Origin: Lachnospiraceae bacterium
Lineage (GTDB): Bacteria; Bacillota; Clostridia; Lachnospirales; Lachnospiraceae
Assembly (NCBI GenBank): GCA_017620375.1
Contig: JAFZQN010000056.1
Span: forward strand, 1-56,762
Length of the DNA: 56,762 bases
Direction of reading: 5' to 3'
Below are positions 1 to 56,762 of this stretch, piece after piece (position 1 is the first letter of the stretch; each line of letters starts with the position of its first letter). The position numbers and the translations under genes were made by a program. Under the pieces are notes generated by a model. It did no database searches, was not told the DNA's origin, and was given only the letters and a program-made list of their open reading frames with translations.

Positions 1-1
1 C

Positions 2-1330
2 GTTTATCATTTTGCACATATAGGAAACTTAAGAAGCTACATCTGTGAGGACGTGTTGGAAAAGACCTTAAGATATCTGGGATATGACGTTAAGCGTGTA
101 ATGAACATCACAGACGTAGGCCATCTTTCAAGCGACGGTGATACAGGTGAGGACAAGATGTTAAAGGGTGCCAAGCGTGAGCACAAGACTGTTATGGAGA
201 TAGCAAAGTTCTATACTGACGCTTTTTTCACCGACTGCAAAAAGCTTAACATCAAGACTCCCGATGTGGTAGAGCCTGCCACTAACTGCATATCCGAATT
301 CATCCATATGATAGAGGTACTTTTGGAGAAGGGCTATGCATATAAGGCAGGAGAGAACATCTATTTTGATACCAGTAAGCTAAAGGATTACTATGTATTC
401 GGAAAGCAGAGCGAAGATGAGCTCATGGTGGGCGTACGTGATGATGTTACCGAGGATACCAATAAGAAAAACAAGAATGATTTCGTGCTCTGGTTTACAA
501 AGTCAAAATTTGAAGACCAGGCATTAAAGTGGGACAGCCCCTGGGGCGTAGGATATCCCGGATGGCATATAGAGTGCTCATGCATAAGCATGAAGCATTT
601 AGGTGAATACATGGATATCCACTGCGGCGGCGTGGATAACATCTTCCCTCATCATACAAACGAGATCGCACAGAGTGAGTCCTATCTTGGACACAAGTGG
701 TGCAATTACTGGTTCCATGTTCATCATTTAAATGATGCCGGCGGAAAGATCAGTAAGTCAAAGGGAACAATACTTACCGTATCAGTAGTGGAACAGGAAG
801 GCTTTGATCCGCTGGTATACAGATTCTTCTGCTTACAGTCACATTACCGTAAGCCGCTGGAGTTCTCTTTTGATGCATTAAAGAATGCAAATACAGCATA
901 TCAGAAGCTTAAAAAGAGATGCCTGGAAATAAAGGCTGAGGCGGGGAAGAACGGCGGAGCTGTAAACAAGGAAGTATTTGACGAGTTTGACGCAAAGTTT
1001 AAGGATGCTGTAGGAAACGATCTGAACACATCCATGGCTACCACACTTGTTTACGATGTATTAAAGGCTGATATCAGTGCAGCGGATAAGCTTGCACTTA
1101 TAGAGAGTTTTGATAAGGTGCTTAGCCTTGACTTAACCATAGAGAAGGAAGCTGCTGCATCCGATATCGATCCTGAGCTTGAGAAGTATGTATTGGAGCA
1201 GATAGAACTCCGTAAGGCAGCCAAGAAGGAAAAGAACTTCGCCGAGGCAGACAGGATCCGTGCAGAGCTCCTTGAAAAAGGTGTAGTTCTTGAAGATACA
1301 AGAGAAGGGGTAAAGTGGAGATTATCGTAA
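2..1330 (+). CDS. cysS: Cysteinyl-tRNA synthetase, 5' end outside window
   Basis: Class I aminoacyl-tRNA synthetase that charges tRNA-Cys in the cytoplasm. The reading frame is open from base 2, so the true start lies left of the window; 442 residues are visible and about 20-25 are missing compared with the usual length of about 465. The HIGH-type motif reads HIGN at about 17-28. The zinc and active-site region has WHIECS (around 560) and HCGGVDNIFPHH (around 620-650), and the KMSKS-type loop reads KISKSKG near 745-765. The C-terminal anticodon-binding part is complete. It heads the typical Firmicutes order cysS-mrnC-rlmB. The GTG at 53 is internal and not the start. Identification is very secure. 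Confidence 0.97.
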   Translation, partial: VYHFAHIGNLRSYICEDVLEKTLRYLGYDVKRVMNITDVGHLSSDGDTGEDKMLKGAKREHKTVMEIAKFYTDAFFTDCKKLNIKTPDVVEPATNCISEFIHMIEVLLEKGYAYKAGENIYFDTSKLKDYYVFGKQSEDELMVGVRDDVTEDTNKKNKNDFVLWFTKSKFEDQALKWDSPWGVGYPGWHIECSCISMKHLGEYMDIHCGGVDNIFPHHTNEIAQSESYLGHKWCNYWFHVHHLNDAGGKISKSKGTILTVSVVEQEGFDPLVYRFFCLQSHYRKPLEFSFDALKNANTAYQKLKKRCLEIKAEAGKNGGAVNKEVFDEFDAKFKDAVGNDLNTSMATTLVYDVLKADISAADKLALIESFDKVLSLDLTIEKEAAASDIDPELEKYVLEQIELRKAAKKEKNFAEADRIRAELLEKGVVLEDTREGVKWRLS

Positions 1331-1369
1331 GGAGGGGCCCACGTAGTGGGAGGATTCCTTACGATGCGG

Positions 1370-1394
1370 CTCCGTTCCGCTATGCGGAATGGAG
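1370..1394 (+). other. Strong hairpin between cysS and mrnC
   Basis: An 11-bp stem (CTCCGTTCCGC / GCGGAATGGAG, one G-U pair) around a TAT loop lies in the 88-bp gap between cysS and mrnC. No U-run follows, so it is not a classical terminator. It could stabilise or process the transcript, or be a small dispersed repeat; function is not known. Confidence 0.4.
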
Positions 1395-1418
1395 TTTGTA
1401 GAGTAGCAAAGGACATAT

Positions 1419-1856
1419 ATGATAACAAACGATCTTGTAGAAAAGACATCGGCTATAGTGGAAAACGAAGGCACTTTAAAGGACGTACGACAGATTCCGG
1501 CGCTCACCCTTGCGTATCTTGGGGACGCCATATACGAACTTGTCTTACGTACTATGCTTGTAGAACGAGGCTTAAGCCATGTGGACAGCCTGAATAAGAA
1601 GGCATCCGGTTACGCCAAGGCGCCCACACAGGCTAAGATCTTCCGTATAATAGAAGAAAGTCTGTCAGAAGAAGAACTCGGTTTTTACAAGAGGGGCAGA
1701 AACGCTAAATCAGGCAGTGTAGCCAAGAGCGGTACAGTTATGGACTACCGCATGGCTACAGGGTTTGAATCCATGCTCGGCTACTTGTATCTGTCAGGAA
1801 AGCAGGAGAGGATACTGGAGCTTGTAATGCAGGGGATAAACGGACTGGAGAAATAA
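1419..1856 (+). CDS. mrnC: Mini-ribonuclease III
   Basis: RNase III catalytic domain without a double-stranded RNA-binding domain. In Firmicutes this enzyme matures the ends of 23S rRNA. The protein is 145 residues, the usual size. The signature LAYLGDAIYELVLR lies at about residues 30-43 and holds the acidic metal-binding residues. A second conserved part, including KSGSVAKSG and a late acidic stretch, is present. AAAGGA sits just upstream of the ATG at 1419. It lies between cysS and rlmB, a common arrangement that groups tRNA charging with ribosomal RNA processing and modification. Confidence 0.93.
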   Translation: MITNDLVEKTSAIVENEGTLKDVRQIPALTLAYLGDAIYELVLRTMLVERGLSHVDSLNKKASGYAKAPTQAKIFRIIEESLSEEELGFYKRGRNAKSGSVAKSGTVMDYRMATGFESMLGYLYLSGKQERILELVMQGINGLEK

Positions 1857-1879
1857 CTGATTTCGAATGAGGTTAGGAT

Positions 1880-2620
1880 ATGAGATTCGAAGAACTGACA
1901 CTTGAAGGCAGAAATGCGGTCCTTGAAGCCTTCAGGGCAAAAAAGCCCATAGATAAGCTTTTTGTACAAAGAGGACTTAATGACGGTCCCATAAATACCA
2001 TTTTAAGGGAAGCCAAAAAGACAGACACCATAATAGAGTTTAAGGATAAGGAACGTCTGGACCAGATGTCACAGACTCATAACCATCAGGGTGTTATAGC
2101 TTATTCGGCTGCATATGAGTATGCAGAGGTAAGTGAGATACTTGATAAGGCAAAAGAAAAGGGCGAAGCACCTTTCATATTCCTTTTGGACGGCATAGAG
2201 GATCCGCATAATCTGGGAGCCATCATAAGGACAGCCAACCTCTGCGGTGCGCACGGAGTCATCATACCCAAAAGAAGGGCAGCGGGACTTACTTCAACTG
2301 TAGCAAAGACCAGCGCCGGAGCACTTAATTATACTCCCGTAGCCAAGGTCACAAATCTTACCGCTACCATGGAGGAGTTGAAGAAGGAAGGCCTCTGGTT
2401 TGTGTGCGGAGATATGGGCGGAGATAGCATGTACAAGTGTAATCTTAAAGGTCCCATAGGCCTTGTGATAGGCAATGAAGGTGAGGGTGTATCAAGGCTT
2501 GTAAAAGAGCATTGCGACATCATTGCTTCCATCCCTATGAAGGGCGACATAGATTCCCTTAACGCATCCGTGGCGGCAGGCGTGCTCGCATATGAGATCG
2601 TAAGACAGCGTTCGCTGTAA
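1880..2620 (+). CDS. rlmB: 23S rRNA (guanosine-2'-O)-methyltransferase, RlmB/TrmH (SpoU) family
   Basis: SPOUT-class methyltransferase that uses S-adenosylmethionine to 2'-O-methylate a guanosine in 23S rRNA. It is 246 residues, normal for the family. The N-terminal substrate-binding domain (about 1-75) starts with the family pattern EGRNAVLEAF. The knot domain carries motif 1 NLGAIIRTA, motif 2 GLVIGNEGEG and motif 3 SLNASVAAGVLAYE. The ATG at 1880 follows GAGGTTAGG. It begins 23 bases after mrnC and is probably co-transcribed with it. The exact target base is inferred from the family; another SpoU target is possible. Confidence 0.92.
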   Translation: MRFEELTLEGRNAVLEAFRAKKPIDKLFVQRGLNDGPINTILREAKKTDTIIEFKDKERLDQMSQTHNHQGVIAYSAAYEYAEVSEILDKAKEKGEAPFIFLLDGIEDPHNLGAIIRTANLCGAHGVIIPKRRAAGLTSTVAKTSAGALNYTPVAKVTNLTATMEELKKEGLWFVCGDMGGDSMYKCNLKGPIGLVIGNEGEGVSRLVKEHCDIIASIPMKGDIDSLNASVAAGVLAYEIVRQRSL

Positions 2621-2653
2621 TGACCATATACTTCTACGTTTTACTAAAATCTG

Positions 2654-2667
2654 TGTAACATGTTACA
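2654..2667. repeat. 14-bp perfect palindrome
   Basis: TGTAACATGTTACA is a perfect dyad in the gap between rlmB and the next gene, just upstream of the promoter at 2680-2708. It could be an operator for an unidentified regulator; no regulator gene is adjacent. Confidence 0.4.
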
Positions 2668-2679
2668 GAGATATTAAAG

Positions 2680-2708
2680 TTGAAATATAAAACGGTTTAT
2701 GATATACT
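2680..2708 (+). promoter_or_regulatory. Sigma-70-type promoter
   Basis: TTGAAA (2680-2685), a 17-base spacer and TATACT (2703-2708) lie about 55 bases before the ATG at 2764. It should drive the 109-residue gene. Confidence 0.6.
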
Positions 2709-2763
2709 TTCAACATACGGTTTGCCATATATATGACAACCAATCTAGCAAAAGGGACGGAGA

Positions 2764-3093
2764 ATGGTCATGTATGTACTTAAAATAGACCTTCCTACCG
2801 GCATCGCGTATTTCACCGGAAAAAAGAAGGTCGTTCAGGGTTGTGAGTCGCCGGGACTGACGGGAAATATAGAAGGCGCCAGATTCTTTATGGATGAAGA
2901 GGAGGCAGCAAAGTTCTGTAAGATGCTCGTTAAGAAGTATGACATGGAGTTTTATTATTCTATAGAGGAGCAGAAGAACACCGAGCCGGAAGAGGAAAAG
3001 AAGGAAGAAGACTTCTCATTCCAGCTTGATAAGGACCTTGTAGCCGACGTTATGGATGCCGAAGATGAGCATGGAAACAGGCGCAACTCATAA
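2764..3093 (+). CDS. Hypothetical 109-residue acidic protein
   Basis: Not recognised. No signal peptide or membrane segment is visible. The first 75 residues look like a compact mixed alpha/beta fold (pattern VLKIDLPTGIAYFTGKKKVV), and the tail is very acidic (EPEEEKKEED) and probably disordered. It has its own promoter and a ribosome site (GGGACGGAG) before ATG 2764, and codon use like its neighbours, so it is likely a real gene. It is followed by two tRNA genes. It is probably a cytoplasmic protein of unknown role. Confidence 0.7.
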   Translation: MVMYVLKIDLPTGIAYFTGKKKVVQGCESPGLTGNIEGARFFMDEEEAAKFCKMLVKKYDMEFYYSIEEQKNTEPEEEKKEEDFSFQLDKDLVADVMDAEDEHGNRRNS

Positions 3094-3118
3094 TTTTGTA
3101 AATTTTTTAAAAAAATGC

Positions 3119-3147
3119 TTGCAATTTAAAAATGCATGTGTTATTAT
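3119..3147 (+). promoter_or_regulatory. Promoter for the tRNA pair
   Basis: TTGCAA (3119-3124), a 17-base spacer and TATTAT (3142-3147) end about 30 bases before tRNA-Thr. It should drive both tRNA genes. Confidence 0.6.
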
Positions 3148-3177
3148 ATCATTCGGACTTCAAAAGGGGTTCGTGAT

Positions 3178-3250
<73 letters not shown>

Positions 3251-3288
3251 TAGCTGTCCGGGTTCGGGCAGCAGGTAAATATGTATTT

Positions 3289-3363
3289 CGAGGTGTGGCT
3301 CAGTTTGGCTAGAGCGCCACGTTAGGGACGTGGAGGCCGCTGGTTCAAGTCCAGTCACCTCGA
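3289..3363 (+). tRNA. tRNA-Pro (anticodon AGG)
   Basis: A 75-base cloverleaf. The acceptor stem is CGAGGTG/CACCTCG with discriminator A, typical of bacterial tRNA-Pro. The anticodon stem CCACG/CGTGG closes the loop TTAGGGA. Position 33 is T, 34-36 are AGG and 37 is G, as expected for proline tRNAs. An A at position 34 is unusual in bacteria, where proline tRNAs normally have TGG, GGG or CGG. The A would probably be deaminated to inosine by TadA. The CCA end is not encoded. Confidence 0.93.
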
Positions 3364-3368
3364 TAGGA

Positions 3369-3403
3369 TAAGAGTTTCGGATATCCGGAACTCTTGTTTT
3401 TTT
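3369..3403 (+). terminator. Intrinsic terminator after the tRNA pair
   Basis: An 11-bp stem (AAGAGTTTCGG / CCGGAACTCTT, one G-U pair) with an ATAT loop is followed by G and seven T residues. Confidence 0.85.
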
Positions 3404-3412
3404 GCCCGGTTA

Positions 3413-3440
3413 TAAATTAATGAGTTAAAAAAGCCGATAT
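3413..3440 (+). promoter_or_regulatory. Sigma-28 (FliA/SigD)-type promoter
   Basis: TAAA (3413-3416), a 16-base spacer and GCCGATAT (3433-3440) match the flagellar sigma-28 consensus TAAA-N15/16-GCCGATAA at 11 of 12 positions. It lies 60 bases before the ATG of the FliD-tail-like gene. Confidence 0.55.
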
Positions 3441-3499
3441 AAGAATTGAGGTATTATACCCATAATGCCTCTTACATTCAGGGAAAGGAGGTAATCGTT

Positions 3500-4267
3500 A
3501 TGCCGTACATCAGAGGTTACGCATCAGAGCCTTGGTTAAATTCCTATAGCTCTTATAATCTGTTCAGTTCTTATAACAGCTATGGAAACAGCTCTTCCAA
3601 GTCAAACAACTCTATGTTGTCGGGATTAAGTAATATCAATTTTTCGGATTACAGCATCATTTCGAGCGGATCATACCGAAAACTGATGAATGCCTATTAT
3701 TCCAACAATCCATCTGCAAAAGCCACTTTAAAATCCAAAGAGTCCTCAGCTACCCTTACCGCACAGAATGCGACCGCTATGGGTAATTCCATAAAGGAGA
3801 TAATGAAGGATTCTCTTTGGGAGAAGAAGAGTTTCACAGAGACGGATGAAAAGACCGGTGAGAAGACTGTTAAACAGGATTATGACCGCGAGGCAATAGG
3901 GAAAGCTCTTAAGAAGTTCACCGAAGATTATAACAAGGTAGTAGAAGGAGCGGGCAATTCCGATACCATGTCGGTACTCAGGAACGGAGCCTGGATGACT
4001 AAGACCACTTCGGTCAATTCAAAACTGCTTTCGGAAGCAGGAATAACTGTCGGTACAGATAATAAGTTATCATTCGATCAGGATAAACTGGACAAGGCAG
4101 ATATTTCTGCCGTAAAGACACTTTTCAAAGGCTATGGCTCTTTCGCTTCACAGCTTCTGAACAGGTCAAACGCTATTGCCACCGCCACAGGTCCTACTGC
4201 TTATAACAGAAATGGAGGATATGCCTATTCGGGTTATGGGCAGTCAAGTTTCAGTGTGTGGATGTGA
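3500..4267 (+). CDS. FliD-C-terminal-like protein (flagellum-associated, hypothetical)
   Basis: 255 residues. The start is placed at ATG 3500 because GGGAAAGGAGG sits 7-10 bases upstream; an in-frame ATG at 3446 has no ribosome site. The first 80 residues are rich in Ser, Tyr and Asn. Residues 90-235 resemble the C-terminal part of flagellar cap proteins, with a helical stretch followed by LLSEAGITVGTDNKLSFDQDKL and a later LFKGYGSFASQL. The GIT-D-KLS-D-DKL pattern is typical of the FliD tail. No signal peptide is seen. The sigma-28-type promoter supports a flagellar or motility-linked role. It is too short to be a full FliD (usually over 400 residues). Function is inferred. Confidence 0.75.
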   Translation: MPYIRGYASEPWLNSYSSYNLFSSYNSYGNSSSKSNNSMLSGLSNINFSDYSIISSGSYRKLMNAYYSNNPSAKATLKSKESSATLTAQNATAMGNSIKEIMKDSLWEKKSFTETDEKTGEKTVKQDYDREAIGKALKKFTEDYNKVVEGAGNSDTMSVLRNGAWMTKTTSVNSKLLSEAGITVGTDNKLSFDQDKLDKADISAVKTLFKGYGSFASQLLNRSNAIATATGPTAYNRNGGYAYSGYGQSSFSVWM

Positions 4268-4289
4268 TCTTAACACTTGGATGTAACCC

Positions 4290-4332
4290 AAAAGCCTGTC
4301 CGTGGACTAAAGTCCGCGGGCGGGCTTTTTTA
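4290..4332 (+). terminator. Intrinsic terminator
   Basis: A long stem (AAGCCTGTCCGTGGACT / AGTCCGCGGGCGGGCTT with minor mismatches) is followed by a T-run. It separates the FliD-like gene from the GGDEF gene. Confidence 0.85.
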
Positions 4333-4405
4333 TCATTGCCTTTTTTACCCAAAGATGATAAAATAAAGTGTCGTATAATGTTTTCATGATAGGAGAGGTA
4401 ATGTC

Positions 4406-5791
4406 ATGGATATGCAAACAATACTTGAATGGTATAAATGTAAAGCATGCGTTATGTCTGTGGAGATACAACCGGACGGATCGTACGGAAATATCAGAGT
4501 TGCAGCCGGTAATAAGGCACATGCGGATGATGTGGCTATGATCACAGGACATCCGTTTGTGGATGATACACCGTATGAGATGAGTTTCCCCAAAGACTTA
4601 AACTTTGAGGATTTCTGCTACAGGAGCGCTATAAAGCACGAGCAGCTGCATACATATGTCAATCTGTATCAGATGGGACTCTGGCTTGAGATATTTATGC
4701 TTCCTTTAGGCTTTCAATGCGAGAATAAAGGATACTGTCTTTATGCCTATAATGTATCTCCGGATGCCAATACCTCTACTATGTCGGATATTTCGCATGA
4801 ACTCCTGGCATCCGTGCTTTCGGCATGTATTAAACTTAGAGGAGCTCAGGACTTTAAAAAGGGTATAAATGAGGTCATTTCGGATATACGTGATGTATGT
4901 GAAGCCAGAAGATGCTGTATACTGCTTGTTGATGATGAGGAACAGACCTGTTCTATACTTGCGGATGTTTTGGGCCCGGGTGTGGATAAACCTCATGGGG
5001 CAAGTATGGACAAAAGCTTTTATAAAGTGGCCAGCACCTGGGAAAAAACAATTGCGGGCAGTACCTGTCTTATCATCAAAAACCGACAGGATATGGAAGT
5101 TATAAAGGAACGCAACCCTTCATGGTATGAGTCGTTATCCAAGGCTACGGTACAGAGTCTGGTGCTCTATCCTTTAAAGAATAACGGAAAAATGGTCGGC
5201 TATATCTGGGCTTCCAATTTTAACGTTGAGAAAGCAGCCAAGATCAAAGAAGTACTGGAACTTACCACCTTCTTTATCGCATCGGAGATTGCCAATTATA
5301 TGCTGCTTAAAAGGCTTGAGACTCTCAGCAATATGGATCTGCTCACCGGATGCAGGAACAGAAATGCGATGAACAACCGCGTGGCTGAGTTTGATCTTCC
5401 GGATGCCAGAAAATATAAGAACATTGCAATCGTATTTGTGGATCTTAACGGGCTAAAGCAGACCAATGACAGGGAGGGACACCCCGCAGGTGACAGGCTG
5501 TTAAAAAGAGCGGCAAATGTCCTTTTGGAGGTATTCTCCGGGGATGAGATATACCGTGCCGGCGGTGATGAGTTCATGATCATAGCCCTGAACACCTCTA
5601 TGTCCGAAATGGAAGAAAAGATCGCAGCTTTAAGAAATGTGAGCGAGGACAATAAAGTAAGCTTTGCCGTAGGCCTCTGCTTTGATGATACAAAGCTTGA
5701 CATACGTAAAGCCATGCATATCGCGGATGAGCGCATGTATGATGATAAGGATGAGTATTACAGGGAGCATCCTGAGAGAAAGTACAGATAA
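4406..5791 (+). CDS. GAF-like/GGDEF diguanylate cyclase
   Basis: 461 residues. It should make cyclic di-GMP from two GTP. The C-terminal GGDEF domain (about 305-455) starts with the family pattern NMDLLTGCRNR and has the catalytic GGDEF at 386-390, with acidic VFVDLNGLKQTND upstream. The residues before it (FSGD) do not match the RxxD inhibitory site, so product inhibition is probably absent. Residues about 150-300 look like a GAF-type sensor; the first 140 are of unknown type. No membrane segment is visible, so it is a soluble sensor enzyme. AGGAGAGG lies 7 bases before ATG 4406. It follows a flagellum-like gene, fitting a motility or attachment switch. Confidence 0.9.
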   Translation: MDMQTILEWYKCKACVMSVEIQPDGSYGNIRVAAGNKAHADDVAMITGHPFVDDTPYEMSFPKDLNFEDFCYRSAIKHEQLHTYVNLYQMGLWLEIFMLPLGFQCENKGYCLYAYNVSPDANTSTMSDISHELLASVLSACIKLRGAQDFKKGINEVISDIRDVCEARRCCILLVDDEEQTCSILADVLGPGVDKPHGASMDKSFYKVASTWEKTIAGSTCLIIKNRQDMEVIKERNPSWYESLSKATVQSLVLYPLKNNGKMVGYIWASNFNVEKAAKIKEVLELTTFFIASEIANYMLLKRLETLSNMDLLTGCRNRNAMNNRVAEFDLPDARKYKNIAIVFVDLNGLKQTNDREGHPAGDRLLKRAANVLLEVFSGDEIYRAGGDEFMIIALNTSMSEMEEKIAALRNVSEDNKVSFAVGLCFDDTKLDIRKAMHIADERMYDDKDEYYREHPERKYR

Positions 5792-5840
5792 ATAATAAGC
5801 TGCCGGTTTCGGCGGTAAAATAAAAGATTGGGGAATACAA

Positions 5841-6782
5841 ATGGGATCTGAGGGTAAAATATTTAATGACAAAGTAACCGAGAATATCGGAAAGGTAATC
5901 GTAGGCAAGGAAACCGTTATCAAGTATCTTTTGACCGCACTCTTAGCGGACGGACATGTTCTTATGGAGGATGTCCCCGGTACAGGTAAGACAAAGCTTG
6001 CAAAATCACTTGCAAGGTCTTTGAGTATCGGTTTTTCAAGAATACAGTTTACGCCGGATCTTCTTCCGAGTGATATTACCGGTATCAATGTATTTAACCG
6101 TAAAGAAAACGACTTTGTATTAAGGAAGGGGCCCGCATTCACCAATATTCTTCTTGCGGACGAGATAAACAGAGCCACTCCCCGTACACAGGCAGGCTTA
6201 CTGGAATGTATGGAGGAAAGACAGGTTACCATAGACGGTGAGACTATGAAACTGGATGTACCGTTTTTCGTAGTGGCTACCCAAAACCCTATAGAAAGTG
6301 CGGGTACCTTCGCACTTCCCGAGGCAGAGCTTGACCGTTTCATCATGAAGCTGTCGGTCGGTCTTCCCGATAAGGATGAAGAAGTAGATATTTTAAATAA
6401 ATATATGGAAAAAGACCCTCTTGATACTTTGGAGAGCGTGGTAAGTAAGGAAGAGCTTATCGGATACCGCGATGCAGCCATGAAGGTTAGTATGCATGAG
6501 TGTATACCGGAGTATATAGCTTCTATCTCTCAGGCTTCACGTAACCATCCCGAGATATCACTCGGCATCAGTACAAGAGGAAGTATAGCTCTTATGAGGT
6601 GTGCCAAGGCTTATGCATATCTGTCCGGAAGAGATTATGTGGTACCGGATGATGTAAAGGCAGTGGCGGTACCTGTTCTTGCACACAGGATCAAGCTTGG
6701 CATAGGTATTGGCAATCCGGAAAAGGTCATGACCGGACTGTTGGCCGGCATCAAGGTCCCTACGGAGGATTTTACTAAATGA
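5841..6782 (+). CDS. MoxR-family AAA+ ATPase
   Basis: 313 residues, a standard MoxR length. MoxR ATPases act as chaperones for assembly or maturation of partner proteins, often together with DUF58 proteins. Walker A is GTGKTKLA in the sequence DVPGTGKTKLAKSLA (about residues 43-57). Walker B is ILLADEINRATPRTQ. The strongly conserved ATQNPIESAGTFALPEAELD follows, as in nearly all MoxR proteins. The stop codon overlaps the ATG of the DUF58 gene by four bases, so the two are translationally coupled. Confidence 0.93.
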   Translation: MGSEGKIFNDKVTENIGKVIVGKETVIKYLLTALLADGHVLMEDVPGTGKTKLAKSLARSLSIGFSRIQFTPDLLPSDITGINVFNRKENDFVLRKGPAFTNILLADEINRATPRTQAGLLECMEERQVTIDGETMKLDVPFFVVATQNPIESAGTFALPEAELDRFIMKLSVGLPDKDEEVDILNKYMEKDPLDTLESVVSKEELIGYRDAAMKVSMHECIPEYIASISQASRNHPEISLGISTRGSIALMRCAKAYAYLSGRDYVVPDDVKAVAVPVLAHRIKLGIGIGNPEKVMTGLLAGIKVPTEDFTK

Positions 6783-7945
6783 TACAGTTTATTGCTATCC
6801 TTATTTTGGCAGCGATACTGTATATGCTTCAGCGTTTTATCTATATGAAGTTCTGGGCAAGGGCCCTGGAAGTCGACATACATTTTGAGGGTAAAGAGAT
6901 ATTTGAAGGGGAACGTGGCAGACTGGTGGAGACCATCACGAATGCCAAACGGCTTCCCCTGCCTATGATAAAATGTAAGTTCTTAACTAGCCGAAGCCTG
7001 ATGTTCGACAATTCCACAGTAAACCAGAATACCGACAATTATTACAGGAATGATGTGTTTACTTTAGGAAGCAGGGAAAGACTTACCAGAACCATTTCTT
7101 TTAAAGCGGCCAAGAGAGGATTATACAATATTAACAGTTTTGAACTTGTCGGAACGGATATGTTCTTCACCCTTCAGACAGTACTCAAGCAGAAGATGTA
7201 TGACGAGATATACGTTCTGCCGCGTCCTTTTAACACCAGTGAGATAAAAAACTCTCTCCAGTGGATCAACGGAGAGATAAAGAGCAAGTGCCATCTGATA
7301 GAGGATCCGTTTGAGTTCAGAGGCATCAGGGAATACCAGCCTTACGACAGTATGAAGAGCATCAACTGGAAGGCTACCGCCAAAACAGGAGATCTGAGAG
7401 TCAACATGCGTGACTTTACTTCACAGAAGGTGGTAAGGATATTTCTGAATCTGGAAGATAACGGTATAATCAAGAGGACCGAGGCTTGTGAGGCGGCTAT
7501 AAAGGTGGCTGCGGGCCTGGTAAAGAATTTTACTTCCGAAGATATGGAATTTGCACTGTACAGTAACGGTATCGATATTTTGAGCAAACAGCCCATAAGG
7601 ATAAAGAGAAGCCGTGGCAAGGAACACGAACATGAGATATACAGGGCTCTGGCACGTATAGATCTTGAGGCTGAGACCACTGAGATGTCAAAACTGTTTG
7701 GAGATACGATAGCTGCCGGTGACGGCACTATGTGTGATTATCATATTTCGGTCAACTCATATGATGAGTACCAGAGGCTTTTAGGAAGCTATGACAGCAT
7801 GCACATGAGTTTTTTATGGCTGTATGTTACCTCGGGGCGTGAACTTATAGGTATATCAAGTTCGCTCACCACCCGTACCATACCCATCGTCAGCTGGGGC
7901 GGTAATGTAAACGGAGAGATAGATATAGATAAACAGGTCGGATAA
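6779..7945 (+). CDS. DUF58 domain protein
   Basis: 388 residues with one or two N-terminal membrane segments (IAILILAAILYMLQ at about 3-17) and a larger cytoplasmic part. The DUF58 signature is present at about 178-205 (DPFEFRGIREYQPYDSMKSI, followed by NWKATAKTGDL). Family members have a von Willebrand-A-like fold and are partners of MoxR ATPases. Overlap with the upstream ATPase gene supports a MoxR/DUF58 complex at the membrane. The client is unknown. Confidence 0.9.
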   Translation: MIQFIAILILAAILYMLQRFIYMKFWARALEVDIHFEGKEIFEGERGRLVETITNAKRLPLPMIKCKFLTSRSLMFDNSTVNQNTDNYYRNDVFTLGSRERLTRTISFKAAKRGLYNINSFELVGTDMFFTLQTVLKQKMYDEIYVLPRPFNTSEIKNSLQWINGEIKSKCHLIEDPFEFRGIREYQPYDSMKSINWKATAKTGDLRVNMRDFTSQKVVRIFLNLEDNGIIKRTEACEAAIKVAAGLVKNFTSEDMEFALYSNGIDILSKQPIRIKRSRGKEHEHEIYRALARIDLEAETTEMSKLFGDTIAAGDGTMCDYHISVNSYDEYQRLLGSYDSMHMSFLWLYVTSGRELIGISSSLTTRTIPIVSWGGNVNGEIDIDKQVG

Positions 7946-7947
7946 TA

Positions 7948-9234
7948 ATGCAGAGAGCGAAGAAAGAACAAACTCTTATATTGATACGTGAAGTGATCGT
8001 AACACAGACAAACCACTGGAGTCTGTTTGCACTTAGTTACGGTCTTTCCGTCATGCTCTCGGCCGCATATGATATACCGAGGCTGAACCTGCTTTTATGG
8101 GGGTTGATGGGTCTTGGACTTATCGCTAATTATTTTATAAGACTAAAGACCACGAAGCTGGGACTATCGATCCTGCTGCATTTTCTGGTATTCTTATTGA
8201 TGTCACTTACGGGACTTACATGCTGGGAGTATCTGGCACTGCACGGAGGATTTGCTTTTTTCTACTGCCTGCTGTCTATAGTTAAGCAGACCGGAAGCTC
8301 GGATCAGGAGGATGAAGCATTTTCCATCCCTGTCATAGCGATACTTATATGCGCACCTTTCTTTGTGCTGACGCTCAACAAATATGAGAATATCACAAAC
8401 ATCTACCGTAATCTTCTGATCTGCCTCTTTACCATGTTCTTTATGCAGCATTATTTCGGGAGATACGGAAGGTTTGTAAAGCTCAATGAACACAGTGCAG
8501 GCTTCTTCCCGAAGTCCGAGATCATGGGAGCGGGCCTTAAAAACGTTATCGTATATGTAGGCATTTCGGCAGGCCTGTTTTTCGGTATAGCCAATATGAA
8601 TGCCCTTACCGAATTCGGTGAATATATAAAGGACAGGTTCTGGTATTGGATAAGATATATATGCCGTAAATTGTTCGGTAATTCGGAGCCGGTAGAAAAG
8701 GTATCGGAACGCCTGGACTACAATGATTATGATTCACTTACCGCAAAGCTCGGACAGGGTGAAGTCCGGGAAGAATCCCTGTTCAGCATTATAATGCAGA
8801 AAATAATATGGATCCTTATCATCCTGCTCATCCTGTACGCATTATACAAATTTGTAAAGAAGATACTTAATCTCTTCAACATGAAGCTTGACAGGGAAGA
8901 CGTGATCGTGGACGAACTTGTTATGGATGTCAGGGAAAGCTGTGACAAAACTTCCATTAAGGAAAAGAAAGTAAAGGAGAAAAAGTTTTTCCTTACTCCG
9001 CGTGAGAAAGTCCGCAGATTTTATAAAAATACTGCCAAGGAAAAGTGTTACCGCATATGCAAGTCGGGTGACCCGAAGGCACTCGGATACAAAACCTCGG
9101 GAGAATGCGGAACGGCAGTGGGCGTGAAAGAGCTTTCCGAGGTATATGACAGGGCAAGGTATTCCGAGGAGGAGATCACCGAGCAGGACGTACTCACGAT
9201 GAAAAAAATATATGAGCGTCTGGCAGATTCATAA
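7948..9234 (+). CDS. Polytopic membrane protein of the MoxR/DUF58 operon
   Basis: 428 residues starting two bases after the DUF58 stop. The N-terminal half has about six hydrophobic segments (residues 20-220). One more segment follows at about 285-305 (IIWILIILLILYALYKFV), then a basic cytoplasmic tail. The tail ends with a pattern like the DUF4129 end (YDRARYSEEEITEQDV). In many bacteria the third gene of this operon encodes a transglutaminase with membrane segments. Here no Cys-His-Asp transglutaminase motif is visible, so only the membrane scaffold and tail seem to remain. It is probably the membrane partner of the ATPase; the exact role is unknown. Confidence 0.8.
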   Translation: MQRAKKEQTLILIREVIVTQTNHWSLFALSYGLSVMLSAAYDIPRLNLLLWGLMGLGLIANYFIRLKTTKLGLSILLHFLVFLLMSLTGLTCWEYLALHGGFAFFYCLLSIVKQTGSSDQEDEAFSIPVIAILICAPFFVLTLNKYENITNIYRNLLICLFTMFFMQHYFGRYGRFVKLNEHSAGFFPKSEIMGAGLKNVIVYVGISAGLFFGIANMNALTEFGEYIKDRFWYWIRYICRKLFGNSEPVEKVSERLDYNDYDSLTAKLGQGEVREESLFSIIMQKIIWILIILLILYALYKFVKKILNLFNMKLDREDVIVDELVMDVRESCDKTSIKEKKVKEKKFFLTPREKVRRFYKNTAKEKCYRICKSGDPKALGYKTSGECGTAVGVKELSEVYDRARYSEEEITEQDVLTMKKIYERLADS

Positions 9235-9277
9235 AGCACATCAACAAAAATGGTGATGTGCTTTTATTATTTTTTTG
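9233..9277 (+). terminator. Intrinsic terminator of the MoxR operon
   Basis: A perfect 11-bp stem (AAAGCACATCA / TGATGTGCTTT) is followed by TTATTATTTTTTT. It overlaps the stop codon of the preceding gene. Confidence 0.85.
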
Positions 9278-9350
9278 TAACATATATTATTGGTGAAATA
9301 TGTTAAAAAAGTACTGAAATAACTATATATACTTTAAGGAGGAAAGAGGT

Positions 9351-10550
9351 TTGAAAATCGCAGTATTAGGAGCCGGAGCGATGGGCAGCATGCTGGGTGC
9401 ATACCTGCAGCTTGGCGGGGCAGATGTCACATTGCTTGTAAGAAGAAAAGAATTGGCTGATAAGCTGACTTCTCCCGGAATTGTAATGAGAAGCTATTCG
9501 AATGCAGACGGAGAAAAAACGGAAGTAGGTCCTATCCCCATGAAGGCAGCTGTTGACTGCAACGGACTGGGTGAGATGGATGCAGTGCTTGTCATGGTAA
9601 AAGGGTGCGATACCAAGAGCGCACTTGAAGGTGCTAAACCGATCATCGGCAGCAATACCAAAGTCATCACTCTTCAGAACGGTATCGGTAACACAGATAT
9701 CATTGAAGAAAGCGTAAATAAAGATAATATATACTACGGCTGTGTAAATATGTCAGCTATCATGTCAGCACCCGCAGTACTCGATACAGGTCTGTTCGGT
9801 GACGTGAATGTGGCTTTCGGTTCCGTTGTAAAGGGCGATGAGCAGAAGAAGTTCGGTGACGAGCTTACAGCTATACTTACAGCAGGCGGCCTTAAGGCAG
9901 CATATTCCGATGACATCGATGTTGAAGTATGGTACAAGCTCCTTGTAAATATTGCTGTTAATGCGGGCTGCGGTATCGTACGTCTTCGCGGCGGTGAAGC
10001 AGGCAATGACCAGGATTTCACACTCCTCGCGGTTGATATGTTAAAGGAGGCTATCGCAGTAGGTATGGCTTCCGGAGTAAAGCTTGACTTTAATTACTTC
10101 ATGACACATATCCTTCCCGTAGCACGTAAAACCTCAGGACTCCATTATCCTTCCATGGCACAGGATATGCTCATGAAGAAGGCTCCCACAGAGATAGAGT
10201 TCATCAACGGTGCGATCGAGCGTTTAGGTAAGAAGGCAGGTATCCCTACTCCTGTCAACACCACCATTTCAAGACTTGTACGTACCATTGAGAGAAATTA
10301 CGATAAGCAGTATAAGGATAAAACAGGTAAGACAGGTCCTTCGTTTAAGGTAAAGATAGCAGAAAAGTTCTGTAAAGGCTGCGGATACTGTATCAAGTAC
10401 TGTCCCAAGAAGGTGCTTTCTGCAGAGGATGCGCTTAATGCAAAGGGATATGTAAAGGTTAAGGTTGCAAATGAGGCAGACTGTATCGGATGTCTTTCAT
10501 GCAGTACCGTATGTCCTGAAGCAGCTATTACCGTTATAAAGGAGGACTGA
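9351..10550 (+). CDS. Ketopantoate reductase-like protein fused to a 2x[4Fe-4S] ferredoxin
   Basis: 399 residues with a TTG start at 9351; AAGGAGG lies just upstream and no better start exists. Residues 1-315 are a PanE/ApbA-type NADPH-dependent 2-oxoacid reductase. The nucleotide-binding loop is GAGAMG near the start, followed by LQNGIG, then VWYKLLVNIAVN with the catalytic-type lysine, and the late SMAQDML/EIEFINGAIERLGK pattern. Residues about 330-395 form a ferredoxin with CKGCGYCIKYCP and CIGCLSCSTVCP, each giving four cysteines. The ferredoxin part matches the delta subunit of VOR/KOR enzymes, which otherwise is missing from the operon. It probably carries electrons for the oxidoreductase encoded downstream. 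The fusion is unusual. Confidence 0.88.
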   Translation: MKIAVLGAGAMGSMLGAYLQLGGADVTLLVRRKELADKLTSPGIVMRSYSNADGEKTEVGPIPMKAAVDCNGLGEMDAVLVMVKGCDTKSALEGAKPIIGSNTKVITLQNGIGNTDIIEESVNKDNIYYGCVNMSAIMSAPAVLDTGLFGDVNVAFGSVVKGDEQKKFGDELTAILTAGGLKAAYSDDIDVEVWYKLLVNIAVNAGCGIVRLRGGEAGNDQDFTLLAVDMLKEAIAVGMASGVKLDFNYFMTHILPVARKTSGLHYPSMAQDMLMKKAPTEIEFINGAIERLGKKAGIPTPVNTTISRLVRTIERNYDKQYKDKTGKTGPSFKVKIAEKFCKGCGYCIKYCPKKVLSAEDALNAKGYVKVKVANEADCIGCLSCSTVCPEAAITVIKED

Positions 10551-10551
10551 C

Positions 10552-11628
10552 ATGGAAAAGAAGTTTATGAAGGGTAACGAAGCATTAGCTGAGGCTGCCG
10601 TAAGAGCAGGCGTCAGATTCTTCGCAGGATACCCTATAACTCCCCAGAACGAGGTTCCGGAGTATTTAAGCCGCAGATTACCCGAGGTTGGCGGTGTATT
10701 TATCCAGGGTGAGAGCGAGATCGCTTCGATAAATATGGTATACGGTGCAGCAAGCACCGGTGTTAGGGCTATGACATCATCTTCAGGCCCCGGACTTTCT
10801 CTTAAGTGTGAGGGTATTTCTTACCTTGCTGCAGCACAGCTTCCCGCACTTATAGTAGACGTTAGCCGTGGCGGCCCCGGTCTTGGAAGCATCCAGCCCG
10901 CACAGTCCGATTACCTTATGGTGACCAAAGCGTTAGGACATGGCGGACACAGACTTATGGTATTTGCTCCTTCCACACTTCAGGAGATAGTTGATCTTGT
11001 ATACAATGCATTCGATTACGCAGAGCGTGACAGAAATCCTGTATGCGTGCTTATGGACGGTGTACTTGGTGCTATGATGGAGCAGGTAGAACTTCCTCCC
11101 ATGAAGGAGCCGAACCCGAAGGCTCAGTCCTCATGGACCATGGGCAGATGGGAAGGCGAAGAGAAGAGACAGTCACATCTTATCTCTCCCATATATGAAG
11201 CAGGCCTCGAAGGACTCAATAAGTCCTTTGCAGAGCGTACAAAGCGTTGGGAAAAGGAAGACGTAAAGGTCGAGGAGCTTTATCTTGACGATGCGGAGTA
11301 TGTGGTTACCGCATACGGTATAGCTGCACGTGTTGTAAAGCAGGTAGTTGAAGAGTTAAGAGCCGAGGGCGTAAAGATCGGCGTTATCCGTCCCATCACC
11401 TTATTCCCGTTCCCTAAGGAGAGCTTCAATAAGCTTGATTACAATAAGGTTAAAGGTATCATTGATATAGAAATGACCATCCCTGCCCAGATGGGTGAGG
11501 ATGTTAAGGCAGCAGTAAGCGGAAGAGCACCCGTATACGAGTACGGTCATTCGGGCGGAGTTCTTCTGGACGATTACGATGTTAAGCAGGCTATAAAGAA
11601 GATCATAGCCGGAGAGGAGGAGAAATAA
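10552..11628 (+). CDS. vorB: 2-oxoacid:ferredoxin oxidoreductase alpha subunit (VorB/KorA type)
   Basis: 358 residues. It is part of the enzyme that interconverts a branched-chain 2-oxoacid plus CoA with acyl-CoA, CO2 and reduced ferredoxin. The N-terminal pyrimidine-binding-type domain shows MKGNEALAEAAVRAG, FAGYPITPQNEVPEYL and SSGPGLSLKCEGISYLAAA. The C-terminal domain II has a conserved VVTAYGIAARVVKQ and IRPITLFPFP. The start is two bases after the ferredoxin fusion gene, and the end overlaps the beta subunit. The choice of VOR over KOR is inferred from the ketopantoate-reductase partner and the acyl-CoA ligase; 2-oxoglutarate as substrate cannot be excluded. Confidence 0.9.
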   Translation: MEKKFMKGNEALAEAAVRAGVRFFAGYPITPQNEVPEYLSRRLPEVGGVFIQGESEIASINMVYGAASTGVRAMTSSSGPGLSLKCEGISYLAAAQLPALIVDVSRGGPGLGSIQPAQSDYLMVTKALGHGGHRLMVFAPSTLQEIVDLVYNAFDYAERDRNPVCVLMDGVLGAMMEQVELPPMKEPNPKAQSSWTMGRWEGEEKRQSHLISPIYEAGLEGLNKSFAERTKRWEKEDVKVEELYLDDAEYVVTAYGIAARVVKQVVEELRAEGVKIGVIRPITLFPFPKESFNKLDYNKVKGIIDIEMTIPAQMGEDVKAAVSGRAPVYEYGHSGGVLLDDYDVKQAIKKIIAGEEEK

Positions 11629-12380
11629 TGAGTACATTATATGAAAGACCGAAGTCGATCCTCCCTACAGCGTCATCCTACTGCCCCGGATGTCTGCATG
11701 CCACAGCTACCAAGATCATAGCTGAGGCTATAGATGAATTAAAGGTAAGGGAAAAGGCGGTTTATGTACTTCCCGTAGGCTGTTCCACACAGGGACTTGT
11801 TTCATGGGACCTTGATATCATAGGTTCGGCACACGGAAGAGCTCCGGCGGTTGCAACCGGTATAAAGAGATGCAGACCCGATTGTCTGGTATTCTGTTAT
11901 CAGGGCGACGGAGACCTGGCTTCCATAGGACTTGCAGAGATCCTTTCATGTGCAAACCGCGGTGAGAATATCACCATAATATTTGCAAACAACTCCATAT
12001 TCGGTATGACCGGCGGACAGATGGCACCTACCACACTGCTCGGACAGAAGGCAACCACAGCCGTTAACGGAAGAAATCTTCTTGGTACCGGATACCCTTT
12101 AAGAATGTGTGAGCTTATTAAAGAACTTGATGCTCCCAGGCTTGTTACACGTTGTACACTCCGTACACCGGCAGGTATCAAACAGGCTAAGGCAGCCATC
12201 ATCAAAGGCTTTAAGAACCAGCTTGAAAATAAGGGCTTTTCATTTATCGAGCTCCTTACAAACTGTCCCACTACATGGCACTGCGATCCTGTCACAAGCT
12301 TGGAATTCATGGAAAAGCAGACAGAAAAGTATTTTGAGTGTAAGACTTTTGTGGACAAGGAAGAGAGGTTTGGAGAATGA
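11628..12380 (+). CDS. 2-oxoacid:ferredoxin oxidoreductase beta subunit (thiamine diphosphate-binding)
   Basis: 250 residues. This subunit binds thiamine diphosphate. The motif GDGDLASIGLAEILSCANRG and then ANNSIFGMTGGQMAPTT gives the metal and diphosphate ligands (GDGD and the later Asn). An N-terminal CPGC (about residue 18) and further cysteines (CSTQG) are likely iron-sulfur ligands, as in KorB/VorA. The ATG overlaps the alpha-subunit stop by one base, and the end overlaps the gamma gene by four bases. All subunits should be made in fixed ratio. Confidence 0.9.
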   Translation: MSTLYERPKSILPTASSYCPGCLHATATKIIAEAIDELKVREKAVYVLPVGCSTQGLVSWDLDIIGSAHGRAPAVATGIKRCRPDCLVFCYQGDGDLASIGLAEILSCANRGENITIIFANNSIFGMTGGQMAPTTLLGQKATTAVNGRNLLGTGYPLRMCELIKELDAPRLVTRCTLRTPAGIKQAKAAIIKGFKNQLENKGFSFIELLTNCPTTWHCDPVTSLEFMEKQTEKYFECKTFVDKEERFGE

Positions 12381-13168
12381 AATATTCATTACTTATATCA
12401 GGTACGGGCGGACAGGGTGTTATGTCAGCAGGAGCTTCTCTTGCAGCAACTGCCGCTGCAATCGGTTTTTCCACCTTTGTTCCGTGGTATGGAGCAGCAC
12501 AGCGAGGCGGCATAGCAAAATGTACCGTTATGCTTTCGGATAAGCCCATCCTTTCACCCCTTCCGGGTAAATGCATGGGTATGATCGCCATGAGTGATGA
12601 TGCATGTCAGAAGGGACTTGCAGAGCTTGTTCCCGATGGACTTGTTATCAGAAATTCAAGCCGTGCAAAGAGTAAGATCAGAAGCGGCGGAGTATATCTC
12701 CTTGATGTACCCGCAGATGATATGGCAAAGCAGATCGGTGATGTCAGGATGGCTAATATGATCCTTATCGGAGCCCTCTTAGGCTTTACCAAGATGCTTC
12801 CCAAGGAGATCGTGGTAGCCGGACTTACCAAGAAGCTTGCAGGCAAAGGTGAGCTTGTGGTTATGGCTAACCAGAAGGCATTGGAGGCAGGCTTTGAGTG
12901 GGGTGCAGATAAGTCCCATATTAAGAAGCTTGAGCCCAAGGCTGCTACCAATTCAAAGTACAGCATTGAAAAGACCACTGTAGGCGAGATCCTTGATACA
13001 CCTAAGCTTCGTGCCATAGTAGAAAAAATGTTCCCTCAGGTTCTCAACCATCCCTTACTTGAAACCGGCAGAACTTTCAAGTTTATCGATGCGGTTCCTT
13101 ACATGAAGGATATGTTAAAACCTGAAGATCTTGATAATTTCAGTGACGCATTGGAAGAAGTGGAATAA
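12377..13168 (+). CDS. 2-oxoacid:ferredoxin oxidoreductase gamma subunit
   Basis: 263 residues. It is the gamma (POR-gamma domain) subunit, with GTGGQGVMSAGASLAA near the N-terminus and the conserved WYGAAQRGGIAKCTVMLSD. The domain spans about residues 1-180. The extra C-terminal 80 residues (KLEPKAATNSKYSIEK onward) are longer than in the simplest family members. The gene is coupled to the beta subunit by a four-base overlap. Together with the two upstream genes and the ferredoxin fusion it completes a four-part enzyme. Confidence 0.88.
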   Translation: MKYSLLISGTGGQGVMSAGASLAATAAAIGFSTFVPWYGAAQRGGIAKCTVMLSDKPILSPLPGKCMGMIAMSDDACQKGLAELVPDGLVIRNSSRAKSKIRSGGVYLLDVPADDMAKQIGDVRMANMILIGALLGFTKMLPKEIVVAGLTKKLAGKGELVVMANQKALEAGFEWGADKSHIKKLEPKAATNSKYSIEKTTVGEILDTPKLRAIVEKMFPQVLNHPLLETGRTFKFIDAVPYMKDMLKPEDLDNFSDALEEVE

Positions 13169-13219
13169 GGGACAGAGAACAAAAACTAAAGGGGTCGGCT
13201 AAAAAAGCCGGATAAAGAA

Positions 13220-14956
13220 ATGTTAGGTTTCAGAAAAAAAGAAGACACAAGAGATATTTTTGAAAAGCTCTATAATGATGCGGATGACGGAGCAGATACA
13301 ATACTCAATTACTATGACGGGACTATGTGCGATGCGTTCTTCCGTGCGGCAGATATCTACCCCGGATATATCGCATACGAATTCCTTGGCAGAAAAGTAA
13401 CCTATAAGGCCATGCGTAAGCAGGTCGAGCTGGCGGCAAAGGCATTAAAGAGCGCGGGACTTAAGCCCGGAGAGTGCGTTACGATAGCACTTCCCAACTG
13501 TCCCCAGGCCCTTGTCCTTTTATATGCGGTAAATCTTGCAGGCGGTATAGCCAGCATGATACATCCGTTATCATCGGAAAGAGAGATAGATTATTACCTT
13601 AAGACCTCCAGGGCCGTAATGGTAGTAACATTGGACCAATTATTCGGTAAGTTTGTGAATATCCTTGAGGAGTCGGAGGTAAGGCTTACCATAGTTACCG
13701 GTATCCAGGACGGACTGGTATTCCCAAAGAATGTAGCCTACAAAATGACCGTAGGACGTAAGACCGAGAAGGTAGAGGAAAATGAGAGCATCATCAGATG
13801 GAATACTTTCCTTGATCTCGGTAAGGACTATGAAGGTCCTTTTGCAGAGAGCCGTCAGCCTCACGATCCTGCAGTTATCCTGTTTTCCGGCGGTACTACC
13901 GGAACTACAAAGGGAGTTGTACTTACCAATCACAACTTCAATTCCCAGGCTATTATGATAAAGGCTACGGTACCGGTACTTACACCCGGGGACAAGTTCA
14001 TCGCAGCTATGCCTATGTTCCACGGCTTTGGACTCGGTATATGCATCCACTGCATGCTTTATGCGGGTGCAGAGACCATACTTATACCCAGGTTTACAGC
14101 CAAGAGCTACGTAAAGCTTATATCGGAGTCAAAGTGCTCATACTTTGCAGGTGTGCCCACTCTGTTTGAGGCTATCTTAAGAGTACCGCATATCCACGGA
14201 CTTGACTTCAGCCACTTAAAGGGCATATTCTCGGGCGGCGACAGCCTTTCACCCGAGCTTAAGGACAGATTCGACAAGTTCCTGTTCGAGCATAACTCAC
14301 CCGTACAGGTACGTGAAGGATACGGAGCCACAGAGACACTTTCCGCGTGCTGCCTCTCACCTAAAGAGGGCGCTAAGCGCGGCAGCATAGGATTCCCCTT
14401 TGCCGATATGTGCTTTAAGATCATCGACCATGATACCGGTAAAGAGATGAAGCCCGGTGAGACAGGTGAGATCATCATAAGCGGTCCTCTTGTTATGAAG
14501 GAATACATCGGTAATCCTGAGGAAACGGCACAGACACTGCGTGTGGATGAAAACGGTGTAAAGTGGCTGTATACGGGCGATCTCGGTATGATCGACGAGG
14601 AAGGTTTCGTATTCTTTAAGGGACGTGCCAAGAGGATGATCATTGCTTCCGGATATAATGTATATCCCAACCAGGTTGAATCGGTACTGGAGGAACATCC
14701 CAAGGTGGAAAAGGCATGTGTCATCGGTGTTGCCGATAAGTACAGAATGCAGAAGATCAAAGCGTTTATAGTACTTAAGCAGGGAATCCAGGCAAATGAT
14801 GAGACTAAACAGGAAATCCTTGATTACTGCAGGAATAAGTTTGCAAAATATGCTAAACCCAATGAAATAGAATTCAGAGAGTCACTTCCACAGACCAAGA
14901 TCGGAAAAACCGATTATCGTAAGCTGGAAGATGAAGAGAAGAAAAAGACAGCATGA
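13220..14956 (+). CDS. AMP-forming acyl-CoA synthetase
   Basis: 578 residues. It belongs to the adenylate-forming (ANL) superfamily and activates a carboxylic acid with ATP and CoA. The phosphate-binding motif is ILFSGGTTGTTKGVVLTNHN (about 220-240). A further motif is GYGATETLSACCLSP, then YTGDLGMIDEEGFVFFKGRAKRM holds the conserved Asp and Arg, and the C-terminal lysine motif is LPQTKIGKTDYRKLE. The gene follows the oxidoreductase genes after 51 bases that include a small GGCT/AGCC hairpin. The substrate is unknown. With a VOR in reverse, an isobutyrate-, isovalerate- or aryl-acid-activating enzyme is plausible. Confidence 0.88.
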   Translation: MLGFRKKEDTRDIFEKLYNDADDGADTILNYYDGTMCDAFFRAADIYPGYIAYEFLGRKVTYKAMRKQVELAAKALKSAGLKPGECVTIALPNCPQALVLLYAVNLAGGIASMIHPLSSEREIDYYLKTSRAVMVVTLDQLFGKFVNILEESEVRLTIVTGIQDGLVFPKNVAYKMTVGRKTEKVEENESIIRWNTFLDLGKDYEGPFAESRQPHDPAVILFSGGTTGTTKGVVLTNHNFNSQAIMIKATVPVLTPGDKFIAAMPMFHGFGLGICIHCMLYAGAETILIPRFTAKSYVKLISESKCSYFAGVPTLFEAILRVPHIHGLDFSHLKGIFSGGDSLSPELKDRFDKFLFEHNSPVQVREGYGATETLSACCLSPKEGAKRGSIGFPFADMCFKIIDHDTGKEMKPGETGEIIISGPLVMKEYIGNPEETAQTLRVDENGVKWLYTGDLGMIDEEGFVFFKGRAKRMIIASGYNVYPNQVESVLEEHPKVEKACVIGVADKYRMQKIKAFIVLKQGIQANDETKQEILDYCRNKFAKYAKPNEIEFRESLPQTKIGKTDYRKLEDEEKKKTA

Positions 14957-14962
14957 TATATT

Positions 14963-14992
14963 GCCCCGTGCCGATATGTGCACGGGGTTTTA
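14963..14992 (+). terminator. Intrinsic terminator of the oxidoreductase operon
   Basis: A perfect 9-bp GC-rich stem (GCCCCGTGC / GCACGGGGT region) is followed by TTTTAT. Confidence 0.85.
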
Positions 14993-15000
14993 TAGTATTC

Positions 15001-15029
15001 TTGAAATGTATCTGAAATTGTGGTATAAT
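15001..15029 (+). promoter_or_regulatory. Sigma-70-type promoter
   Basis: TTGAAA (15001-15006), 17 bases and TATAAT (15024-15029) lie 32 bases before the patatin gene. Confidence 0.7.
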
Positions 15030-15061
15030 TTTCATGATTGTGATAAAACGGAGGAAGATCT

Positions 15062-15910
15062 ATGCTCATAGACGGAGGTCTTGTTCTTGAAGGAGGAGGC
15101 ACGAGATGCCTTTTCTCGGCGGGGATACTGGACCGATTGTTAGAAAACCAAATATATTTTAAACATGTCTATTCTGTTTCGGCAGGAGCATATATCGGCA
15201 TCAGTTATATCTCTAAGCAACCGGGCTGGGCAAGAAAGTCGCTTTTGGAAACAGTTAAGACTAAAAAGCTTTTTTCATGGTCGAATTTCTTTTTAAGAGG
15301 CTCGGTCATCAATATCAAGCTAATGTTTGACAAAATACCGAATGAACTGCTGCCTATCGATTATGATGAGTTTTTCAATTCCGGACAGACACTTACCATG
15401 TGCCTCACGGACCTAAAGACCGGTGAACCTGTATACATAAATGAGTATCAGGATAAAAAGCATCTGATGGATATGTGCTGTGCATCCAATTCGTTTCCGG
15501 TTATCAGCAGAACGAAGTTTGTGGACGGAAGACCGATGACGGACGGCGGGATGGCGGATGCCATTCCTGTCAGAAAAGCTTTTTCCGACGGTATACGTAA
15601 GAGCCTCATAATACTTACTCAGCAGAGCCGTTACAGGAAAGAGCTTAAGACCAGTAAGCTTATAACCACACGTTATTTCTGGCATAAAAACTTTGTAAAG
15701 ACCATAAAAGAAAGACCTTACAAGTATAATTCGGATCTGGATTATGTGGAAGAACTTGTCCATCAGGATCAGGCCATAGCGTTTTATCCTGAGATAACCC
15801 TTCCGAAGCTTATAACACGTGACCCGGAAAAGCTGCGCGAACTGTACGATCACGGTTATGAGATGGGATTGGAAGTAGTAAAAAAAGTAAAAGAATTTTT
15901 TAAAATTTAA
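15062..15910 (+). CDS. Patatin-like phospholipase (YjjU-like)
   Basis: 282 residues. It is a cytoplasmic acyl hydrolase of the patatin class with a Ser-Asp catalytic dyad. The oxyanion-type glycine loop is LEGGGTRCLFSAG near residue 10. The nucleophile motif is VYSVSAGAYIG; the usual G-x-S-x-G appears as S-V-S-A-G, so the first glycine is replaced. The catalytic Asp lies in DGGMADAIPV. Its role in lipid turnover is inferred. It is followed after 10 bases by a membrane protein gene and is likely in the same operon. Confidence 0.88.
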   Translation: MLIDGGLVLEGGGTRCLFSAGILDRLLENQIYFKHVYSVSAGAYIGISYISKQPGWARKSLLETVKTKKLFSWSNFFLRGSVINIKLMFDKIPNELLPIDYDEFFNSGQTLTMCLTDLKTGEPVYINEYQDKKHLMDMCCASNSFPVISRTKFVDGRPMTDGGMADAIPVRKAFSDGIRKSLIILTQQSRYRKELKTSKLITTRYFWHKNFVKTIKERPYKYNSDLDYVEELVHQDQAIAFYPEITLPKLITRDPEKLRELYDHGYEMGLEVVKKVKEFFKI

Positions 15911-15920
15911 GGTGAAATAA

Positions 15921-17294
15921 ATGATAAAAAAGCTTTTGCTGACATTAAAATACGGAGAGAAAAAAGCCAGAACGGTATTATCGATCGTTCTTATATTGAT
16001 AATCGCAGGACTGGTACTTCTGGTACTGGGGATAACCGGAAGTTCGCTTATTATGCTCGGCGGCGGTGCTCTCCTTATGATATCGGGACTTCTGGTACTC
16101 TTTTCATTTTCCTTTGTAGACATAGATGTGAGTATGGCAGACAAAAATAAGGATACCGAAAAGAAGGAAAAGAAGGAGAAGAAGGAGAAAAAAGATAAAG
16201 CCGGTCCGGCCGCAAAGAAGGATGATACGGAAGGCACCGATAACGAGCTTGCAGCAGGTATGGAGGACATTGATTTTTCCATGCTGGCCGAGGATCTGTC
16301 GGATGTTGCGATAGGAGTGGAAGGTTTAGCGCTCGGTTCTCTGGGTGAAAACCTTACCGATAAAGATGAGTCTTCCGATAAAAAAGAAAAAACCGAAGAA
16401 GATGCTAAGGCTGAGGAGGACCTCTTAACCGAGGAGATAGTTAAAAAAGCCGAACAGATAAATAAAGAATTATCTACCGACGTTTCGGACAAGAAGATCA
16501 GACACGTATCGGATCTTGAAGATGAAGACGGCGATAAAGCCTCAAAAGAGGGTGAGAAGACCGAAAAGGAAAAACCGAAGCCTACTCCTAAACAGATAAA
16601 AGCCAGGAAAAAAATGCTCAGGGTCCGCAGGGATGACAGAAGATATACACCTGTTTTCATCGATTCATGGAATGAGGTGTCTGCGCACAGGGTACCCGCA
16701 TTTATACAGGATAAGGGTAAGACGGCCAATATCGTGCTTGTCGAAAGCGCATTACGTACCGAGCTGATGCCCATGAAGGACTTCTTAAAGGTCACATATA
16801 AAAAGAATGTTGAAGACCGTATGGCGGAAAGCTATGAGGAGATAAGGAACGATAAAGAAGTAAACGCATTGTTCGGAGATCTGCTCCCGGCACTTTATCC
16901 CGGATCCAACATGAACGATACAAGTGTCTTGTACAAGAACCTGTACGTATTGGGCGGTAAGATAGCTGTGACTCCGAGATCCCTCAGAAAGCTTTTCAAT
17001 AAGTTTGATTTTGAATTTAAGGTATTCGATTCGCTTAATCTTAAAGGCAATTATTCAAAGTACTTTAAGATGGCATATGAGAACAGGATATTCTGGACGG
17101 ATAACGTTATAACACAGAATGATTATCAGGACAGGATAAGGGGATTACTGCAGACAATGGTGGAAGATGATAAGATCTCAACTTCCGAGTTCGAAAATGA
17201 CCTTGAGATGATGGTAAGATATAATCTTATCACAAAGGAATATGCAGATTATTATTCGGCCAGAAAGACCGATAAAATAAGGATAAGGATATAA
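15921..17294 (+). CDS. Membrane-anchored protein of unknown function
   Basis: 457 residues. Not recognised. Two hydrophobic segments lie at about 17-45 and 48-66. They are followed by a long charged linker rich in Lys, Glu and Asp (about 72-230, with KKEKKEKKEKK) that is probably disordered or coiled. A folded cytoplasmic domain of about 220 residues (about 235-455) starts at DDRRYTPVFIDSWNEV. No known catalytic motif is visible. The start is ATG 15921 with GGTGAAA upstream. A charged linker between membrane and soluble domain could hold partner proteins at the membrane. Confidence 0.75.
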   Translation: MIKKLLLTLKYGEKKARTVLSIVLILIIAGLVLLVLGITGSSLIMLGGGALLMISGLLVLFSFSFVDIDVSMADKNKDTEKKEKKEKKEKKDKAGPAAKKDDTEGTDNELAAGMEDIDFSMLAEDLSDVAIGVEGLALGSLGENLTDKDESSDKKEKTEEDAKAEEDLLTEEIVKKAEQINKELSTDVSDKKIRHVSDLEDEDGDKASKEGEKTEKEKPKPTPKQIKARKKMLRVRRDDRRYTPVFIDSWNEVSAHRVPAFIQDKGKTANIVLVESALRTELMPMKDFLKVTYKKNVEDRMAESYEEIRNDKEVNALFGDLLPALYPGSNMNDTSVLYKNLYVLGGKIAVTPRSLRKLFNKFDFEFKVFDSLNLKGNYSKYFKMAYENRIFWTDNVITQNDYQDRIRGLLQTMVEDDKISTSEFENDLEMMVRYNLITKEYADYYSARKTDKIRIRI

Positions 17295-17307
17295 GGGGGA
17301 GAAATGT

Positions 17308-17535
17308 ATGGATGAGGTTAATCCTATTCTTTTAAGTTTTTTGGAGGCAGAAGCTTCTTCCGAAAAACTAAAGATCATACAGGATAAAGGGGAGGAACTG
17401 GACGACAGAGCCCTTAATAACATCGAGGCCAGCCTGGACATAGTGTCAAACAGTACTGACCCCGTTGAAAGGATTAGTTATATCTGTGACGTGTTAAGAA
17501 CACGTTCGAAGTTCGAAACAAGCAGATTGAGATGA
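17308..17535 (+). CDS. Hypothetical 75-residue protein
   Basis: Not recognised. It is a small, probably all-helical and soluble protein without signal peptide or membrane segment. AAGGGGGAGAA lies just before ATG 17308; the ATG at 17304 opens a frame that stops at once. It follows the membrane protein gene by 13 bases and is likely its co-transcribed partner. The stop is four bases from the end of the convergent gene, and no terminator is visible between them. Confidence 0.65.
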   Translation: MDEVNPILLSFLEAEASSEKLKIIQDKGEELDDRALNNIEASLDIVSNSTDPVERISYICDVLRTRSKFETSRLR

Positions 17536-17539
17536 CCTC

Positions 17540-18013
17540 TCAGGTAACGACAAAAGGCATCGCAAAGATCATGACTGAACAGATGGCCGATATGATCCCG
17601 ATCAGTATGCCGTTCTTTCTTGCATTGTTAAGGATAAAGTCATAATAGTCTTCGGGAAAATACGGATTGATCATGATGGTCACTATTTCGCCCTCCTGCG
17701 GACGGTGCCATCTGGTCTGTTCCCAGATATCTCTGTTGTTTATGTATCTTCTTTCATTAAAATAATACTCGTAGGTTACGTTATAAAAACGCCCGCCTTT
17801 TCCGCCGAATTTGGAATCAACGGCATAGATCCTTGCTTCCACCGGAATTGTGCAGGCTTTTTTTAATAGTCCGTATCTGTACACTTTCTTGTAAAAAAGC
17901 CATACGGCAAGTCCCAACATGACAAATCCCATTATGATATAAAACATATTGGTGCCGAAAACTCCGCTCCCGTATTTGTAACAGGTGTAAAGAAAAACTA
18001 GAAACATACTCAA
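17540..18013 (-). CDS. Small membrane protein (DUF3592-like)
   Basis: 157 residues with two membrane segments near the N-terminus (FLVFLYTCYK and FYIIMGFVMLGLAVWLFY), a soluble beta-rich middle (residues about 50-125) and one C-terminal segment (GILIGIISAICSVMIFAMPF). The membrane-beta-membrane layout and the YNVTYEYYFNERRY stretch resemble DUF3592 proteins, whose role is unknown. Its start overlaps the glycosyltransferase stop by four bases, so it is coupled to it. It is the last gene of the minus-strand operon. Confidence 0.75.
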   Translation of the reverse strand: MSMFLVFLYTCYKYGSGVFGTNMFYIIMGFVMLGLAVWLFYKKVYRYGLLKKACTIPVEARIYAVDSKFGGKGGRFYNVTYEYYFNERRYINNRDIWEQTRWHRPQEGEIVTIMINPYFPEDYYDFILNNARKNGILIGIISAICSVMIFAMPFVVT

Positions 18014-18975
18014 TCTCCTTTATGTGTTTCGGTTTCTGTTTCCTTTACAATATACACCGGACGGTTCTTGATCTCAAGATATATACGCGCGAGATACTGT
18101 CCTGTAATACCCAGAAAAAGAAGAATTAAACCGCCGATCAGAAGCAGCATCAGATAAAGCGTAGGGAAGCCTGCTACGGGATCCCCGAATATAAGGGTTT
18201 TTACAAAATGGAAAATACCGATCATAAATGAGATAAAGCAGAAGATTATACCCATCCATGAACATATTTTAAGAGGTGTTTCCGAAAAACTTAGGATCGC
18301 ATCAAACGAATATGAGATAAGCTTTCCGGCAGACCATTTCGATTCCCCGGCAGGGCGCTCGCCTGTCTCAAAGGGAAGCCATTTTGTATCGAAGCCGACC
18401 CAGTTAAATATACCCTTGCTGAAACGGTTGGTCTCGGGCATAGAAAGTATCGCGTTGACCATGATGCGTTTCATCATACGGAAGTCGGTGGCTCCGTTTA
18501 CTATGTTAAGCTTTGACATCTTGTTCATGATCTTAAAAAATAGGGAAGAGAAGTGTCTTCTGAAAAAGCCCTCTTTTTTTCTGTCATCCCTGTACATGGC
18601 TACAGAATCACAACGAGTGGTTATGAGCTCTTTGTACATTTTTGGAAGCAGTTCGGGGGGATGCTGGAGATCCGCATCCATCAGAACACTGTAATCACCT
18701 TTTGCATTCTTAAGTCCCGCAAGTATGGCAGCTTCTTTTCCGAAGTTTCTGGAAAAAGATATGTAGCGTACGGAACTGTCCGCCGCATTAAACGACCTGA
18801 GTACCTCAAGAGTGGAATCGGACGATCCGTCATCTATAAACAGAAGCTCGGTATCACAGGGGCAGTCGGGGAGGTTTTTAAGTTCTTCCCTTACCTTTGT
18901 GATCGCCTCTATGAATATGGGGAGTACCTCTTCTTCATTGAAGCAGGGGACTATTATGGACAGCAGTTTATTCAT
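18010..18975 (-). CDS. GT2 family glycosyltransferase (GtrB/DPM1-like)
   Basis: 321 residues. The N-terminal GT-A domain (about 1-225) has LSIIVPCFNEEE at the start, FIDDGSSDSTLEVL and LMDADLQHPPELLP, whose DAD is the metal-binding DxD motif. Two hydrophobic segments follow (about 240-265 and 275-300). This is the polyprenyl-phosphate glycosyltransferase layout: it probably moves glucose or a similar sugar from a nucleotide donor to undecaprenyl phosphate on the inner face of the membrane, for decoration of cell-surface polymers. Its ATG overlaps the stop of the ABC-F gene (ATGA). Confidence 0.9.
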   Translation of the reverse strand: MNKLLSIIVPCFNEEEVLPIFIEAITKVREELKNLPDCPCDTELLFIDDGSSDSTLEVLRSFNAADSSVRYISFSRNFGKEAAILAGLKNAKGDYSVLMDADLQHPPELLPKMYKELITTRCDSVAMYRDDRKKEGFFRRHFSSLFFKIMNKMSKLNIVNGATDFRMMKRIMVNAILSMPETNRFSKGIFNWVGFDTKWLPFETGERPAGESKWSAGKLISYSFDAILSFSETPLKICSWMGIIFCFISFMIGIFHFVKTLIFGDPVAGFPTLYLMLLLIGGLILLFLGITGQYLARIYLEIKNRPVYIVKETETETHKGD

Positions 18976-20924
18976 TGGTTTATCCTTTCATACAGTTCTT
19001 CCCATTGCTGCATAAGTATTTCAAGTCGGGCATCATTCTTTTCATGTTCCCCGGTCAGTTCCAAAAGCTTTGAAGGAACCGTGGCATTCTCCGGAAGCTG
19101 GATAAGTTCGTCCAGTTCGGCGTTACGTTTCTCAAGAAGATTGATCTCTTCTTCGGTCTTTTTAAATTCATTCTCAAGCTTTCGCTGAAGAGCCTGCTGC
19201 TTTTTTGCATTTTCCCAGGACTCTCTCGAGCCTGCCGAATCGGAAGGAGCAGTACCGGATGAGCCGGAGGCAGGTGCAGAAGAGGTCTTATTACCGTTTC
19301 CTTTAGCCAGTTCTATCAGCATGTCCCTCTTTTCGAGGTAATAGTCGTATGTACCGTCGAAGCTTATGAATTGCTTGTCCTTAAGCTCCAGGATACGTGT
19401 AGCGGTCTTATTGATAAAGTATCTGTCGTGAGATACATATATTACGGTACCCTTGTAGGATGAAACAGCCTGCTCCAGGATCTCCTTGGAGATGATATCC
19501 AGGTGGTTGGTAGGCTCGTCGAGATACAGTAAGTTGGCATCCGAAAGCATAAGCTTAGCCAAGGATACACGACCTTTTTCACCGCCGCTTAAGTCCCTTA
19601 TCAGTTTAAACACATCATCTCCCGTAAAAAGGAATGCGGCCAGGACATTGCGGACCTTGGTATTATCCATGTCGGGATAGGTATCCTGGATCTCTTCAAA
19701 TACCGTCTTGTCAGGATCGAGTACATGATGCTACTGATCGTAATATCCGGTATAGACCTTTGCACCGAGCTTAAAGCTGCCGCTATCGGGCTGTGTCAGT
19801 CCGTTAAGGATCTTGAGCAGAGTGGTCTTACCCGTACCGTTGGCGCCGATGATGGCGACTTTATCGCCTCTTTTTACCTCAAAATCGGTATCGGTGAAAA
19901 GAGTGAGGTCTCCGAAGGATTTTGAAAGGCCTCTGACGGTTAAGACATCGTTACCGCTGGTGATATTGGGTTCCAAGCGGATATCCATTTCAGCGTTTAT
20001 TTCCTTAGGAAGCTCGAGTCTTTCTATTTTTGCCAGCTGCTTTTCACGGCTTTCGGCTCGTTTTATCGATTTTTCCCTGTTAAAGGATTTCAGTTTTTCT
20101 ATTACGGCTTCCTGATGCTTTATTTCACGTTGCTGGTTTAAGTACTGCTTGATCAGAGCATCACGCAGCTGTTTCTTCTTTTCTGCAAATACGGTATAGT
20201 TCCCGTCGTATGAATGAGCATGGGTGTTCTCTATCTCGATGACCTTTGATACGATCCTGTCCAGGAAATATCTGTCATGTGCCACCAGGATAACGGCACC
20301 CTTATATGAGCTTAAAAAGCCTTCAAGCCAGCGTATGGCATCCATATCAAGGTGGTTGGTAGGCTCGTCGAGCATCAGGATATCGGGCTTTGAGAGCAGC
20401 AGCTTAGCCAGAGCCACACGAGTTTTCTGACCTCCCGAAAGAGTGCTTACCGACTTGGTAAATTCATCCTCTGTAAAGCCCAGGCCCTTAAGACAGCCCG
20501 TTATCTCGCTTTTTATCGCATAGCCGCCCCCATCTTCAAACTCCTGGTTCATCCTGGAATATCTGTTTAATGCCTGCTCAAGTTCATCACCTTCAAGTTC
20601 CTTAAGCATATGCTCCGTACGGCGGATATTCTCTTCCAAAGCAAGCAGTTCGGCTTTTACGGACAGGACTTCTTCGTAGATGGTATTGGTATCCGTCAGC
20701 CCCTGTGTCTGTTTAAGGATACCGACAGAGGCGTCCTTCTGTACGGATACGGTACCGCTGTCGGGCTTAAGCTCACCGGTGATGATCTTAAGGAGTGTGG
20801 ACTTACCGGCACCGTTTATACCGACGATCGCCGCTTTTTGATTTGCTTCTATATGAAATGAGACATCGGACAGGATAACATCCGTTCCGAAGCTTTTTGT
20901 TATATTACTTACCTGTAGTATCAC
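18972..20924 (-). pseudogene. ABC-F family ATPase gene interrupted by an in-frame TAG
   Basis: The frame runs from ATG 20924 to 18972 (650 codons plus stop) but contains TAG at 19733-19731, where a glutamine (CAG) would be expected in GYYDQ-x-HHVLD. Both halves match ABC-F proteins. ABC1 has NGAGKSTLLK, LSGGQKTRVALAK and LDEPTNHLD. ABC2 has NGTGKTTLLK before the stop and LSGGEKGRVSLAK plus LDEPTNHLD after it. A charged C-terminal coiled coil ends the protein. ABC-F proteins act on the ribosome (resistance or translation rescue). The ATG at 19670 has no ribosome site. Genes in this window end in TAG (36321-36323, 38163-38165), so TAG is not recoded. A nonsense mutation or sequencing error is likely. 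Confidence 0.85.
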
Positions 20925-20962
20925 TTTACATTCCTCGCATATTTGGTTGAAATCAATTTGTT

Positions 20963-20992
20963 ATTATAGCATAAAAACACGGGCTAAGTCAA
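20963..20992 (-). promoter_or_regulatory. Promoter of the ABC-F operon
   Basis: On the minus strand TTGACT is followed by an 18-base spacer and TATAAT. It lies about 40 bases before the ABC-F ATG. Confidence 0.65.
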
Positions 20993-21014
20993 ATGCCCGG
21001 AGCGTGCATTTAAC

Positions 21015-21043
21015 TTGACATAACCCCCGGAATGAGGTATCCT
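21015..21043 (+). promoter_or_regulatory. Promoter of the MutS-like operon
   Basis: TTGACA (21015-21020), 17 bases and TATCCT (21038-21043) lie 38 bases before the MutS-like ATPase gene. It is arranged back to back with the ABC-F promoter. Confidence 0.65.
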
Positions 21044-21081
21044 TTATAGGAGTATGTTTAATAGTTAAACAGGAGAAAAAT

Positions 21082-22632
21082 ATGGGATTTGTCAGCATAT
21101 TGGATTTAAAAGAACCCATTAAGGGATTGACCGAGCCGGTCTTTTTCTTAGATCTTAATATCGACCAGATACTGGAAAAGGTAACGCTTGGTAACAGGAG
21201 GATACGTGCTTATTATGAGTATTTTCCTCTTGATGCGGAGTGTTCGGAATACCGCAGGCTCATATACAGGGATATACGTACGAAAGGTCTTTATGAGGCC
21301 TTATGCAGCTATGTGGAAAATTATACCGAGTTCCGGGAACAGGAAAGAAAGAAAAAAGAGACCAGATCCGATGTGCAGAAATCGGTATTTAACATTTATG
21401 CCATCAAGTTATATACCGACAACCTGATCAGGCTCTGTGAAGCCATTAAAGCAGCCGATCCCGGATCGGAAGGAATGACCTTATTAAAGGATTATCTGGA
21501 GGATACCATATCAGCGGAAAGCTTTACCGCCATGCGCGAAAAAGCATGTACACTTGCTGCTGAGCTTGAAGGCTTAAACGTAAGCGTATCCTACGAGAAG
21601 GGCAGGATCATGGTAGATATCCTGGATGAGGATGAAGAAAAAGCAAAAGACGATGAGGATAAGCCTTCATATGCAACATATGAAGAGTTCTTAACCTTTT
21701 TCGATAAAGAGAACAATGAGGATTTTGTCAATCCGTTTGCAAAAGTATTTGAGCTTACGAGCTTTGAACAGGAAGTGGTAAAGGTTGTCTCAAAGCGAAT
21801 CCCCGATTGGTTTAAGAGAGCGGAGAAACTGTATGATGACTGCTCGCAGTTTGAGGATGACTGCTATTCGAGACTTGCCGATGAGCTTGCCTTTTATCTT
21901 TCGTTTTATGATTTCGAAGTAAAAATGAAAGAGTGCGGCATGATATTTTGCGAGCCGGACTGTAACGAGTCGGAGAAGATAAGCGCGGAAGGTCTCTATG
22001 ACCTTGCTCTTTCCATCGTTAATCATGATAAGGGTAAGCCCGTAGTAAGTAACGACTTTTACTATGACAATGATGACCTGTTCTTTGTACTTACCGGACC
22101 GAACCAGGGTGGTAAGACCACCTTTGCGAGAAGTCTCGGTCAGCTTATGTACTTTTCAAAGATAGGACTTGACGTTGCGGCAGTAAAGGCAAATGTTCAC
22201 TTCTTCACCGATATTCTTACACATTTCTCAGTTGAAGAAAGTGTGGAGAGCGGAAGAGGTAAGCTTATGGAGGAGCTCGTAAGACTCTCGCCTATGATGA
22301 AGAGCTCCGGTGACAATGCGTTTGTTGTTATAAATGAGCTGTTTACCACAGCTGCAAATTATGACGCCATAATAATGGGTAAAAATGTTCTTTCACACTT
22401 TACGGAGAAGGGCTGTCATGGTATTTACGTAACACACTTAAAGGAATTGTGTGATACCGACGGGCATGTGGCAGGCCTTTCTGCACAGCTTGATGAAAAC
22501 GGTATACAGAACTTTAAGATACTTAGGAAGAGTGTAGCATACGAGGGCATTGCGGAGAACCAGATCAAGAAGTATAAGCTTGATTATGCAAGCCTTACGG
22601 AGAGACTGAAAGGAATAATGAACAAGGGATGA
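21082..22632 (+). CDS. MutS-domain-V ATPase (MutS-related, first of a pair)
   Basis: 516 residues. The C-terminal third is a MutS-type ATPase with Walker A TGPNQGGKTTFARSLG (about 340-355) and Walker B-like VVINELFTTAANYDA; the histidine loop is in YVTHLKEL. The N-terminal two thirds are helical and show no MutS mismatch-recognition domain, and the protein is much shorter than MutS (about 850-900). It overlaps the following MutS-like gene by four bases. The two probably form a heterodimer. The role is unknown; recombination or DNA-structure handling are guesses. Confidence 0.85.
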   Translation: MGFVSILDLKEPIKGLTEPVFFLDLNIDQILEKVTLGNRRIRAYYEYFPLDAECSEYRRLIYRDIRTKGLYEALCSYVENYTEFREQERKKKETRSDVQKSVFNIYAIKLYTDNLIRLCEAIKAADPGSEGMTLLKDYLEDTISAESFTAMREKACTLAAELEGLNVSVSYEKGRIMVDILDEDEEKAKDDEDKPSYATYEEFLTFFDKENNEDFVNPFAKVFELTSFEQEVVKVVSKRIPDWFKRAEKLYDDCSQFEDDCYSRLADELAFYLSFYDFEVKMKECGMIFCEPDCNESEKISAEGLYDLALSIVNHDKGKPVVSNDFYYDNDDLFFVLTGPNQGGKTTFARSLGQLMYFSKIGLDVAAVKANVHFFTDILTHFSVEESVESGRGKLMEELVRLSPMMKSSGDNAFVVINELFTTAANYDAIIMGKNVLSHFTEKGCHGIYVTHLKELCDTDGHVAGLSAQLDENGIQNFKILRKSVAYEGIAENQIKKYKLDYASLTERLKGIMNKG

Positions 22633-24284
22633 ACGTTTATCTGCTATATAATGACCGCGAATGGGTAAATATCAAAAAGTACTTTGATTCCAAAAGCGTG
22701 GTACAGGATCTGGGCCTTAAGACTCTTTATACAAATGCAGGCAAGGATGTCATATTTGAAAACGGATCGGTAAAAAAGATACTCGAGCAGGATCCGTATA
22801 TTGTGGATACCATGAGTAAGATCATGGTGGCTCCGCTTGTCTCAAGGGAAGAGATAATATACAGACAGGATGTGATCAAGGACTGCCTGCAGAACGAGGA
22901 TTTTATCAAGCAGCTCTACAGTGAAGCCGGAAGGGTTATATCCGAATGGGATAAGCTGGGCAGAAAATCCGGTTATACAGGAAGACAGGACCTTGCTGCT
23001 TGGGCGGAAAAACAGATACATCTTACCGATCTTTTTGCCGGCGGATTAAAGGAGATCAAGAGGATCCTTAAAGAAAACACCAAATTCTTCGAATCCGAGG
23101 GACTTAAGTCATTAGCGGAAAGGATCTCGGTCGAGTTTGACGATGAATACGAGAAAAATATTGAAAAGCTTATAAGCGATGTTTCCTTCTATACCAAGGA
23201 AAGCGAGGATAAGGACGGAAATGTCTATATACATATGCCTAAGATCGCGTTCAAAGGTAAGTTGGGACCGGGTCTTAAGCTCGAGAACATAGTACTGGAG
23301 AATGTCGATTCCGAGAGCATAAGATACAGAAATCCCAAGAGTACCATCGCAAAAATAGTGGAGTTTAAGAATTCACTTACTCCGAATTCGTTTTCCTCAA
23401 AAATGACTCCTGTCATAGAAAAGCAGGTCGAGGAGCTTGAACAGAATATCGTAAATTACTCCATGTCCTTTACCAGGGCCTTTATAGAGAAGTTTTCGGG
23501 ATTCTTCGAGCAGCTTCTTTTACAGACAGCATTCTACAGAGGTGCCGTCAACTTAAGGCACCATATGAAAAGGACCGATATCAGGTATTCCTTCCCGTCG
23601 GTCTGTGACAATAAGAACCTGTCATTTATAGAATTAAAAGAGTTCGTTATGTGTATGGAGCAGCGCGTCAATGCTGTAGGAAACACCTGCAGCATCTTAA
23701 ATAAACAGCTGGTCATCATCACAGGAGCCAACCAGGGCGGAAAATCCACCTTCCTTCGAAGCGTCGGTATCGCACAGGTTATGATGCAGGCAGGACTGCC
23801 CGTAGCGGCTGAAAGCTTTTCGAGCGGTATATTCCCGTCACTGTTCACGCACTTTACACGTCGTGAGGACAGTGCCATGAACAGCGGAAGGCTTGACGAG
23901 GAGCTTGGCAGAATGAATTCCATCATAGATAACGTTGATGACAAAAGCCTGGTTCTCTTAAACGAATCCTTTGCTACCACCACTGAGGTGGATGGTTCGA
24001 TAATCGCATATGATATCATAAAAGCTCTGAATGAAGCGGGAGTAAAGATCATTACGGTTACCCACCTTTTATCCTTCGCCAAGAAAATGTACAGCGAGTC
24101 GGAGGAAGTGAATAAAAAGGGTGAGGATTCCGGTATTACATTCTTCTGTGCGGAAAGAAAGCCCGACGGAGAAAGAACCTTCAAGATGATCCAGAGTGTA
24201 CCCGAACTTACCAGTTTCGGTCTTGACCTGTATAAACAGGTGATAGGTGCTCCGAAGCTTTATGATGAGTCGGAGGCCGGATAA
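22629..24284 (+). CDS. MutS-domain-V ATPase (MutS-related, second of a pair)
   Basis: 551 residues. It has Walker A TGANQGGKSTFLRSVG (about 360-375), a lever-like stretch with FTRREDSAMNSGRLDEELGR, Walker B LVLLNESFATTTEVDGS and the late THLLSFAKKMY. No mismatch-recognition domain is seen at the N-terminus. It shares the layout of the upstream gene but differs strongly in sequence. The stop-start overlap of the pair supports a complex with two different ATPase chains. Confidence 0.85.
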   Translation: MNVYLLYNDREWVNIKKYFDSKSVVQDLGLKTLYTNAGKDVIFENGSVKKILEQDPYIVDTMSKIMVAPLVSREEIIYRQDVIKDCLQNEDFIKQLYSEAGRVISEWDKLGRKSGYTGRQDLAAWAEKQIHLTDLFAGGLKEIKRILKENTKFFESEGLKSLAERISVEFDDEYEKNIEKLISDVSFYTKESEDKDGNVYIHMPKIAFKGKLGPGLKLENIVLENVDSESIRYRNPKSTIAKIVEFKNSLTPNSFSSKMTPVIEKQVEELEQNIVNYSMSFTRAFIEKFSGFFEQLLLQTAFYRGAVNLRHHMKRTDIRYSFPSVCDNKNLSFIELKEFVMCMEQRVNAVGNTCSILNKQLVIITGANQGGKSTFLRSVGIAQVMMQAGLPVAAESFSSGIFPSLFTHFTRREDSAMNSGRLDEELGRMNSIIDNVDDKSLVLLNESFATTTEVDGSIIAYDIIKALNEAGVKIITVTHLLSFAKKMYSESEEVNKKGEDSGITFFCAERKPDGERTFKMIQSVPELTSFGLDLYKQVIGAPKLYDESEAG

Positions 24285-24285
24285 A

Positions 24286-26241
24286 GTGAACAGAAAAGTA
24301 TTAAAGGAAAGAGGACTTAATGTACTTAAGTCCCACTACTGGATAATCGTTCTGATCATGGCGTTTACTTCGTTTATCGGTGTTGAAAATGCTTCCTCGT
24401 TTGGTTCATTCAAGAAAGCACTTTCAAGAGAGGTATCTTTAGATACGGACGGTATATCCAATACCATACTCGACGAGAAATTCGGCGGTATAGCGGATGT
24501 ATTCCAATACATCACCAGCGGATTCGGAGCCGACGAAGTATGGGACAGTGCCAGCAAGCTAAAAGACAACATATCTGTAAATAATGATTCTCTTATTGAA
24601 GGTATGGTCGGATTAAAGGACGGGCTGACCGGTATAAAGGACAGTGTGGGCAAGGTGATCAGTAATATTGACAGCCAGGCTGTGGAGTCCTCATATATAG
24701 GCCCTATAGAAGTGGGTAAAACCCAGGGTGTATTTGCTCAGGTAGCAAATGCTTTAACATCGGGGAAGCTTTTTAACCGTATCTTTACGGGTATAGCTAC
24801 CCTGTTTAAGTCGGATAATGTGGCATCTGTCATGCTTGTTATCCTTATGATATTTATCACGGTATTTATCTGGTATTTTATACTGAATGTATTTAAAGTA
24901 GTATCCAACAGATTTGTCTTAGAGTCCAGGACCTATGAAACAGTTCCGATAAGCCGTGTATTTTACCTGATAAAATCCGGAAGATGGTTCCATACGGCGT
25001 GGGTAATGTTTACCACGTCGATCATCACCACGCTGTGGTATCTTACGTTTTTCGGCGGTATCATCAGATCCTACCAGTATATGATGGTGCCTTATATTTT
25101 AGCGGAGAATCCTTCGGTATCCGCAAAAGAAGCAAGAAAGCTTTCTACGGCCATGATGGACGGACACAAGTTTGAGGCATTCAAACTCAGCCTGTCTTTC
25201 ATCGGATGGAAGTTCCTTTCGCTTTTTACGTTCGGACTTTTGGAACTGTTCTTTGTAAATGCATACGAGGCAGCGGTGTTCGGCGAGTATTACTCGGAGC
25301 TTCGTCTCCTCATTAAAAAGAAAAAGAAATCGGTACCAGAGGCAGAACTTTTAAATGACAGATTCCTTTTCGTAAAGGCAGATGATAAGCATATTGATGA
25401 AGCATATGCCGATATAAAGAGCCTTGCGGAAGAGGATGTGGAGCTGCCGCCTAAGATGAAAGGTGTATCCGGTTTTATAGCAAGGAATTTCGGTGTAGTC
25501 CTTTTTGCCAATAAGGCTGAAGAGCAGCTGTGTGAATACGAGGAACATCAGAACAAGATCAATACAAAACGAGAGGTTTTTGAGAAAAAGATATATCCTT
25601 TCCGACTGTTCCCGGCATACAGAAAGACCATCCTTCACCTGATAAAACCTCCGAAGATAGATTTCCTTCATTATGTCCGCAGATATTCGATCTGGTCCAT
25701 AGTACTGATGTTTTTCCTGTTCTCGTTTATAGGATGGCTTTGGGAAGTAGGACTTCATCTGTATGAAGACGGCGTATTTATAAACAGAGGATTTTTAAAA
25801 GGACCGTATGTTCCGATATACGGGTTTGGCGGTATCGTCATACTGATGCTCCTGTACAGGATGAGGAAAAAACCGATCATGCTGTTTTTCAGTACCATAG
25901 TCCTGTGCGGTATCATGGAGTATGCGACCGCAACTATACTTGATGCTTTATATCATGCCCAGTGGTGGGATTATACGGGATATTTCCTTAATATCCAGGG
26001 CAGGATATGTGCCGAAGGTCTGCTGCTTTTTGCGGTATTCGGTATGATCACGGTGTACTTCTTGGGGCCTGTCTGCGACAATCTGTTCAGACGCTGGAGG
26101 CTGAGAGTTGCAGCGCCGGTATGTATACTGCTGCTTCTTGTATTTATGGGAGATATCATATATTCAAGTGTCAATCCCAATACGGGAGCAGGTATTACGG
26201 ACTATCCGGAGCAACATCAGGAAGAGTCCGCAAAATCTTAA
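24286..26241 (+). CDS. DUF975 / CmpB-like membrane protein
   Basis: 651 residues from GTG 24286, chosen because GGAGG lies at 24272-24276, nine bases upstream; ATG 24262 or 24265 would overlap the previous gene. Residues about 15-360 form a DUF975-like membrane region, with VSNRFVLESRTYETVPISRV and the middle FFGGIIRSYQYMMVPYILAE. Residues about 470-640 match the putative ABC permease CmpB type, with FIGWLWEVGLHLYEDGVFINRG and GPYVPIYGFGG. A charged cytoplasmic linker joins them. About ten membrane segments in total. Such proteins are of unknown function, and the fusion of both types is notable. Confidence 0.8.
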   Translation: MNRKVLKERGLNVLKSHYWIIVLIMAFTSFIGVENASSFGSFKKALSREVSLDTDGISNTILDEKFGGIADVFQYITSGFGADEVWDSASKLKDNISVNNDSLIEGMVGLKDGLTGIKDSVGKVISNIDSQAVESSYIGPIEVGKTQGVFAQVANALTSGKLFNRIFTGIATLFKSDNVASVMLVILMIFITVFIWYFILNVFKVVSNRFVLESRTYETVPISRVFYLIKSGRWFHTAWVMFTTSIITTLWYLTFFGGIIRSYQYMMVPYILAENPSVSAKEARKLSTAMMDGHKFEAFKLSLSFIGWKFLSLFTFGLLELFFVNAYEAAVFGEYYSELRLLIKKKKKSVPEAELLNDRFLFVKADDKHIDEAYADIKSLAEEDVELPPKMKGVSGFIARNFGVVLFANKAEEQLCEYEEHQNKINTKREVFEKKIYPFRLFPAYRKTILHLIKPPKIDFLHYVRRYSIWSIVLMFFLFSFIGWLWEVGLHLYEDGVFINRGFLKGPYVPIYGFGGIVILMLLYRMRKKPIMLFFSTIVLCGIMEYATATILDALYHAQWWDYTGYFLNIQGRICAEGLLLFAVFGMITVYFLGPVCDNLFRRWRLRVAAPVCILLLLVFMGDIIYSSVNPNTGAGITDYPEQHQEESAKS

Positions 26242-26275
26242 GAATATGAATAAGTAGTTTTGGAGTTTTTTTGTA

Positions 26276-27478
26276 ATGTTAGCGTTTGCTTATAGTCCAT
26301 TGTATTTTTTTGAAACCTGGCTTCTGGCCTTTATGCTTTGCAGGTGGATCAAGGCCTGTATAGGAGACAAGTACCAGAAGCCTATAAAGATATTTATTTA
26401 TGTACTGTTTATCTTTGCGGCACTGGCCATGCCCATAGGCTTTCTGCTTCCGGTATCAAAGGCCAAGAACGCATTTCAGCATTACGGCAGTATATGGTTG
26501 GGAGTGCTGATGTATGCAGGCTTCCCGACACTGTGTTATCTTGGATTCTGCCTGGTATGGCGTATACATAAACATATAAAGGGATCGACCGAATCCCTTG
26601 AGCGCCCCAAAAAAGTAGCTATCACCGCAGCGACGGTCAGTATCATATTTGTTTTTGTAATATGCATATACGGTATGTTTCATGCTACGGACACACGGGT
26701 TACGGAATATACCATAGAAGTGGAAAAGAAAGACGGAAAGCTGGACAGTCTGAATGCGGTCCTTATAGCCGATACCCATATGGGATACAACATCGGCTGC
26801 AAGGAAATGCAGAGGATGGCCGATAAGATCAATGAATGTAACCCCGACATAGTATTTATAGCCGGAGATATATTTGATAATAGTTACGATGCTTTAGACG
26901 ATCCTGAAAAGCTCATAGAGATATATAAGAGCATAAAGACAAAGTACGGTATTTACGCCTGCTACGGCAACCATGATGTGGACGAGCCCGTGCTGGCCGG
27001 TTTTACCTTTGATTATTCCGCAAAAAAGGAAAGCGACCCGAGAATGGATGATTTCCTTGAGAGGGCCGGGATAAAACTCCTAATGGATGAAGGAGAACTG
27101 ATCGCCGACAGTTTTTATGTGTACGGACGTCCCGATCTTGCTAAGCCGGGACGTGGCATAGAGGATAGGAAAACACCGGAAGAGATCATGAAAGAAGTAC
27201 CCGACGGCTATCCTGTGATCATACTCGACCATGAACCTGATGAAATAAAGGCTTTATCTGCAGCCGGTGCGGATGTGGCTTTATGCGGACATACACATGA
27301 CGGCCAGATATTCCCCGCCAACCTGTTGGTCAGACTGGTATATGATAATTCTTACGGCTATAAAAAAATCGGAGATACTGACAGTATAGTAACCTCCGGT
27401 GTAGGTCTGTTCGGACCTTTCATGCGTGTCGGAACGATATCTGAGATCTGTAATATCAAAATAAAATTTACACCATAA
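26276..27478 (+). CDS. Membrane-anchored metallophosphoesterase (YkuE-like)
   Basis: 400 residues. Four hydrophobic segments occupy residues 1-140, followed by a calcineurin-like phosphoesterase domain. The metal-binding motifs are LIADTHMG, FIAGDIFDN, CYGNHDV, ILDHEP and LCGHTHDGQIFP, in the right order. Family members release phosphate from lipid or nucleotide substrates near the membrane. The substrate here is unknown. GGAG lies about 15 bases before ATG 26276, which is rather distant. It ends at the shared hairpin with the convergent DHH gene. Confidence 0.88.
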   Translation: MLAFAYSPLYFFETWLLAFMLCRWIKACIGDKYQKPIKIFIYVLFIFAALAMPIGFLLPVSKAKNAFQHYGSIWLGVLMYAGFPTLCYLGFCLVWRIHKHIKGSTESLERPKKVAITAATVSIIFVFVICIYGMFHATDTRVTEYTIEVEKKDGKLDSLNAVLIADTHMGYNIGCKEMQRMADKINECNPDIVFIAGDIFDNSYDALDDPEKLIEIYKSIKTKYGIYACYGNHDVDEPVLAGFTFDYSAKKESDPRMDDFLERAGIKLLMDEGELIADSFYVYGRPDLAKPGRGIEDRKTPEEIMKEVPDGYPVIILDHEPDEIKALSAAGADVALCGHTHDGQIFPANLLVRLVYDNSYGYKKIGDTDSIVTSGVGLFGPFMRVGTISEICNIKIKFTP

Positions 27479-27504
27479 CAGTAAGCTGTTATGGTGTATT
27501 TTTT
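27470..27504. terminator. Bidirectional intrinsic terminator
   Basis: A perfect 12-bp stem (ACACCATAACAG / CTGTTATGGTGT) with loop TAAG lies between the convergent metallophosphoesterase and DHH genes. A T-run follows on the plus strand, and an AT-rich run on the other side. Confidence 0.85.
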
Positions 27505-28495
27505 ATTGCTGTACGGTTTTCATAGCATTTATAAAACGTTCGTTGATCGCATTGCCTTTATAGGAGCCGAGCGATGCAAATACTTCGGCAGGAACAAATC
27601 CGCCTGCCATTGTGGCATGTCCGCCGCCTCTGCCCAAGCCGAACAGCGCTTCTGTAACAAGTTTTCCCGCATCGATGTCGGGCCTTTCGGAACGTACGGA
27701 AAACTTAACACCCTCGGCGCGGTCATTGTATATTACAGCTACATCTATCTCTATCAGGGACAGGATAAAATCAGCCACTATAGCGACCATGGAATCGGGA
27801 CATGGGAACGGGATATGGCTTATACCTAAGGTACCGAACACCTGGATGTTACTTATAGCCGAACTGTAGGATTTAAGGTCACTGAATGCGAGAGTATTGG
27901 TATCAAGCTGCATCAGTATGGAGTTATCCGCAAGCCTGTTTAAAAACCTGTACATCTTGATATCCAGATCTGTGACACCGCGTGTGAAGTTCAGGGTGTC
28001 CATCTTGATCCCGTGCAACAGTGCCGTAGCGGTCGCCGTATCAGGTTCCTTCTCTAACAAAGTATAGTACTCGGCTATGATAGAGCAGCAGGAACCCGTT
28101 ATCCTTATATCCTTAAATACAAAATCGGTGTTAAGAGTATTTTCCACTATCGGATGATGGTCGATCGTCGCTATCTCTATACCCGTAAGATCGGTGATAT
28201 TCCCGCCGAACGGCTGGGAATCCACACATATGATACAGTCATTGTCATTTAATATACCGGCCAGTTCATTTTTTGAAAACATGATGATGTTGAAGGCCTT
28301 AAGCATCTTGGCCGCACTCAGCTTATCCATGTTTCCGTCATAGCACAGAGTGGTCTCTATACCGAGCTGACGGAAAAGCTGCTGCAGACCGAATGCAGAA
28401 CCTATGGCATCGGGATCCGGGATATTGTGTGTCTGTATATAGGTTCTTTTATTCTTACAGAATTCTATCAAAGTATATAATTCAACTAATTCCAT
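27503..28495 (-). CDS. DHH/DHHA1 family phosphoesterase (NrnA-like)
   Basis: 330 residues. The DHH domain (about 1-200) carries DPDAIGSAFG, then CVDSQP and IDHHPI, and the DHHA1 domain ends with GRGGGHATMAGGF. This set gives the two-metal centre and the substrate glycine loop. Family members degrade short RNA (nanoRNA), pAp or linear dinucleotides from cyclic nucleotides. It follows the DtxR-type regulator by 21 bases on the minus strand and probably shares its transcript. Why a nuclease would sit with an iron regulator is not clear. Confidence 0.85.
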   Translation of the reverse strand: MELVELYTLIEFCKNKRTYIQTHNIPDPDAIGSAFGLQQLFRQLGIETTLCYDGNMDKLSAAKMLKAFNIIMFSKNELAGILNDNDCIICVDSQPFGGNITDLTGIEIATIDHHPIVENTLNTDFVFKDIRITGSCCSIIAEYYTLLEKEPDTATATALLHGIKMDTLNFTRGVTDLDIKMYRFLNRLADNSILMQLDTNTLAFSDLKSYSSAISNIQVFGTLGISHIPFPCPDSMVAIVADFILSLIEIDVAVIYNDRAEGVKFSVRSERPDIDAGKLVTEALFGLGRGGGHATMAGGFVPAEVFASLGSYKGNAINERFINAMKTVQQ

Positions 28496-28516
28496 TTGAT
28501 CACATTCCTTGGTGTG

Positions 28517-28909
28517 TTATGCTTTTTTCTTTTTGGAAGGTGCCGTATATTTTTTCATATGCTTCTTTATGGCAGCAAATGTTTCCTGGCTAAGATCGTG
28601 CTCGATCTTGCAGGCGTCTTTGGCAGCTATATCCTCGGGGACTCCGAGATATTGGAGACACTCGGTGAGTACCTGATGCCTGTCATATATTTCCTCCGCT
28701 ACGGCCTTACCTTTATCGGTGAAGGTAATATATCCTGCAGTATCAACATCGATATATCCGTTGGTCTTAAGCAGTTTTACCGCGCGGCTGACGCTGGGCT
28801 TGGAAAACTGCATTTCGTTACTTATATCTATGGATCTGACTTTTTGATTGCTTTTCTGAAGTACAAGGATGGTTTCGAGATACATCTCGCCGGACTCTAA
28901 TAAGATCAT
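28517..28909 (-). CDS. DtxR/MntR-family metal-dependent repressor
   Basis: 130 residues. The N-terminal winged helix (about 1-65) has the pattern SGEMYLETILVL and SIDISNEMQFSKPSVSRAVKLL. The dimerisation and metal-binding domain includes HQVLTECLQYLGV and CKIEHDLSQET, with the His, Glu and Cys metal ligands expected for this family. A C-terminal SH3-like domain is absent, as in MntR. The tail is Lys-rich. Because it is divergent from feoA-feoB, with matching dyads in between, it is likely the iron(II)-responsive regulator of those genes. Confidence 0.88.
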   Translation of the reverse strand: MILLESGEMYLETILVLQKSNQKVRSIDISNEMQFSKPSVSRAVKLLKTNGYIDVDTAGYITFTDKGKAVAEEIYDRHQVLTECLQYLGVPEDIAAKDACKIEHDLSQETFAAIKKHMKKYTAPSKKKKA

Positions 28910-28923
28910 AATTTACCTCCGTA

Positions 28924-28941
28924 AAGTATATATTTATACTT
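28924..28941. promoter_or_regulatory. Dyad in the leader of the DtxR-type gene
   Basis: AAGTATATATTTATACTT is a perfect 7-4-7 inverted repeat between the promoter at 28948-28976 and the ATG at 28909. It may be an autoregulation site. Confidence 0.45.
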
Positions 28942-28947
28942 ATAACG

Positions 28948-28976
28948 ATTATAATGAATGTTTCCCAAAAGGTCAA
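28948..28976 (-). promoter_or_regulatory. Promoter of the DtxR-DHH operon
   Basis: On the minus strand TTGACC, a 17-base spacer and TATAAT, about 40 bases before the regulator ATG. Confidence 0.65.
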
Positions 28977-29002
28977 TATATTAAAAAAATATAAAAAAAC
29001 AC

Positions 29003-29031
29003 TTGACAAGTTATCGTGCGCTAACTATAAT
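29003..29031 (+). promoter_or_regulatory. Promoter of the feo operon
   Basis: TTGACA (29003-29008), 17 bases and TATAAT (29026-29031), a near-consensus promoter. Its spacer contains a predicted repressor site. Confidence 0.8.
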
Positions 29032-29059
29032 ACGATACGAAAGTAAGCATACGCTAACT
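29009..29059. promoter_or_regulatory. Two putative DtxR-family operators before feoA
   Basis: Two 18-base sites, 29009-29026 (AGTTATCGTGCGCTAACT) and 29042-29059 (AGTAAGCATACGCTAACT), share AGT...CGCTAACT and partial dyad symmetry (AGTAAGC/GCTAACT). They lie 33 bases apart, about three helical turns. The first covers the promoter spacer and the second lies downstream of the transcription start. The form resembles DtxR/IdeR sites. Confidence 0.6.
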
Positions 29060-29074
29060 AATAAGGAGGGTAAA

Positions 29075-29287
29075 ATGATGCCTTTGAATTTAGCGGATCC
29101 CGGTGTGGAATCTGTGATAAAAAAAGTGGGCGGCAGTTCCGAAGTAAAGCAGCATCTTGAAAATCTGGGTTTTGTAGTCGGAGGTATTGCTACAGTCGTG
29201 TCTTCCATAGGCGGCAACCTGATAGTGAATGTAAAGGAATCCCGTGTTGCCATCAGTAAAGAGATGGCAGCAAAGATATATATATGA
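29075..29287 (+). CDS. feoA: FeoA-like protein (first copy)
   Basis: 70 residues with an SH3-like fold. FeoA proteins help FeoB in iron(II) import. ATG 29075 follows TAAGGAGGG; an upstream in-frame start at 29003 overlaps the promoter and is rejected. The pattern VKQHLENLGFVVGGIATVVSSIGGNLIVNVKE is that of a FeoA beta-barrel. It is more divergent than the second copy. The end is followed closely by the second feoA. Confidence 0.85.
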   Translation: MMPLNLADPGVESVIKKVGGSSEVKQHLENLGFVVGGIATVVSSIGGNLIVNVKESRVAISKEMAAKIYI

Positions 29288-29319
29288 TCTTGGATCACGA
29301 AAGGAGAAAGAGTAAAAGT

Positions 29320-29541
29320 ATGAAAACACTGAGAGAAGTGGAGATTGGCGGTACCGCCACAGTTAAGAAGCTTCACGGCGAAGGTGCCATCAAGAAAAGG
29401 ATCATGGATATGGGTATCACCAAAGGTGTGGAGATATATGTCCGCAAGGTTGCACCGTTAGGCGATCCTATCGAGATAACCGTGAGAGGCTACGAGCTTT
29501 CGTTAAGAAAGGCGGATGCCGAACTTATAGAGTGTATGTAA
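29320..29541 (+). CDS. feoA: FeoA-like protein (second copy)
   Basis: 73 residues from ATG 29320. An in-frame ATG at 29284 overlaps the first feoA stop, but AAAGGAG lies before 29320. The sequence has TVKKLHGEGAIKKRIMDMG, KGVEIYVRKVAPLGDP and EITVRGYELSLRKADAELI, the classical FeoA pattern with its final short beta strands. Two FeoA proteins in front of FeoB occur in many Clostridia. It is probably a small cytoplasmic partner of FeoB. Confidence 0.9.
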   Translation: MKTLREVEIGGTATVKKLHGEGAIKKRIMDMGITKGVEIYVRKVAPLGDPIEITVRGYELSLRKADAELIECM

Positions 29542-29617
29542 GAACACTTATTTTTTTTGAGATGAGTTACCTGAGGGTAACCAGAGCTGATCAGATTGAC
29601 AAAAACGGAGGAAGAAT

Positions 29618-32134
29618 ATGGATATCAGAATCGCCCTTGCGGGCAACCCGAACAGCGGCAAAACCACGTTGTTCAACGCACTTACAGGCTCCAATCAGTT
29701 TGTTGGAAACTGGCCCGGAGTTACAGTAGAGAAAAAGGAAGGAAAGCTGAAGAAACATGACGGTGTGACCATCACCGACCTTCCGGGTATTTATTCGTTA
29801 TCACCTTACACGCTTGAAGAAGTGGTAGCCAGGAACTATCTGGTTACAGAGCGCCCGGATGCCATACTTAATATCATAGACGGTACCAATCTGGAAAGAA
29901 ACCTGTACCTTACAACACAGCTTGTAGAACTGGGTATCCCTGTGGTCATAGCCATAAATATGATGGATGTGGTAAGGAAAAACGGTGACAAGATCGATAC
30001 CAAACAGCTCTCAAAACAGCTCGGATGTAAGATCGTGGAGATCTCGGCACTTAAGGGTGACGGTATAATGGAAACTGCCGAAGAAGCCATAGAAGCTGCC
30101 AAGAACGGTAAGACCACACCTCAGCATACTTTCTCGGGACCGGTAGAACATGCCATAGCTCATATCGAGGAAGCAGTGCTCCATTCACGTTCCGAGGACC
30201 AGCAGCGCTGGTATGCCATCAAGATATTTGAAAGAGATGCCAAGGTCTTAGAACAGCTGAACATCTCATCCGATACCATGAAGCATATCGAGAGCGACAT
30301 AGCAGCAGCGGAAAAAGAACTGGATGATGACGCGGAATCCATCATCACCAATGAAAGATACGTATATATAGGAGAGATCTTAAAATCTTCTTATAAGAAA
30401 AAGAACAAAGGTAAACTGTCGGTATCCGATAAGATAGATAAGGTTGTCACCAACAGATGGCTCGGACTTCCCATATTTGCAGCAGTTATGTTTGCTATCT
30501 ACTATCTGGCTATGGTCACAGTGGGAGCTAATGCTACCGACTGGGCAAATGACGGACTGTTTGGTGACGGCTGGCATTTATTCGGTATAGGCGGAAGTGC
30601 TACGGAAGAAGCTGAGGAAGAATACGGTGATACGGATGCCATACTTGCAGGTTTCTTAGCAAAGGCAGACGAAGACGGGTATGATATTTCTGCAGCGGAA
30701 GAAGCTATGGATACGGAAGCGGAAGAGTTTGATGCTGCAGTTGCTGCAGAAGAGCTTAACGCACTTTTGGCTAATTACCCCGATAAATCCACAGAAGTCA
30801 CCTATGAGTTAGAGGATGAAGAAACACTTGAAGTCACGGAAGAAGCCGGGACTATCGAGGATGTTGAAACATCCGTAGCAATGTTTGAAAAGTATGAAGG
30901 CGGGGTTGATCCCGCAGATTACGGCGTATGGGTACCCGGTGTACCTGTACTTGTTGAAGGCCTGCTTGATAAGATCGGCTGTGCAGACTGGCTTAAGAGT
31001 CTTATATTGGACGGTATCATAGCCGGTGTGGGAGCAGTACTTGGTTTCGTTCCCCAGATGCTCGTGCTTTTCTTCCTGCTAGCATTTGTTGAAGCATGCG
31101 GATACATGGCACGTATCGCATTCGTACTCGACAGGGTATTCAGAAAGTTCGGCCTTTCGGGAAAATCCTTTATCCCGATCCTTATCGGAACAGGCTGCGG
31201 TATCCCCGGTATCATGGCATCGCGTACCATAGAGAATGAACGTGACCGAAGGATGACCATCATAACCACCACATTTATCCCCTGCGGCGCTAAGCTTCCT
31301 TTCATCGCTATGGTGGCAGGTGCGATATTCGGCGGTTCTGCATGGGTATCAACCTCAGCATATTTTATAGGACTTGCAGCGATCATTATTTCTGGTATAA
31401 TGTTAAAGAAGACAAGGATGTTCTCGGGCGAGCCCGCACCCTTCGTTATGGAGCTTCCCGCTTATCATATGCCCACACTCGGCAACGTGCTTCGCAGCAT
31501 GTGGGAGCGTGGATGGAGCTTTATCAAGAAGGCAGGCACCATCATCCTTCTTTCAACTATCGTTATCTGGTTCTTAAGCGGCTTTGGCTGGGCAGAGGAC
31601 GGCTTCAGGATGCTTGAAGAGGACGAGATCGATGTAAGTATCCTGGGTAAGCTCGGAAGTGCTATAGCTTGGATCTTCGCACCGCTCGGATGGGGCAACT
31701 GGCAGGCAGTTGTTGCTTCTATCACCGGTCTTGTAGCAAAAGAGAATATCGTAGGTACCATGGGTATCCTTTACGGCGGTACAGGCAACACATATGCAGC
31801 TATCGGTGCAGCATTTACTTCGATAGCAGGCATGTCATTCCTGGTATTCAACCTTCTCTGCGCACCCTGCTTCGCAGCCATCGGTGCTATCAAGCGTGAG
31901 ATGAACAGCCCTAAGTGGACATGGTTTGCCATCGGCTATCAGTGCGGATTTGCATATCTTGTAGCACTCTGCATTATGCATATCGGCGGACTTTTCACAG
32001 GTGAAGCAAATGTCATCGGTGTCATAGTATCCGTAGCAGCCATAGCAGGTATGATCTATATGTTATTCAGGCCTTACAAGGAGGCCAACATCAGAACCGC
32101 AAAATATAAGGGAGAGGCTAAAAAGGCCGCTTAA
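29618..32134 (+). CDS. feoB: Ferrous iron transporter FeoB with acidic insert
   Basis: 838 residues. It imports Fe2+ across the cell membrane. The N-terminal G domain has G1 GNPNSGKTTLFNALTG, the following GNWPGVTVEKK, and DLPGIYSLSPYTLEE; N-x-x-D appears as NMMD. Helical GDI-like region to about 270. The membrane part contains GTGCGIPGIMASR and IPCGAKLPFIAM, the Gate-type cysteines, and a second Gate copy after about 690. Between the first membrane segment and the rest lies an acidic insert (about 325-430, many Glu and Asp) not present in Escherichia coli FeoB (773 residues). GGAGGAAG lies before ATG 29618. Confidence 0.95.
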   Translation: MDIRIALAGNPNSGKTTLFNALTGSNQFVGNWPGVTVEKKEGKLKKHDGVTITDLPGIYSLSPYTLEEVVARNYLVTERPDAILNIIDGTNLERNLYLTTQLVELGIPVVIAINMMDVVRKNGDKIDTKQLSKQLGCKIVEISALKGDGIMETAEEAIEAAKNGKTTPQHTFSGPVEHAIAHIEEAVLHSRSEDQQRWYAIKIFERDAKVLEQLNISSDTMKHIESDIAAAEKELDDDAESIITNERYVYIGEILKSSYKKKNKGKLSVSDKIDKVVTNRWLGLPIFAAVMFAIYYLAMVTVGANATDWANDGLFGDGWHLFGIGGSATEEAEEEYGDTDAILAGFLAKADEDGYDISAAEEAMDTEAEEFDAAVAAEELNALLANYPDKSTEVTYELEDEETLEVTEEAGTIEDVETSVAMFEKYEGGVDPADYGVWVPGVPVLVEGLLDKIGCADWLKSLILDGIIAGVGAVLGFVPQMLVLFFLLAFVEACGYMARIAFVLDRVFRKFGLSGKSFIPILIGTGCGIPGIMASRTIENERDRRMTIITTTFIPCGAKLPFIAMVAGAIFGGSAWVSTSAYFIGLAAIIISGIMLKKTRMFSGEPAPFVMELPAYHMPTLGNVLRSMWERGWSFIKKAGTIILLSTIVIWFLSGFGWAEDGFRMLEEDEIDVSILGKLGSAIAWIFAPLGWGNWQAVVASITGLVAKENIVGTMGILYGGTGNTYAAIGAAFTSIAGMSFLVFNLLCAPCFAAIGAIKREMNSPKWTWFAIGYQCGFAYLVALCIMHIGGLFTGEANVIGVIVSVAAIAGMIYMLFRPYKEANIRTAKYKGEAKKAA

Positions 32135-32153
32135 ATAACTGATGAGGTGTAAT

Positions 32154-32603
32154 ATGTATTTTCTGACTTTAAACGCAGGAACTATCGGGGTATCCGCAGT
32201 ACTTATCCTGATAGTCGGACTTGTGATCGCAAAGATGATAAAAGATAAAAAGTCCGGGAAAGGATCATGTTCCTGCGGCGGCTCCTGCTCAGGATGCGGT
32301 ATGGCCGGAAGCTGTCATAATGCAGCGTCCGGATCGGATAAATCAGGTACTGTACCGGTGGAAGACCGTGAGGTGGTAAAACACATAACCTTAAAAATAG
32401 ACGGAATGATGTGCGGCATGTGTGAAAGCCATGTAAACGACGCGATCAGATCCGCGCTAAATGTCAGGAAGTTAAAAACATCCCATGCAACCGGCATATC
32501 CGAGTTTTATACGGATGATGTGGTATCGGACGAAAGACTGCGAGCCATCATAGAAAAGACCGGATACAGGCTGCTTAATGTAGAAAGAGAATATATAAGC
32601 TAA
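32154..32603 (+). CDS. FeoB-associated Cys-rich protein fused to an HMA domain
   Basis: 149 residues from ATG 32154, chosen because GAGG lies at 32144-32147, with six bases spacing. One N-terminal membrane segment (GVSAVLILIVGLVIAKMI) is followed by a Cys-rich stretch (CSCGGSCSGCGMAGSCH), as in FeoB-associated proteins. A heavy-metal-associated domain (about 75-149) follows, with the metal site MMCGMCESHV (CxxC). This layout suggests that metal is received from or handed to FeoB or other partners at the inner side of the membrane. It begins 19 bases after feoB. Confidence 0.85.
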   Translation: MYFLTLNAGTIGVSAVLILIVGLVIAKMIKDKKSGKGSCSCGGSCSGCGMAGSCHNAASGSDKSGTVPVEDREVVKHITLKIDGMMCGMCESHVNDAIRSALNVRKLKTSHATGISEFYTDDVVSDERLRAIIEKTGYRLLNVEREYIS

Positions 32604-32610
32604 GGAAATA

Positions 32611-32644
32611 AAAAAGGACTTCATTATGCGGAAGTCCTTTTTTT
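32611..32644. terminator. Bidirectional terminator between feo and zinc genes
   Basis: A perfect stem (AAGGACTTC / GAAGTCCTT) has seven or more T residues on the plus strand and an A-run on the other side, so it can stop both the feo operon and the minus-strand zinc operon. Confidence 0.85.
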
Positions 32645-32649
32645 CGTTC

Positions 32650-32772
32650 TTATTCCATGACTGCGTTTCTTAAAGTACAATAGATATATTCTTCGTCTTC
32701 GTATGTATCAAATACTCCGGCTACACGTATTAAGCTGCCTTCTGTTTCACCTAAGTTCACCTCCGTGATCAT
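32650..32772 (-). CDS. Small 40-residue open frame after znuA
   Basis: An open frame of 40 codons whose ATG overlaps the znuA stop (ATGA, 32772-32769). The sequence reads like the middle of a small metal-related lipoprotein family with a VxGxFxxYED pattern, then IYCTLRNAVM at the end. It has no signal peptide. It may be a real coupled gene or the remains of a longer gene. It was missed by length filters. Codon use and the tight overlap favour translation. Confidence 0.45.
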   Translation of the reverse strand: MITEVNLGETEGSLIRVAGVFDTYEDEEYIYCTLRNAVME

Positions 32773-33809
32773 TTCAAAGCATTTTTAAGAACTTCAAGGT
32801 TGTCGGTCATAACGGAAAGATATGTTACGCCGTTTTTGATATCTTCGGAAGTGATCCCCTGCAGAGAGTTTAATGTAAGGATTTTCTGATCTTTAGAACC
32901 TGTATTGTTTTTGATGGTCTCAGCTATTTTTTTGTCACTGCTCTCTATGGTCAGTATTGATCTTAAGTTTAATTCGTCTACCTTCCCCGCTAAGAATATC
33001 ACAGTTTCGAAGCTGGCCTCAGTCTCTGCGGAACAACCTGTAAAAGCGGCATAGTAGGTTAGATCGTAATCATCCGTTAAATACCTAAAGGGGAAACGGT
33101 CTCCGAACAGAAGAGTTTTTACGGTAGCTTCATTTACGACCGATCTGTACTGTGTATCAAGAACAGTAAGTTTTTCTTTGTAAGCATCAGCATTTGCCTG
33201 ATATGTATCGGCATTTGCTTTATCGAGCTTCTTTAAGCTTTCTGTGATCTTATCGCATATGATCATAGTGTTATTCAGTGAAAGCCAAACATGCTCATCA
33301 AGTTCTTCTTCGTGTTCGTGGTCATGGTGATGGTCGTGATCTTCATCATGGTCGTGATCCTCATCATGGTCATGGTCTTCATCGTGATCATGTTCATGCT
33401 CATGCTCCATACCTTCGACTATCTCTTCACTTTTTACTTTGTCTCCGAGTACATCCAAAAGATCGATCACTACCATATCTTTATTGGTAGCCTGAGCTAA
33501 TGCATCATCAACCCATTTGTCGGATTCACCGCCGACGTATATAAAAAGGTCACAGGATGATATTGTCAGGATATCATCTATGGACGGCTGATAACTATGG
33601 AGATCCACACCGTTATCAAGCAGAAGGGTAAGATCTGTCTGATCAGCCTTTTCACCGAGTATTGTTTTTACCCAGTCATATTCCGGGAATATGGTTGTTA
33701 CTATCTTTAATTTATCAGCATCGGTATTGTCCCCTGAGATATTTGAACATGCCGAAAGAGAGCCGGTCATCAGCATAACGGCTACGATGATCGATATGAT
33801 TTTTTTCAT
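32769..33809 (-). CDS. znuA: Zinc ABC transporter substrate-binding lipoprotein
   Basis: 346 residues. It binds zinc outside the membrane and delivers it to ZnuBC. A lipoprotein signal ends in LSAC at about residue 21. A His/Asp/Glu-rich loop (HEHDHDEDHDHD and similar, about residues 135-175) sits between the two lobes, as in ZnuA/AdcA proteins. The metal-site histidines include LHSYQPS and HVWLSL. AGGAGG lies just before ATG 33809. It is in a minus operon with a small membrane protein, and the transporter genes lie divergent on the other strand. Confidence 0.92.
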   Translation of the reverse strand: MKKIISIIVAVMLMTGSLSACSNISGDNTDADKLKIVTTIFPEYDWVKTILGEKADQTDLTLLLDNGVDLHSYQPSIDDILTISSCDLFIYVGGESDKWVDDALAQATNKDMVVIDLLDVLGDKVKSEEIVEGMEHEHEHDHDEDHDHDEDHDHDEDHDHHHDHEHEEELDEHVWLSLNNTMIICDKITESLKKLDKANADTYQANADAYKEKLTVLDTQYRSVVNEATVKTLLFGDRFPFRYLTDDYDLTYYAAFTGCSAETEASFETVIFLAGKVDELNLRSILTIESSDKKIAETIKNNTGSKDQKILTLNSLQGITSEDIKNGVTYLSVMTDNLEVLKNALK

Positions 33810-33861
33810 TAATAAATTGCCTCCTGTAAAATCCTTGTTATTCCGATATAAAATGGGATTC

Positions 33862-34167
33862 TCAACTGTTCAGGCGTACTTTAAGATCAAACAGAGTCTT
33901 AGCGACTCCAATACCCGATCTGATACCTTTTAAGAAAATGGATACAAAACATAAAAATATGACTGCGGTGAAAGAGGAAAGAGCATGTTCAATCCGTTGA
34001 AGCAAGGCCTCACAGACTTCTATCATATGACAGATATGACAGTCTTCACCTGAACAGTCATGATCGCTTTCTACAATGATATAGACAGAAGAGAAGAGGG
34101 TGATCGCAAGAAACAAAACGGCTATGATACCGGCCATGGATTTCTTAAGATTATGATCGTTACACAT
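33862..34167 (-). CDS. Small Cys/His-rich membrane protein of the zinc regulon
   Basis: 101 residues. Two membrane segments (MAGIIAVLFLAITLFSSVYIIV and a second at about 62-82) flank an outer loop with HDCSGEDCHICHMIEVC, which has four Cys and two or three His and is a likely metal site. The family was not named. It is first in the minus-strand operon before znuA and has its own promoter and AAGGAGG. It is probably a membrane helper or sensor in zinc uptake. Confidence 0.75.
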   Translation of the reverse strand: MCNDHNLKKSMAGIIAVLFLAITLFSSVYIIVESDHDCSGEDCHICHMIEVCEALLQRIEHALSSFTAVIFLCFVSIFLKGIRSGIGVAKTLFDLKVRLNS

Positions 34168-34202
34168 ATGATCCTCCTTCCCTTCCTAAAGATTCGATAG
34201 AG

Positions 34203-34231
34203 ATTCTATCACAGTGAAAATGGTATGTCAA
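34203..34231 (-). promoter_or_regulatory. Promoter of the znuA operon
   Basis: On the minus strand TTGACA, a 17-base spacer and TAGAAT lie about 36 bases before ATG 34167. Confidence 0.7.
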
Positions 34232-34237
34232 GAAAAA

Positions 34238-34252
34238 TGATAACAATTCTCA
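34238..34252. promoter_or_regulatory. Fur/Zur-type box 1
   Basis: TGATAACAATTCTCA matches the 7-1-7 consensus TGATAAT-N-ATTATCA at 12 of the 14 defined bases. It lies between the two divergent promoters, just upstream of both -35 elements. Confidence 0.65.
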
Positions 34253-34258
34253 AATAAC

Positions 34259-34286
34259 TTGACAAATGAAAATTATGTATTATAAT
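34259..34286 (+). promoter_or_regulatory. Promoter of the zur-znuCB operon
   Basis: TTGACA (34259-34264), a 16-base spacer and TATAAT (34281-34286), both hexamers perfect. Confidence 0.8.
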
Positions 34287-34301
34287 TGATAAAGATTTTC
34301 A
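34287..34301. promoter_or_regulatory. Fur/Zur-type box 2
   Basis: TGATAAAGATTTTCA matches the 7-1-7 consensus at 12 of 14 defined bases. It starts directly after the -10 element and covers the expected transcription start. Confidence 0.65.
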
Positions 34302-34319
34302 AATTGGCGGAGGTGCATT

Positions 34320-34739
34320 TTGGAAAAAAGATCGGTATATAAAACAAAACAGAGGGAGAAGCTGCTTAATTACCTTGAGGGGGCAAAAGGAAAGCATATC
34401 ACTGTAGCGGATGCATGTGAGTTTTTCCGTGCGCAGGGCGAGACCATAGGCCAGGCTACGGTGTACCGTCAGTTGGAAAAACTGGTAGATGAAGGTATAG
34501 TCAATAAATACATAATAGATACGAACAGTCCGGCTTGTTTTGAATATACCGGAGGAGCGCATTGTTCGGAAGAGACATGCTTCCATTGCAAATGTGAGAA
34601 GTGCGGGAAGCTGATACATATGCACTGCGATGAGTTAAATGAGCTGGAGTCGCATCTGTACGAACATCATCAGTTCCGTATGGATCCGAAGAGGACGGTA
34701 TTTTACGGTATATGTGATGATTGCCAGGCGGGGCAGTGA
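34320..34739 (+). CDS. zur: Fur-family repressor, probably Zur
   Basis: 139 residues from a TTG start at 34320, with GGCGGAGG seven bases upstream. The winged helix (about 1-75) has ITVADACEFFRAQGETIGQATVYRQLEKLVDEG. The dimerisation part has the two Cys pairs CEKCG and CDDCQ that hold a structural zinc, and a His/Cys-rich regulatory site (HCSEETCFHCK). Because it is encoded with znuC and znuB between Fur-type boxes, zinc is the likely effector; iron or peroxide sensing is less likely. It should repress its own operon and the divergent znuA operon when zinc is plentiful. Confidence 0.88.
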   Translation: MEKRSVYKTKQREKLLNYLEGAKGKHITVADACEFFRAQGETIGQATVYRQLEKLVDEGIVNKYIIDTNSPACFEYTGGAHCSEETCFHCKCEKCGKLIHMHCDELNELESHLYEHHQFRMDPKRTVFYGICDDCQAGQ

Positions 34740-34774
34740 TATTTACACCCAAAAAAGAAAGAGGTTTTAGATAA

Positions 34775-35494
34775 ATGTCGTTTATTACGGTAAAAAATCT
34801 TGAGGTCGGATATGAAAAAAAGACCATAACCGACCCGATAAGCTTTAAGGTGGACAAACAGGATTATCTGTGCATAGTGGGAGAAAACGGTGCCGGAAAA
34901 AGCACATTGATGAAGACACTTCTCGGTCTGATAAAGCCTGTGGCCGGTGAGATAGAATTCGGTGACGGATTAAAGGCTAATGAGATAGGATATCTTCCTC
35001 AGCAGACGGTAGTACAGCGGGATTTCCCTGCATCGGTAAAGGAAATAGTACTTTCGGGATGCCAGGCGAGAGCAGGTCTTCGTCCTTTCTATAATAAAGA
35101 GGAAAAGAAACTGGCCGAAGAAAATATGGAAAGAATGGGTATAAGCTCACTTGCCGACAGCTGTTACAGGGAACTGTCCGGAGGACAGCAGCAGAGAGTA
35201 CTTTTAGCCAGGGCATTATGTGCCACGAGAAAAGTCCTGTTGCTTGACGAGCCCGTATCCGGGCTTGATCCGAAGGTGACAGCCGATATGTATGAGCTGA
35301 TAAACGGACTTAACCGCGAAGGCATCACGATCATCATGATCTCGCACGATATAGCGGCTGCTGTCAGATACGCTACCCACATCCTTCATATCGGAGCCAA
35401 TCTGTTCTACGGCAGCAGGGAAGAGTATATGGAGAGTGATGAAGGCAGATTCTTTTTAAAGAGTCAGGAGGGCGGAAGAAAAAATGTTAGATAA
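34775..35494 (+). CDS. znuC: Zinc ABC transporter ATP-binding protein
   Basis: 239 residues. The ATPase of the zinc importer, cytoplasmic. Walker A is GENGAGKSTLMKTLLG. The Q-loop region is GYLPQQTVVQ. The signature is LSGGQQQRVLLARAL, with Walker B LLLDEPVSGLD and the switch histidine in ISHDIAAAV. The stop overlaps the start of znuB by eleven bases, so it is coupled to the membrane subunit. Confidence 0.92.
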   Translation: MSFITVKNLEVGYEKKTITDPISFKVDKQDYLCIVGENGAGKSTLMKTLLGLIKPVAGEIEFGDGLKANEIGYLPQQTVVQRDFPASVKEIVLSGCQARAGLRPFYNKEEKKLAEENMERMGISSLADSCYRELSGGQQQRVLLARALCATRKVLLLDEPVSGLDPKVTADMYELINGLNREGITIIMISHDIAAAVRYATHILHIGANLFYGSREEYMESDEGRFFLKSQEGGRKNVR

Positions 35495-36323
35495 GCTGAT
35501 AACATATCTGCAGCATCCGTTTGTCATGAATGCCCTGATAGTGGGAGTGCTGATATCACTGTGCTCCTCGTTGTTCGGTGTGACACTGGTGCTTAAAAGA
35601 TATTCATTCATAGGAGACGGATTATCACATGTAGCATTTGGAGCTATGGCGATAGCCACGGTGATGAATCTCACAAACAATATGCTGCTGATACTGCCTG
35701 TGACGGTCATCTGTGCGGTATTGTTACTCAAGACAGGTCAGAATACCAAGATAAAGGGTGATGCGGCGATAGCCATGATATCGGTCGGAGCCCTGGCTCT
35801 GGGATATCTGATAATGAATGTTTTTTCCACATCTGCGAATGTATCGGGAGATGTATGCAGTACCTTGTTTGGTTCCACATCCATACTTACGCTTGGCAGT
35901 ACGGAAGTGGTACTTTGCATAATACTTTCGATCGTCGTGATCACTATCTTTATACTGTTTTATAATAAGATATTTGCGGTTACTTTTGATGAAAGCTTCT
36001 CAAAAGCCTCGGGAGTAAGGACAAACGCCTACAATTTCCTGATCGCGGTGGTGATAGCTGTGATCATAGTCTTGGCTATGAACCTGGTAGGATCACTGCT
36101 CATTTCGGCACTTATCATATTCCCGGCGCTTTCAGCCATGAGAATATTTCAAAGCTTTAAAAAGGTAACAGTTTTCTCTGCTATATTTGCTGTGGTATGC
36201 GCTGTCCTAGGACTTGTCATCTCCATAATGACAGGCACTCCTGTAGGCTCCACCATAGTAGCAACGGACGCAGCAGCGTTCTTGATCTGCTGCATAACCG
36301 GCAGCATCATAAAGCGTCGGTAG
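35484..36323 (+). CDS. znuB: Zinc ABC transporter membrane protein
   Basis: 279 residues of the ABC-3 permease family with about eight membrane segments. Typical parts are LVLKRYSFIGDGLSHVAFGA near the N-terminus, then DAAIAMISVGALALGYL and NLVGSLLISALIIFPALSA, which matches the family's conserved ALI-PAL region. It forms the zinc channel with ZnuC. The gene ends the operon, before an intrinsic terminator. Confidence 0.92.
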   Translation: MLDKLITYLQHPFVMNALIVGVLISLCSSLFGVTLVLKRYSFIGDGLSHVAFGAMAIATVMNLTNNMLLILPVTVICAVLLLKTGQNTKIKGDAAIAMISVGALALGYLIMNVFSTSANVSGDVCSTLFGSTSILTLGSTEVVLCIILSIVVITIFILFYNKIFAVTFDESFSKASGVRTNAYNFLIAVVIAVIIVLAMNLVGSLLISALIIFPALSAMRIFQSFKKVTVFSAIFAVVCAVLGLVISIMTGTPVGSTIVATDAAAFLICCITGSIIKRR

Positions 36324-36337
36324 GTAAATCAATCACC

Positions 36338-36385
36338 GGGACGGTTCTCTGATTGGAATCGATCAGAGGTCCGTCTATTTTTTTT
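36338..36385 (+). terminator. Intrinsic terminator of the zinc operon
   Basis: The stem GACGGTTCTCTGAT / ATCAGAGGTCCGTC with a small bulge is followed by TATTTTTTTT. Its first part, ATCACCGGGACGGTTCT (36332-36348), recurs at 38198. Confidence 0.8.
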
Positions 36386-36459
36386 GAAACCAAATAAACT
36401 ATTTTGCGATATATATAGTAGAGGATCCTTAAAGAGAACATACAAGAGGGGAGGATAAA

Positions 36460-37020
36460 ATGTCGGATGAAGAGATAATAGATCTGTATCTGAAAAGGGA
36501 TGAGCATGCTATTTCAGCTACGAAGGATAAGTATCATAATTACCTGTATAAGATTGCTTATCAGATATTAGGAAGCCATGAAGATGCAGAAGAGTGCCTG
36601 AACGACACATATTTATCCGTGTGGAATTCCGAAACACTGGACCGTGAGAGCAGTTTGATGGCGTTCCTTATAAAACTCACAAGAAGGACATGTATAGATG
36701 TCTTAAGAAAAAGAAACAGTCAGAAGAGGATTCCTTCAGAATGTGTTACATCTATTGATGAACTGGCAGATTCCATATCAGGCGGATATTCCCCGGAAAA
36801 GGTGTATGACAGTAAGCTGTTGAATATCGCGATAGGAAAGTTTGTGAGTACTCTGCCGCATATTCAGAGAAATCTGTTTATAGGCAGATATTATTACTTT
36901 GATCCTTTAAAGGATGTTGCGGAATATAACGGGATAACTGAGAGTAAAGCGAAAAGTATGTTGTTCAGGATCAGAAAAAAACTAAAAAAGTATCTTGTGA
37001 AGGAGGGTTTTGAATTATGA
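36460..37020 (+). CDS. ECF-type RNA polymerase sigma factor
   Basis: 186 residues. Region 2 has AYQILGSHEDAEECLNDTYL (about 34-53) and a typical following TRRTCIDVLRKR. Region 4 has a helix-turn-helix of the form PLKDVAEYNGITESKAKSMLFRIRKKLKKYL near the C-terminus. The ATG at 36460 is preceded by AGAGGGGAGG. The four-base overlap with the following DUF4179-like gene indicates a sigma/anti-sigma pair. Target genes are unknown. Confidence 0.88.
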   Translation: MSDEEIIDLYLKRDEHAISATKDKYHNYLYKIAYQILGSHEDAEECLNDTYLSVWNSETLDRESSLMAFLIKLTRRTCIDVLRKRNSQKRIPSECVTSIDELADSISGGYSPEKVYDSKLLNIAIGKFVSTLPHIQRNLFIGRYYYFDPLKDVAEYNGITESKAKSMLFRIRKKLKKYLVKEGFEL

Positions 37021-38165
37021 AAAAAGAGGATTTAATGGAGCTTTCGGAAACAATAGATGAAAGCTATATTGAAGAAGTGGGGAAAATACGTATGGATAAT
37101 GGTGTAAACAAACAGGAAGAAAAAAGAGCAAGTATTATCAGTATAGATAAAGAGAGTAAGCGTGGATTATCAAAAGCTGCTGTTGCTGCTATCGTATTTG
37201 CCTGTGTACTGGTTCTCGGAGGAGGTGCTGTTTGGGCGATGACAAACTCTGCGCTTAAGGATTTCTTCTTTAAGAACAGTGATGAACAATTTGAAAAGGT
37301 TTATACAGAAGTTGGAACCACCTTTGAAATAGGAAATATGAATGTTGTGTATGAAGGCTCTATATATGATAAAGCGGTAGAGAGCGGTTATCTGAGCTTC
37401 AATTTCTATGATAAGGAAGGTAATCCTCTGGATATACAGGCAAAAGGTACAGATATTGATTGCTCCTATACCAGTGCAGGCCTTGGCAGGCATTCGCTTT
37501 CAACAGGATTTGCCGTGGGTGATGATGAGTTTCACCTGATTTTCATGAATCTGCAATCTGTTAGTACCGTAAGGGAGAATAACAATTATTTAATAAGATT
37601 TAACAGAGCTACTGTAGATGGAGATGATTATTTTACAAACCTGGAATTCAGATTCCTTGTACTAAATAAAGATCAGTTCAACAGTATTAAGGAAGAGGCA
37701 GGCCAATTAGACAGCAATGCTCTTATGACATTTACTTACGATCCTGAAGCAGATAGGGCTATACCGAATTATGATCGGGATTCCATGCAGCCTGAGATTG
37801 TTGAAATACTTGAGAAGTATAATCCTTATGAAGTACAAAGTATTGATGCTCCGGCACAGGAATTCATGATAGGAAATGTAAAGATTGTTGTAGGCAGGAC
37901 AGATATTTTAATAGCTTATAATGAAAATGAAATTGATCTTGACGCCTTTACATTAATAAGGGAAAACGGAGAGAGAATAGAGTTTACAAGAAAAACCGGC
38001 AGCATGTTCAGCACATGGACAATCTCCGGCATGGATAAAAAAGCAAATATGGGCGGCGGAAGCGGAAATGACGACGGTTCGCGTAAACTGACCTATAACT
38101 TCGGCTTTGTTCTTGGAGATGATGAAAAAGTAAAGATTGAAACCAATGGCAAGGTGTATGAATAG
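37017..38165 (+). CDS. DUF4179-like membrane protein, putative anti-sigma factor
   Basis: 382 residues. The N-terminal cytoplasmic part (about 1-50) would hold the sigma factor. A single membrane segment follows (AAVAAIVFACVLVLGGGAVWAM, about 58-79). The outer domain (about 80-380) is beta-rich and has the DUF4179 pattern near LKDFFF and VYEGSIYDKAVESGYLSF. It is encoded downstream of, and overlapping, the sigma factor, as is common for such pairs. No protease site is obvious. Outer signals are unknown. Confidence 0.8.
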   Translation: MKKEDLMELSETIDESYIEEVGKIRMDNGVNKQEEKRASIISIDKESKRGLSKAAVAAIVFACVLVLGGGAVWAMTNSALKDFFFKNSDEQFEKVYTEVGTTFEIGNMNVVYEGSIYDKAVESGYLSFNFYDKEGNPLDIQAKGTDIDCSYTSAGLGRHSLSTGFAVGDDEFHLIFMNLQSVSTVRENNNYLIRFNRATVDGDDYFTNLEFRFLVLNKDQFNSIKEEAGQLDSNALMTFTYDPEADRAIPNYDRDSMQPEIVEILEKYNPYEVQSIDAPAQEFMIGNVKIVVGRTDILIAYNENEIDLDAFTLIRENGERIEFTRKTGSMFSTWTISGMDKKANMGGGSGNDDGSRKLTYNFGFVLGDDEKVKIETNGKVYE

Positions 38166-38203
38166 GATTGAAATAGAATATCTTAAATAATTTTGTGATC
38201 ACC

Positions 38204-38252
38204 GGGACGGTTCTACAGTTGAAAACTTAGAACCATCCCATTTTTTTTTTTT
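38204..38252 (+). terminator. Intrinsic terminator of the sigma/anti-sigma operon
   Basis: The stem GGGACGGTTCTA / TAGAACCATCCC is followed by twelve T residues. Confidence 0.85.
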
Positions 38253-38271
38253 AACAATAAAAAAAAAGCTA

Positions 38272-38300
38272 TTGACATCTTGGTCTATATGTGATAGATT
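38272..38300 (+). promoter_or_regulatory. Promoter of the BlaI/M56 operon
   Basis: TTGACA (38272-38277), 17 bases and TAGATT (38295-38300). The first operator overlaps its spacer and -10 element. Confidence 0.7.
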
Positions 38301-38360
38301 AAAACCATGGCCAGTCTATTGACTATAGATTGAGACTGCAGCCGGTCTATAGTTAGTAGA
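38284..38360. promoter_or_regulatory. Three phased BlaI-type operators (TCTA-N7-TAGA)
   Basis: TCTATATGTGATAGA at 38284-38298, TCTATTGACTATAGA at 38315-38329 and TCTATAGTTAGTAGA at 38346-38360. All three are 15-bp dyads with TCTA/TAGA ends and are spaced exactly 31 bases apart, about three helical turns. They lie directly before a BlaI-type repressor gene. Confidence 0.8.
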
Positions 38361-38406
38361 TTAAAAGAAAAATCCTAAAAGGTTAACCGGAAAGGAAATA
38401 TGGAAA

Positions 38407-38760
38407 ATGACAAATGTTAACTTAGGTGCGGTAGAAGAGAAGTTTGCTGATATCATATGGGAAAATGAGCCCTTGCATTCAAGGGACCTCGTCAGACTGT
38501 GCGATGAACAGCTCGACTGGAGAAAATCTACCACTTATACGGTATTAAAGAAGCTGTGCGACAGGGGGATATTCCAGAATGATAATGGGATGGTAAGCTC
38601 TAGGATATCAAAGGAGAAATTTATAAATATGCAGAGCACTCAGTTTGTGGAGAAAACCTTTAAGGGGTCGCTTCCTGCTTTCATAGCTGCCTTTACATCC
38701 GAAAACAAACTAAGCGAAAAGGATATTGAAGAGATCAAGAAAATGATAGGGGGTATCTGA
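38407..38760 (+). CDS. BlaI/MecI-family repressor (chromosomal pair)
   Basis: 117 residues. The winged helix (about 1-75) contains ADIIWENEPLHSRDLVRLCDEQ and WRKSTTYTVLKKLCDRG, matching BlaI and MecI. The C-terminal part (about 75-117) should give the dimer and contains the stretch that is cut by the partner protease in other systems. It is encoded one base upstream of the M56 gene. It should bind the three operators at 38284-38360 and control its own operon. Confidence 0.9.
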   Translation: MTNVNLGAVEEKFADIIWENEPLHSRDLVRLCDEQLDWRKSTTYTVLKKLCDRGIFQNDNGMVSSRISKEKFINMQSTQFVEKTFKGSLPAFIAAFTSENKLSEKDIEEIKKMIGGI

Positions 38761-38761
38761 T

Positions 38762-40597
38762 ATGGCAGATGTCTTTATGACAGTACTGAATATGAGTATA
38801 AGTGCCTGCGTGCTGATATGCCTTATCCTGCTCTTAAGAGCTGCTTCGGGAAAGGCTCCGAAGCGGATGCGCTGTTGTCTGTGGATACTTGTAGCTTTCC
38901 GCCTGATATGCCCGTTTGTTTTTGAAAGTGATATGAGCATCATACCGAAAAGCTGGCATGTTTCACTTACAGAAAAAAACAATGAGACGGTTTATGATGA
39001 GCCTGCATATTATGAACCGGGCGTTGCTTTGGAAAATGAGATTGATTCGGAAGATGAAGTAATCTCGGTACCGGATGTTATCCCGGCTATGCAAAGCGTT
39101 TCAGAAAATGTCAAAGCCCAAGAAGAGGATGCAGAAAGTTCTGACACCGAACCCGGTATCGCAGATGCTGTAAAACCTGCCTCAGATCACGTTTCCGGAT
39201 CAGAGCCTGCGTCTGCCCATAGGCTTAGTATGATACTTACTATTGTATGGCTTATCGGGCTGTGTGGCATGCTTGGGTATTATATTGTTAGCAGCATCAG
39301 TTTAAAGAAAAAACTTAAGACTGCTGTTCCGATACGTGTATTTGAAGAACAGCATGATATTGGATCAAAAAATAATATATATGTATCGGATGAAGTGAAA
39401 ACACCGTTTATACTTGGTATTATAAGGCCTAAGATATATCTTCCTTCTTCACTTGATATCAGAACTATGGAAAATGTTCTGGCTCATGAAAAAAAGCATT
39501 TGCACAGAAGGGATAACATATGGAAACTCTTAGGGTTTATGGTACTTTCTGTTCATTGGTTTAATCCGCTTGTATGGCTGTCATACTTTCTGTTTATCGG
39601 TGATGTTGAAGCAGCTTGTGACGAGGCTGTCATAAGCAACAAAACATCGGAAGAGATAAGAGAATATGCCACTGCATTACTTGAATGCAGCATACATAAG
39701 GAAAATCCGGTGTTTTGCTCACTTGCATTCGGGGAGGTTTCAGTGAAAAGAAGAATAAAGGATATAAGTGAGTATAAGAAACCCAGATTAAAAATTGGTA
39801 TAGCTTTAATAGTTATCGCAGCAATGATCACGGCATGTACCATGTCTGAGCCAACGGAAAGTGTTGACAATGCAGGGCAGGACCCTTCACAGACTGTGCT
39901 TGTAGCTAATGATGAACAGACTGGCGAACCCCAGATGGTGGTAGGTACAAAAGGTAATGATGACCAAGCTGGAGCACCCCAGATGGTGGTAGGTACAAAA
40001 GGTTATGATGAACAGACCGGCGAACCTCAGATAGTAGTAGGTACAAAACCGGCAGATGAATCAGAAAAGGTGCCGGAGGATAGCATATATAAAGCCATCC
40101 TGTATGGTGATGCCGAGTTTTATTGTTATGACAGCGGCACTTTACAAACGGTTACTATAAACGATGTACCGGCCTTGTTTAACAGCGATCCGTATTCAAG
40201 GATATACGAATATGCCGTTGTAGACCTTGACAGAGACGGGAATGATGAGGTGGTCCTGAATATAATTGCTACAGCAGGAGACGCGGGAGGCAAGCTGATA
40301 CTGCATCAGATAGACGATAAAGTATATGGCTACAAAACAGATTATAAGAGACTGCAATCCCTTAAAAAAGACGGTACATATGAGTTCCAGGGGTGGAGTC
40401 TGACATGGGATGGATTCGCACAGATCGCCGGGTTTGATGAATATAAGTTTACTGAAGATGTGTTCACCTACGAATCAGGCTCATATGAGGGAGCGGACAC
40501 ATATGTTGTAGATCATGTTACGTCTACTGAAGGTGCATTTGCCGATGCCAAATCGGCGCAATTTATGAAAACAAATACAGTTTGGAATAAATATTAA
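38762..40597 (+). CDS. BlaR1-like M56 metallopeptidase with repeat linker and outer domain
   Basis: 611 residues. Membrane segments lie near residues 8-27, 40-55, about 160-180 and 350-365. The zinc protease motif is LAHEKKHLHRRD (HExxH), followed by SYFLFIGDVEAACDEAVI, which provides the third ligand. After the last segment, which ends in ITACTM (lipoprotein-like), come three 16-residue repeats around PQMVVGTKG. An outer domain of about 170 residues follows, with a calcium-binding-like VDLDRDGNDEVVL. No penicillin-binding sensor is seen, so the signal differs from beta-lactams. It should cleave the BlaI partner upon an outside signal. Confidence 0.85.
   Translation: MADVFMTVLNMSISACVLICLILLLRAASGKAPKRMRCCLWILVAFRLICPFVFESDMSIIPKSWHVSLTEKNNETVYDEPAYYEPGVALENEIDSEDEVISVPDVIPAMQSVSENVKAQEEDAESSDTEPGIADAVKPASDHVSGSEPASAHRLSMILTIVWLIGLCGMLGYYIVSSISLKKKLKTAVPIRVFEEQHDIGSKNNIYVSDEVKTPFILGIIRPKIYLPSSLDIRTMENVLAHEKKHLHRRDNIWKLLGFMVLSVHWFNPLVWLSYFLFIGDVEAACDEAVISNKTSEEIREYATALLECSIHKENPVFCSLAFGEVSVKRRIKDISEYKKPRLKIGIALIVIAAMITACTMSEPTESVDNAGQDPSQTVLVANDEQTGEPQMVVGTKGNDDQAGAPQMVVGTKGYDEQTGEPQIVVGTKPADESEKVPEDSIYKAILYGDAEFYCYDSGTLQTVTINDVPALFNSDPYSRIYEYAVVDLDRDGNDEVVLNIIATAGDAGGKLILHQIDDKVYGYKTDYKRLQSLKKDGTYEFQGWSLTWDGFAQIAGFDEYKFTEDVFTYESGSYEGADTYVVDHVTSTEGAFADAKSAQFMKTNTVWNKY
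39911..40048 (+). repeat. Tandem 48-bp repeats in the M56 gene
   Basis: Units at 39911-39958, 39959-40006 and 40007-40048 (last one partial) encode the 16-residue pattern DEQTGEPQMVVGTKGN with few changes. It is a short outer linker whose length may vary between strains. Confidence 0.85.
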
Positions 40598-40614
40598 ATA
40601 TAGGAAATCAAGTG

Positions 40615-40643
40615 TTGACAAATTAATCCCCCGATGCTAATAT
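40615..40643 (+). promoter_or_regulatory. Promoter of the metG leader
   Basis: TTGACA (40615-40620), 17 bases and TAATAT (40638-40643). Confidence 0.75.
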
Positions 40644-40649
40644 ATGGCA

Positions 40650-40931
40650 AAGGCTGTGAAGAGAAGAGTAGGCTGTGAATAGCTATACAGAGAACCGGGA
40701 TAGGTGAGAGCCGGTTAGTGAAAAACATCCGAACATGGTCTCGGAGCTGCGTACCGAGGTGAAAACTTAGGCTACGACGGGTGCACCCGTTACAGTGATA
40801 GACTATCGATGGATCATTTCCCGTCCGTAGTTGAAGAGGCTCATACCGTGAGATATGGGTGAATTAGGGTGGTAACACGAAGCTATATGCTCTCGTCCCT
40901 GAATATCATATTCAGAGAGGAGGGCTTTTTT
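40650..40931 (+). promoter_or_regulatory. T-box leader RNA (methionine) with terminator
   Basis: A leader of about 280 bases before metG. The T-box sequence AGGGTGGTAACACG lies at 40866-40879. Stem I includes the ATG in GAACATGGTC (about 40732-40741), which is the likely specifier codon for methionine. The terminator stem at about 40889-40920 ends in AGGGCTTTTTT (40921-40931). Uncharged tRNA-Met should bind here and prevent termination, so that metG is expressed when methionyl-tRNA is short. This fills the whole gap between the M56 gene and metG. Confidence 0.88.
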
Positions 40932-40991
40932 AATTCTACAATTTGTAACTTACAGTTATCACAACATCCAATATCTTAAGGAGGAAATGAA

Positions 40992-42617
40992 ATGAACAGA
41001 AATATTTTGATCGGAGGAGCATGGCCTTATGCCAACGGCTCATTACACATCGGCCATATAGCCGGTTTATTACCCGGAGACGTGCTTGCCAGATATCACA
41101 GAGCGTGTAATGACAAAGTATATTACGTATCGGGAAGTGATTGTCACGGGACACCTGTAGCCCTCAGGGCTAAGACAGAAGGAAAGACACCAAAAGAGAT
41201 AAGTGATAAGTATCACGAAGAGTTTGTAGACTGTTTTAACCGTTTGGGATTCAGCTACGACTGTTATACGAAAACATCGGAAAAGGCACATAAGGATTTC
41301 ATACAGGACTTTCACAGGGAACTTTATAAAAGCAGATTTGTGTATGAAAAAGAGACACCACAGGCATATTGCGAATGCTGTAACACCTTTTTGGCAGACA
41401 GATTTGTGACAGGTATCTGCCCCGAGTGCGGAAAGCCGGCCAGAGGGGATCAGTGTGACCTGTGCGGTGCTGTATTGGACCCGGAAAACCTCAAAGAACC
41501 TATATGTGCTACCTGCAAGAGTCCGGTCACATTCAGATCGTCGACACATCTGTATATCGCTATCTCACAGCTTGAAAAGGAGCTTAAAGAGCTTGTGGAT
41601 AATGAAAAAGGATGGCGCAGGAATGCGGTAGCTTTTACCAACCGGTATATAGATGAAGGATTAAGGGACAGAGCGCCTACAAGAGATCTTGAATGGGGTA
41701 TCCCGGTGCCCAAAGAGGGCTACGAGTCTAAAACCATCTATATCTGGGCTGAAAATGTCCTGGGATATCTGTCGGCTTCAAAAGTGGTGACAGAGAGAAA
41801 CGGTGAGGATTTTGAGGAGCTGTTCGGAGAGAACGCGACACATTACTATGTGCATGGGAAGGACAACATACCTTTCCATACGATCATCCTGCCTGCTCTG
41901 CTTTTAGCGCACGGAAAGGGATATCATCTGCCGGATAAGATAATATCCAGTGAATACCTGACACTTGAAGGAAGAAAGATATCCACCAGCCAGAATTACG
42001 CCATATGGGTGAAGGATCTTTTAGACAAATACGATCCCGATTCGTTAAGGTATTATTTCTTGACCAACGGTCCGGAAAAGAAAGATACCGATTTTTCATG
42101 GTCGGAATATGTAAACAACCATAACGGTGAGCTTTTGGGAGCGTACGGGAATCTCATCAACAGAAGCCTCACGTTTATACATAAGTATTATGATGGTGAG
42201 GTACCTTGCGGCAGCCTGTCAAAGGAGTGGGAGGACACTCTTGCCGAGCTATACGAAGTGACCGGCAGCAGGATAGAAAAGGGCTGCTTCAGGGATGCCA
42301 TAGAAGGGATTTTTGAGGTGGTGAGAAAAGCCAACAAATTCTTTGATGAACAGGAGCCATGGAAGACGAGAACTGCGGATCCCGGATCCTGTAAGGATAC
42401 TTTGTTCCAATGCGTTCAGATCATTGCCAATCTGGCGAATATCCTGGCTCCGTTCCTTCCTTTTTCATCGGATAAGGCATGCGGATGGTTAGGTATAGCA
42501 AAAGAGTGGGGGTTAAGGAAGGTACCTGCCGGATACAGGTTACCGGAGATATCCATTCTCTTTGAGCGCCTGGATAGATCGGTCATAGAAGAAGAGAGAA
42601 AGAGACTCGCCGGTTGA
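40992..42617 (+). CDS. metG: Methionyl-tRNA synthetase
   Basis: 541 residues, class I synthetase. The HIGH-type motif is AWPYANGSLHIGHIAG near the N-terminus. A zinc knuckle of Cys pairs (CPECGK and CDLCG, then CATCK) lies in the connective domain at about 140-180. The KMSKS-type motif reads EGRKISTSQN (KISTS), a variant seen in some bacterial and archaeal-type MetRS. The C-terminal dimer domain found in longer MetG proteins is absent. AAGGAGG lies before ATG 40992. It is controlled by the upstream T-box. Confidence 0.95.
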   Translation: MNRNILIGGAWPYANGSLHIGHIAGLLPGDVLARYHRACNDKVYYVSGSDCHGTPVALRAKTEGKTPKEISDKYHEEFVDCFNRLGFSYDCYTKTSEKAHKDFIQDFHRELYKSRFVYEKETPQAYCECCNTFLADRFVTGICPECGKPARGDQCDLCGAVLDPENLKEPICATCKSPVTFRSSTHLYIAISQLEKELKELVDNEKGWRRNAVAFTNRYIDEGLRDRAPTRDLEWGIPVPKEGYESKTIYIWAENVLGYLSASKVVTERNGEDFEELFGENATHYYVHGKDNIPFHTIILPALLLAHGKGYHLPDKIISSEYLTLEGRKISTSQNYAIWVKDLLDKYDPDSLRYYFLTNGPEKKDTDFSWSEYVNNHNGELLGAYGNLINRSLTFIHKYYDGEVPCGSLSKEWEDTLAELYEVTGSRIEKGCFRDAIEGIFEVVRKANKFFDEQEPWKTRTADPGSCKDTLFQCVQIIANLANILAPFLPFSSDKACGWLGIAKEWGLRKVPAGYRLPEISILFERLDRSVIEEERKRLAG

Positions 42618-42628
42618 TATAAGAAAAA

Positions 42629-42662
42629 CAAAAGGCTTCGGTAATAACCGAAGCCTTTTACA
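42629..42662 (+). terminator. Intrinsic terminator of metG
   Basis: A perfect stem (AAAAGGCTTCGGT / ACCGAAGCCTTTT) is followed by a short T-run. It is the last chromosomal feature before the presumed element. Confidence 0.85.
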
Positions 42663-42666
42663 GTGA

Positions 42667-42690
42667 ACAGGGATAGCAGGATTCGAACCT
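42667..42690 (-). other. tRNA 3'-end fragment, presumed attachment site
   Basis: On the minus strand the 24 bases at 42690-42667 contain GGTTCGAATCCTGC followed by TATCCCTG: the T-loop, the 3' half of the T-stem and the 3' acceptor strand with discriminator of a tRNA. No 5' part follows, so this is a fragment only. Integrases often use tRNA 3' ends, leaving such a copy at the distal end of the element. The intact tRNA would then lie beyond the right edge. The tRNA type could not be assigned. Confidence 0.65.
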
Positions 42691-42743
42691 TGTACACAAG
42701 TGCCTCGAAGCCTTGAAAATAGGGCGTTTTGACGATTTTGAGG

Positions 42744-42772
42744 GTGTTACCTCGTATTACCTCAGGTAATAC
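42744..42772. repeat. Short repeats next to the attachment site
   Basis: GTGTTACCTC (42744-42753) and GTATTACCTC (42754-42763) are direct repeats. The second plus AGGTAATAC forms the perfect 9-1-9 inverted repeat at 42754-42772. They resemble integrase arm-type or excisionase sites. The rest of the stretch 42773-42927 shows nothing recognisable. Confidence 0.55.
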
Positions 42773-42927
42773 AAAACTGAAGAAAGGATGGCTTAGATAG
42801 TGGATTCTACCCTCGAAAATCCTAATACCCCTGGACGGAAAGAAAGATCATAAACTGCTCATAGTAATTGAATGAAGCAGTGTAAAATCCTAAATTCTAA
42901 AATCATTGTTAAAAATCGGGAAACAGC

Positions 42928-42956
42928 TTGACAATTATTCTATTAAGATGTATTAT
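42928..42956 (+). promoter_or_regulatory. Strong promoter of a structured RNA
   Basis: TTGACA (42928-42933), 17 bases and TATTAT (42951-42956). No ribosome site plus open frame of useful length follows within 230 bases. Confidence 0.7.
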
Positions 42957-42959
42957 ACA

Positions 42960-43195
42960 ATTGTAATGAGTAAGAAAGATTGCTCATGTTTTCGGAAGGG
43001 CGTGCCCTTTCGGATGCGGCTGACATCAGAATCTGTTTTTCCGTCCAGTTTATAGCTGGGCCGTCGGCAGGAGACACTAAACCCTGCACTTTTACCGAGA
43101 CTTGTTTTCGGTCGTTGGCAGACAACACTAAAATCAGTCATTAGGGGGATTGTGCCATACTAAGGTATGACCATATCCCCCTTAAATTTTTGTAA
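42960..43195 (+). ncRNA. Candidate structured RNA or attenuator leader
   Basis: The approximately 235-base transcript starts after a near-perfect promoter and ends in a complete intrinsic terminator (43147-43195). The terminator stem AGGGGGAT/ATCCCCCT holds an inner hairpin CCATAC-TAA-GGTATG and is followed by TTTTT. Inside are hairpins GAAGGGC/GCCCTTTC (about 42997-43013), GCAGG/CCTGC and ACCGA/TCGGT. Two similar units, GGCAGGAGACACTAAA and GGCAGACAACACTAAA, repeat. No matching known family was recalled. It may be an independent small RNA or a leader controlling the nuclease gene at 43209. Confidence 0.5.
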
Positions 43196-43208
43196 AGGTA
43201 GAAACCCT

Positions 43209-43862
43209 ATGGAAAAAATGTCAATAAATGAAGTAAGAAGCCTGCTTTTTAGATGTGCGAAGGAATACAAGATTAAGCTTTGTGACCGTCAGTTTTTAAT
43301 AATTTTTAAGAAGTCTTCTGAGAGCGATATATATGGTTTTTTTGAAGCAAAGTTTAAAGCTGGCAATTTTCAACATTTATCAGGGATAGAACACCCATCT
43401 GACAAAAAGAATATACAGAGTTCTGCTGGATTCTTCCGTAAATGCTATAGCAATAAGTTGAGTAATTCTGAGATAATATTTAAGAAAGATGGCACAACAA
43501 GGTTAAAACTTAAGGTTCTTCCCTATGCGATGGATTTCGTGAAACTTGCTAAAATGGTAGGAATACCTGATGATAAGACAGCAGAACTTGATGTTAGTTT
43601 TATGTCCGGAGGTATTAAATACTGTTTAGGATTTCGTAAGGATGAAGATTCTAATACATATATTCCAGTAACATTGTTAGACCGTGATATTAGGACTATA
43701 TGTACGGATACTTATCAGATTCTTGGAATTATGGAAAAAGCCTGTGGAGATCAAAATTCGTATAACAGAATACGCTATACAGCAAAAAATATAGATTTGA
43801 GGAAGCTGAATTTACCGGATGAGATAAAGAATAGGATACAACTATCAGAGAACAAAGATTAA
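43209..43862 (+). CDS. Putative PBECR4-type nuclease
   Basis: 217 residues from ATG 43209; the in-frame start at 43167 lies within the preceding terminator and is rejected. The pattern NFQHLSGIEHP (about 58-68), then FFRKCYSNKLSNSEI and the late NTYIPVTLLDRDI resembles the PBECR4 nuclease domain (phage-barnase-EndoU-colicin-RelE-like), found in mobile elements and usually toxic to other cells or phages. Identification is by pattern only. No neighbouring antitoxin is visible. No signal peptide, so it is likely cytoplasmic. Confidence 0.6.
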   Translation: MEKMSINEVRSLLFRCAKEYKIKLCDRQFLIIFKKSSESDIYGFFEAKFKAGNFQHLSGIEHPSDKKNIQSSAGFFRKCYSNKLSNSEIIFKKDGTTRLKLKVLPYAMDFVKLAKMVGIPDDKTAELDVSFMSGGIKYCLGFRKDEDSNTYIPVTLLDRDIRTICTDTYQILGIMEKACGDQNSYNRIRYTAKNIDLRKLNLPDEIKNRIQLSENKD

Positions 43863-43864
43863 GT

Positions 43865-44252
43865 ATACGCATGGTGGTGTGAGAGGACTGCAACAAGAGA
43901 GGCGAAAGAAGCTGAAGAAGCGGAAAGACAGAATATTGAGATAGCTAAGGTCCTTTCAGAACCGGGTGACAAGCATAATGCAGATGCAGTTCTTCGGGTG
44001 AGTGTTTCTGCAAACAGCAAAGTATACGAGAATGTGAAAAGGAGGAATCCGCTTATGTGTGAGGCGTTACGTGAATTGATGAAGGATGAGATTCAAGAAG
44101 AGAAAGATGAAGCCGTAAAGGCAGCAAAAGACAAAACTCGTCTTGATTCCATCAAAAGTTTAATGAAGAAAATGAAGTTGACGGCTAAGCAAGCCATGGA
44201 TGCGCTTAGCATATCGACTTCTGACCAGAAAAGGTATTCTTCTATGTTGTAA
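43865..44252 (+). pseudogene. Remnant of an Rpn-family (PD-(D/E)XK) nuclease gene
   Basis: The frame is open from 43865 without a start codon until GTG 43998, and runs to 44252. The last 60 residues match the tail of Rpn-type transposase-like nucleases, for example MCEALRELMKDEIQEEKDEA and LMKKMKLTAKQAMDALSIS. The catalytic N-terminal domain, normally about 200 residues, is absent. It is therefore the 3' end of a lost gene. An internal 84-codon frame could be translated but is probably without function. Confidence 0.55.
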
Positions 44253-44278
44253 TAATGAAGGAAAGAGATAGCAATGCA

Positions 44279-44317
44279 GGCTGTTAATATCTTATGGTAT
44301 TAACAGCCCATTTTTTA
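44279..44317 (+). terminator. Intrinsic terminator
   Basis: A perfect 11-bp stem (GGCTGTTAATA / TATTAACAGCC) is followed by CATTTTTTA. Confidence 0.85.
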
Positions 44318-44485
44318 TATTCGAAAGGTGCGTCACTATTTGAAAATCTATTGATAAACAAAAAAGTAAACAATATTACTAAAACACACAAAATTACAAA
44401 ATTTTAAAGAAAAAGTGTCCCTTTTTGGAATTTCGAGCGTTATTATATAATAGAGGGGTTAATTTGTCAGGCGACTGAATTTGTG

Positions 44486-44514
44486 TTGACAGAATTCTTT
44501 GATGATGATATATT
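44486..44514 (+). promoter_or_regulatory. Promoter of the element's BlaI/M56 operon
   Basis: TTGACA (44486-44491), 17 bases and TATATT (44509-44514). It is identical in both hexamers and spacing to the promoter at 45878. Confidence 0.75.
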
Positions 44515-44519
44515 ATAGA

Positions 44520-44535
44520 GTGATACTGATATCAC
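44520..44535. promoter_or_regulatory. Operator GTGATA-N4-TATCAC (copy 1)
   Basis: GTGATACTGATATCAC is a perfect 6-4-6 dyad at the expected transcription start, in front of the element's BlaI gene. The same 6-4-6 dyad recurs at 45918. Confidence 0.75.
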
Positions 44536-44569
44536 CAATACATTATATATCGTCAAAGAGGTGTTAAGA

Positions 44570-44935
44570 ATGCAAATTACGGTTTCTGAATGGAAAATAA
44601 TTGACCTGTTATGGAAAAAACCCATGACCATCATGCAGCTTACCAAGGAGTTGCATGACGAGACTCAATGGACAAAATATACCATAATTGTTCTTCTGAA
44701 GAGGATGCTTGAAAAAAATACGGTACGCTATACTATGGAAGGAAGAACGAAATTGTTTTATCCAAATGTAAAGCGTGAAGACGCTGAGATTGAAGAATCT
44801 GAGGATCTTTTGAATAAGGTTTTCGACGGAAAAATTTCTCTTATGGTAAGTGCTCTTGCCAATAAGAACAAAATCAGTGATGAAGAGATAGATGCCTTAT
44901 GCAAGATGCTAAATCTTGAGAGATCCAAGAAATGA
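44570..44935 (+). CDS. BlaI/MecI-family repressor (element copy)
   Basis: 121 residues from ATG 44570; GAGG lies eight bases upstream, while the GTG at 44561 overlaps this ribosome site. The winged helix has ISVSEWKII-like ITVSEWKIIDLLWKKPMT and the recognition helix region WTKYTIIVLLKRMLEK. The C-terminal tail (about 80-121) should hold the cut site for the M56 partner. It differs clearly from the chromosomal copy at 38407, and its operator is different too. It probably controls its own operon and the secreted-protein cluster at 45983. Confidence 0.9.
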   Translation: MQITVSEWKIIDLLWKKPMTIMQLTKELHDETQWTKYTIIVLLKRMLEKNTVRYTMEGRTKLFYPNVKREDAEIEESEDLLNKVFDGKISLMVSALANKNKISDEEIDALCKMLNLERSKK

Positions 44936-44951
44936 CCGAAAGGAAAAAGAT

Positions 44952-45848
44952 ATGCTCGAGACATTGCTATCATCTACGATTCTTATAATTCTTATACTAT
45001 TGATAAGAGGGATTTTTTGCAAGCGTTTGAGCAGTAAGTACCTATATTCATTGTGGATCATACCTGCTGTCCGCCTTTTGATACTACCTATAATAGAACT
45101 TCCTGAAGGCTGGTCGCTTATATCTTTACTAATTAAGGCTCCAAGAAAGTTTAACCTCTTTGGACTTTATACTAATGAAGCAGAAGGGTTAAAGGTGATA
45201 GTTGATATAGGAATGTTTTTTAAGTCATGGGTAGCAATTCTGGTATGGTTTGTTGGGATGTTTACGGTTTTTCTCATCCATATAATTCCATATATACGGA
45301 CAAAGGCAAAACTTAAAAGAAACAGGAGTTTTATAGAAAGGTATCAAAATGACAGACTGAATATATATTCTTCAGATTTGGTAAATAGTCCTGTGCTCTA
45401 TGGATTTGATATATATATACCGACCGGAATGGTTGATGAAAAAAGAAACTATGCGCTGGCAGTCATGCATGAAAGATGTCATTTTCAGCAATGGGATGAA
45501 TTATGGAACTTAATGCGGGTAATATCCTCGTGTATTTACTGGTTTAATCCATTTGTATGGTTAGCTGTAGTCAGATCAAGAGACGATAGTGAGTATTCCT
45601 GCGATGAAGCAGTGATCAAAAATATGGACGAACATCAAAAAAAGGATTATTGTAGGTTGCTTATAGAGGTGGCAACAGGAGGGAGATTTGATAATAATTC
45701 ATTTCTTGAAGCAGGACTGACCAGATCTCCTGTATTTAAAAGAGTAGAGTTGATGCTGATGGAAAAGAAAAGAATGATATGGCTTAAGATAATCATATTT
45801 CTTTGTCTATTAATGGTTATGGCATTGACTCTAAATACGGCTGGATAA
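44952..45848 (+). CDS. M56-family metallopeptidase, short form (element copy)
   Basis: 298 residues from ATG 44952 (GAAAGG upstream). Four membrane segments, at about 5-20, 35-50, 85-105 and 275-292. The zinc protease motif is VMHERCHFQQWDE (HERCH), with YSCDEAVI providing the third ligand. It lacks any outer sensor domain after the last membrane segment, so it is much shorter than BlaR1 (about 600). The signal might be sensed in the membrane or by a partner. It follows its BlaI gene by 16 bases. Confidence 0.88.
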   Translation: MLETLLSSTILIILILLIRGIFCKRLSSKYLYSLWIIPAVRLLILPIIELPEGWSLISLLIKAPRKFNLFGLYTNEAEGLKVIVDIGMFFKSWVAILVWFVGMFTVFLIHIIPYIRTKAKLKRNRSFIERYQNDRLNIYSSDLVNSPVLYGFDIYIPTGMVDEKRNYALAVMHERCHFQQWDELWNLMRVISSCIYWFNPFVWLAVVRSRDDSEYSCDEAVIKNMDEHQKKDYCRLLIEVATGGRFDNNSFLEAGLTRSPVFKRVELMLMEKKRMIWLKIIIFLCLLMVMALTLNTAG

Positions 45849-45877
45849 AAGTCAGTTAGAAAAATTTTAAAATATAC

Positions 45878-45906
45878 TTGACAGAAAGAAAAACAGGTGA
45901 TATATT
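45878..45906 (+). promoter_or_regulatory. Promoter of the secreted-protein/ABC operon
   Basis: TTGACA (45878-45883), 17 bases and TATATT (45901-45906), matching the promoter at 44486 exactly in hexamers and spacer length. Confidence 0.8.
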
Positions 45907-45933
45907 TATTACTGCAAGTGATAGATGTATCAC
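45897..45933. promoter_or_regulatory. Operators GTGATA-N4-TATCAC (copies 2 and 3)
   Basis: GTGATATATTTATTAC at 45897-45912 matches the dyad at 11 of 12 bases and overlaps the -10 element. GTGATAGATGTATCAC at 45918-45933 is a perfect copy. They lie 21 bases apart, two helical turns. An outer ACAGGTGATA/TATCACCTGT repeat also spans the region. Confidence 0.75.
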
Positions 45934-45982
45934 CTGTTTCGTGCGCATGGAAACAAAACAATAATTTTACGGAGGTAAATCA

Positions 45983-46660
45983 ATGATTAAAAAACATTTA
46001 ATAGTTGCATCTATGGTTATCGTTAGCATTTGTTCTTGTTTAGTTGTTGGCAAAAACATGAATGCTGTGTTGGCCAAAGAAAACAATGGAATATCTTCTG
46101 GAGTTATAGCTTATGAGAAGGGAGACCCTGCATGGGCTGAGATTGTAAAGGAGCATGATATAGAATCGTTTGAAAACGATCCCTATGATGAGCTTACTTT
46201 GGATCTGGTAGATGATTCAGATTATTCAAAAGCTGAAGTTGAAATATACCGTGTAGGTGATGAAACATTTATTGCGCCTACTGTTGATCAGGATGCGGAA
46301 ATTAATCATCTTCAGGAAGTCAGGGGAAATAATATCCCTTCATTGTTCAAAGATTTGTCTCAAGGACCCTACAATTATTCTATTACCAACATGCAAAGCT
46401 ATGTATATACTAATAGATACTTTAATGTTAATTCTCAGGGTCAAATAATAATGAGTCTTAACTCTTTTAATTCGGGTGGACATAATATTACGATTAGATG
46501 TTGTGAAGTTGGCAGTAATTATGATGCACATGTTTTGACATTTAATCCTGAGCTTTATTCAGGAGTAACATGGCCAGGGCTTGACCAAAACAAGATGTAT
46601 TACTTCAAGTTTGAGATTAGCGGAGGCACATTGTCGGGGAGTGGTTCAATTTATCATTGA
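45983..46660 (+). CDS. Secreted protein of unknown function (225 residues)
   Basis: A signal peptide (about 1-31: basic MIKKH, hydrophobic VASMVIVSICSCLVV, cut likely at VLA-KE) is followed by an acidic stretch (about 45-90) and a beta-rich, Asn/Ser/Gly-rich C-terminal domain (about 115-225) with two adjacent Cys. TTACGGAGG lies before ATG 45983. It is the first gene under the operators at 45897-45933. Not recognised. The position before an ABC transporter suggests cargo, partner or a protective protein. Confidence 0.8.
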   Translation: MIKKHLIVASMVIVSICSCLVVGKNMNAVLAKENNGISSGVIAYEKGDPAWAEIVKEHDIESFENDPYDELTLDLVDDSDYSKAEVEIYRVGDETFIAPTVDQDAEINHLQEVRGNNIPSLFKDLSQGPYNYSITNMQSYVYTNRYFNVNSQGQIIMSLNSFNSGGHNITIRCCEVGSNYDAHVLTFNPELYSGVTWPGLDQNKMYYFKFEISGGTLSGSGSIYH

Positions 46661-46719
46661 TGTTATAGAACATGAAGATATTGAATGCAATTTTGATTTT
46701 ATGGAAGGAGAAACATAAA

Positions 46720-47127
46720 ATGTTAAAGAAGTTTTTAATATCATTTATAGTAATTCTTGCCTTTAGTGCTTCGGTTGCAGCTTCGGCTTACAATCCGGTG
46801 TCGGTAACTATTATCTCAAGTCAAAGCTCAGCAGACAGTTCAACGATTAGTTGTTCAAATTATATCGATTTTTATGGGGTTAATGACGCTTATTCAACGA
46901 ATGACCTCTATTGTGAACTGTATAATGACAACTGGGGACCGGATACACAGTACTATAGTACATTGCTTTCGCCGGGAACAGGAAGCATGTCTCAGGGGCA
47001 AGTAAGCAGCTGGCATAATATTTTTTACCAGAGAACCTTAGATAAGGAAAGGGATCTTTATGTTCATCTGGATCCTGCCGGTTGGAATTCTACCGGATGT
47101 CATGGCGCCGGGAAGCTTGTAGATTAA
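46720..47127 (+). CDS. Small secreted protein (135 residues)
   Basis: ATG 46720 is chosen because GGAAGGAG lies upstream. Signal peptide about 1-23, cut likely at ASA-YN. The mature protein is about 112 residues, rich in Ser, Tyr, Asn and Gly, with three Cys and no lipobox. The end (STGCHGAGKLVD) and the layout (small secreted beta-rich protein before an ABC transporter) recall DUF2712-type proteins of Bacillus, but the match is not strong. It lacks a double-glycine leader, so it is probably exported by Sec. It could be a bacteriocin-like or cell-envelope-acting peptide. Confidence 0.75.
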   Translation: MLKKFLISFIVILAFSASVAASAYNPVSVTIISSQSSADSSTISCSNYIDFYGVNDAYSTNDLYCELYNDNWGPDTQYYSTLLSPGTGSMSQGQVSSWHNIFYQRTLDKERDLYVHLDPAGWNSTGCHGAGKLVD

Positions 47128-47158
47128 TACTTGGATTTATTAATGTAGGTGAAAAGGG

Positions 47159-49261
47159 ATGACAGCTATAAAAAACATTTTACAGAAGAATTCTTTTATA
47201 GAGTGCTTATGCAGCGAAATGAAGTATCTTTTCAGGGGAAAAGGACTATTGTTAATTGTTTTAGCCTGGTTTATATTACTTGTACTTTTTTGCATGGCTG
47301 TCATCTCTGTACCTACACATATCGGGGACAGCTTTACTACTTCTGGGTGGGTTACGCAGATACTGATATTTGGTGGGATGTCAATAGGAGCTTTATTGGC
47401 ATCCAGGGATCATAGAAGCTGGTGTGAAGAAACTCTTATTGCTATTCCGAAGGTGTATAAGTGTAAAATGTTTTCCAGAATGCTTATTTTGTTAATTATT
47501 ACACTGGTTCTGGATATAACAGCTGTTTTATCTGTCTTTCTTGTTTTTTGGATCAAAGGGGCACCGGGGATATACTATTGGGGGTCTGCCGCATACATTA
47601 CACTTTACTGGACAAGTCCGTTTATGATTTCGGGAATGATGGGCCTCTTTTTGGGGCAGACAATGAGGTCAAAATTCATCTATGTTTTAATGGTTTTAAT
47701 CTCATTGATACTGGGACCTCTTATACCGCTTGCAGTAAGCAGCATGGCGCTTTCAGGCCATGGACAGCTTTTTGAGTATTATATGCTCTTTACTATAGGA
47801 CAGCTTGATCCGAACGGTGCAGTATATGAAGCATATGGGTATTCCTTGAACAATGAATTATGGCTGATGAGGTTTTTTCAGGTATCAGCAGTAGTTCTTT
47901 TACTTATTTATGCGTCTTTGAAGCACGATGGTAGAAGAAAAAAGGTTCTGAGAACATGCATGTGGATTGTTGCCATTTTTTTGTGGGGCTTTAGCGTATG
48001 GGGAACAAATCGGGTATCACATATACAGCTTGAACGGTATCGTTATAATGAACTGAACGAATATTATATAAATAACCCTGAAGTAAGTGGAACACTGACG
48101 GATAAAGACCATGTTACGGATGGGCAGGATGATGCTGGTCATCTGTATACTATAGAAGAATATAGGATAAATATTGATGATGGGAGCTGCCTTTACATTG
48201 AGACTGAGATTTCCTGTATATTTAACAATACCGATATAATAATTCTATCTTTGTTTCATGGTTTTGAAGTCAAAAACTGCAGTATTGATGGGATGAAAAT
48301 GCATTATGAACAGGTCGGGGATTCGGTTATAATCCATAATGACGGAATATATTCTGGAATACATTCTGTATTGATGGAGTATTCCGGTCTGCCACCGGCG
48401 AATTTGTATAAAGATGAGGATAAGTGGATCCTTCCCGCAGGCTTTGCATGGATACCTGTAGAACATATCGGTAAGGTCATGGAAAACGAAACCAATATAA
48501 ATGCATATTTCTCCTATCCGCGAAATAAAAAAGATGTTCCCATCAGCGTTAGATATAATGGAAATAATACAGTATACTGCAGCCTTAATGATATGGATGA
48601 AAACTACTGGACAGGATACAGTAGTGGTGCCACTCTTTTCTGTGGTTGGTTTGATTCCTTTAAGTATGGGTCTGCAGAGTTCATATATCCTGCCATGTGT
48701 CCGGAAAACCCGGATCATGCACAAGTATTTTATGACAGGATAAAAGAGAGTTATCCGGTAATTACGGAAGAACTTCTCGGTGAGAGGAGGATTCTTTTGG
48801 CTGATAAGGTGTTTATTACCGCAAGTCTTCTGTATCTTCACGCAGAAGGAAGATTGTTCATATATAACGATCATATAATAGCCTGCCTTACGGAAGACTA
48901 TACCGGAAGGGTGATTGAAAACATGAGCGGACTTGACACGGTGCGTGCAATAGTCCAGAGTCCCGGATGGGAAGCGATTGGACAGGATTATATTTATCTT
49001 TTCCTGGACGGATATATGGAAAGCATGTACAAAAGGGGAAAATACGTCTATAATGACTATGTTCCGTTAAGCAGGCTGATAAATAATGCGGAAGAAGCAG
49101 GAAACCTGGAACTGGCATATATATGTAAGGATATACAGAAACTGATAGATTCTGGTGATAATAATAAGCAGATATCATTTTTCAGGGATTACCTGGAACT
49201 GCTTAATGCTGGAACAATAGACGAGCAAGAGATAAAGAAAGTACTGGCTGTATATGATTAA
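47159..49261 (+). CDS. ABC-2-like permease with M1-peptidase-like outer domain
   Basis: 700 residues. The first 280 residues have about six membrane segments in the ABC-2 exporter layout (for example LLLIVLAWFILLVLFCMAVI at about 30-49). The remaining 400 residues are soluble and outside, with an arrangement like the N-terminal and thermolysin-like parts of M1 aminopeptidases fused to permeases: a beta sandwich with HSVLMEYSGLPP, and later LDGYMESMYKRG. The HExxH zinc motif is absent, so peptidase activity is unlikely. It starts 31 bases after the secreted protein gene. An ATPase gene follows. Confidence 0.8.
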   Translation: MTAIKNILQKNSFIECLCSEMKYLFRGKGLLLIVLAWFILLVLFCMAVISVPTHIGDSFTTSGWVTQILIFGGMSIGALLASRDHRSWCEETLIAIPKVYKCKMFSRMLILLIITLVLDITAVLSVFLVFWIKGAPGIYYWGSAAYITLYWTSPFMISGMMGLFLGQTMRSKFIYVLMVLISLILGPLIPLAVSSMALSGHGQLFEYYMLFTIGQLDPNGAVYEAYGYSLNNELWLMRFFQVSAVVLLLIYASLKHDGRRKKVLRTCMWIVAIFLWGFSVWGTNRVSHIQLERYRYNELNEYYINNPEVSGTLTDKDHVTDGQDDAGHLYTIEEYRINIDDGSCLYIETEISCIFNNTDIIILSLFHGFEVKNCSIDGMKMHYEQVGDSVIIHNDGIYSGIHSVLMEYSGLPPANLYKDEDKWILPAGFAWIPVEHIGKVMENETNINAYFSYPRNKKDVPISVRYNGNNTVYCSLNDMDENYWTGYSSGATLFCGWFDSFKYGSAEFIYPAMCPENPDHAQVFYDRIKESYPVITEELLGERRILLADKVFITASLLYLHAEGRLFIYNDHIIACLTEDYTGRVIENMSGLDTVRAIVQSPGWEAIGQDYIYLFLDGYMESMYKRGKYVYNDYVPLSRLINNAEEAGNLELAYICKDIQKLIDSGDNNKQISFFRDYLELLNAGTIDEQEIKKVLAVYD

Positions 49262-49282
49262 AAGGAGCAGAGTTGATATCCA

Positions 49283-50131
49283 ATGAAAATTCATGATGTA
49301 AGTAAAAACTATAGAAAGGTAAGGGCACTTGACAAGGTGAACATTACCTTTGGCGAAGGTGTACATGGTCTTTTGGGAGAAAACGGTGCCGGAAAGACTA
49401 CATTGATGAGGATAATCACGACTGTCATCGAGCAGGATTCGGGAACAATAGAACATAACGGAGTATCATGGAACGATAAGGAAGATGTTCGGAGGATGAT
49501 AGGATATCTTCCACAGAAATTTTCCATGTATAAACAGCTTACCGTAAGAGAGAGTCTTAGACATGTAGCAATACTGAAAGGAATGGAGAAAGGCTGGAAG
49601 CTGGCTGTAGACAATGCGATTGGATCAGTCAATTTGGAAGAAAAAGCCGACAGTAGAATTGGGGAACTTTCAGGGGGCATGGTCAGACGGCTTGGAATAG
49701 CCCAGGCGGTTTTAGGAAATCCTGAAATAATCGTGGTTGATGAACCGACGGCCGGTTTGGATCCGGAAGAACGAATGCGATTCAGGCTTCTGTTGAGGCA
49801 GCTTGGTGTGGGAAAAACTGTAATACTTTCTACACATATCGTGGATGATGTTGAAGCTGTCTGCGATAATCTGACGATCCTGCATAAAGGGAAAGTTGTC
49901 ATAACCGGCACTCCAAAAGAGATAAAATCAATGGCGGGAGGCAAAATCTGGAAGGCATCTGTATCTCGTGATGACTGTATGAAACTGGCTGAAAACAAAC
50001 TGATAACTGACCAGAAGATTGAAGACGGGGGTTATGATGTACGATTTGTATCGGATAATACTCCAGATATTAAGGCTGTACCTGCAGAACCCAGACTGGA
50101 AGAAGCATATATGTGGCTGATAAAAAGATGA
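49283..50131 (+). CDS. ABC transporter ATP-binding protein
   Basis: 282 residues. Walker A is GLLGENGAGKTTLMRII; the Q-loop is GYLPQKFSMY; the signature is LSGGMVRRLGIAQAVL; Walker B is IIVVDEPTAGLDPEE; the switch His is in STHIVDDVE. The C-terminal 70 residues form the small extra domain common in exporters. It should power the two permeases at 47159 and 50185. The gene follows the large permease by 21 bases. Confidence 0.9.
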   Translation: MKIHDVSKNYRKVRALDKVNITFGEGVHGLLGENGAGKTTLMRIITTVIEQDSGTIEHNGVSWNDKEDVRRMIGYLPQKFSMYKQLTVRESLRHVAILKGMEKGWKLAVDNAIGSVNLEEKADSRIGELSGGMVRRLGIAQAVLGNPEIIVVDEPTAGLDPEERMRFRLLLRQLGVGKTVILSTHIVDDVEAVCDNLTILHKGKVVITGTPKEIKSMAGGKIWKASVSRDDCMKLAENKLITDQKIEDGGYDVRFVSDNTPDIKAVPAEPRLEEAYMWLIKR

Positions 50132-50184
50132 GATTCTGATGTGAAAAACGGTTCTGAACCGAGGCGTGATAAAGGAAAGATGAT

Positions 50185-50871
50185 ATGAAAATGTGGTTGA
50201 AGCTTCTGTACTATGACCTTAAGGAAATGGGAATCGTTTTTTTGGTTCCTATAATAGTGGCATTTGGTGTGGCATCATATGGAATGTTCATTTATTGTGG
50301 AGCACCCATTGGTCAGGAATCTTCTGCTGCGGTTACGGTAATGAATCTTTTACAGAATTTTATCCCGCCAGTGTCTTCTTGGTGGATAATAATGGCTTTT
50401 CATAGGTATGCCGAAGAGGAGGGAACGGAAGCCTTTTTTACATATGGCATATCGAAAAAGAAAACCGGCATAGGACGGACTTTGATTTTCGTGGCGGTGA
50501 TGATTATGCTGATTTTTATCATCATGATTCCGATACACTTGATGGGAATTCTGAGAATAGAAACGGCTGTTATAGTATTTTTGGTTCTTTCTGTACAGTC
50601 ATTGTTGTATGGTAGCTGCGGTTTTTTGTTTATATTGTGGTTTAGAAATACTATCTGGAGCATAACAACTATATTGATAATTGCGTCACTTAATATATGG
50701 GGAAACATACCGGTAATAAGTAGGTATCTTTCAATTACGGTAAGGATGCAGGCACAAATGAGTCTGTCGGGGTTATGTTTGTATTTCCTTTTTATAATCG
50801 GTATTTCTGTAGTGATAAACTATAAAGGTCAAAAATTGTTTTTTGAATTGGGTACCCGAAAATACGGATAA
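50185..50871 (+). CDS. ABC transporter permease (228 residues)
   Basis: Six hydrophobic segments span nearly the whole chain (for example IVFLVPIIVAFGVASYGMFI, RTLIFVAVMIMLIFIIMIPI, LCLYFLFIIGISVVINY). No outer domain is seen. It is an ABC-2-like permease, the second membrane partner of the exporter, after the ATPase gene. AAAGGAAAG lies shortly before ATG 50185. The exported substrate is unknown; the secreted proteins of the same region are candidates, or the system acts as a protection transporter. Confidence 0.8.
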   Translation: MKMWLKLLYYDLKEMGIVFLVPIIVAFGVASYGMFIYCGAPIGQESSAAVTVMNLLQNFIPPVSSWWIIMAFHRYAEEEGTEAFFTYGISKKKTGIGRTLIFVAVMIMLIFIIMIPIHLMGILRIETAVIVFLVLSVQSLLYGSCGFLFILWFRNTIWSITTILIIASLNIWGNIPVISRYLSITVRMQAQMSLSGLCLYFLFIIGISVVINYKGQKLFFELGTRKYG

Positions 50872-51253
50872 TGATGAAACACATAAACGCGACGACAGTA
50901 AAGCTAATTGATGGGGATGATATAAAATGACGATTATACGATTTTGATTCTTTCGTCAAATGCTGAAAATACGACTGGTTGGTTTAGATTCTCTTGTAAT
51001 TCAAACAATAATTGTTTCTAAAATAGTATTTTCGCGATTACAGGGTATCCCAGAGACTTACTATATGGAAAAATGTATTACACATCTAGCTTAATAGTGA
51101 GTTGCACGACATATGATTTAAGTTATTATATTGATACAGGGTTAGGGTAAAGCAGTGCACGGCTTTTATATAACTCCTAAACATACCATGGAATGTTTGG
51201 ATATTTATTTAACTAATTAATGTTTAAATTATGTTCGAAAGGAGAAAATCAAT
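50872..51253. other. AT-rich gap without genes
   Basis: 382 bases without a credible open frame. A perfect dyad AAACAAT-A-ATTGTTT lies at 51003-51017. A weak promoter (TTGCAC 51102-51107 and TATATT 51127-51132, 19 bases apart) may drive the helveticin-like gene. No GTGATA-N4-TATCAC site was found here. Confidence 0.5.
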
Positions 51254-52606
51254 ATGAGAAAGAGTATAAGGCTTAAACTTTTTGTTAGTTTAGTTGCTGT
51301 TTCACTGATGTTTTGTTTTGTTAACGGGTCAATTGGGATTAACGCATCAACTGTCGAAACTTATATAAGCGAGGCTGAGTTCTATGAACAGGAAAAAATA
51401 AAAGCTGAAGAAGTAGGACTTATCATAGGAAATGGTGTAAAACTTGATGAAGTGTATGACGGGACTGAGGTAGTTGCAGAAAGAGAAGATTTTGAGACAA
51501 TAGAAAACTATAAGGCGTACCTTGAAAGAAGAGGATTACATTATGTTGAGAGTGAGTTTGATAAAGAATTAAACGCTTTAGAAGATGAAGATGCAGTTTT
51601 GACATCTATAATACCAGAAGCAGTATATACAGCAAATCTTACAACACAACAGAAACCGATACAGTCTTTTATGGTTGATGGTTCTAATATATACATTTCA
51701 CAAAGCTATAAAAGTTGGTATTTTTATGTTGACGGTGAATTAACTAATGTACCGGGTAATTATGTACTTATAAGCCGTTGTACTATTGCATCGGACAATT
51801 CGTTTTCACGTGCAGATGCTATGTTATTAAAAGATGTTGGACATGGAGAAACACTGGAAAAATATACTTATAATAATAACACGTATTTCTGGATATCCTG
51901 TGGTGCGAGCCAGATAAGTGAAGCTGATAGGGTTTGGTCTGTTCAAATGGGTAGAATACAATATGTAGGATATTCGATGACAGCACTTAAAAATCAGTCC
52001 AATTTGATAGATAATACACAAATCAAAAGACTGGTAGATCTTAGCTATTCCAATTCAAATGCCACTTCTTTTGGAACTATGAGAAGATCAAATTCAGCAA
52101 TTTCTTCCGATGGGCAGTATTTACTTATTTGGAAGCGTAGTACGAGTGGAACAAACCAGTTTTCTATATATGATTTTAGTACAATTAATTCTCAGTTATC
52201 CAGTGCTATAGGCAATACTGTTTCATTCTATGGAAATAATGTCCTAAAAAATGCATGTACAACATCGTATAATCAATCAGGGATGGCTGCATCAGTACAG
52301 GGAATAGATCTTTCTAATATTTCAGGCGGTTTACATTCGATTTATCAGTCATCGGGTAATGAAAATGACCCGGATAGTGGGGTTAATAAGATTCACAGAT
52401 TTAATTCTGCGGGAGTACATAAGAAAGAAGTCACGATTGATGATACAGGTTTGTGGACGGCTTATAACCAAAGTGCCACACATAATGCTATAGCAGAGAT
52501 AGAGGGAATGAAGATATCAGGTAGTTATTTGCTCTTTGTTATTCGTGATACAGAAAATTATGATAGGCAGGTTATTGCTAGAACATTAAAGAGTAATCTA
52601 TCATAA
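51254..52606 (+). CDS. Secreted helveticin-J-like protein
   Basis: 450 residues. Signal peptide about 1-31 (basic MRKSIRLK, hydrophobic LFVSLVAVSLMFCF, cut near INA-ST). An acidic, possibly helical stretch (about 32-105) follows. The rest (about 110-445) matches helveticin J-type class III bacteriocins in order and pattern: a late SNSAISSDGQYLLIWKRST, then FSIYDFSTINSQLS, ASVQGIDLSNISGG and INKIHRFN. These give a beta-propeller-like fold. AAAGGAG lies before ATG 51254. It could be a lytic or cell-surface-acting protein. The match was made from memory and needs a search. Confidence 0.7.
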   Translation: MRKSIRLKLFVSLVAVSLMFCFVNGSIGINASTVETYISEAEFYEQEKIKAEEVGLIIGNGVKLDEVYDGTEVVAEREDFETIENYKAYLERRGLHYVESEFDKELNALEDEDAVLTSIIPEAVYTANLTTQQKPIQSFMVDGSNIYISQSYKSWYFYVDGELTNVPGNYVLISRCTIASDNSFSRADAMLLKDVGHGETLEKYTYNNNTYFWISCGASQISEADRVWSVQMGRIQYVGYSMTALKNQSNLIDNTQIKRLVDLSYSNSNATSFGTMRRSNSAISSDGQYLLIWKRSTSGTNQFSIYDFSTINSQLSSAIGNTVSFYGNNVLKNACTTSYNQSGMAASVQGIDLSNISGGLHSIYQSSGNENDPDSGVNKIHRFNSAGVHKKEVTIDDTGLWTAYNQSATHNAIAEIEGMKISGSYLLFVIRDTENYDRQVIARTLKSNLS

Positions 52607-52643
52607 GGAATTATATCAAAAATGAAATTATTTAGGAGGTAAA

Positions 52644-53894
52644 ATGAGAAAGGGTATTTCAAAATGCTGTCTTTTTATATTGTACCTTATAAGCGGTATG
52701 TTGCTTCTGCCTTATATAAAGACGGAAGCAGTAGCAAACGAAATCGACACCTCTATGCTTAACAATGAAATGCAATGTGCTGTGGCTGTAAATGGTATAG
52801 AGTATGAAGGGGTGTTATATTTCACTCTGGACAATATCATGTATAGATTTACATCTGATATGGCAAAGGGTGGGGAAAAGGCAAAGATATATCTGAAAAA
52901 TGTTGATACCGATTCTGGTTTTTTTGTAAATGACGGATATATATATTTCAGAAAAGAGCTTACGCATTCTTTATACAGAGTAAGAGCGGGAGATACAAAA
53001 AAAGAGCTTGTGACAAAAGGTGTACACCGGATACTATATTATGATAAAAAGTACATTTATTTCTGGGGAAAAAAGTATCTATATAGTGTGCAGGTTGATG
53101 GAGAAGGCCTGAAATGTATGTACAGAAATAAGTGGAATTTTAAATCGGGAGAAAACTACAGTACAGCATACATTTATAATGGAAAACTTTTCTACAGTAA
53201 AGGTCTGAGTAAAGCATATGAAGGACTGGAATCACATGATCACAAATTGTGTGTTCAAGATCTTGAAAAGGGTTCTAAAAAAACACTATTAAATCCAAAG
53301 GGTTGTACAGGCTCCTTCTATTTCTTTGAATTAGAAGGTGAATTGTTTTCTCAATTTAGTGACTATGGGATGAAAACTAAAAAGATCTTTCATTATAATC
53401 GGGAAAATGAGTCATTTGAAGAAGTCGAAGGAGCGGATGGGGAGTTCTATGATTTCGTGGGCACAGATGGCAAATATCTGTACTCTGTATATGAATATTC
53501 AAAGGAATTAATGCTGGCGGATGAAAACATACCGGATAACGTTGGAACGAGCGGAGTATGGAAATTGTTTCGGACAGGAAGAAACTGGAAACAGGAATAT
53601 ATGTTTGATATAAACGTTGGTAAGGAACTTGCATACAGCAGTATTCAGTTTAAACAGAGAGAAGATGATTATTATGTTTTTAAGTATATTGACGAATTCT
53701 CTATATGTTATTGCGTGGATAGTAAAGGGAATATAGTATATTCTCAAAAGTTCAAAGCCGGTTCAAAGAAGAATATCCAGACTGATGCAGGGTCAGTAGA
53801 TATGATTATAAAGGATGGAAAATTATATACACTTAGTCATAGTCTTGGCTTATATGCAGACGTAAATATTAGAAAGCTCCTTTGTAGTGACTAA
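52644..53894 (+). CDS. Secreted beta-propeller-like protein
   Basis: 416 residues. A signal peptide (about 1-30: MRKG, CCLFILYLISGMLLL) is followed by repeated short strands with aromatic Tyr-Phe turns, for example DGYIYFRKELTHSLYRV, KKYIYFWGKKYLYSV and NGKLFYSKG, similar to DUF5050-type propellers. No catalytic motif is visible. TTAGGAGG lies before ATG 52644. The gene starts 37 bases after the helveticin-like gene, so the two may form a pair such as effector plus immunity or carrier. Confidence 0.7.
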   Translation: MRKGISKCCLFILYLISGMLLLPYIKTEAVANEIDTSMLNNEMQCAVAVNGIEYEGVLYFTLDNIMYRFTSDMAKGGEKAKIYLKNVDTDSGFFVNDGYIYFRKELTHSLYRVRAGDTKKELVTKGVHRILYYDKKYIYFWGKKYLYSVQVDGEGLKCMYRNKWNFKSGENYSTAYIYNGKLFYSKGLSKAYEGLESHDHKLCVQDLEKGSKKTLLNPKGCTGSFYFFELEGELFSQFSDYGMKTKKIFHYNRENESFEEVEGADGEFYDFVGTDGKYLYSVYEYSKELMLADENIPDNVGTSGVWKLFRTGRNWKQEYMFDINVGKELAYSSIQFKQREDDYYVFKYIDEFSICYCVDSKGNIVYSQKFKAGSKKNIQTDAGSVDMIIKDGKLYTLSHSLGLYADVNIRKLLCSD

Positions 53895-53917
53895 AGGTAA
53901 ATGTGCTTTTATAGTTG

Positions 53918-53949
53918 ATGAGCGCTATGCTATATGACATAGCGCTCAT
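53918..53949. terminator. Hairpin between convergent genes
   Basis: A perfect 12-bp stem (ATGAGCGCTATG / CATAGCGCTCAT) with an 8-base loop lies between the convergent propeller and relaxase genes. It is followed by an imperfect T-run (TGTTATTTGTT) and is likely a terminator for the plus strand. Confidence 0.65.
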
Positions 53950-54008
53950 TGTTATTTGTTCATGATAATTTGGGCGAGTATTTCATTTTGTCTACTGATA
54001 AACTTAAA

Positions 54009-55517
54009 TCATAGTTCATTTCTATCACGATAATCTTTTGGCTTTTTGAACTTTGAACCCGATATTTCTTTGTCGCTTCGTCCAAGAAACTTATTCATAC
54101 TGTCCTTCATCTCCCACAGCCGTTTATATTCCGCCTCTTTGGTTTTGTAAGAAGCGGTGTGAGCATCCTTATCGGCTATCATTTTTCTATATTGTTCTTC
54201 AAGCTGTCGGATGCTCAGAGTTGATGTGTCTACACCGGAGTTTTTGAGCCAACTTGACGCACCTTCAAACAGGCGGAGCTGGTAATCGTGGTCACGCTGG
54301 TACCTTTCCTTATCTCTGCCTTTTGCCTTTATATATTGTTTGTAATATTTCATGTTATCAACATACGTTTTAGCGTGATCAAGTATGCCTTTAAAGTTAC
54401 GGATTTCCTTTTCGAGATTGATTACAGCCTTCTTCTCTTTGTGAGCCTGGTCATGTAATTCATCGAGCTGTTCGTTGAAGCGTTCATCAAGGAAAACACA
54501 GCCCTGCAGTCCGAGATCTCCGAGTTCTTCATATATGGCTGCGGCACGTTTCAGGTTCTCTTTGTCCGCCCATTTTGTATAATAGTAGCTTTCAGCTATC
54601 TTTTCTTTTGAAGTATCTATAAGCTTGGTTTCCGTTGGTTTGTTACCGAGCATTTTGTCTATGCGTTTTTGGCTGTTATCATTGACAGAGCGGAGAAAAT
54701 CACGGATGCTCTTGGTGTTGAATACATGTGGCATCGGTACTGAATCCTGTTCCTGCATGCGGAGGTTTTCTTCAATCCTTTCGATGATCCGTTCCCTGGT
54801 ATAACCCTCTCCAAGAGAGTTCGCTCTTCCCCTTACAAAACGGTCCTTTTCTAATGGACGGAAAGAGATGTATTTGGCTGATCCGTCTTCCGGGTTTTCA
54901 CCCTTTATCTCATAGTTCCTGTTTTTTAACAAGCGCAGGAATTCTTCATATGAAGCAGCGATTGCGATGCATTCATCTATGTCTTTCTTTATTCGTGCTT
55001 TCCATGAATCACCTTTCTTTGTATGCTGCCACTCGCAGTAAGATTTCCCCTTACCGTTAAATTCTTTTATGACTGATTTGCCATGTTCGGCGCACAGCCT
55101 GTCGCTGACTTCGCGGATATGGTAGTAGGACTTTTTGCAGTCGTGATATTTGGTGTGGTCGGTGCTGCTTACAGCGCAGAATACTATGTGCGAATGAATG
55201 TGATCATGATCTACATGGGTTGCAAGCACATACGGAAATTTTCCTTCAAGTACTTCATCAGCAAGCTCCCTGCTTATACGGTGGGCTTCATCTTTTGTAA
55301 TCTCTCCGGGAGCAAATGACTGTATCAGATGATATGCCTTGTTGGGACCTCCTTCTCTGTTCATTGACACCAGGATATTAAACTCAAGATCGGCTGTTTC
55401 AGGAGCACATCCGAAAGAGGAAATAAGCAGCTTTTCTTCTGTCTTTTTTTCGTTACAGATATAACCTATTGCTTTGCCCACGGAAGCTTTGATAGCATGG
55501 ATCTTTGTAACTGCCAT
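54009..55517 (-). CDS. MOBP-type relaxase
   Basis: 502 residues. It nicks DNA at oriT and leads a strand into a recipient during mobilisation. The catalytic Tyr is in AIGYICNEKK near residue 18. The metal-binding motif HxDxxHxH appears as HVDHDHIHSH at about 101-110. The family patterns MNREGGPNKAYHLIQSF and ADEVLEGKFPYVLATH are present. The C-terminal half is a charged coiled coil (about 300-490). The ATG overlaps the MobC-like gene. No type IV secretion gene is visible here. Confidence 0.92.
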   Translation of the reverse strand: MAVTKIHAIKASVGKAIGYICNEKKTEEKLLISSFGCAPETADLEFNILVSMNREGGPNKAYHLIQSFAPGEITKDEAHRISRELADEVLEGKFPYVLATHVDHDHIHSHIVFCAVSSTDHTKYHDCKKSYYHIREVSDRLCAEHGKSVIKEFNGKGKSYCEWQHTKKGDSWKARIKKDIDECIAIAASYEEFLRLLKNRNYEIKGENPEDGSAKYISFRPLEKDRFVRGRANSLGEGYTRERIIERIEENLRMQEQDSVPMPHVFNTKSIRDFLRSVNDNSQKRIDKMLGNKPTETKLIDTSKEKIAESYYYTKWADKENLKRAAAIYEELGDLGLQGCVFLDERFNEQLDELHDQAHKEKKAVINLEKEIRNFKGILDHAKTYVDNMKYYKQYIKAKGRDKERYQRDHDYQLRLFEGASSWLKNSGVDTSTLSIRQLEEQYRKMIADKDAHTASYKTKEAEYKRLWEMKDSMNKFLGRSDKEISGSKFKKPKDYRDRNEL

Positions 55518-55807
55518 AACTTCTTCATCTCCTCCTTTACACCGTCGATGTCGGGCTGATAGATGCTCCTTGTCTCGTTTATCCTGTGGGCTATCTGGTT
55601 GATGTTCGAAGATATGTTGCTGAGCAGATAATTGTATCTGGTGAGCTCGGAAAAATCCACATCATAGACGTAGCCTCGGATGATCAGGCGGCGTATAAAT
55701 TCAGATCTGCTCTTTACGTTTGCAAGCTTGCATTTGTGGTTCAGATATTCAAGTTCTTCATCATTAAGGTATAGTAAGATACCGTTCTTTCGTTCTCTGT
55801 TTTCCAT
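55466..55807 (-). CDS. MobC-like relaxosome accessory protein
   Basis: 113 residues with an N-terminal ribbon-helix-helix-like region (about 10-55, LYLNDEELEYLNHKCKLANV and SRSEFIRRLII) and a C-terminal helix with NYLLSNISSNINQIAHRIN, the family signature of MobC/NikA-type proteins. It helps the relaxase recognise oriT. It overlaps the relaxase start by 52 bases. It is transcribed leftward from the oriT-like region. Confidence 0.88.
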   Translation of the reverse strand: MENRERKNGILLYLNDEELEYLNHKCKLANVKSRSEFIRRLIIRGYVYDVDFSELTRYNYLLSNISSNINQIAHRINETRSIYQPDIDGVKEEMKKLWQLQRSMLSKLPWAKQ

Positions 55808-55859
55808 AAAATAATCCTTTCATTTTAGCATTTGTTTTGTGTATTTTTCAGTCAGTCAG

Positions 55860-56045
55860 ATGGACCCGGACTGCGTTTTTGTGGCAGGCGTTTTTGCCCT
55901 GGATTGCCCATAATGGATATGGCAAAAACCGGGGTCAGGGGAGGCTCCCCTGCAAGCGAAATCCCGCCCGTTTTTGCAGGGGCAGAATGTGCGGGATTTT
56001 AGCCTGAGTATATACTCAGGCAGTGCTTGCTCTTCCACAAAACAA
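55860..56045. other. Probable origin of transfer (oriT) region
   Basis: The gap between MobC and the next gene holds dense repeats. CGTTTTTG occurs at 55874-55881, 55889-55896 and 55969-55976. Inverted repeats are CAGGGGAG-G-CTCCCCTG (55936-55952), CCCCTGCAA with TTGCAGGGG (55947-55955 and 55974-55982), AAATCCCGC with GCGGGATTT (55959-55967 and 55991-55999), and the perfect 20-bp palindrome at 56002-56021. Several overlap or interleave, so alternative folds are possible. Position next to mob genes makes this the oriT candidate; the nick site was not located. Confidence 0.65.
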
Positions 56046-56047
56046 TA

Positions 56048-56085
56048 AGACTGCTAAGGCTCCCGTGTGGGAACCATAACAGTCT
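56048..56085 (-). terminator. Hairpin terminator for the rightmost gene
   Basis: The stem has AGACTG/CAGTCT outside and GGCTCCC/GGGAACC inside. On the minus strand it is followed by TATTGTTTTG, fitting the end of the partial gene at 56169. Confidence 0.6.
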
Positions 56086-56168
56086 ATGCATATGATCATT
56101 TTATGTGAAATTAGGTGTTTGTCTGAAAAAGATTATAGCAGAAACTATGAAGATAAGCAAGAATTATT

Positions 56169-56762
56169 TTATGGCTTTTCCACTTTTTTATTGGTGCCAC
56201 TGTCACTAGTAATGCTACTGTCAGGTTCATCTATCCGCCTGCGTTTTCTAGGGTCGGATTCAAACAGTTCAGAGTGCTGCCGGATCTTCTTAAGTTCTTC
56301 GGAGTCCATCATATCGGTTATCAGCTTTTCCATTGCTTCGGGATCCTTTGAACCTAACATTGCTGAGGTGGACTGAGCCATGACAGAGACAAGTTCTTTC
56401 ATCAGCATCTCTTTTGTTTCTTCATTTATTTGAGGAGCCTGGGAACCGGTACCGGGAACTGTGAAATCCTGCAGGAGTTTTTGAAGCTGCACAGGGGCGG
56501 AATTCAGACCGGCGGTCTCATTATCTTTCATATGATCTGTTTTCAGGTCGTTTAATATAGGAAAGAGATCATTTGACAGAATGTTGGCATGGAAAGTTTT
56601 CTTGATCTCGTCTGCCCGCTTGAGGGCGTTCTTATAGCTGTCATTTGTGGGATCCTGAGAAAGGTTTGGCAGCACATTCCCGGAGAACCGGTAGAGCGAA
56701 AAGACCTGCTCTATAATCTCGTCAACATATCCGTCAACAAAGCTCTCGGCATCGGTAAGGAA
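56169..56762 (-). CDS. Hypothetical element protein, 5' end outside window
   Basis: 197 codons are open to the right edge, so the start lies outside. No GTG or ATG inside is convincing. The visible protein is hydrophilic and mostly helical: residues ADEIKKTFHANILSN, a Met-rich helix (KEMLMKELVSVMAQSTSAM), and a disordered basic tail (DPRKRRRIDEPDSS). No signal peptide or membrane segment is visible. Not recognised. It is transcribed toward oriT and could be a transfer-related or regulatory protein of the element. Confidence 0.7.
   Translation of the reverse strand, partial: FLTDAESFVDGYVDEIIEQVFSLYRFSGNVLPNLSQDPTNDSYKNALKRADEIKKTFHANILSNDLFPILNDLKTDHMKDNETAGLNSAPVQLQKLLQDFTVPGTGSQAPQINEETKEMLMKELVSVMAQSTSAMLGSKDPEAMEKLITDMMDSEELKKIRQHSELFESDPRKRRRIDEPDSSITSDSGTNKKVEKP

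Follow-up and report, generated by a model that had tools for sequence, protein, structure and literature searches.

The island at positions 44486-53894 of this contig is built around a cassette of four genes, encoding a 135-aa secreted protein, a 700-aa permease, an ABC ATPase and a second, small permease. The cassette recurs at other loci, where regulators and companion genes are swapped around it: sigma factors elsewhere, a BlaI/M56 pair here. ("The window" denotes the whole stretch of DNA analyzed, 56,762 nucleotides in length.) The explanation that we favor, with confidence just short of an even chance, is that the island equips an integrative mobilizable element with a switchable unit of antagonism and self-protection, laid out like the lactococcin 972 operons and not homologous to them. 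This explanation draws on an operator confined to two promoters, on an element end with its integrase, on a relaxase and MobC, on the recurrence of the cassette, on the confinement of the secreted-protein family ("sec") to permease loci, on the lactococcin 972 layout, and on effector-like and sigma-factor neighbors. The features, in order along the window, are:

42665..42690, - strand: copy of the tRNA-Gln(CUG) 3' end, 26 bases, 25/26 matching; end (att) of the inserted element
44279..44308, + strand: terminator-like hairpin before P1, 13-pair stem, T tail
44486..44514, + strand: P1, promoter match of blaI-M56, TTGACA-17-TATATT, 11/12 matches
44520..44535, no strand: operator O1, GTGATA-N4-TATCAC, perfect palindrome
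44561..44935, + strand: BlaI/MecI/CopY-type repressor, 124 aa (PF03965, E=1.8e-23)
44952..45848, + strand: M56 membrane metalloprotease with HExxH (HERCH) (PF05569, E=6.5e-36, residues 13-278 of 310)
45878..45906, + strand: P2, promoter match of the secreted-protein operon, TTGACA-17-TATATT, 11/12 matches
45897..45912, no strand: second operator copy, 1 mismatch, overlapping the P2 -10
45918..45933, no strand: operator O2, GTGATA-N4-TATCAC, perfect palindrome
45983..46660, + strand: 225-aa secreted protein, no family above a cut-off
46720..47127, + strand: 135-aa secreted protein, CxGxG family (sec), identified by comparison with the sec protein of locus L052 and by a left-out HMM
47159..49261, + strand: 700-aa permease; its membrane segments fall in residues 31-281 and are followed by ~410 C-terminal aa (family alignments, HMM surveys, hydropathy)
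49283..50131, + strand: ABC ATPase, GldA/DrrA-like (PF00005, E=1.4e-29; TIGR03522, E=3.8e-58, below cut-off)
50185..50871, + strand: second permease, p2, 228 aa, ~4 membrane segments (p2 HMM)
51254..52606, + strand: helveticin-J-like secreted protein, 450 aa (PF17312, E=4.9e-5, 23.2 bits against a curated cut-off of 25.5)
52644..53894, + strand: 416-aa secreted protein, no clear family (PF02191, olfactomedin-like, E=0.0037, below cut-off)
53916..53951, + strand: terminator-like hairpin at the unit's end, 14-pair stem, T tail
54009..55517, - strand: MobA/VirD2-type relaxase (PF03432, E=3.1e-37; relatives in 587 plasmid records)
55466..55807, - strand: MobC/NikA-like accessory protein (PF05713, E=1.2e-8)

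The mobile element

The gene content and order of the original prediction hold: all the open reading frames of the island are present, on the + strand and in the order described, with BlaI, M56 and the ATPase identified by Pfam (PF03965, PF05569, PF00005). The predicted mobility is borne out as well. A 20-mer from the tRNA-Gln 3' end occurs at two places only in the assembly: the copy at 42665-42690 matches L076:8039-8064, the end of the tRNA-Gln gene (L076:7990-8062) on another contig (L076), where a tyrosine integrase comes next after the tRNA. The relaxase and MobC genes follow the island genes on the opposite strand. An integrative mobilizable element, a kind that has no conjugation machinery of its own, is recognized by features of both kinds found here: a relaxase with its accessory protein, and an integrase with an att duplication at a tRNA gene. 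Judged from sequence, the element that carries the island as cargo has tRNA-Gln as its insertion site; the ends of this element lie on two different contigs that would be continuous through it, and part of it lies beyond the ends of both. The GC content is 0.44 before the 42665-42690 copy and 0.34-0.41 across the island; 0.39 is seen in host DNA too, at 36-39 kb. The gene flanking the insertion has no DNA-level counterpart in the single same-genus genome searched.

Two other assignments were considered and rejected: 1) phage origin, because no phage record matches a related permease and no viral contig matches the patterns of the window permease; 2) anti-phage defence, because no PADLOC family is found except for ATPase-type matches of the ABC ATPase.

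Two promoters, one palindrome and the BlaI/M56 pair

Position 44486, originally given as the start of the island, is exactly the P1 -35. P1 and P2 are matching strong promoters, each directly upstream of a perfect GTGATA-N4-TATCAC, and in the assembled 2.53 Mb this palindrome is found at O1 and O2 only. (A note on numbers: promoter-like matches overall are not commoner than chance, 43 against 48.7 in shuffles.) It is likely that a BlaI-type switch governs both blaI and the secreted-protein operon. Of the BlaI/M56 control proposed at the outset, the operator common to both promoters is the observed part; BlaI would be the protein that binds it. The canonical BlaI/MecI site is TACA-N2-TGTA, from which GTGATA-N4-TATCAC differs; as an operator at P1 and P2 the canonical site was rejected, having no match at either promoter. 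Allowing up to one mismatch, it has 33 matches in the window against 23.6 expected, a number reached by 3 of 100 shuffles. Of the two perfect copies, the one at 42956-42965 sits on a third promoter match (42928-42956), a short way into the element.

The M56 reading frame opens at 44916; the bases preceding the possible starts make ATG 44952 (298 aa) the more likely one. The protein has no C-terminal sensor and ends after its last membrane segment (Pfam span, hydropathy). Could the island nevertheless be a beta-lactam response, with BlaI/M56 sensing beta-lactams and the operon serving as resistance determinant? BlaI and M56 are indeed homologous to the beta-lactam pair, but the penicillin-binding sensor is missing from M56, its best score against BlaR1/MecR1 models is far under the cut-off (81.7 against 400 bits) and the island proteins scanned include no beta-lactamase or PBP family; we regard this reading as very improbable. 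The original prediction had already remarked that genes of the beta-lactam kind are absent. BlaI/M56 pairs tend to take the names of their beta-lactam relatives, and some lack an assigned role. This pair offers a clear, checkable target in two operator copies, with none other in the assembly.

A recurring cassette and its secreted proteins

Counting the window, 28 loci were compared, and 22 of them have the permease, ATPase and p2 genes consecutively in that order, as do all 7 plasmid loci found later; an HMM built from 10 p2 proteins matches in 24 of the 28, those ten counted. A sec relative adjoins the permease in 14 of the 28 loci and in 2 of the 7 plasmid loci; the remaining 14 and 5 have no sec match. 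At E<=1e-3 there is no sec match away from the permease in 552 kb of those loci, the matches of the sec model being largely by construction. The set-A sec model is found in 5 genomes of a 398-genome phylum sample, all 5 of them among the 12 with the permease (a permease count that may be low, the profile searches having scored at most 3 candidates per genome).

(On the choice of loci: L063 repeats L053 and L066 repeats L052, each being counted once. A second scan, with a closer subfamily, yielded ten permease loci; as a lone query the window permease finds no relative among the genome contigs searched. G204 was dropped as a single-sequence match that the profile did not confirm, and G276 and G111 as matches of a 151-aa query (E 1e-4) that lie inside larger reading frames without the cassette.)

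The 700-aa permease has no Pfam family above cut-off; the ABC-2 models do not match it, and some of its relatives match ABC2_membrane models under cut-off only. An M1-peptidase origin of its C-terminal part was set aside and is kept as a lead only: a single distant member has a weak match (Peptidase_M1_N, E=0.033), and HExxH is absent from all 7 permeases checked. In one genome of the family, L015, a 700-aa protein comes after each permease; the one of these that was scanned matches solute-binding-protein families.

The 135-aa protein, whose more likely start is ATG 46720 from the bases preceding starts, shares 37% identity with its counterpart at L052 (E=9e-17 when 12 sequences were compared), and the left-out HMM recovers it at 1e-14. 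Scanning 7 sec proteins gave no Pfam or NCBIfam match above cut-off and weak matches to the signal region, one of the proteins matching Phr_nterm at E=0.0015. The 14 aligned sec proteins have signal-like N-termini by eye; "secreted", as used here, refers to N-terminal hydrophobic segments and not to the output of a signal-peptide program. Distances among sec proteins and among permeases are correlated (Mantel-type test, rho 0.53, p 0.0006, 14 pairs), a result that species descent could equally yield. The secreted protein and the membrane parts of the pump appear, by sequence, to belong to no family of the databases searched. The cassette adds two protein families without a match above cut-off in Pfam, NCBIfam and PHROG scans, and it poses a simple question: can the transporter shield a cell from the product of the gene beside it?

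The link of BlaI to the cassette is mostly local: BlaI and M56 adjoin it in 2 of 28 loci (leaving out L017, with an M56 match ~4 kb from the permease and no BlaI match). At the second of these, L053, canonical-looking ACTACATATGTA sites precede blaI, and the 204 bases before the permease, which the sec search covered, contain no dyad. A sigma factor is near the cassette in 8 of 28 loci, not counting L008 and its annotated sigma factor ~2 kb upstream. Proteins that resemble phospholipase A2 lie within ~5 kb of the cassette at 6 Bacillaceae loci; the four of them that were scanned score below the Pfam cut-off. None of the other 27 loci has a relative of the 225-aa, helveticin-like or 416-aa protein. 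Co-occurrence in other genomes had been set beforehand as a test that could refute the island as a unit, and the answer is divided: the four-gene core is kept together, while BlaI/M56 and the 225-aa, helveticin-like and 416-aa proteins are local additions.

The loci without a sec match (14 of 28, and 5 of 7 on plasmids) would be fitted equally well by a plain resistance pump. They are one argument for defence, a reading that we think somewhat unlikely, in which the ABC complex removes foreign envelope-active compounds, the small secreted proteins serve as decoys or as binders that deliver such compounds, and BlaI/M56 or a sigma factor answers damage. Sigma factors or BlaI/M56 adjoining the transporter in 10 of 28 loci are consistent with it, as are the matches of the ATPase, each under cut-off, to models of GldA, DrrA and lantibiotic protection, and the solute-binding-protein match beside an L015 permease. 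However, defence leaves unexplained the phospholipase-A2-like neighbors and a helveticin-like gene downstream on the same strand with no terminator between; and the set-A sec model occurs in no permease-less genome of the 398, which a dedicated pair fits better.

The original designation "ABC exporter" is not the only one that fits, since the secreted proteins have signal-like N-termini and protection is as likely as export. A reading without killing, in which the complex would export the 135-aa protein, or assemble it, to serve as a component of the surface or of signaling, is quite unlikely: the close adjacency of the genes would be accounted for, and the sec product could be a ligand of the permease's C-terminal part, but proteins with signals of their own need no dedicated exporter, and there are loci where the transporter has no sec match beside it.

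Where does the unit end? A gap of 382 bases precedes the helveticin-like gene and holds no operator copy, even with up to 3 mismatches allowed. This gap, and the failure of the accessory genes to recur at any other locus, would suit a chance pile-up of cargo in which the unit stops at the four-gene core and the helveticin-like and 416-aa genes ride along as passengers unrelated to it. We consider such a pile-up distinctly improbable, since the gap contains no terminator-like site, the long one coming after the last gene, and all the genes are on the same strand. The same genome has a second helveticin-like gene, likewise among secreted-looking genes, which also speaks against passengers. The helveticin-J-like label is upheld by homology (residues 171-430 are 28.8% identical, E=8e-16 by tblastn, to a protein annotated as helveticin J on a plasmid of Lentilactobacillus; a second plasmid record has an annotated homologue at 2e-11) and is not upheld by PF17312, which scores under its cut-off. 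Of the "propeller-like" protein at 52644-53894, only the weak olfactomedin-like match can be recovered.

In the explanation that we favor, BlaI dimers would at rest occupy GTGATA-N4-TATCAC just past the -10 boxes of P1 and P2. A change in the envelope would activate M56, BlaI would be cut and the operon made: the signal-bearing 225- and 135-aa proteins together with the ABC complex of three genes. The helveticin-J-like and 416-aa proteins would be added through read-through or from a further promoter. The 135-aa and helveticin-like proteins would target neighboring cells or their walls, and the permease-ATPase-permease complex would clear the 135-aa protein from the producer.

A broader proposal is more tentative: these loci, scattered across Bacillota, may be mobile antagonism modules of a class that has not been described. 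Each would pair a member of a new secreted family, ~100 residues when mature and with a CxGxG end in the window's subgroup, with its own three-gene ABC complex, in which the ~410-residue C-terminal part of the permease would capture the secreted protein. What would be exchanged from locus to locus are the companions, helveticin-like or phospholipase-A2-like, and the control, either BlaI with an M56 that lacks a sensor or sigma/anti-sigma factors. In the window, M56 would respond to some signal that is not a beta-lactam, by way of a BlaI operator of new sequence.

Comparison with known systems

The original prediction knew of no described system with this gene set, and no description of it was found in the literature searched. 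BlaR1/BlaI and MecR1/MecI likewise have adjacent repressor and M56 genes with an operator before the repressor gene; in the island, by contrast, the sensor domain is missing, neither a beta-lactamase nor a PBP2a gene was found, the palindrome is another, and the genes predicted to be regulated encode secreted proteins and a transporter. A small C. difficile plasmid also encodes a short M56 protein, of 282 aa, after BlaI, but no ABC or secreted-protein genes are annotated there. In the part of PMC6807378 drawn on here, the significance for beta-lactam resistance of BlaR1/BlaI genes on C. difficile extrachromosomal elements, which may or may not include this plasmid, is called currently unknown.

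The likeness to the helveticin J family of class III bacteriocins extends over residues 171-430 of the 450-aa protein, the Pfam score being under cut-off and the gene being linked here to an ABC cassette and BlaI/M56. LanFEG-type transporters, which provide self-protection against lantibiotics, consist of one ATPase and two permeases. The island has the same complement, and its ATPase matches TIGR03740 (E=2.7e-44), but the match is far below cut-off (151.5 bits against 309.75) and the large permease carries its C-terminal part of ~410 aa.

The layout resembles that of known bacteriocin-plus-protection gene sets, and relatives of the 135-aa protein and of the pump are neighbors on plasmids and in other bacteria. 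The closest parallel is with the lactococcin 972-type bacteriocin operons, pBL1 lcn972-orf2-orf3 and pneumococcal scbABC, as the portions of PMC4055356 and PMC11796350 consulted describe them. Lipid II binding and septum inhibition are further marks of the lactococcin 972 family. Membership was rejected for both proteins: hhalign gives a probability of 0.8% over 10 columns for the secreted protein against pBL1 Lcn972, and 0.9% for the permease alignment against the bacteriocin-associated integral membrane protein. The island differs further in its second permease and in BlaI/M56 (or sigma-factor neighbors at other loci), and its membrane segments lie in the first 285 residues rather than at the N-terminus, middle and C-terminus, as in the 648-aa lactococcin 972 protein. 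What is common is a plasmid location or inducible control, and the order of the genes: small secreted protein, large membrane protein (of 648 aa in lactococcin 972 and 700 aa in the window), ABC ATPase (PMC4055356, PMC11796350). In this order, bacteriocin, large membrane protein, ATPase, the window agrees with pBL1, and the bacteriocin-like character first proposed for the island is borne out, as far as layout goes, by this agreement and by the cassette loci.

The nine-gene block and its mobile element

Nine + strand genes, lying within 44486-53951, make up an apparent single block, in the order BlaI-type repressor, short M56 protease, 225-aa and 135-aa secreted proteins, 700-aa permease, ABC ATPase, 228-aa second permease (p2), helveticin-J-like protein and 416-aa secreted protein. 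Features at its borders are:

42665-42690: 26-base copy of the 3' end of tRNA-Gln(CUG), 25 of 26 bases matching
43167-43862: nuclease-like protein of the PBECR4 type (PF18813, E=5.4e-24), close to the element end on its inner side
44279-44308, + strand: terminator-like hairpin upstream of promoter match P1 (hairpin scan)
53916-53951, + strand: terminator-like hairpin 3' of the last gene (hairpin scan)

Of the terminator-like sites on the + strand, these two hairpins are the longest in the stem, and none was found on that strand in the block's intergenic gaps within the region scanned. (A technical note: 13 terminator-like sites were observed vs 7.3 expected, and lone weak ones carry little weight.) GC content is 0.44 immediately before the element and 0.34-0.41 across the block; 0.39 is also reached in host DNA at 36-39 kb.

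The source assembly (2.53 Mb, 86% complete) is divided into 152 contigs, of which the window is one in its entirety (C71). An exact 20-mer from the tRNA-Gln copy occurs elsewhere in the assembly only at the end of the real tRNA-Gln, on contig C135, where a tyrosine integrase (PF00589, E=4.2e-18) follows after about 95 bases and extends to the contig end. The orientations agree: tRNA and integrase are at one end, and the tRNA copy, beside a methionyl-tRNA synthetase gene, is at the other; the window side holds the PBECR4 protein, the nine-gene block, a relaxase and a MobC protein. From the tRNA-end copy, the C135 integrase, the fitting orientations and the relaxase and MobC genes, our conclusion is that an integrative mobilizable element carries the block as cargo; C71 and C135 presumably contain the two ends of the same copy of this element.

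The helveticin J profile matches one of 190 family genomes (the window's own), at two places, both below cut-off. A second helveticin-J-like protein of this genome (L098:1838-2989, on G000:C21) is 26% identical to the first; downstream of its gene are apparently secreted proteins (one of them C39-peptidase-like), a protein that on visual inspection resembles a sigma factor, and a different type of ABC transporter.

The transporter core and its secreted partner

Searches of Pfam, NCBIfam and PHROG with the 700-aa permease gave nothing that passed a cut-off or had E under 0.01, and no PDB sequence matched it with E under 0.02. Relatives are found by tblastn on five Bacillaceae plasmid records (20.5-25.6% identity over 34-80% of the query); all four examined have genes for an ATPase and for a hypothetical protein of small size beside the permease, and a p2 match as well. 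A ten-permease profile (alignment A3) places the family in 12 of 398 phylum-sample genomes, own genome counted, and in one of 392 order-sample genomes, again its own; a single-sequence search within the same taxonomic family found it in 5 of 299. (Genome G204, a single-sequence match unconfirmed by profile, was rejected.) With a closer alignment, a scan of a single genome for each species yielded ten loci, two of them repeats of earlier ones, in Fictibacillus, Paludifilum, Saccharibacillus, Paraliobacillus and Clostridia MAGs, among others.

A comparison by HMM search of all frames of at least 30 codons (7529 frames in 472,797 bases) covered 28 different loci: besides the window, these were 4 plasmids, 4 loci of the same family, 11 of the phylum sample and 8 of the named scan. 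Permease, ATPase and p2 are consecutive on one strand at 22 of the 28, including L011, with the secreted-protein gene in between, and L068, with a broken permease. Six loci deviate: at L015 another gene intervenes, L016 and L062 lack a p2 match, L017 and L019 run into contig ends, and at L061 the ATPase comes first. A protein of the 135-aa secreted family (sec) adjoins the permease at half of the loci (14/28: the window, L008, L009, L010, L011, L015, L052, L055, L056, L057, L064, L065, L069 and L071), and the search found no sec match away from a permease in the 28 loci. L010 has two divergent copies and L015 also two; the frame at L064 is broken at its start. In seven further plasmid loci, tested later, the three transporter genes are together at all seven, and sec lies directly upstream at two, with weak scores (6e-4 and 1.5e-6). 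Loci without a visible sec protein fit resistance. To the reading of a pump that protects, with binding proteins as accessories, we assign about a quarter of the probability.

Most members of the three sec models came from the 28 loci themselves, and most sec matches are thus by construction; the L064 (7e-33) and L069 (5e-20) proteins are in no model. Cross-matches between the models (sets A and B both match L069, and all three match L057) suggest that the sec proteins form a single family. The window's 135-aa protein is 37% identical to that of L052, and a model from the four other members recovers it with E=1e-14 for a database size of 1000. Seven aligned members share, among others, G, N, three L and a C-terminal C-x-G-x-G, and all have a signal-like N-terminal stretch (by eye). 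The set-A model, which is unreliable for the Bacillaceae and L015 sec types, matched 5 of 398 genomes, all with the permease; all five had supplied model members, and the informative part is that no permease-less genome scored.

At L015 (G268:C7:86000-105000), secreted protein plus permease is duplicated in tandem, with a 700-aa protein after each permease; the one scanned matches solute-binding-protein families.

Regulators and companions

Promoter-like matches are in no excess (43 in the region vs 48.7 in shuffles). TTGACA-17-TATATT, at 44486 before blaI (P1) and at 45878 before the 225-aa gene (P2), is among the four best, with 11/12 matches, and immediately downstream of the -10 at both lies a perfect palindrome, AGTGATA-N4-TATCACC (2 in the window, 0/100 shuffles). 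The inner pattern, GTGATA-N4-TATCAC, has only these two sites in the assembly, and its reversed control has none; P2 has an extra one-mismatch copy 21 bases upstream, overlapping the -10. Such placement is what one expects of a repressor that controls its own gene and a single target operon, and we infer that BlaI binds this candidate operator.

The canonical BlaI/MecI site is TACA-N2-TGTA; the window search found none at P1 or P2. Within 42928-42965, just inside the element and upstream of the PBECR4 gene, a third strong promoter match has a perfect palindrome of that type, TACAATTGTA, at its -10 (42956), where a further BlaI-type repressor might bind. L063, the only further locus at which BlaI and M56 adjoin the cassette, has two ACTACATATGTA copies upstream of blaI and no dyad within 204 bases upstream of the permease, so that the two repressors may recognise different sequences; there, control of the transporter by BlaI is putative.

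In the M56 protein (310 residues) the protease domain covers residues 13-278; an HExxH motif (HERCH) is present, and the chain stops after the final membrane segment. Staphylococcus aureus BlaR1 cleaves BlaI directly, between Asn101 and Phe102, under the governance of an outer sensor domain (excerpt of PMC9834060). The window M56, in contrast, is without any such sensor, so its signal must arrive by another route. Its relative at L053 (the same locus as L063) has a DUF4825 domain (PF16107, E=6.6e-23) in place of the sensor.

Other BlaI/M56 pairs were noted. One, outside the element at 38407-40597 of the window, joins BlaI (117 aa) to an M56 protein of 611 aa with an extra C-terminal part, and no perfect copy of the island operator was found around it. 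At L099:4081-6141 (G000:C21), genes for a BlaI-like protein and for a short M56 of 387 aa come directly before that of an apparently secreted 153-aa protein of no family, without the transporter. A 6-kb Clostridioides difficile plasmid (NZ_CP103978.1) with four annotated genes has BlaI and a sensor-less short M56 (282 aa) without obvious target.

BlaI and M56 stand beside the core at 2 of the 28 loci (the window and L053); a sigma-70-type factor is near it at eight (L009, L010 and L011 by annotation; L055, L057, L060, L070 and L071 by Pfam), five of which have an anti-sigma protein, either annotated or with sigma-regulator domains (L009, L010, L011; L070, L071). Companions also vary. Six Bacillaceae loci (L008, L009, L011, L071, L089, L090) have a phospholipase-A2-like protein no more than about 5 kb from the core; on four Bacillaceae plasmids (L008:11187-11927, L011:10803-11561, L089:3370-4116, L090:8177-8956) such proteins, with the motif CCxxHDxCY and Pfam scores below cut-off, abut the cassette. 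The window element instead has the helveticin-J-like protein and two proteins without family. (At L057:7448-7918, a DUF6147 secreted protein, E=2.1e-5, lies between the sigma-factor gene and the cassette.) Exchange of the companions and of the regulators next to a secreted-protein/transporter pair fits antagonism with self-protection, a reading that we hold overall at about an even chance.

Comparison with lactococcin 972

Among the open-licence papers listed by the literature searches, none describes this gene set in its title or at the start of its abstract. Lactococcin 972 operons share the layout of the set: small secreted protein immediately ahead of large membrane protein and ATPase, on mobile DNA and under inducible control; their B and C products are presumed to be immunity and transport proteins (excerpts of PMC11796350 and PMC4055356). 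The operon of plasmid pBL1 (bacteriocin, 648-aa membrane protein, ATPase) has the same gene order as the window, but its proteins have no homology to those of the window beyond the generic ATPase, which rules out membership. At best, then, and by analogy, the window system may work like lactococcin 972.
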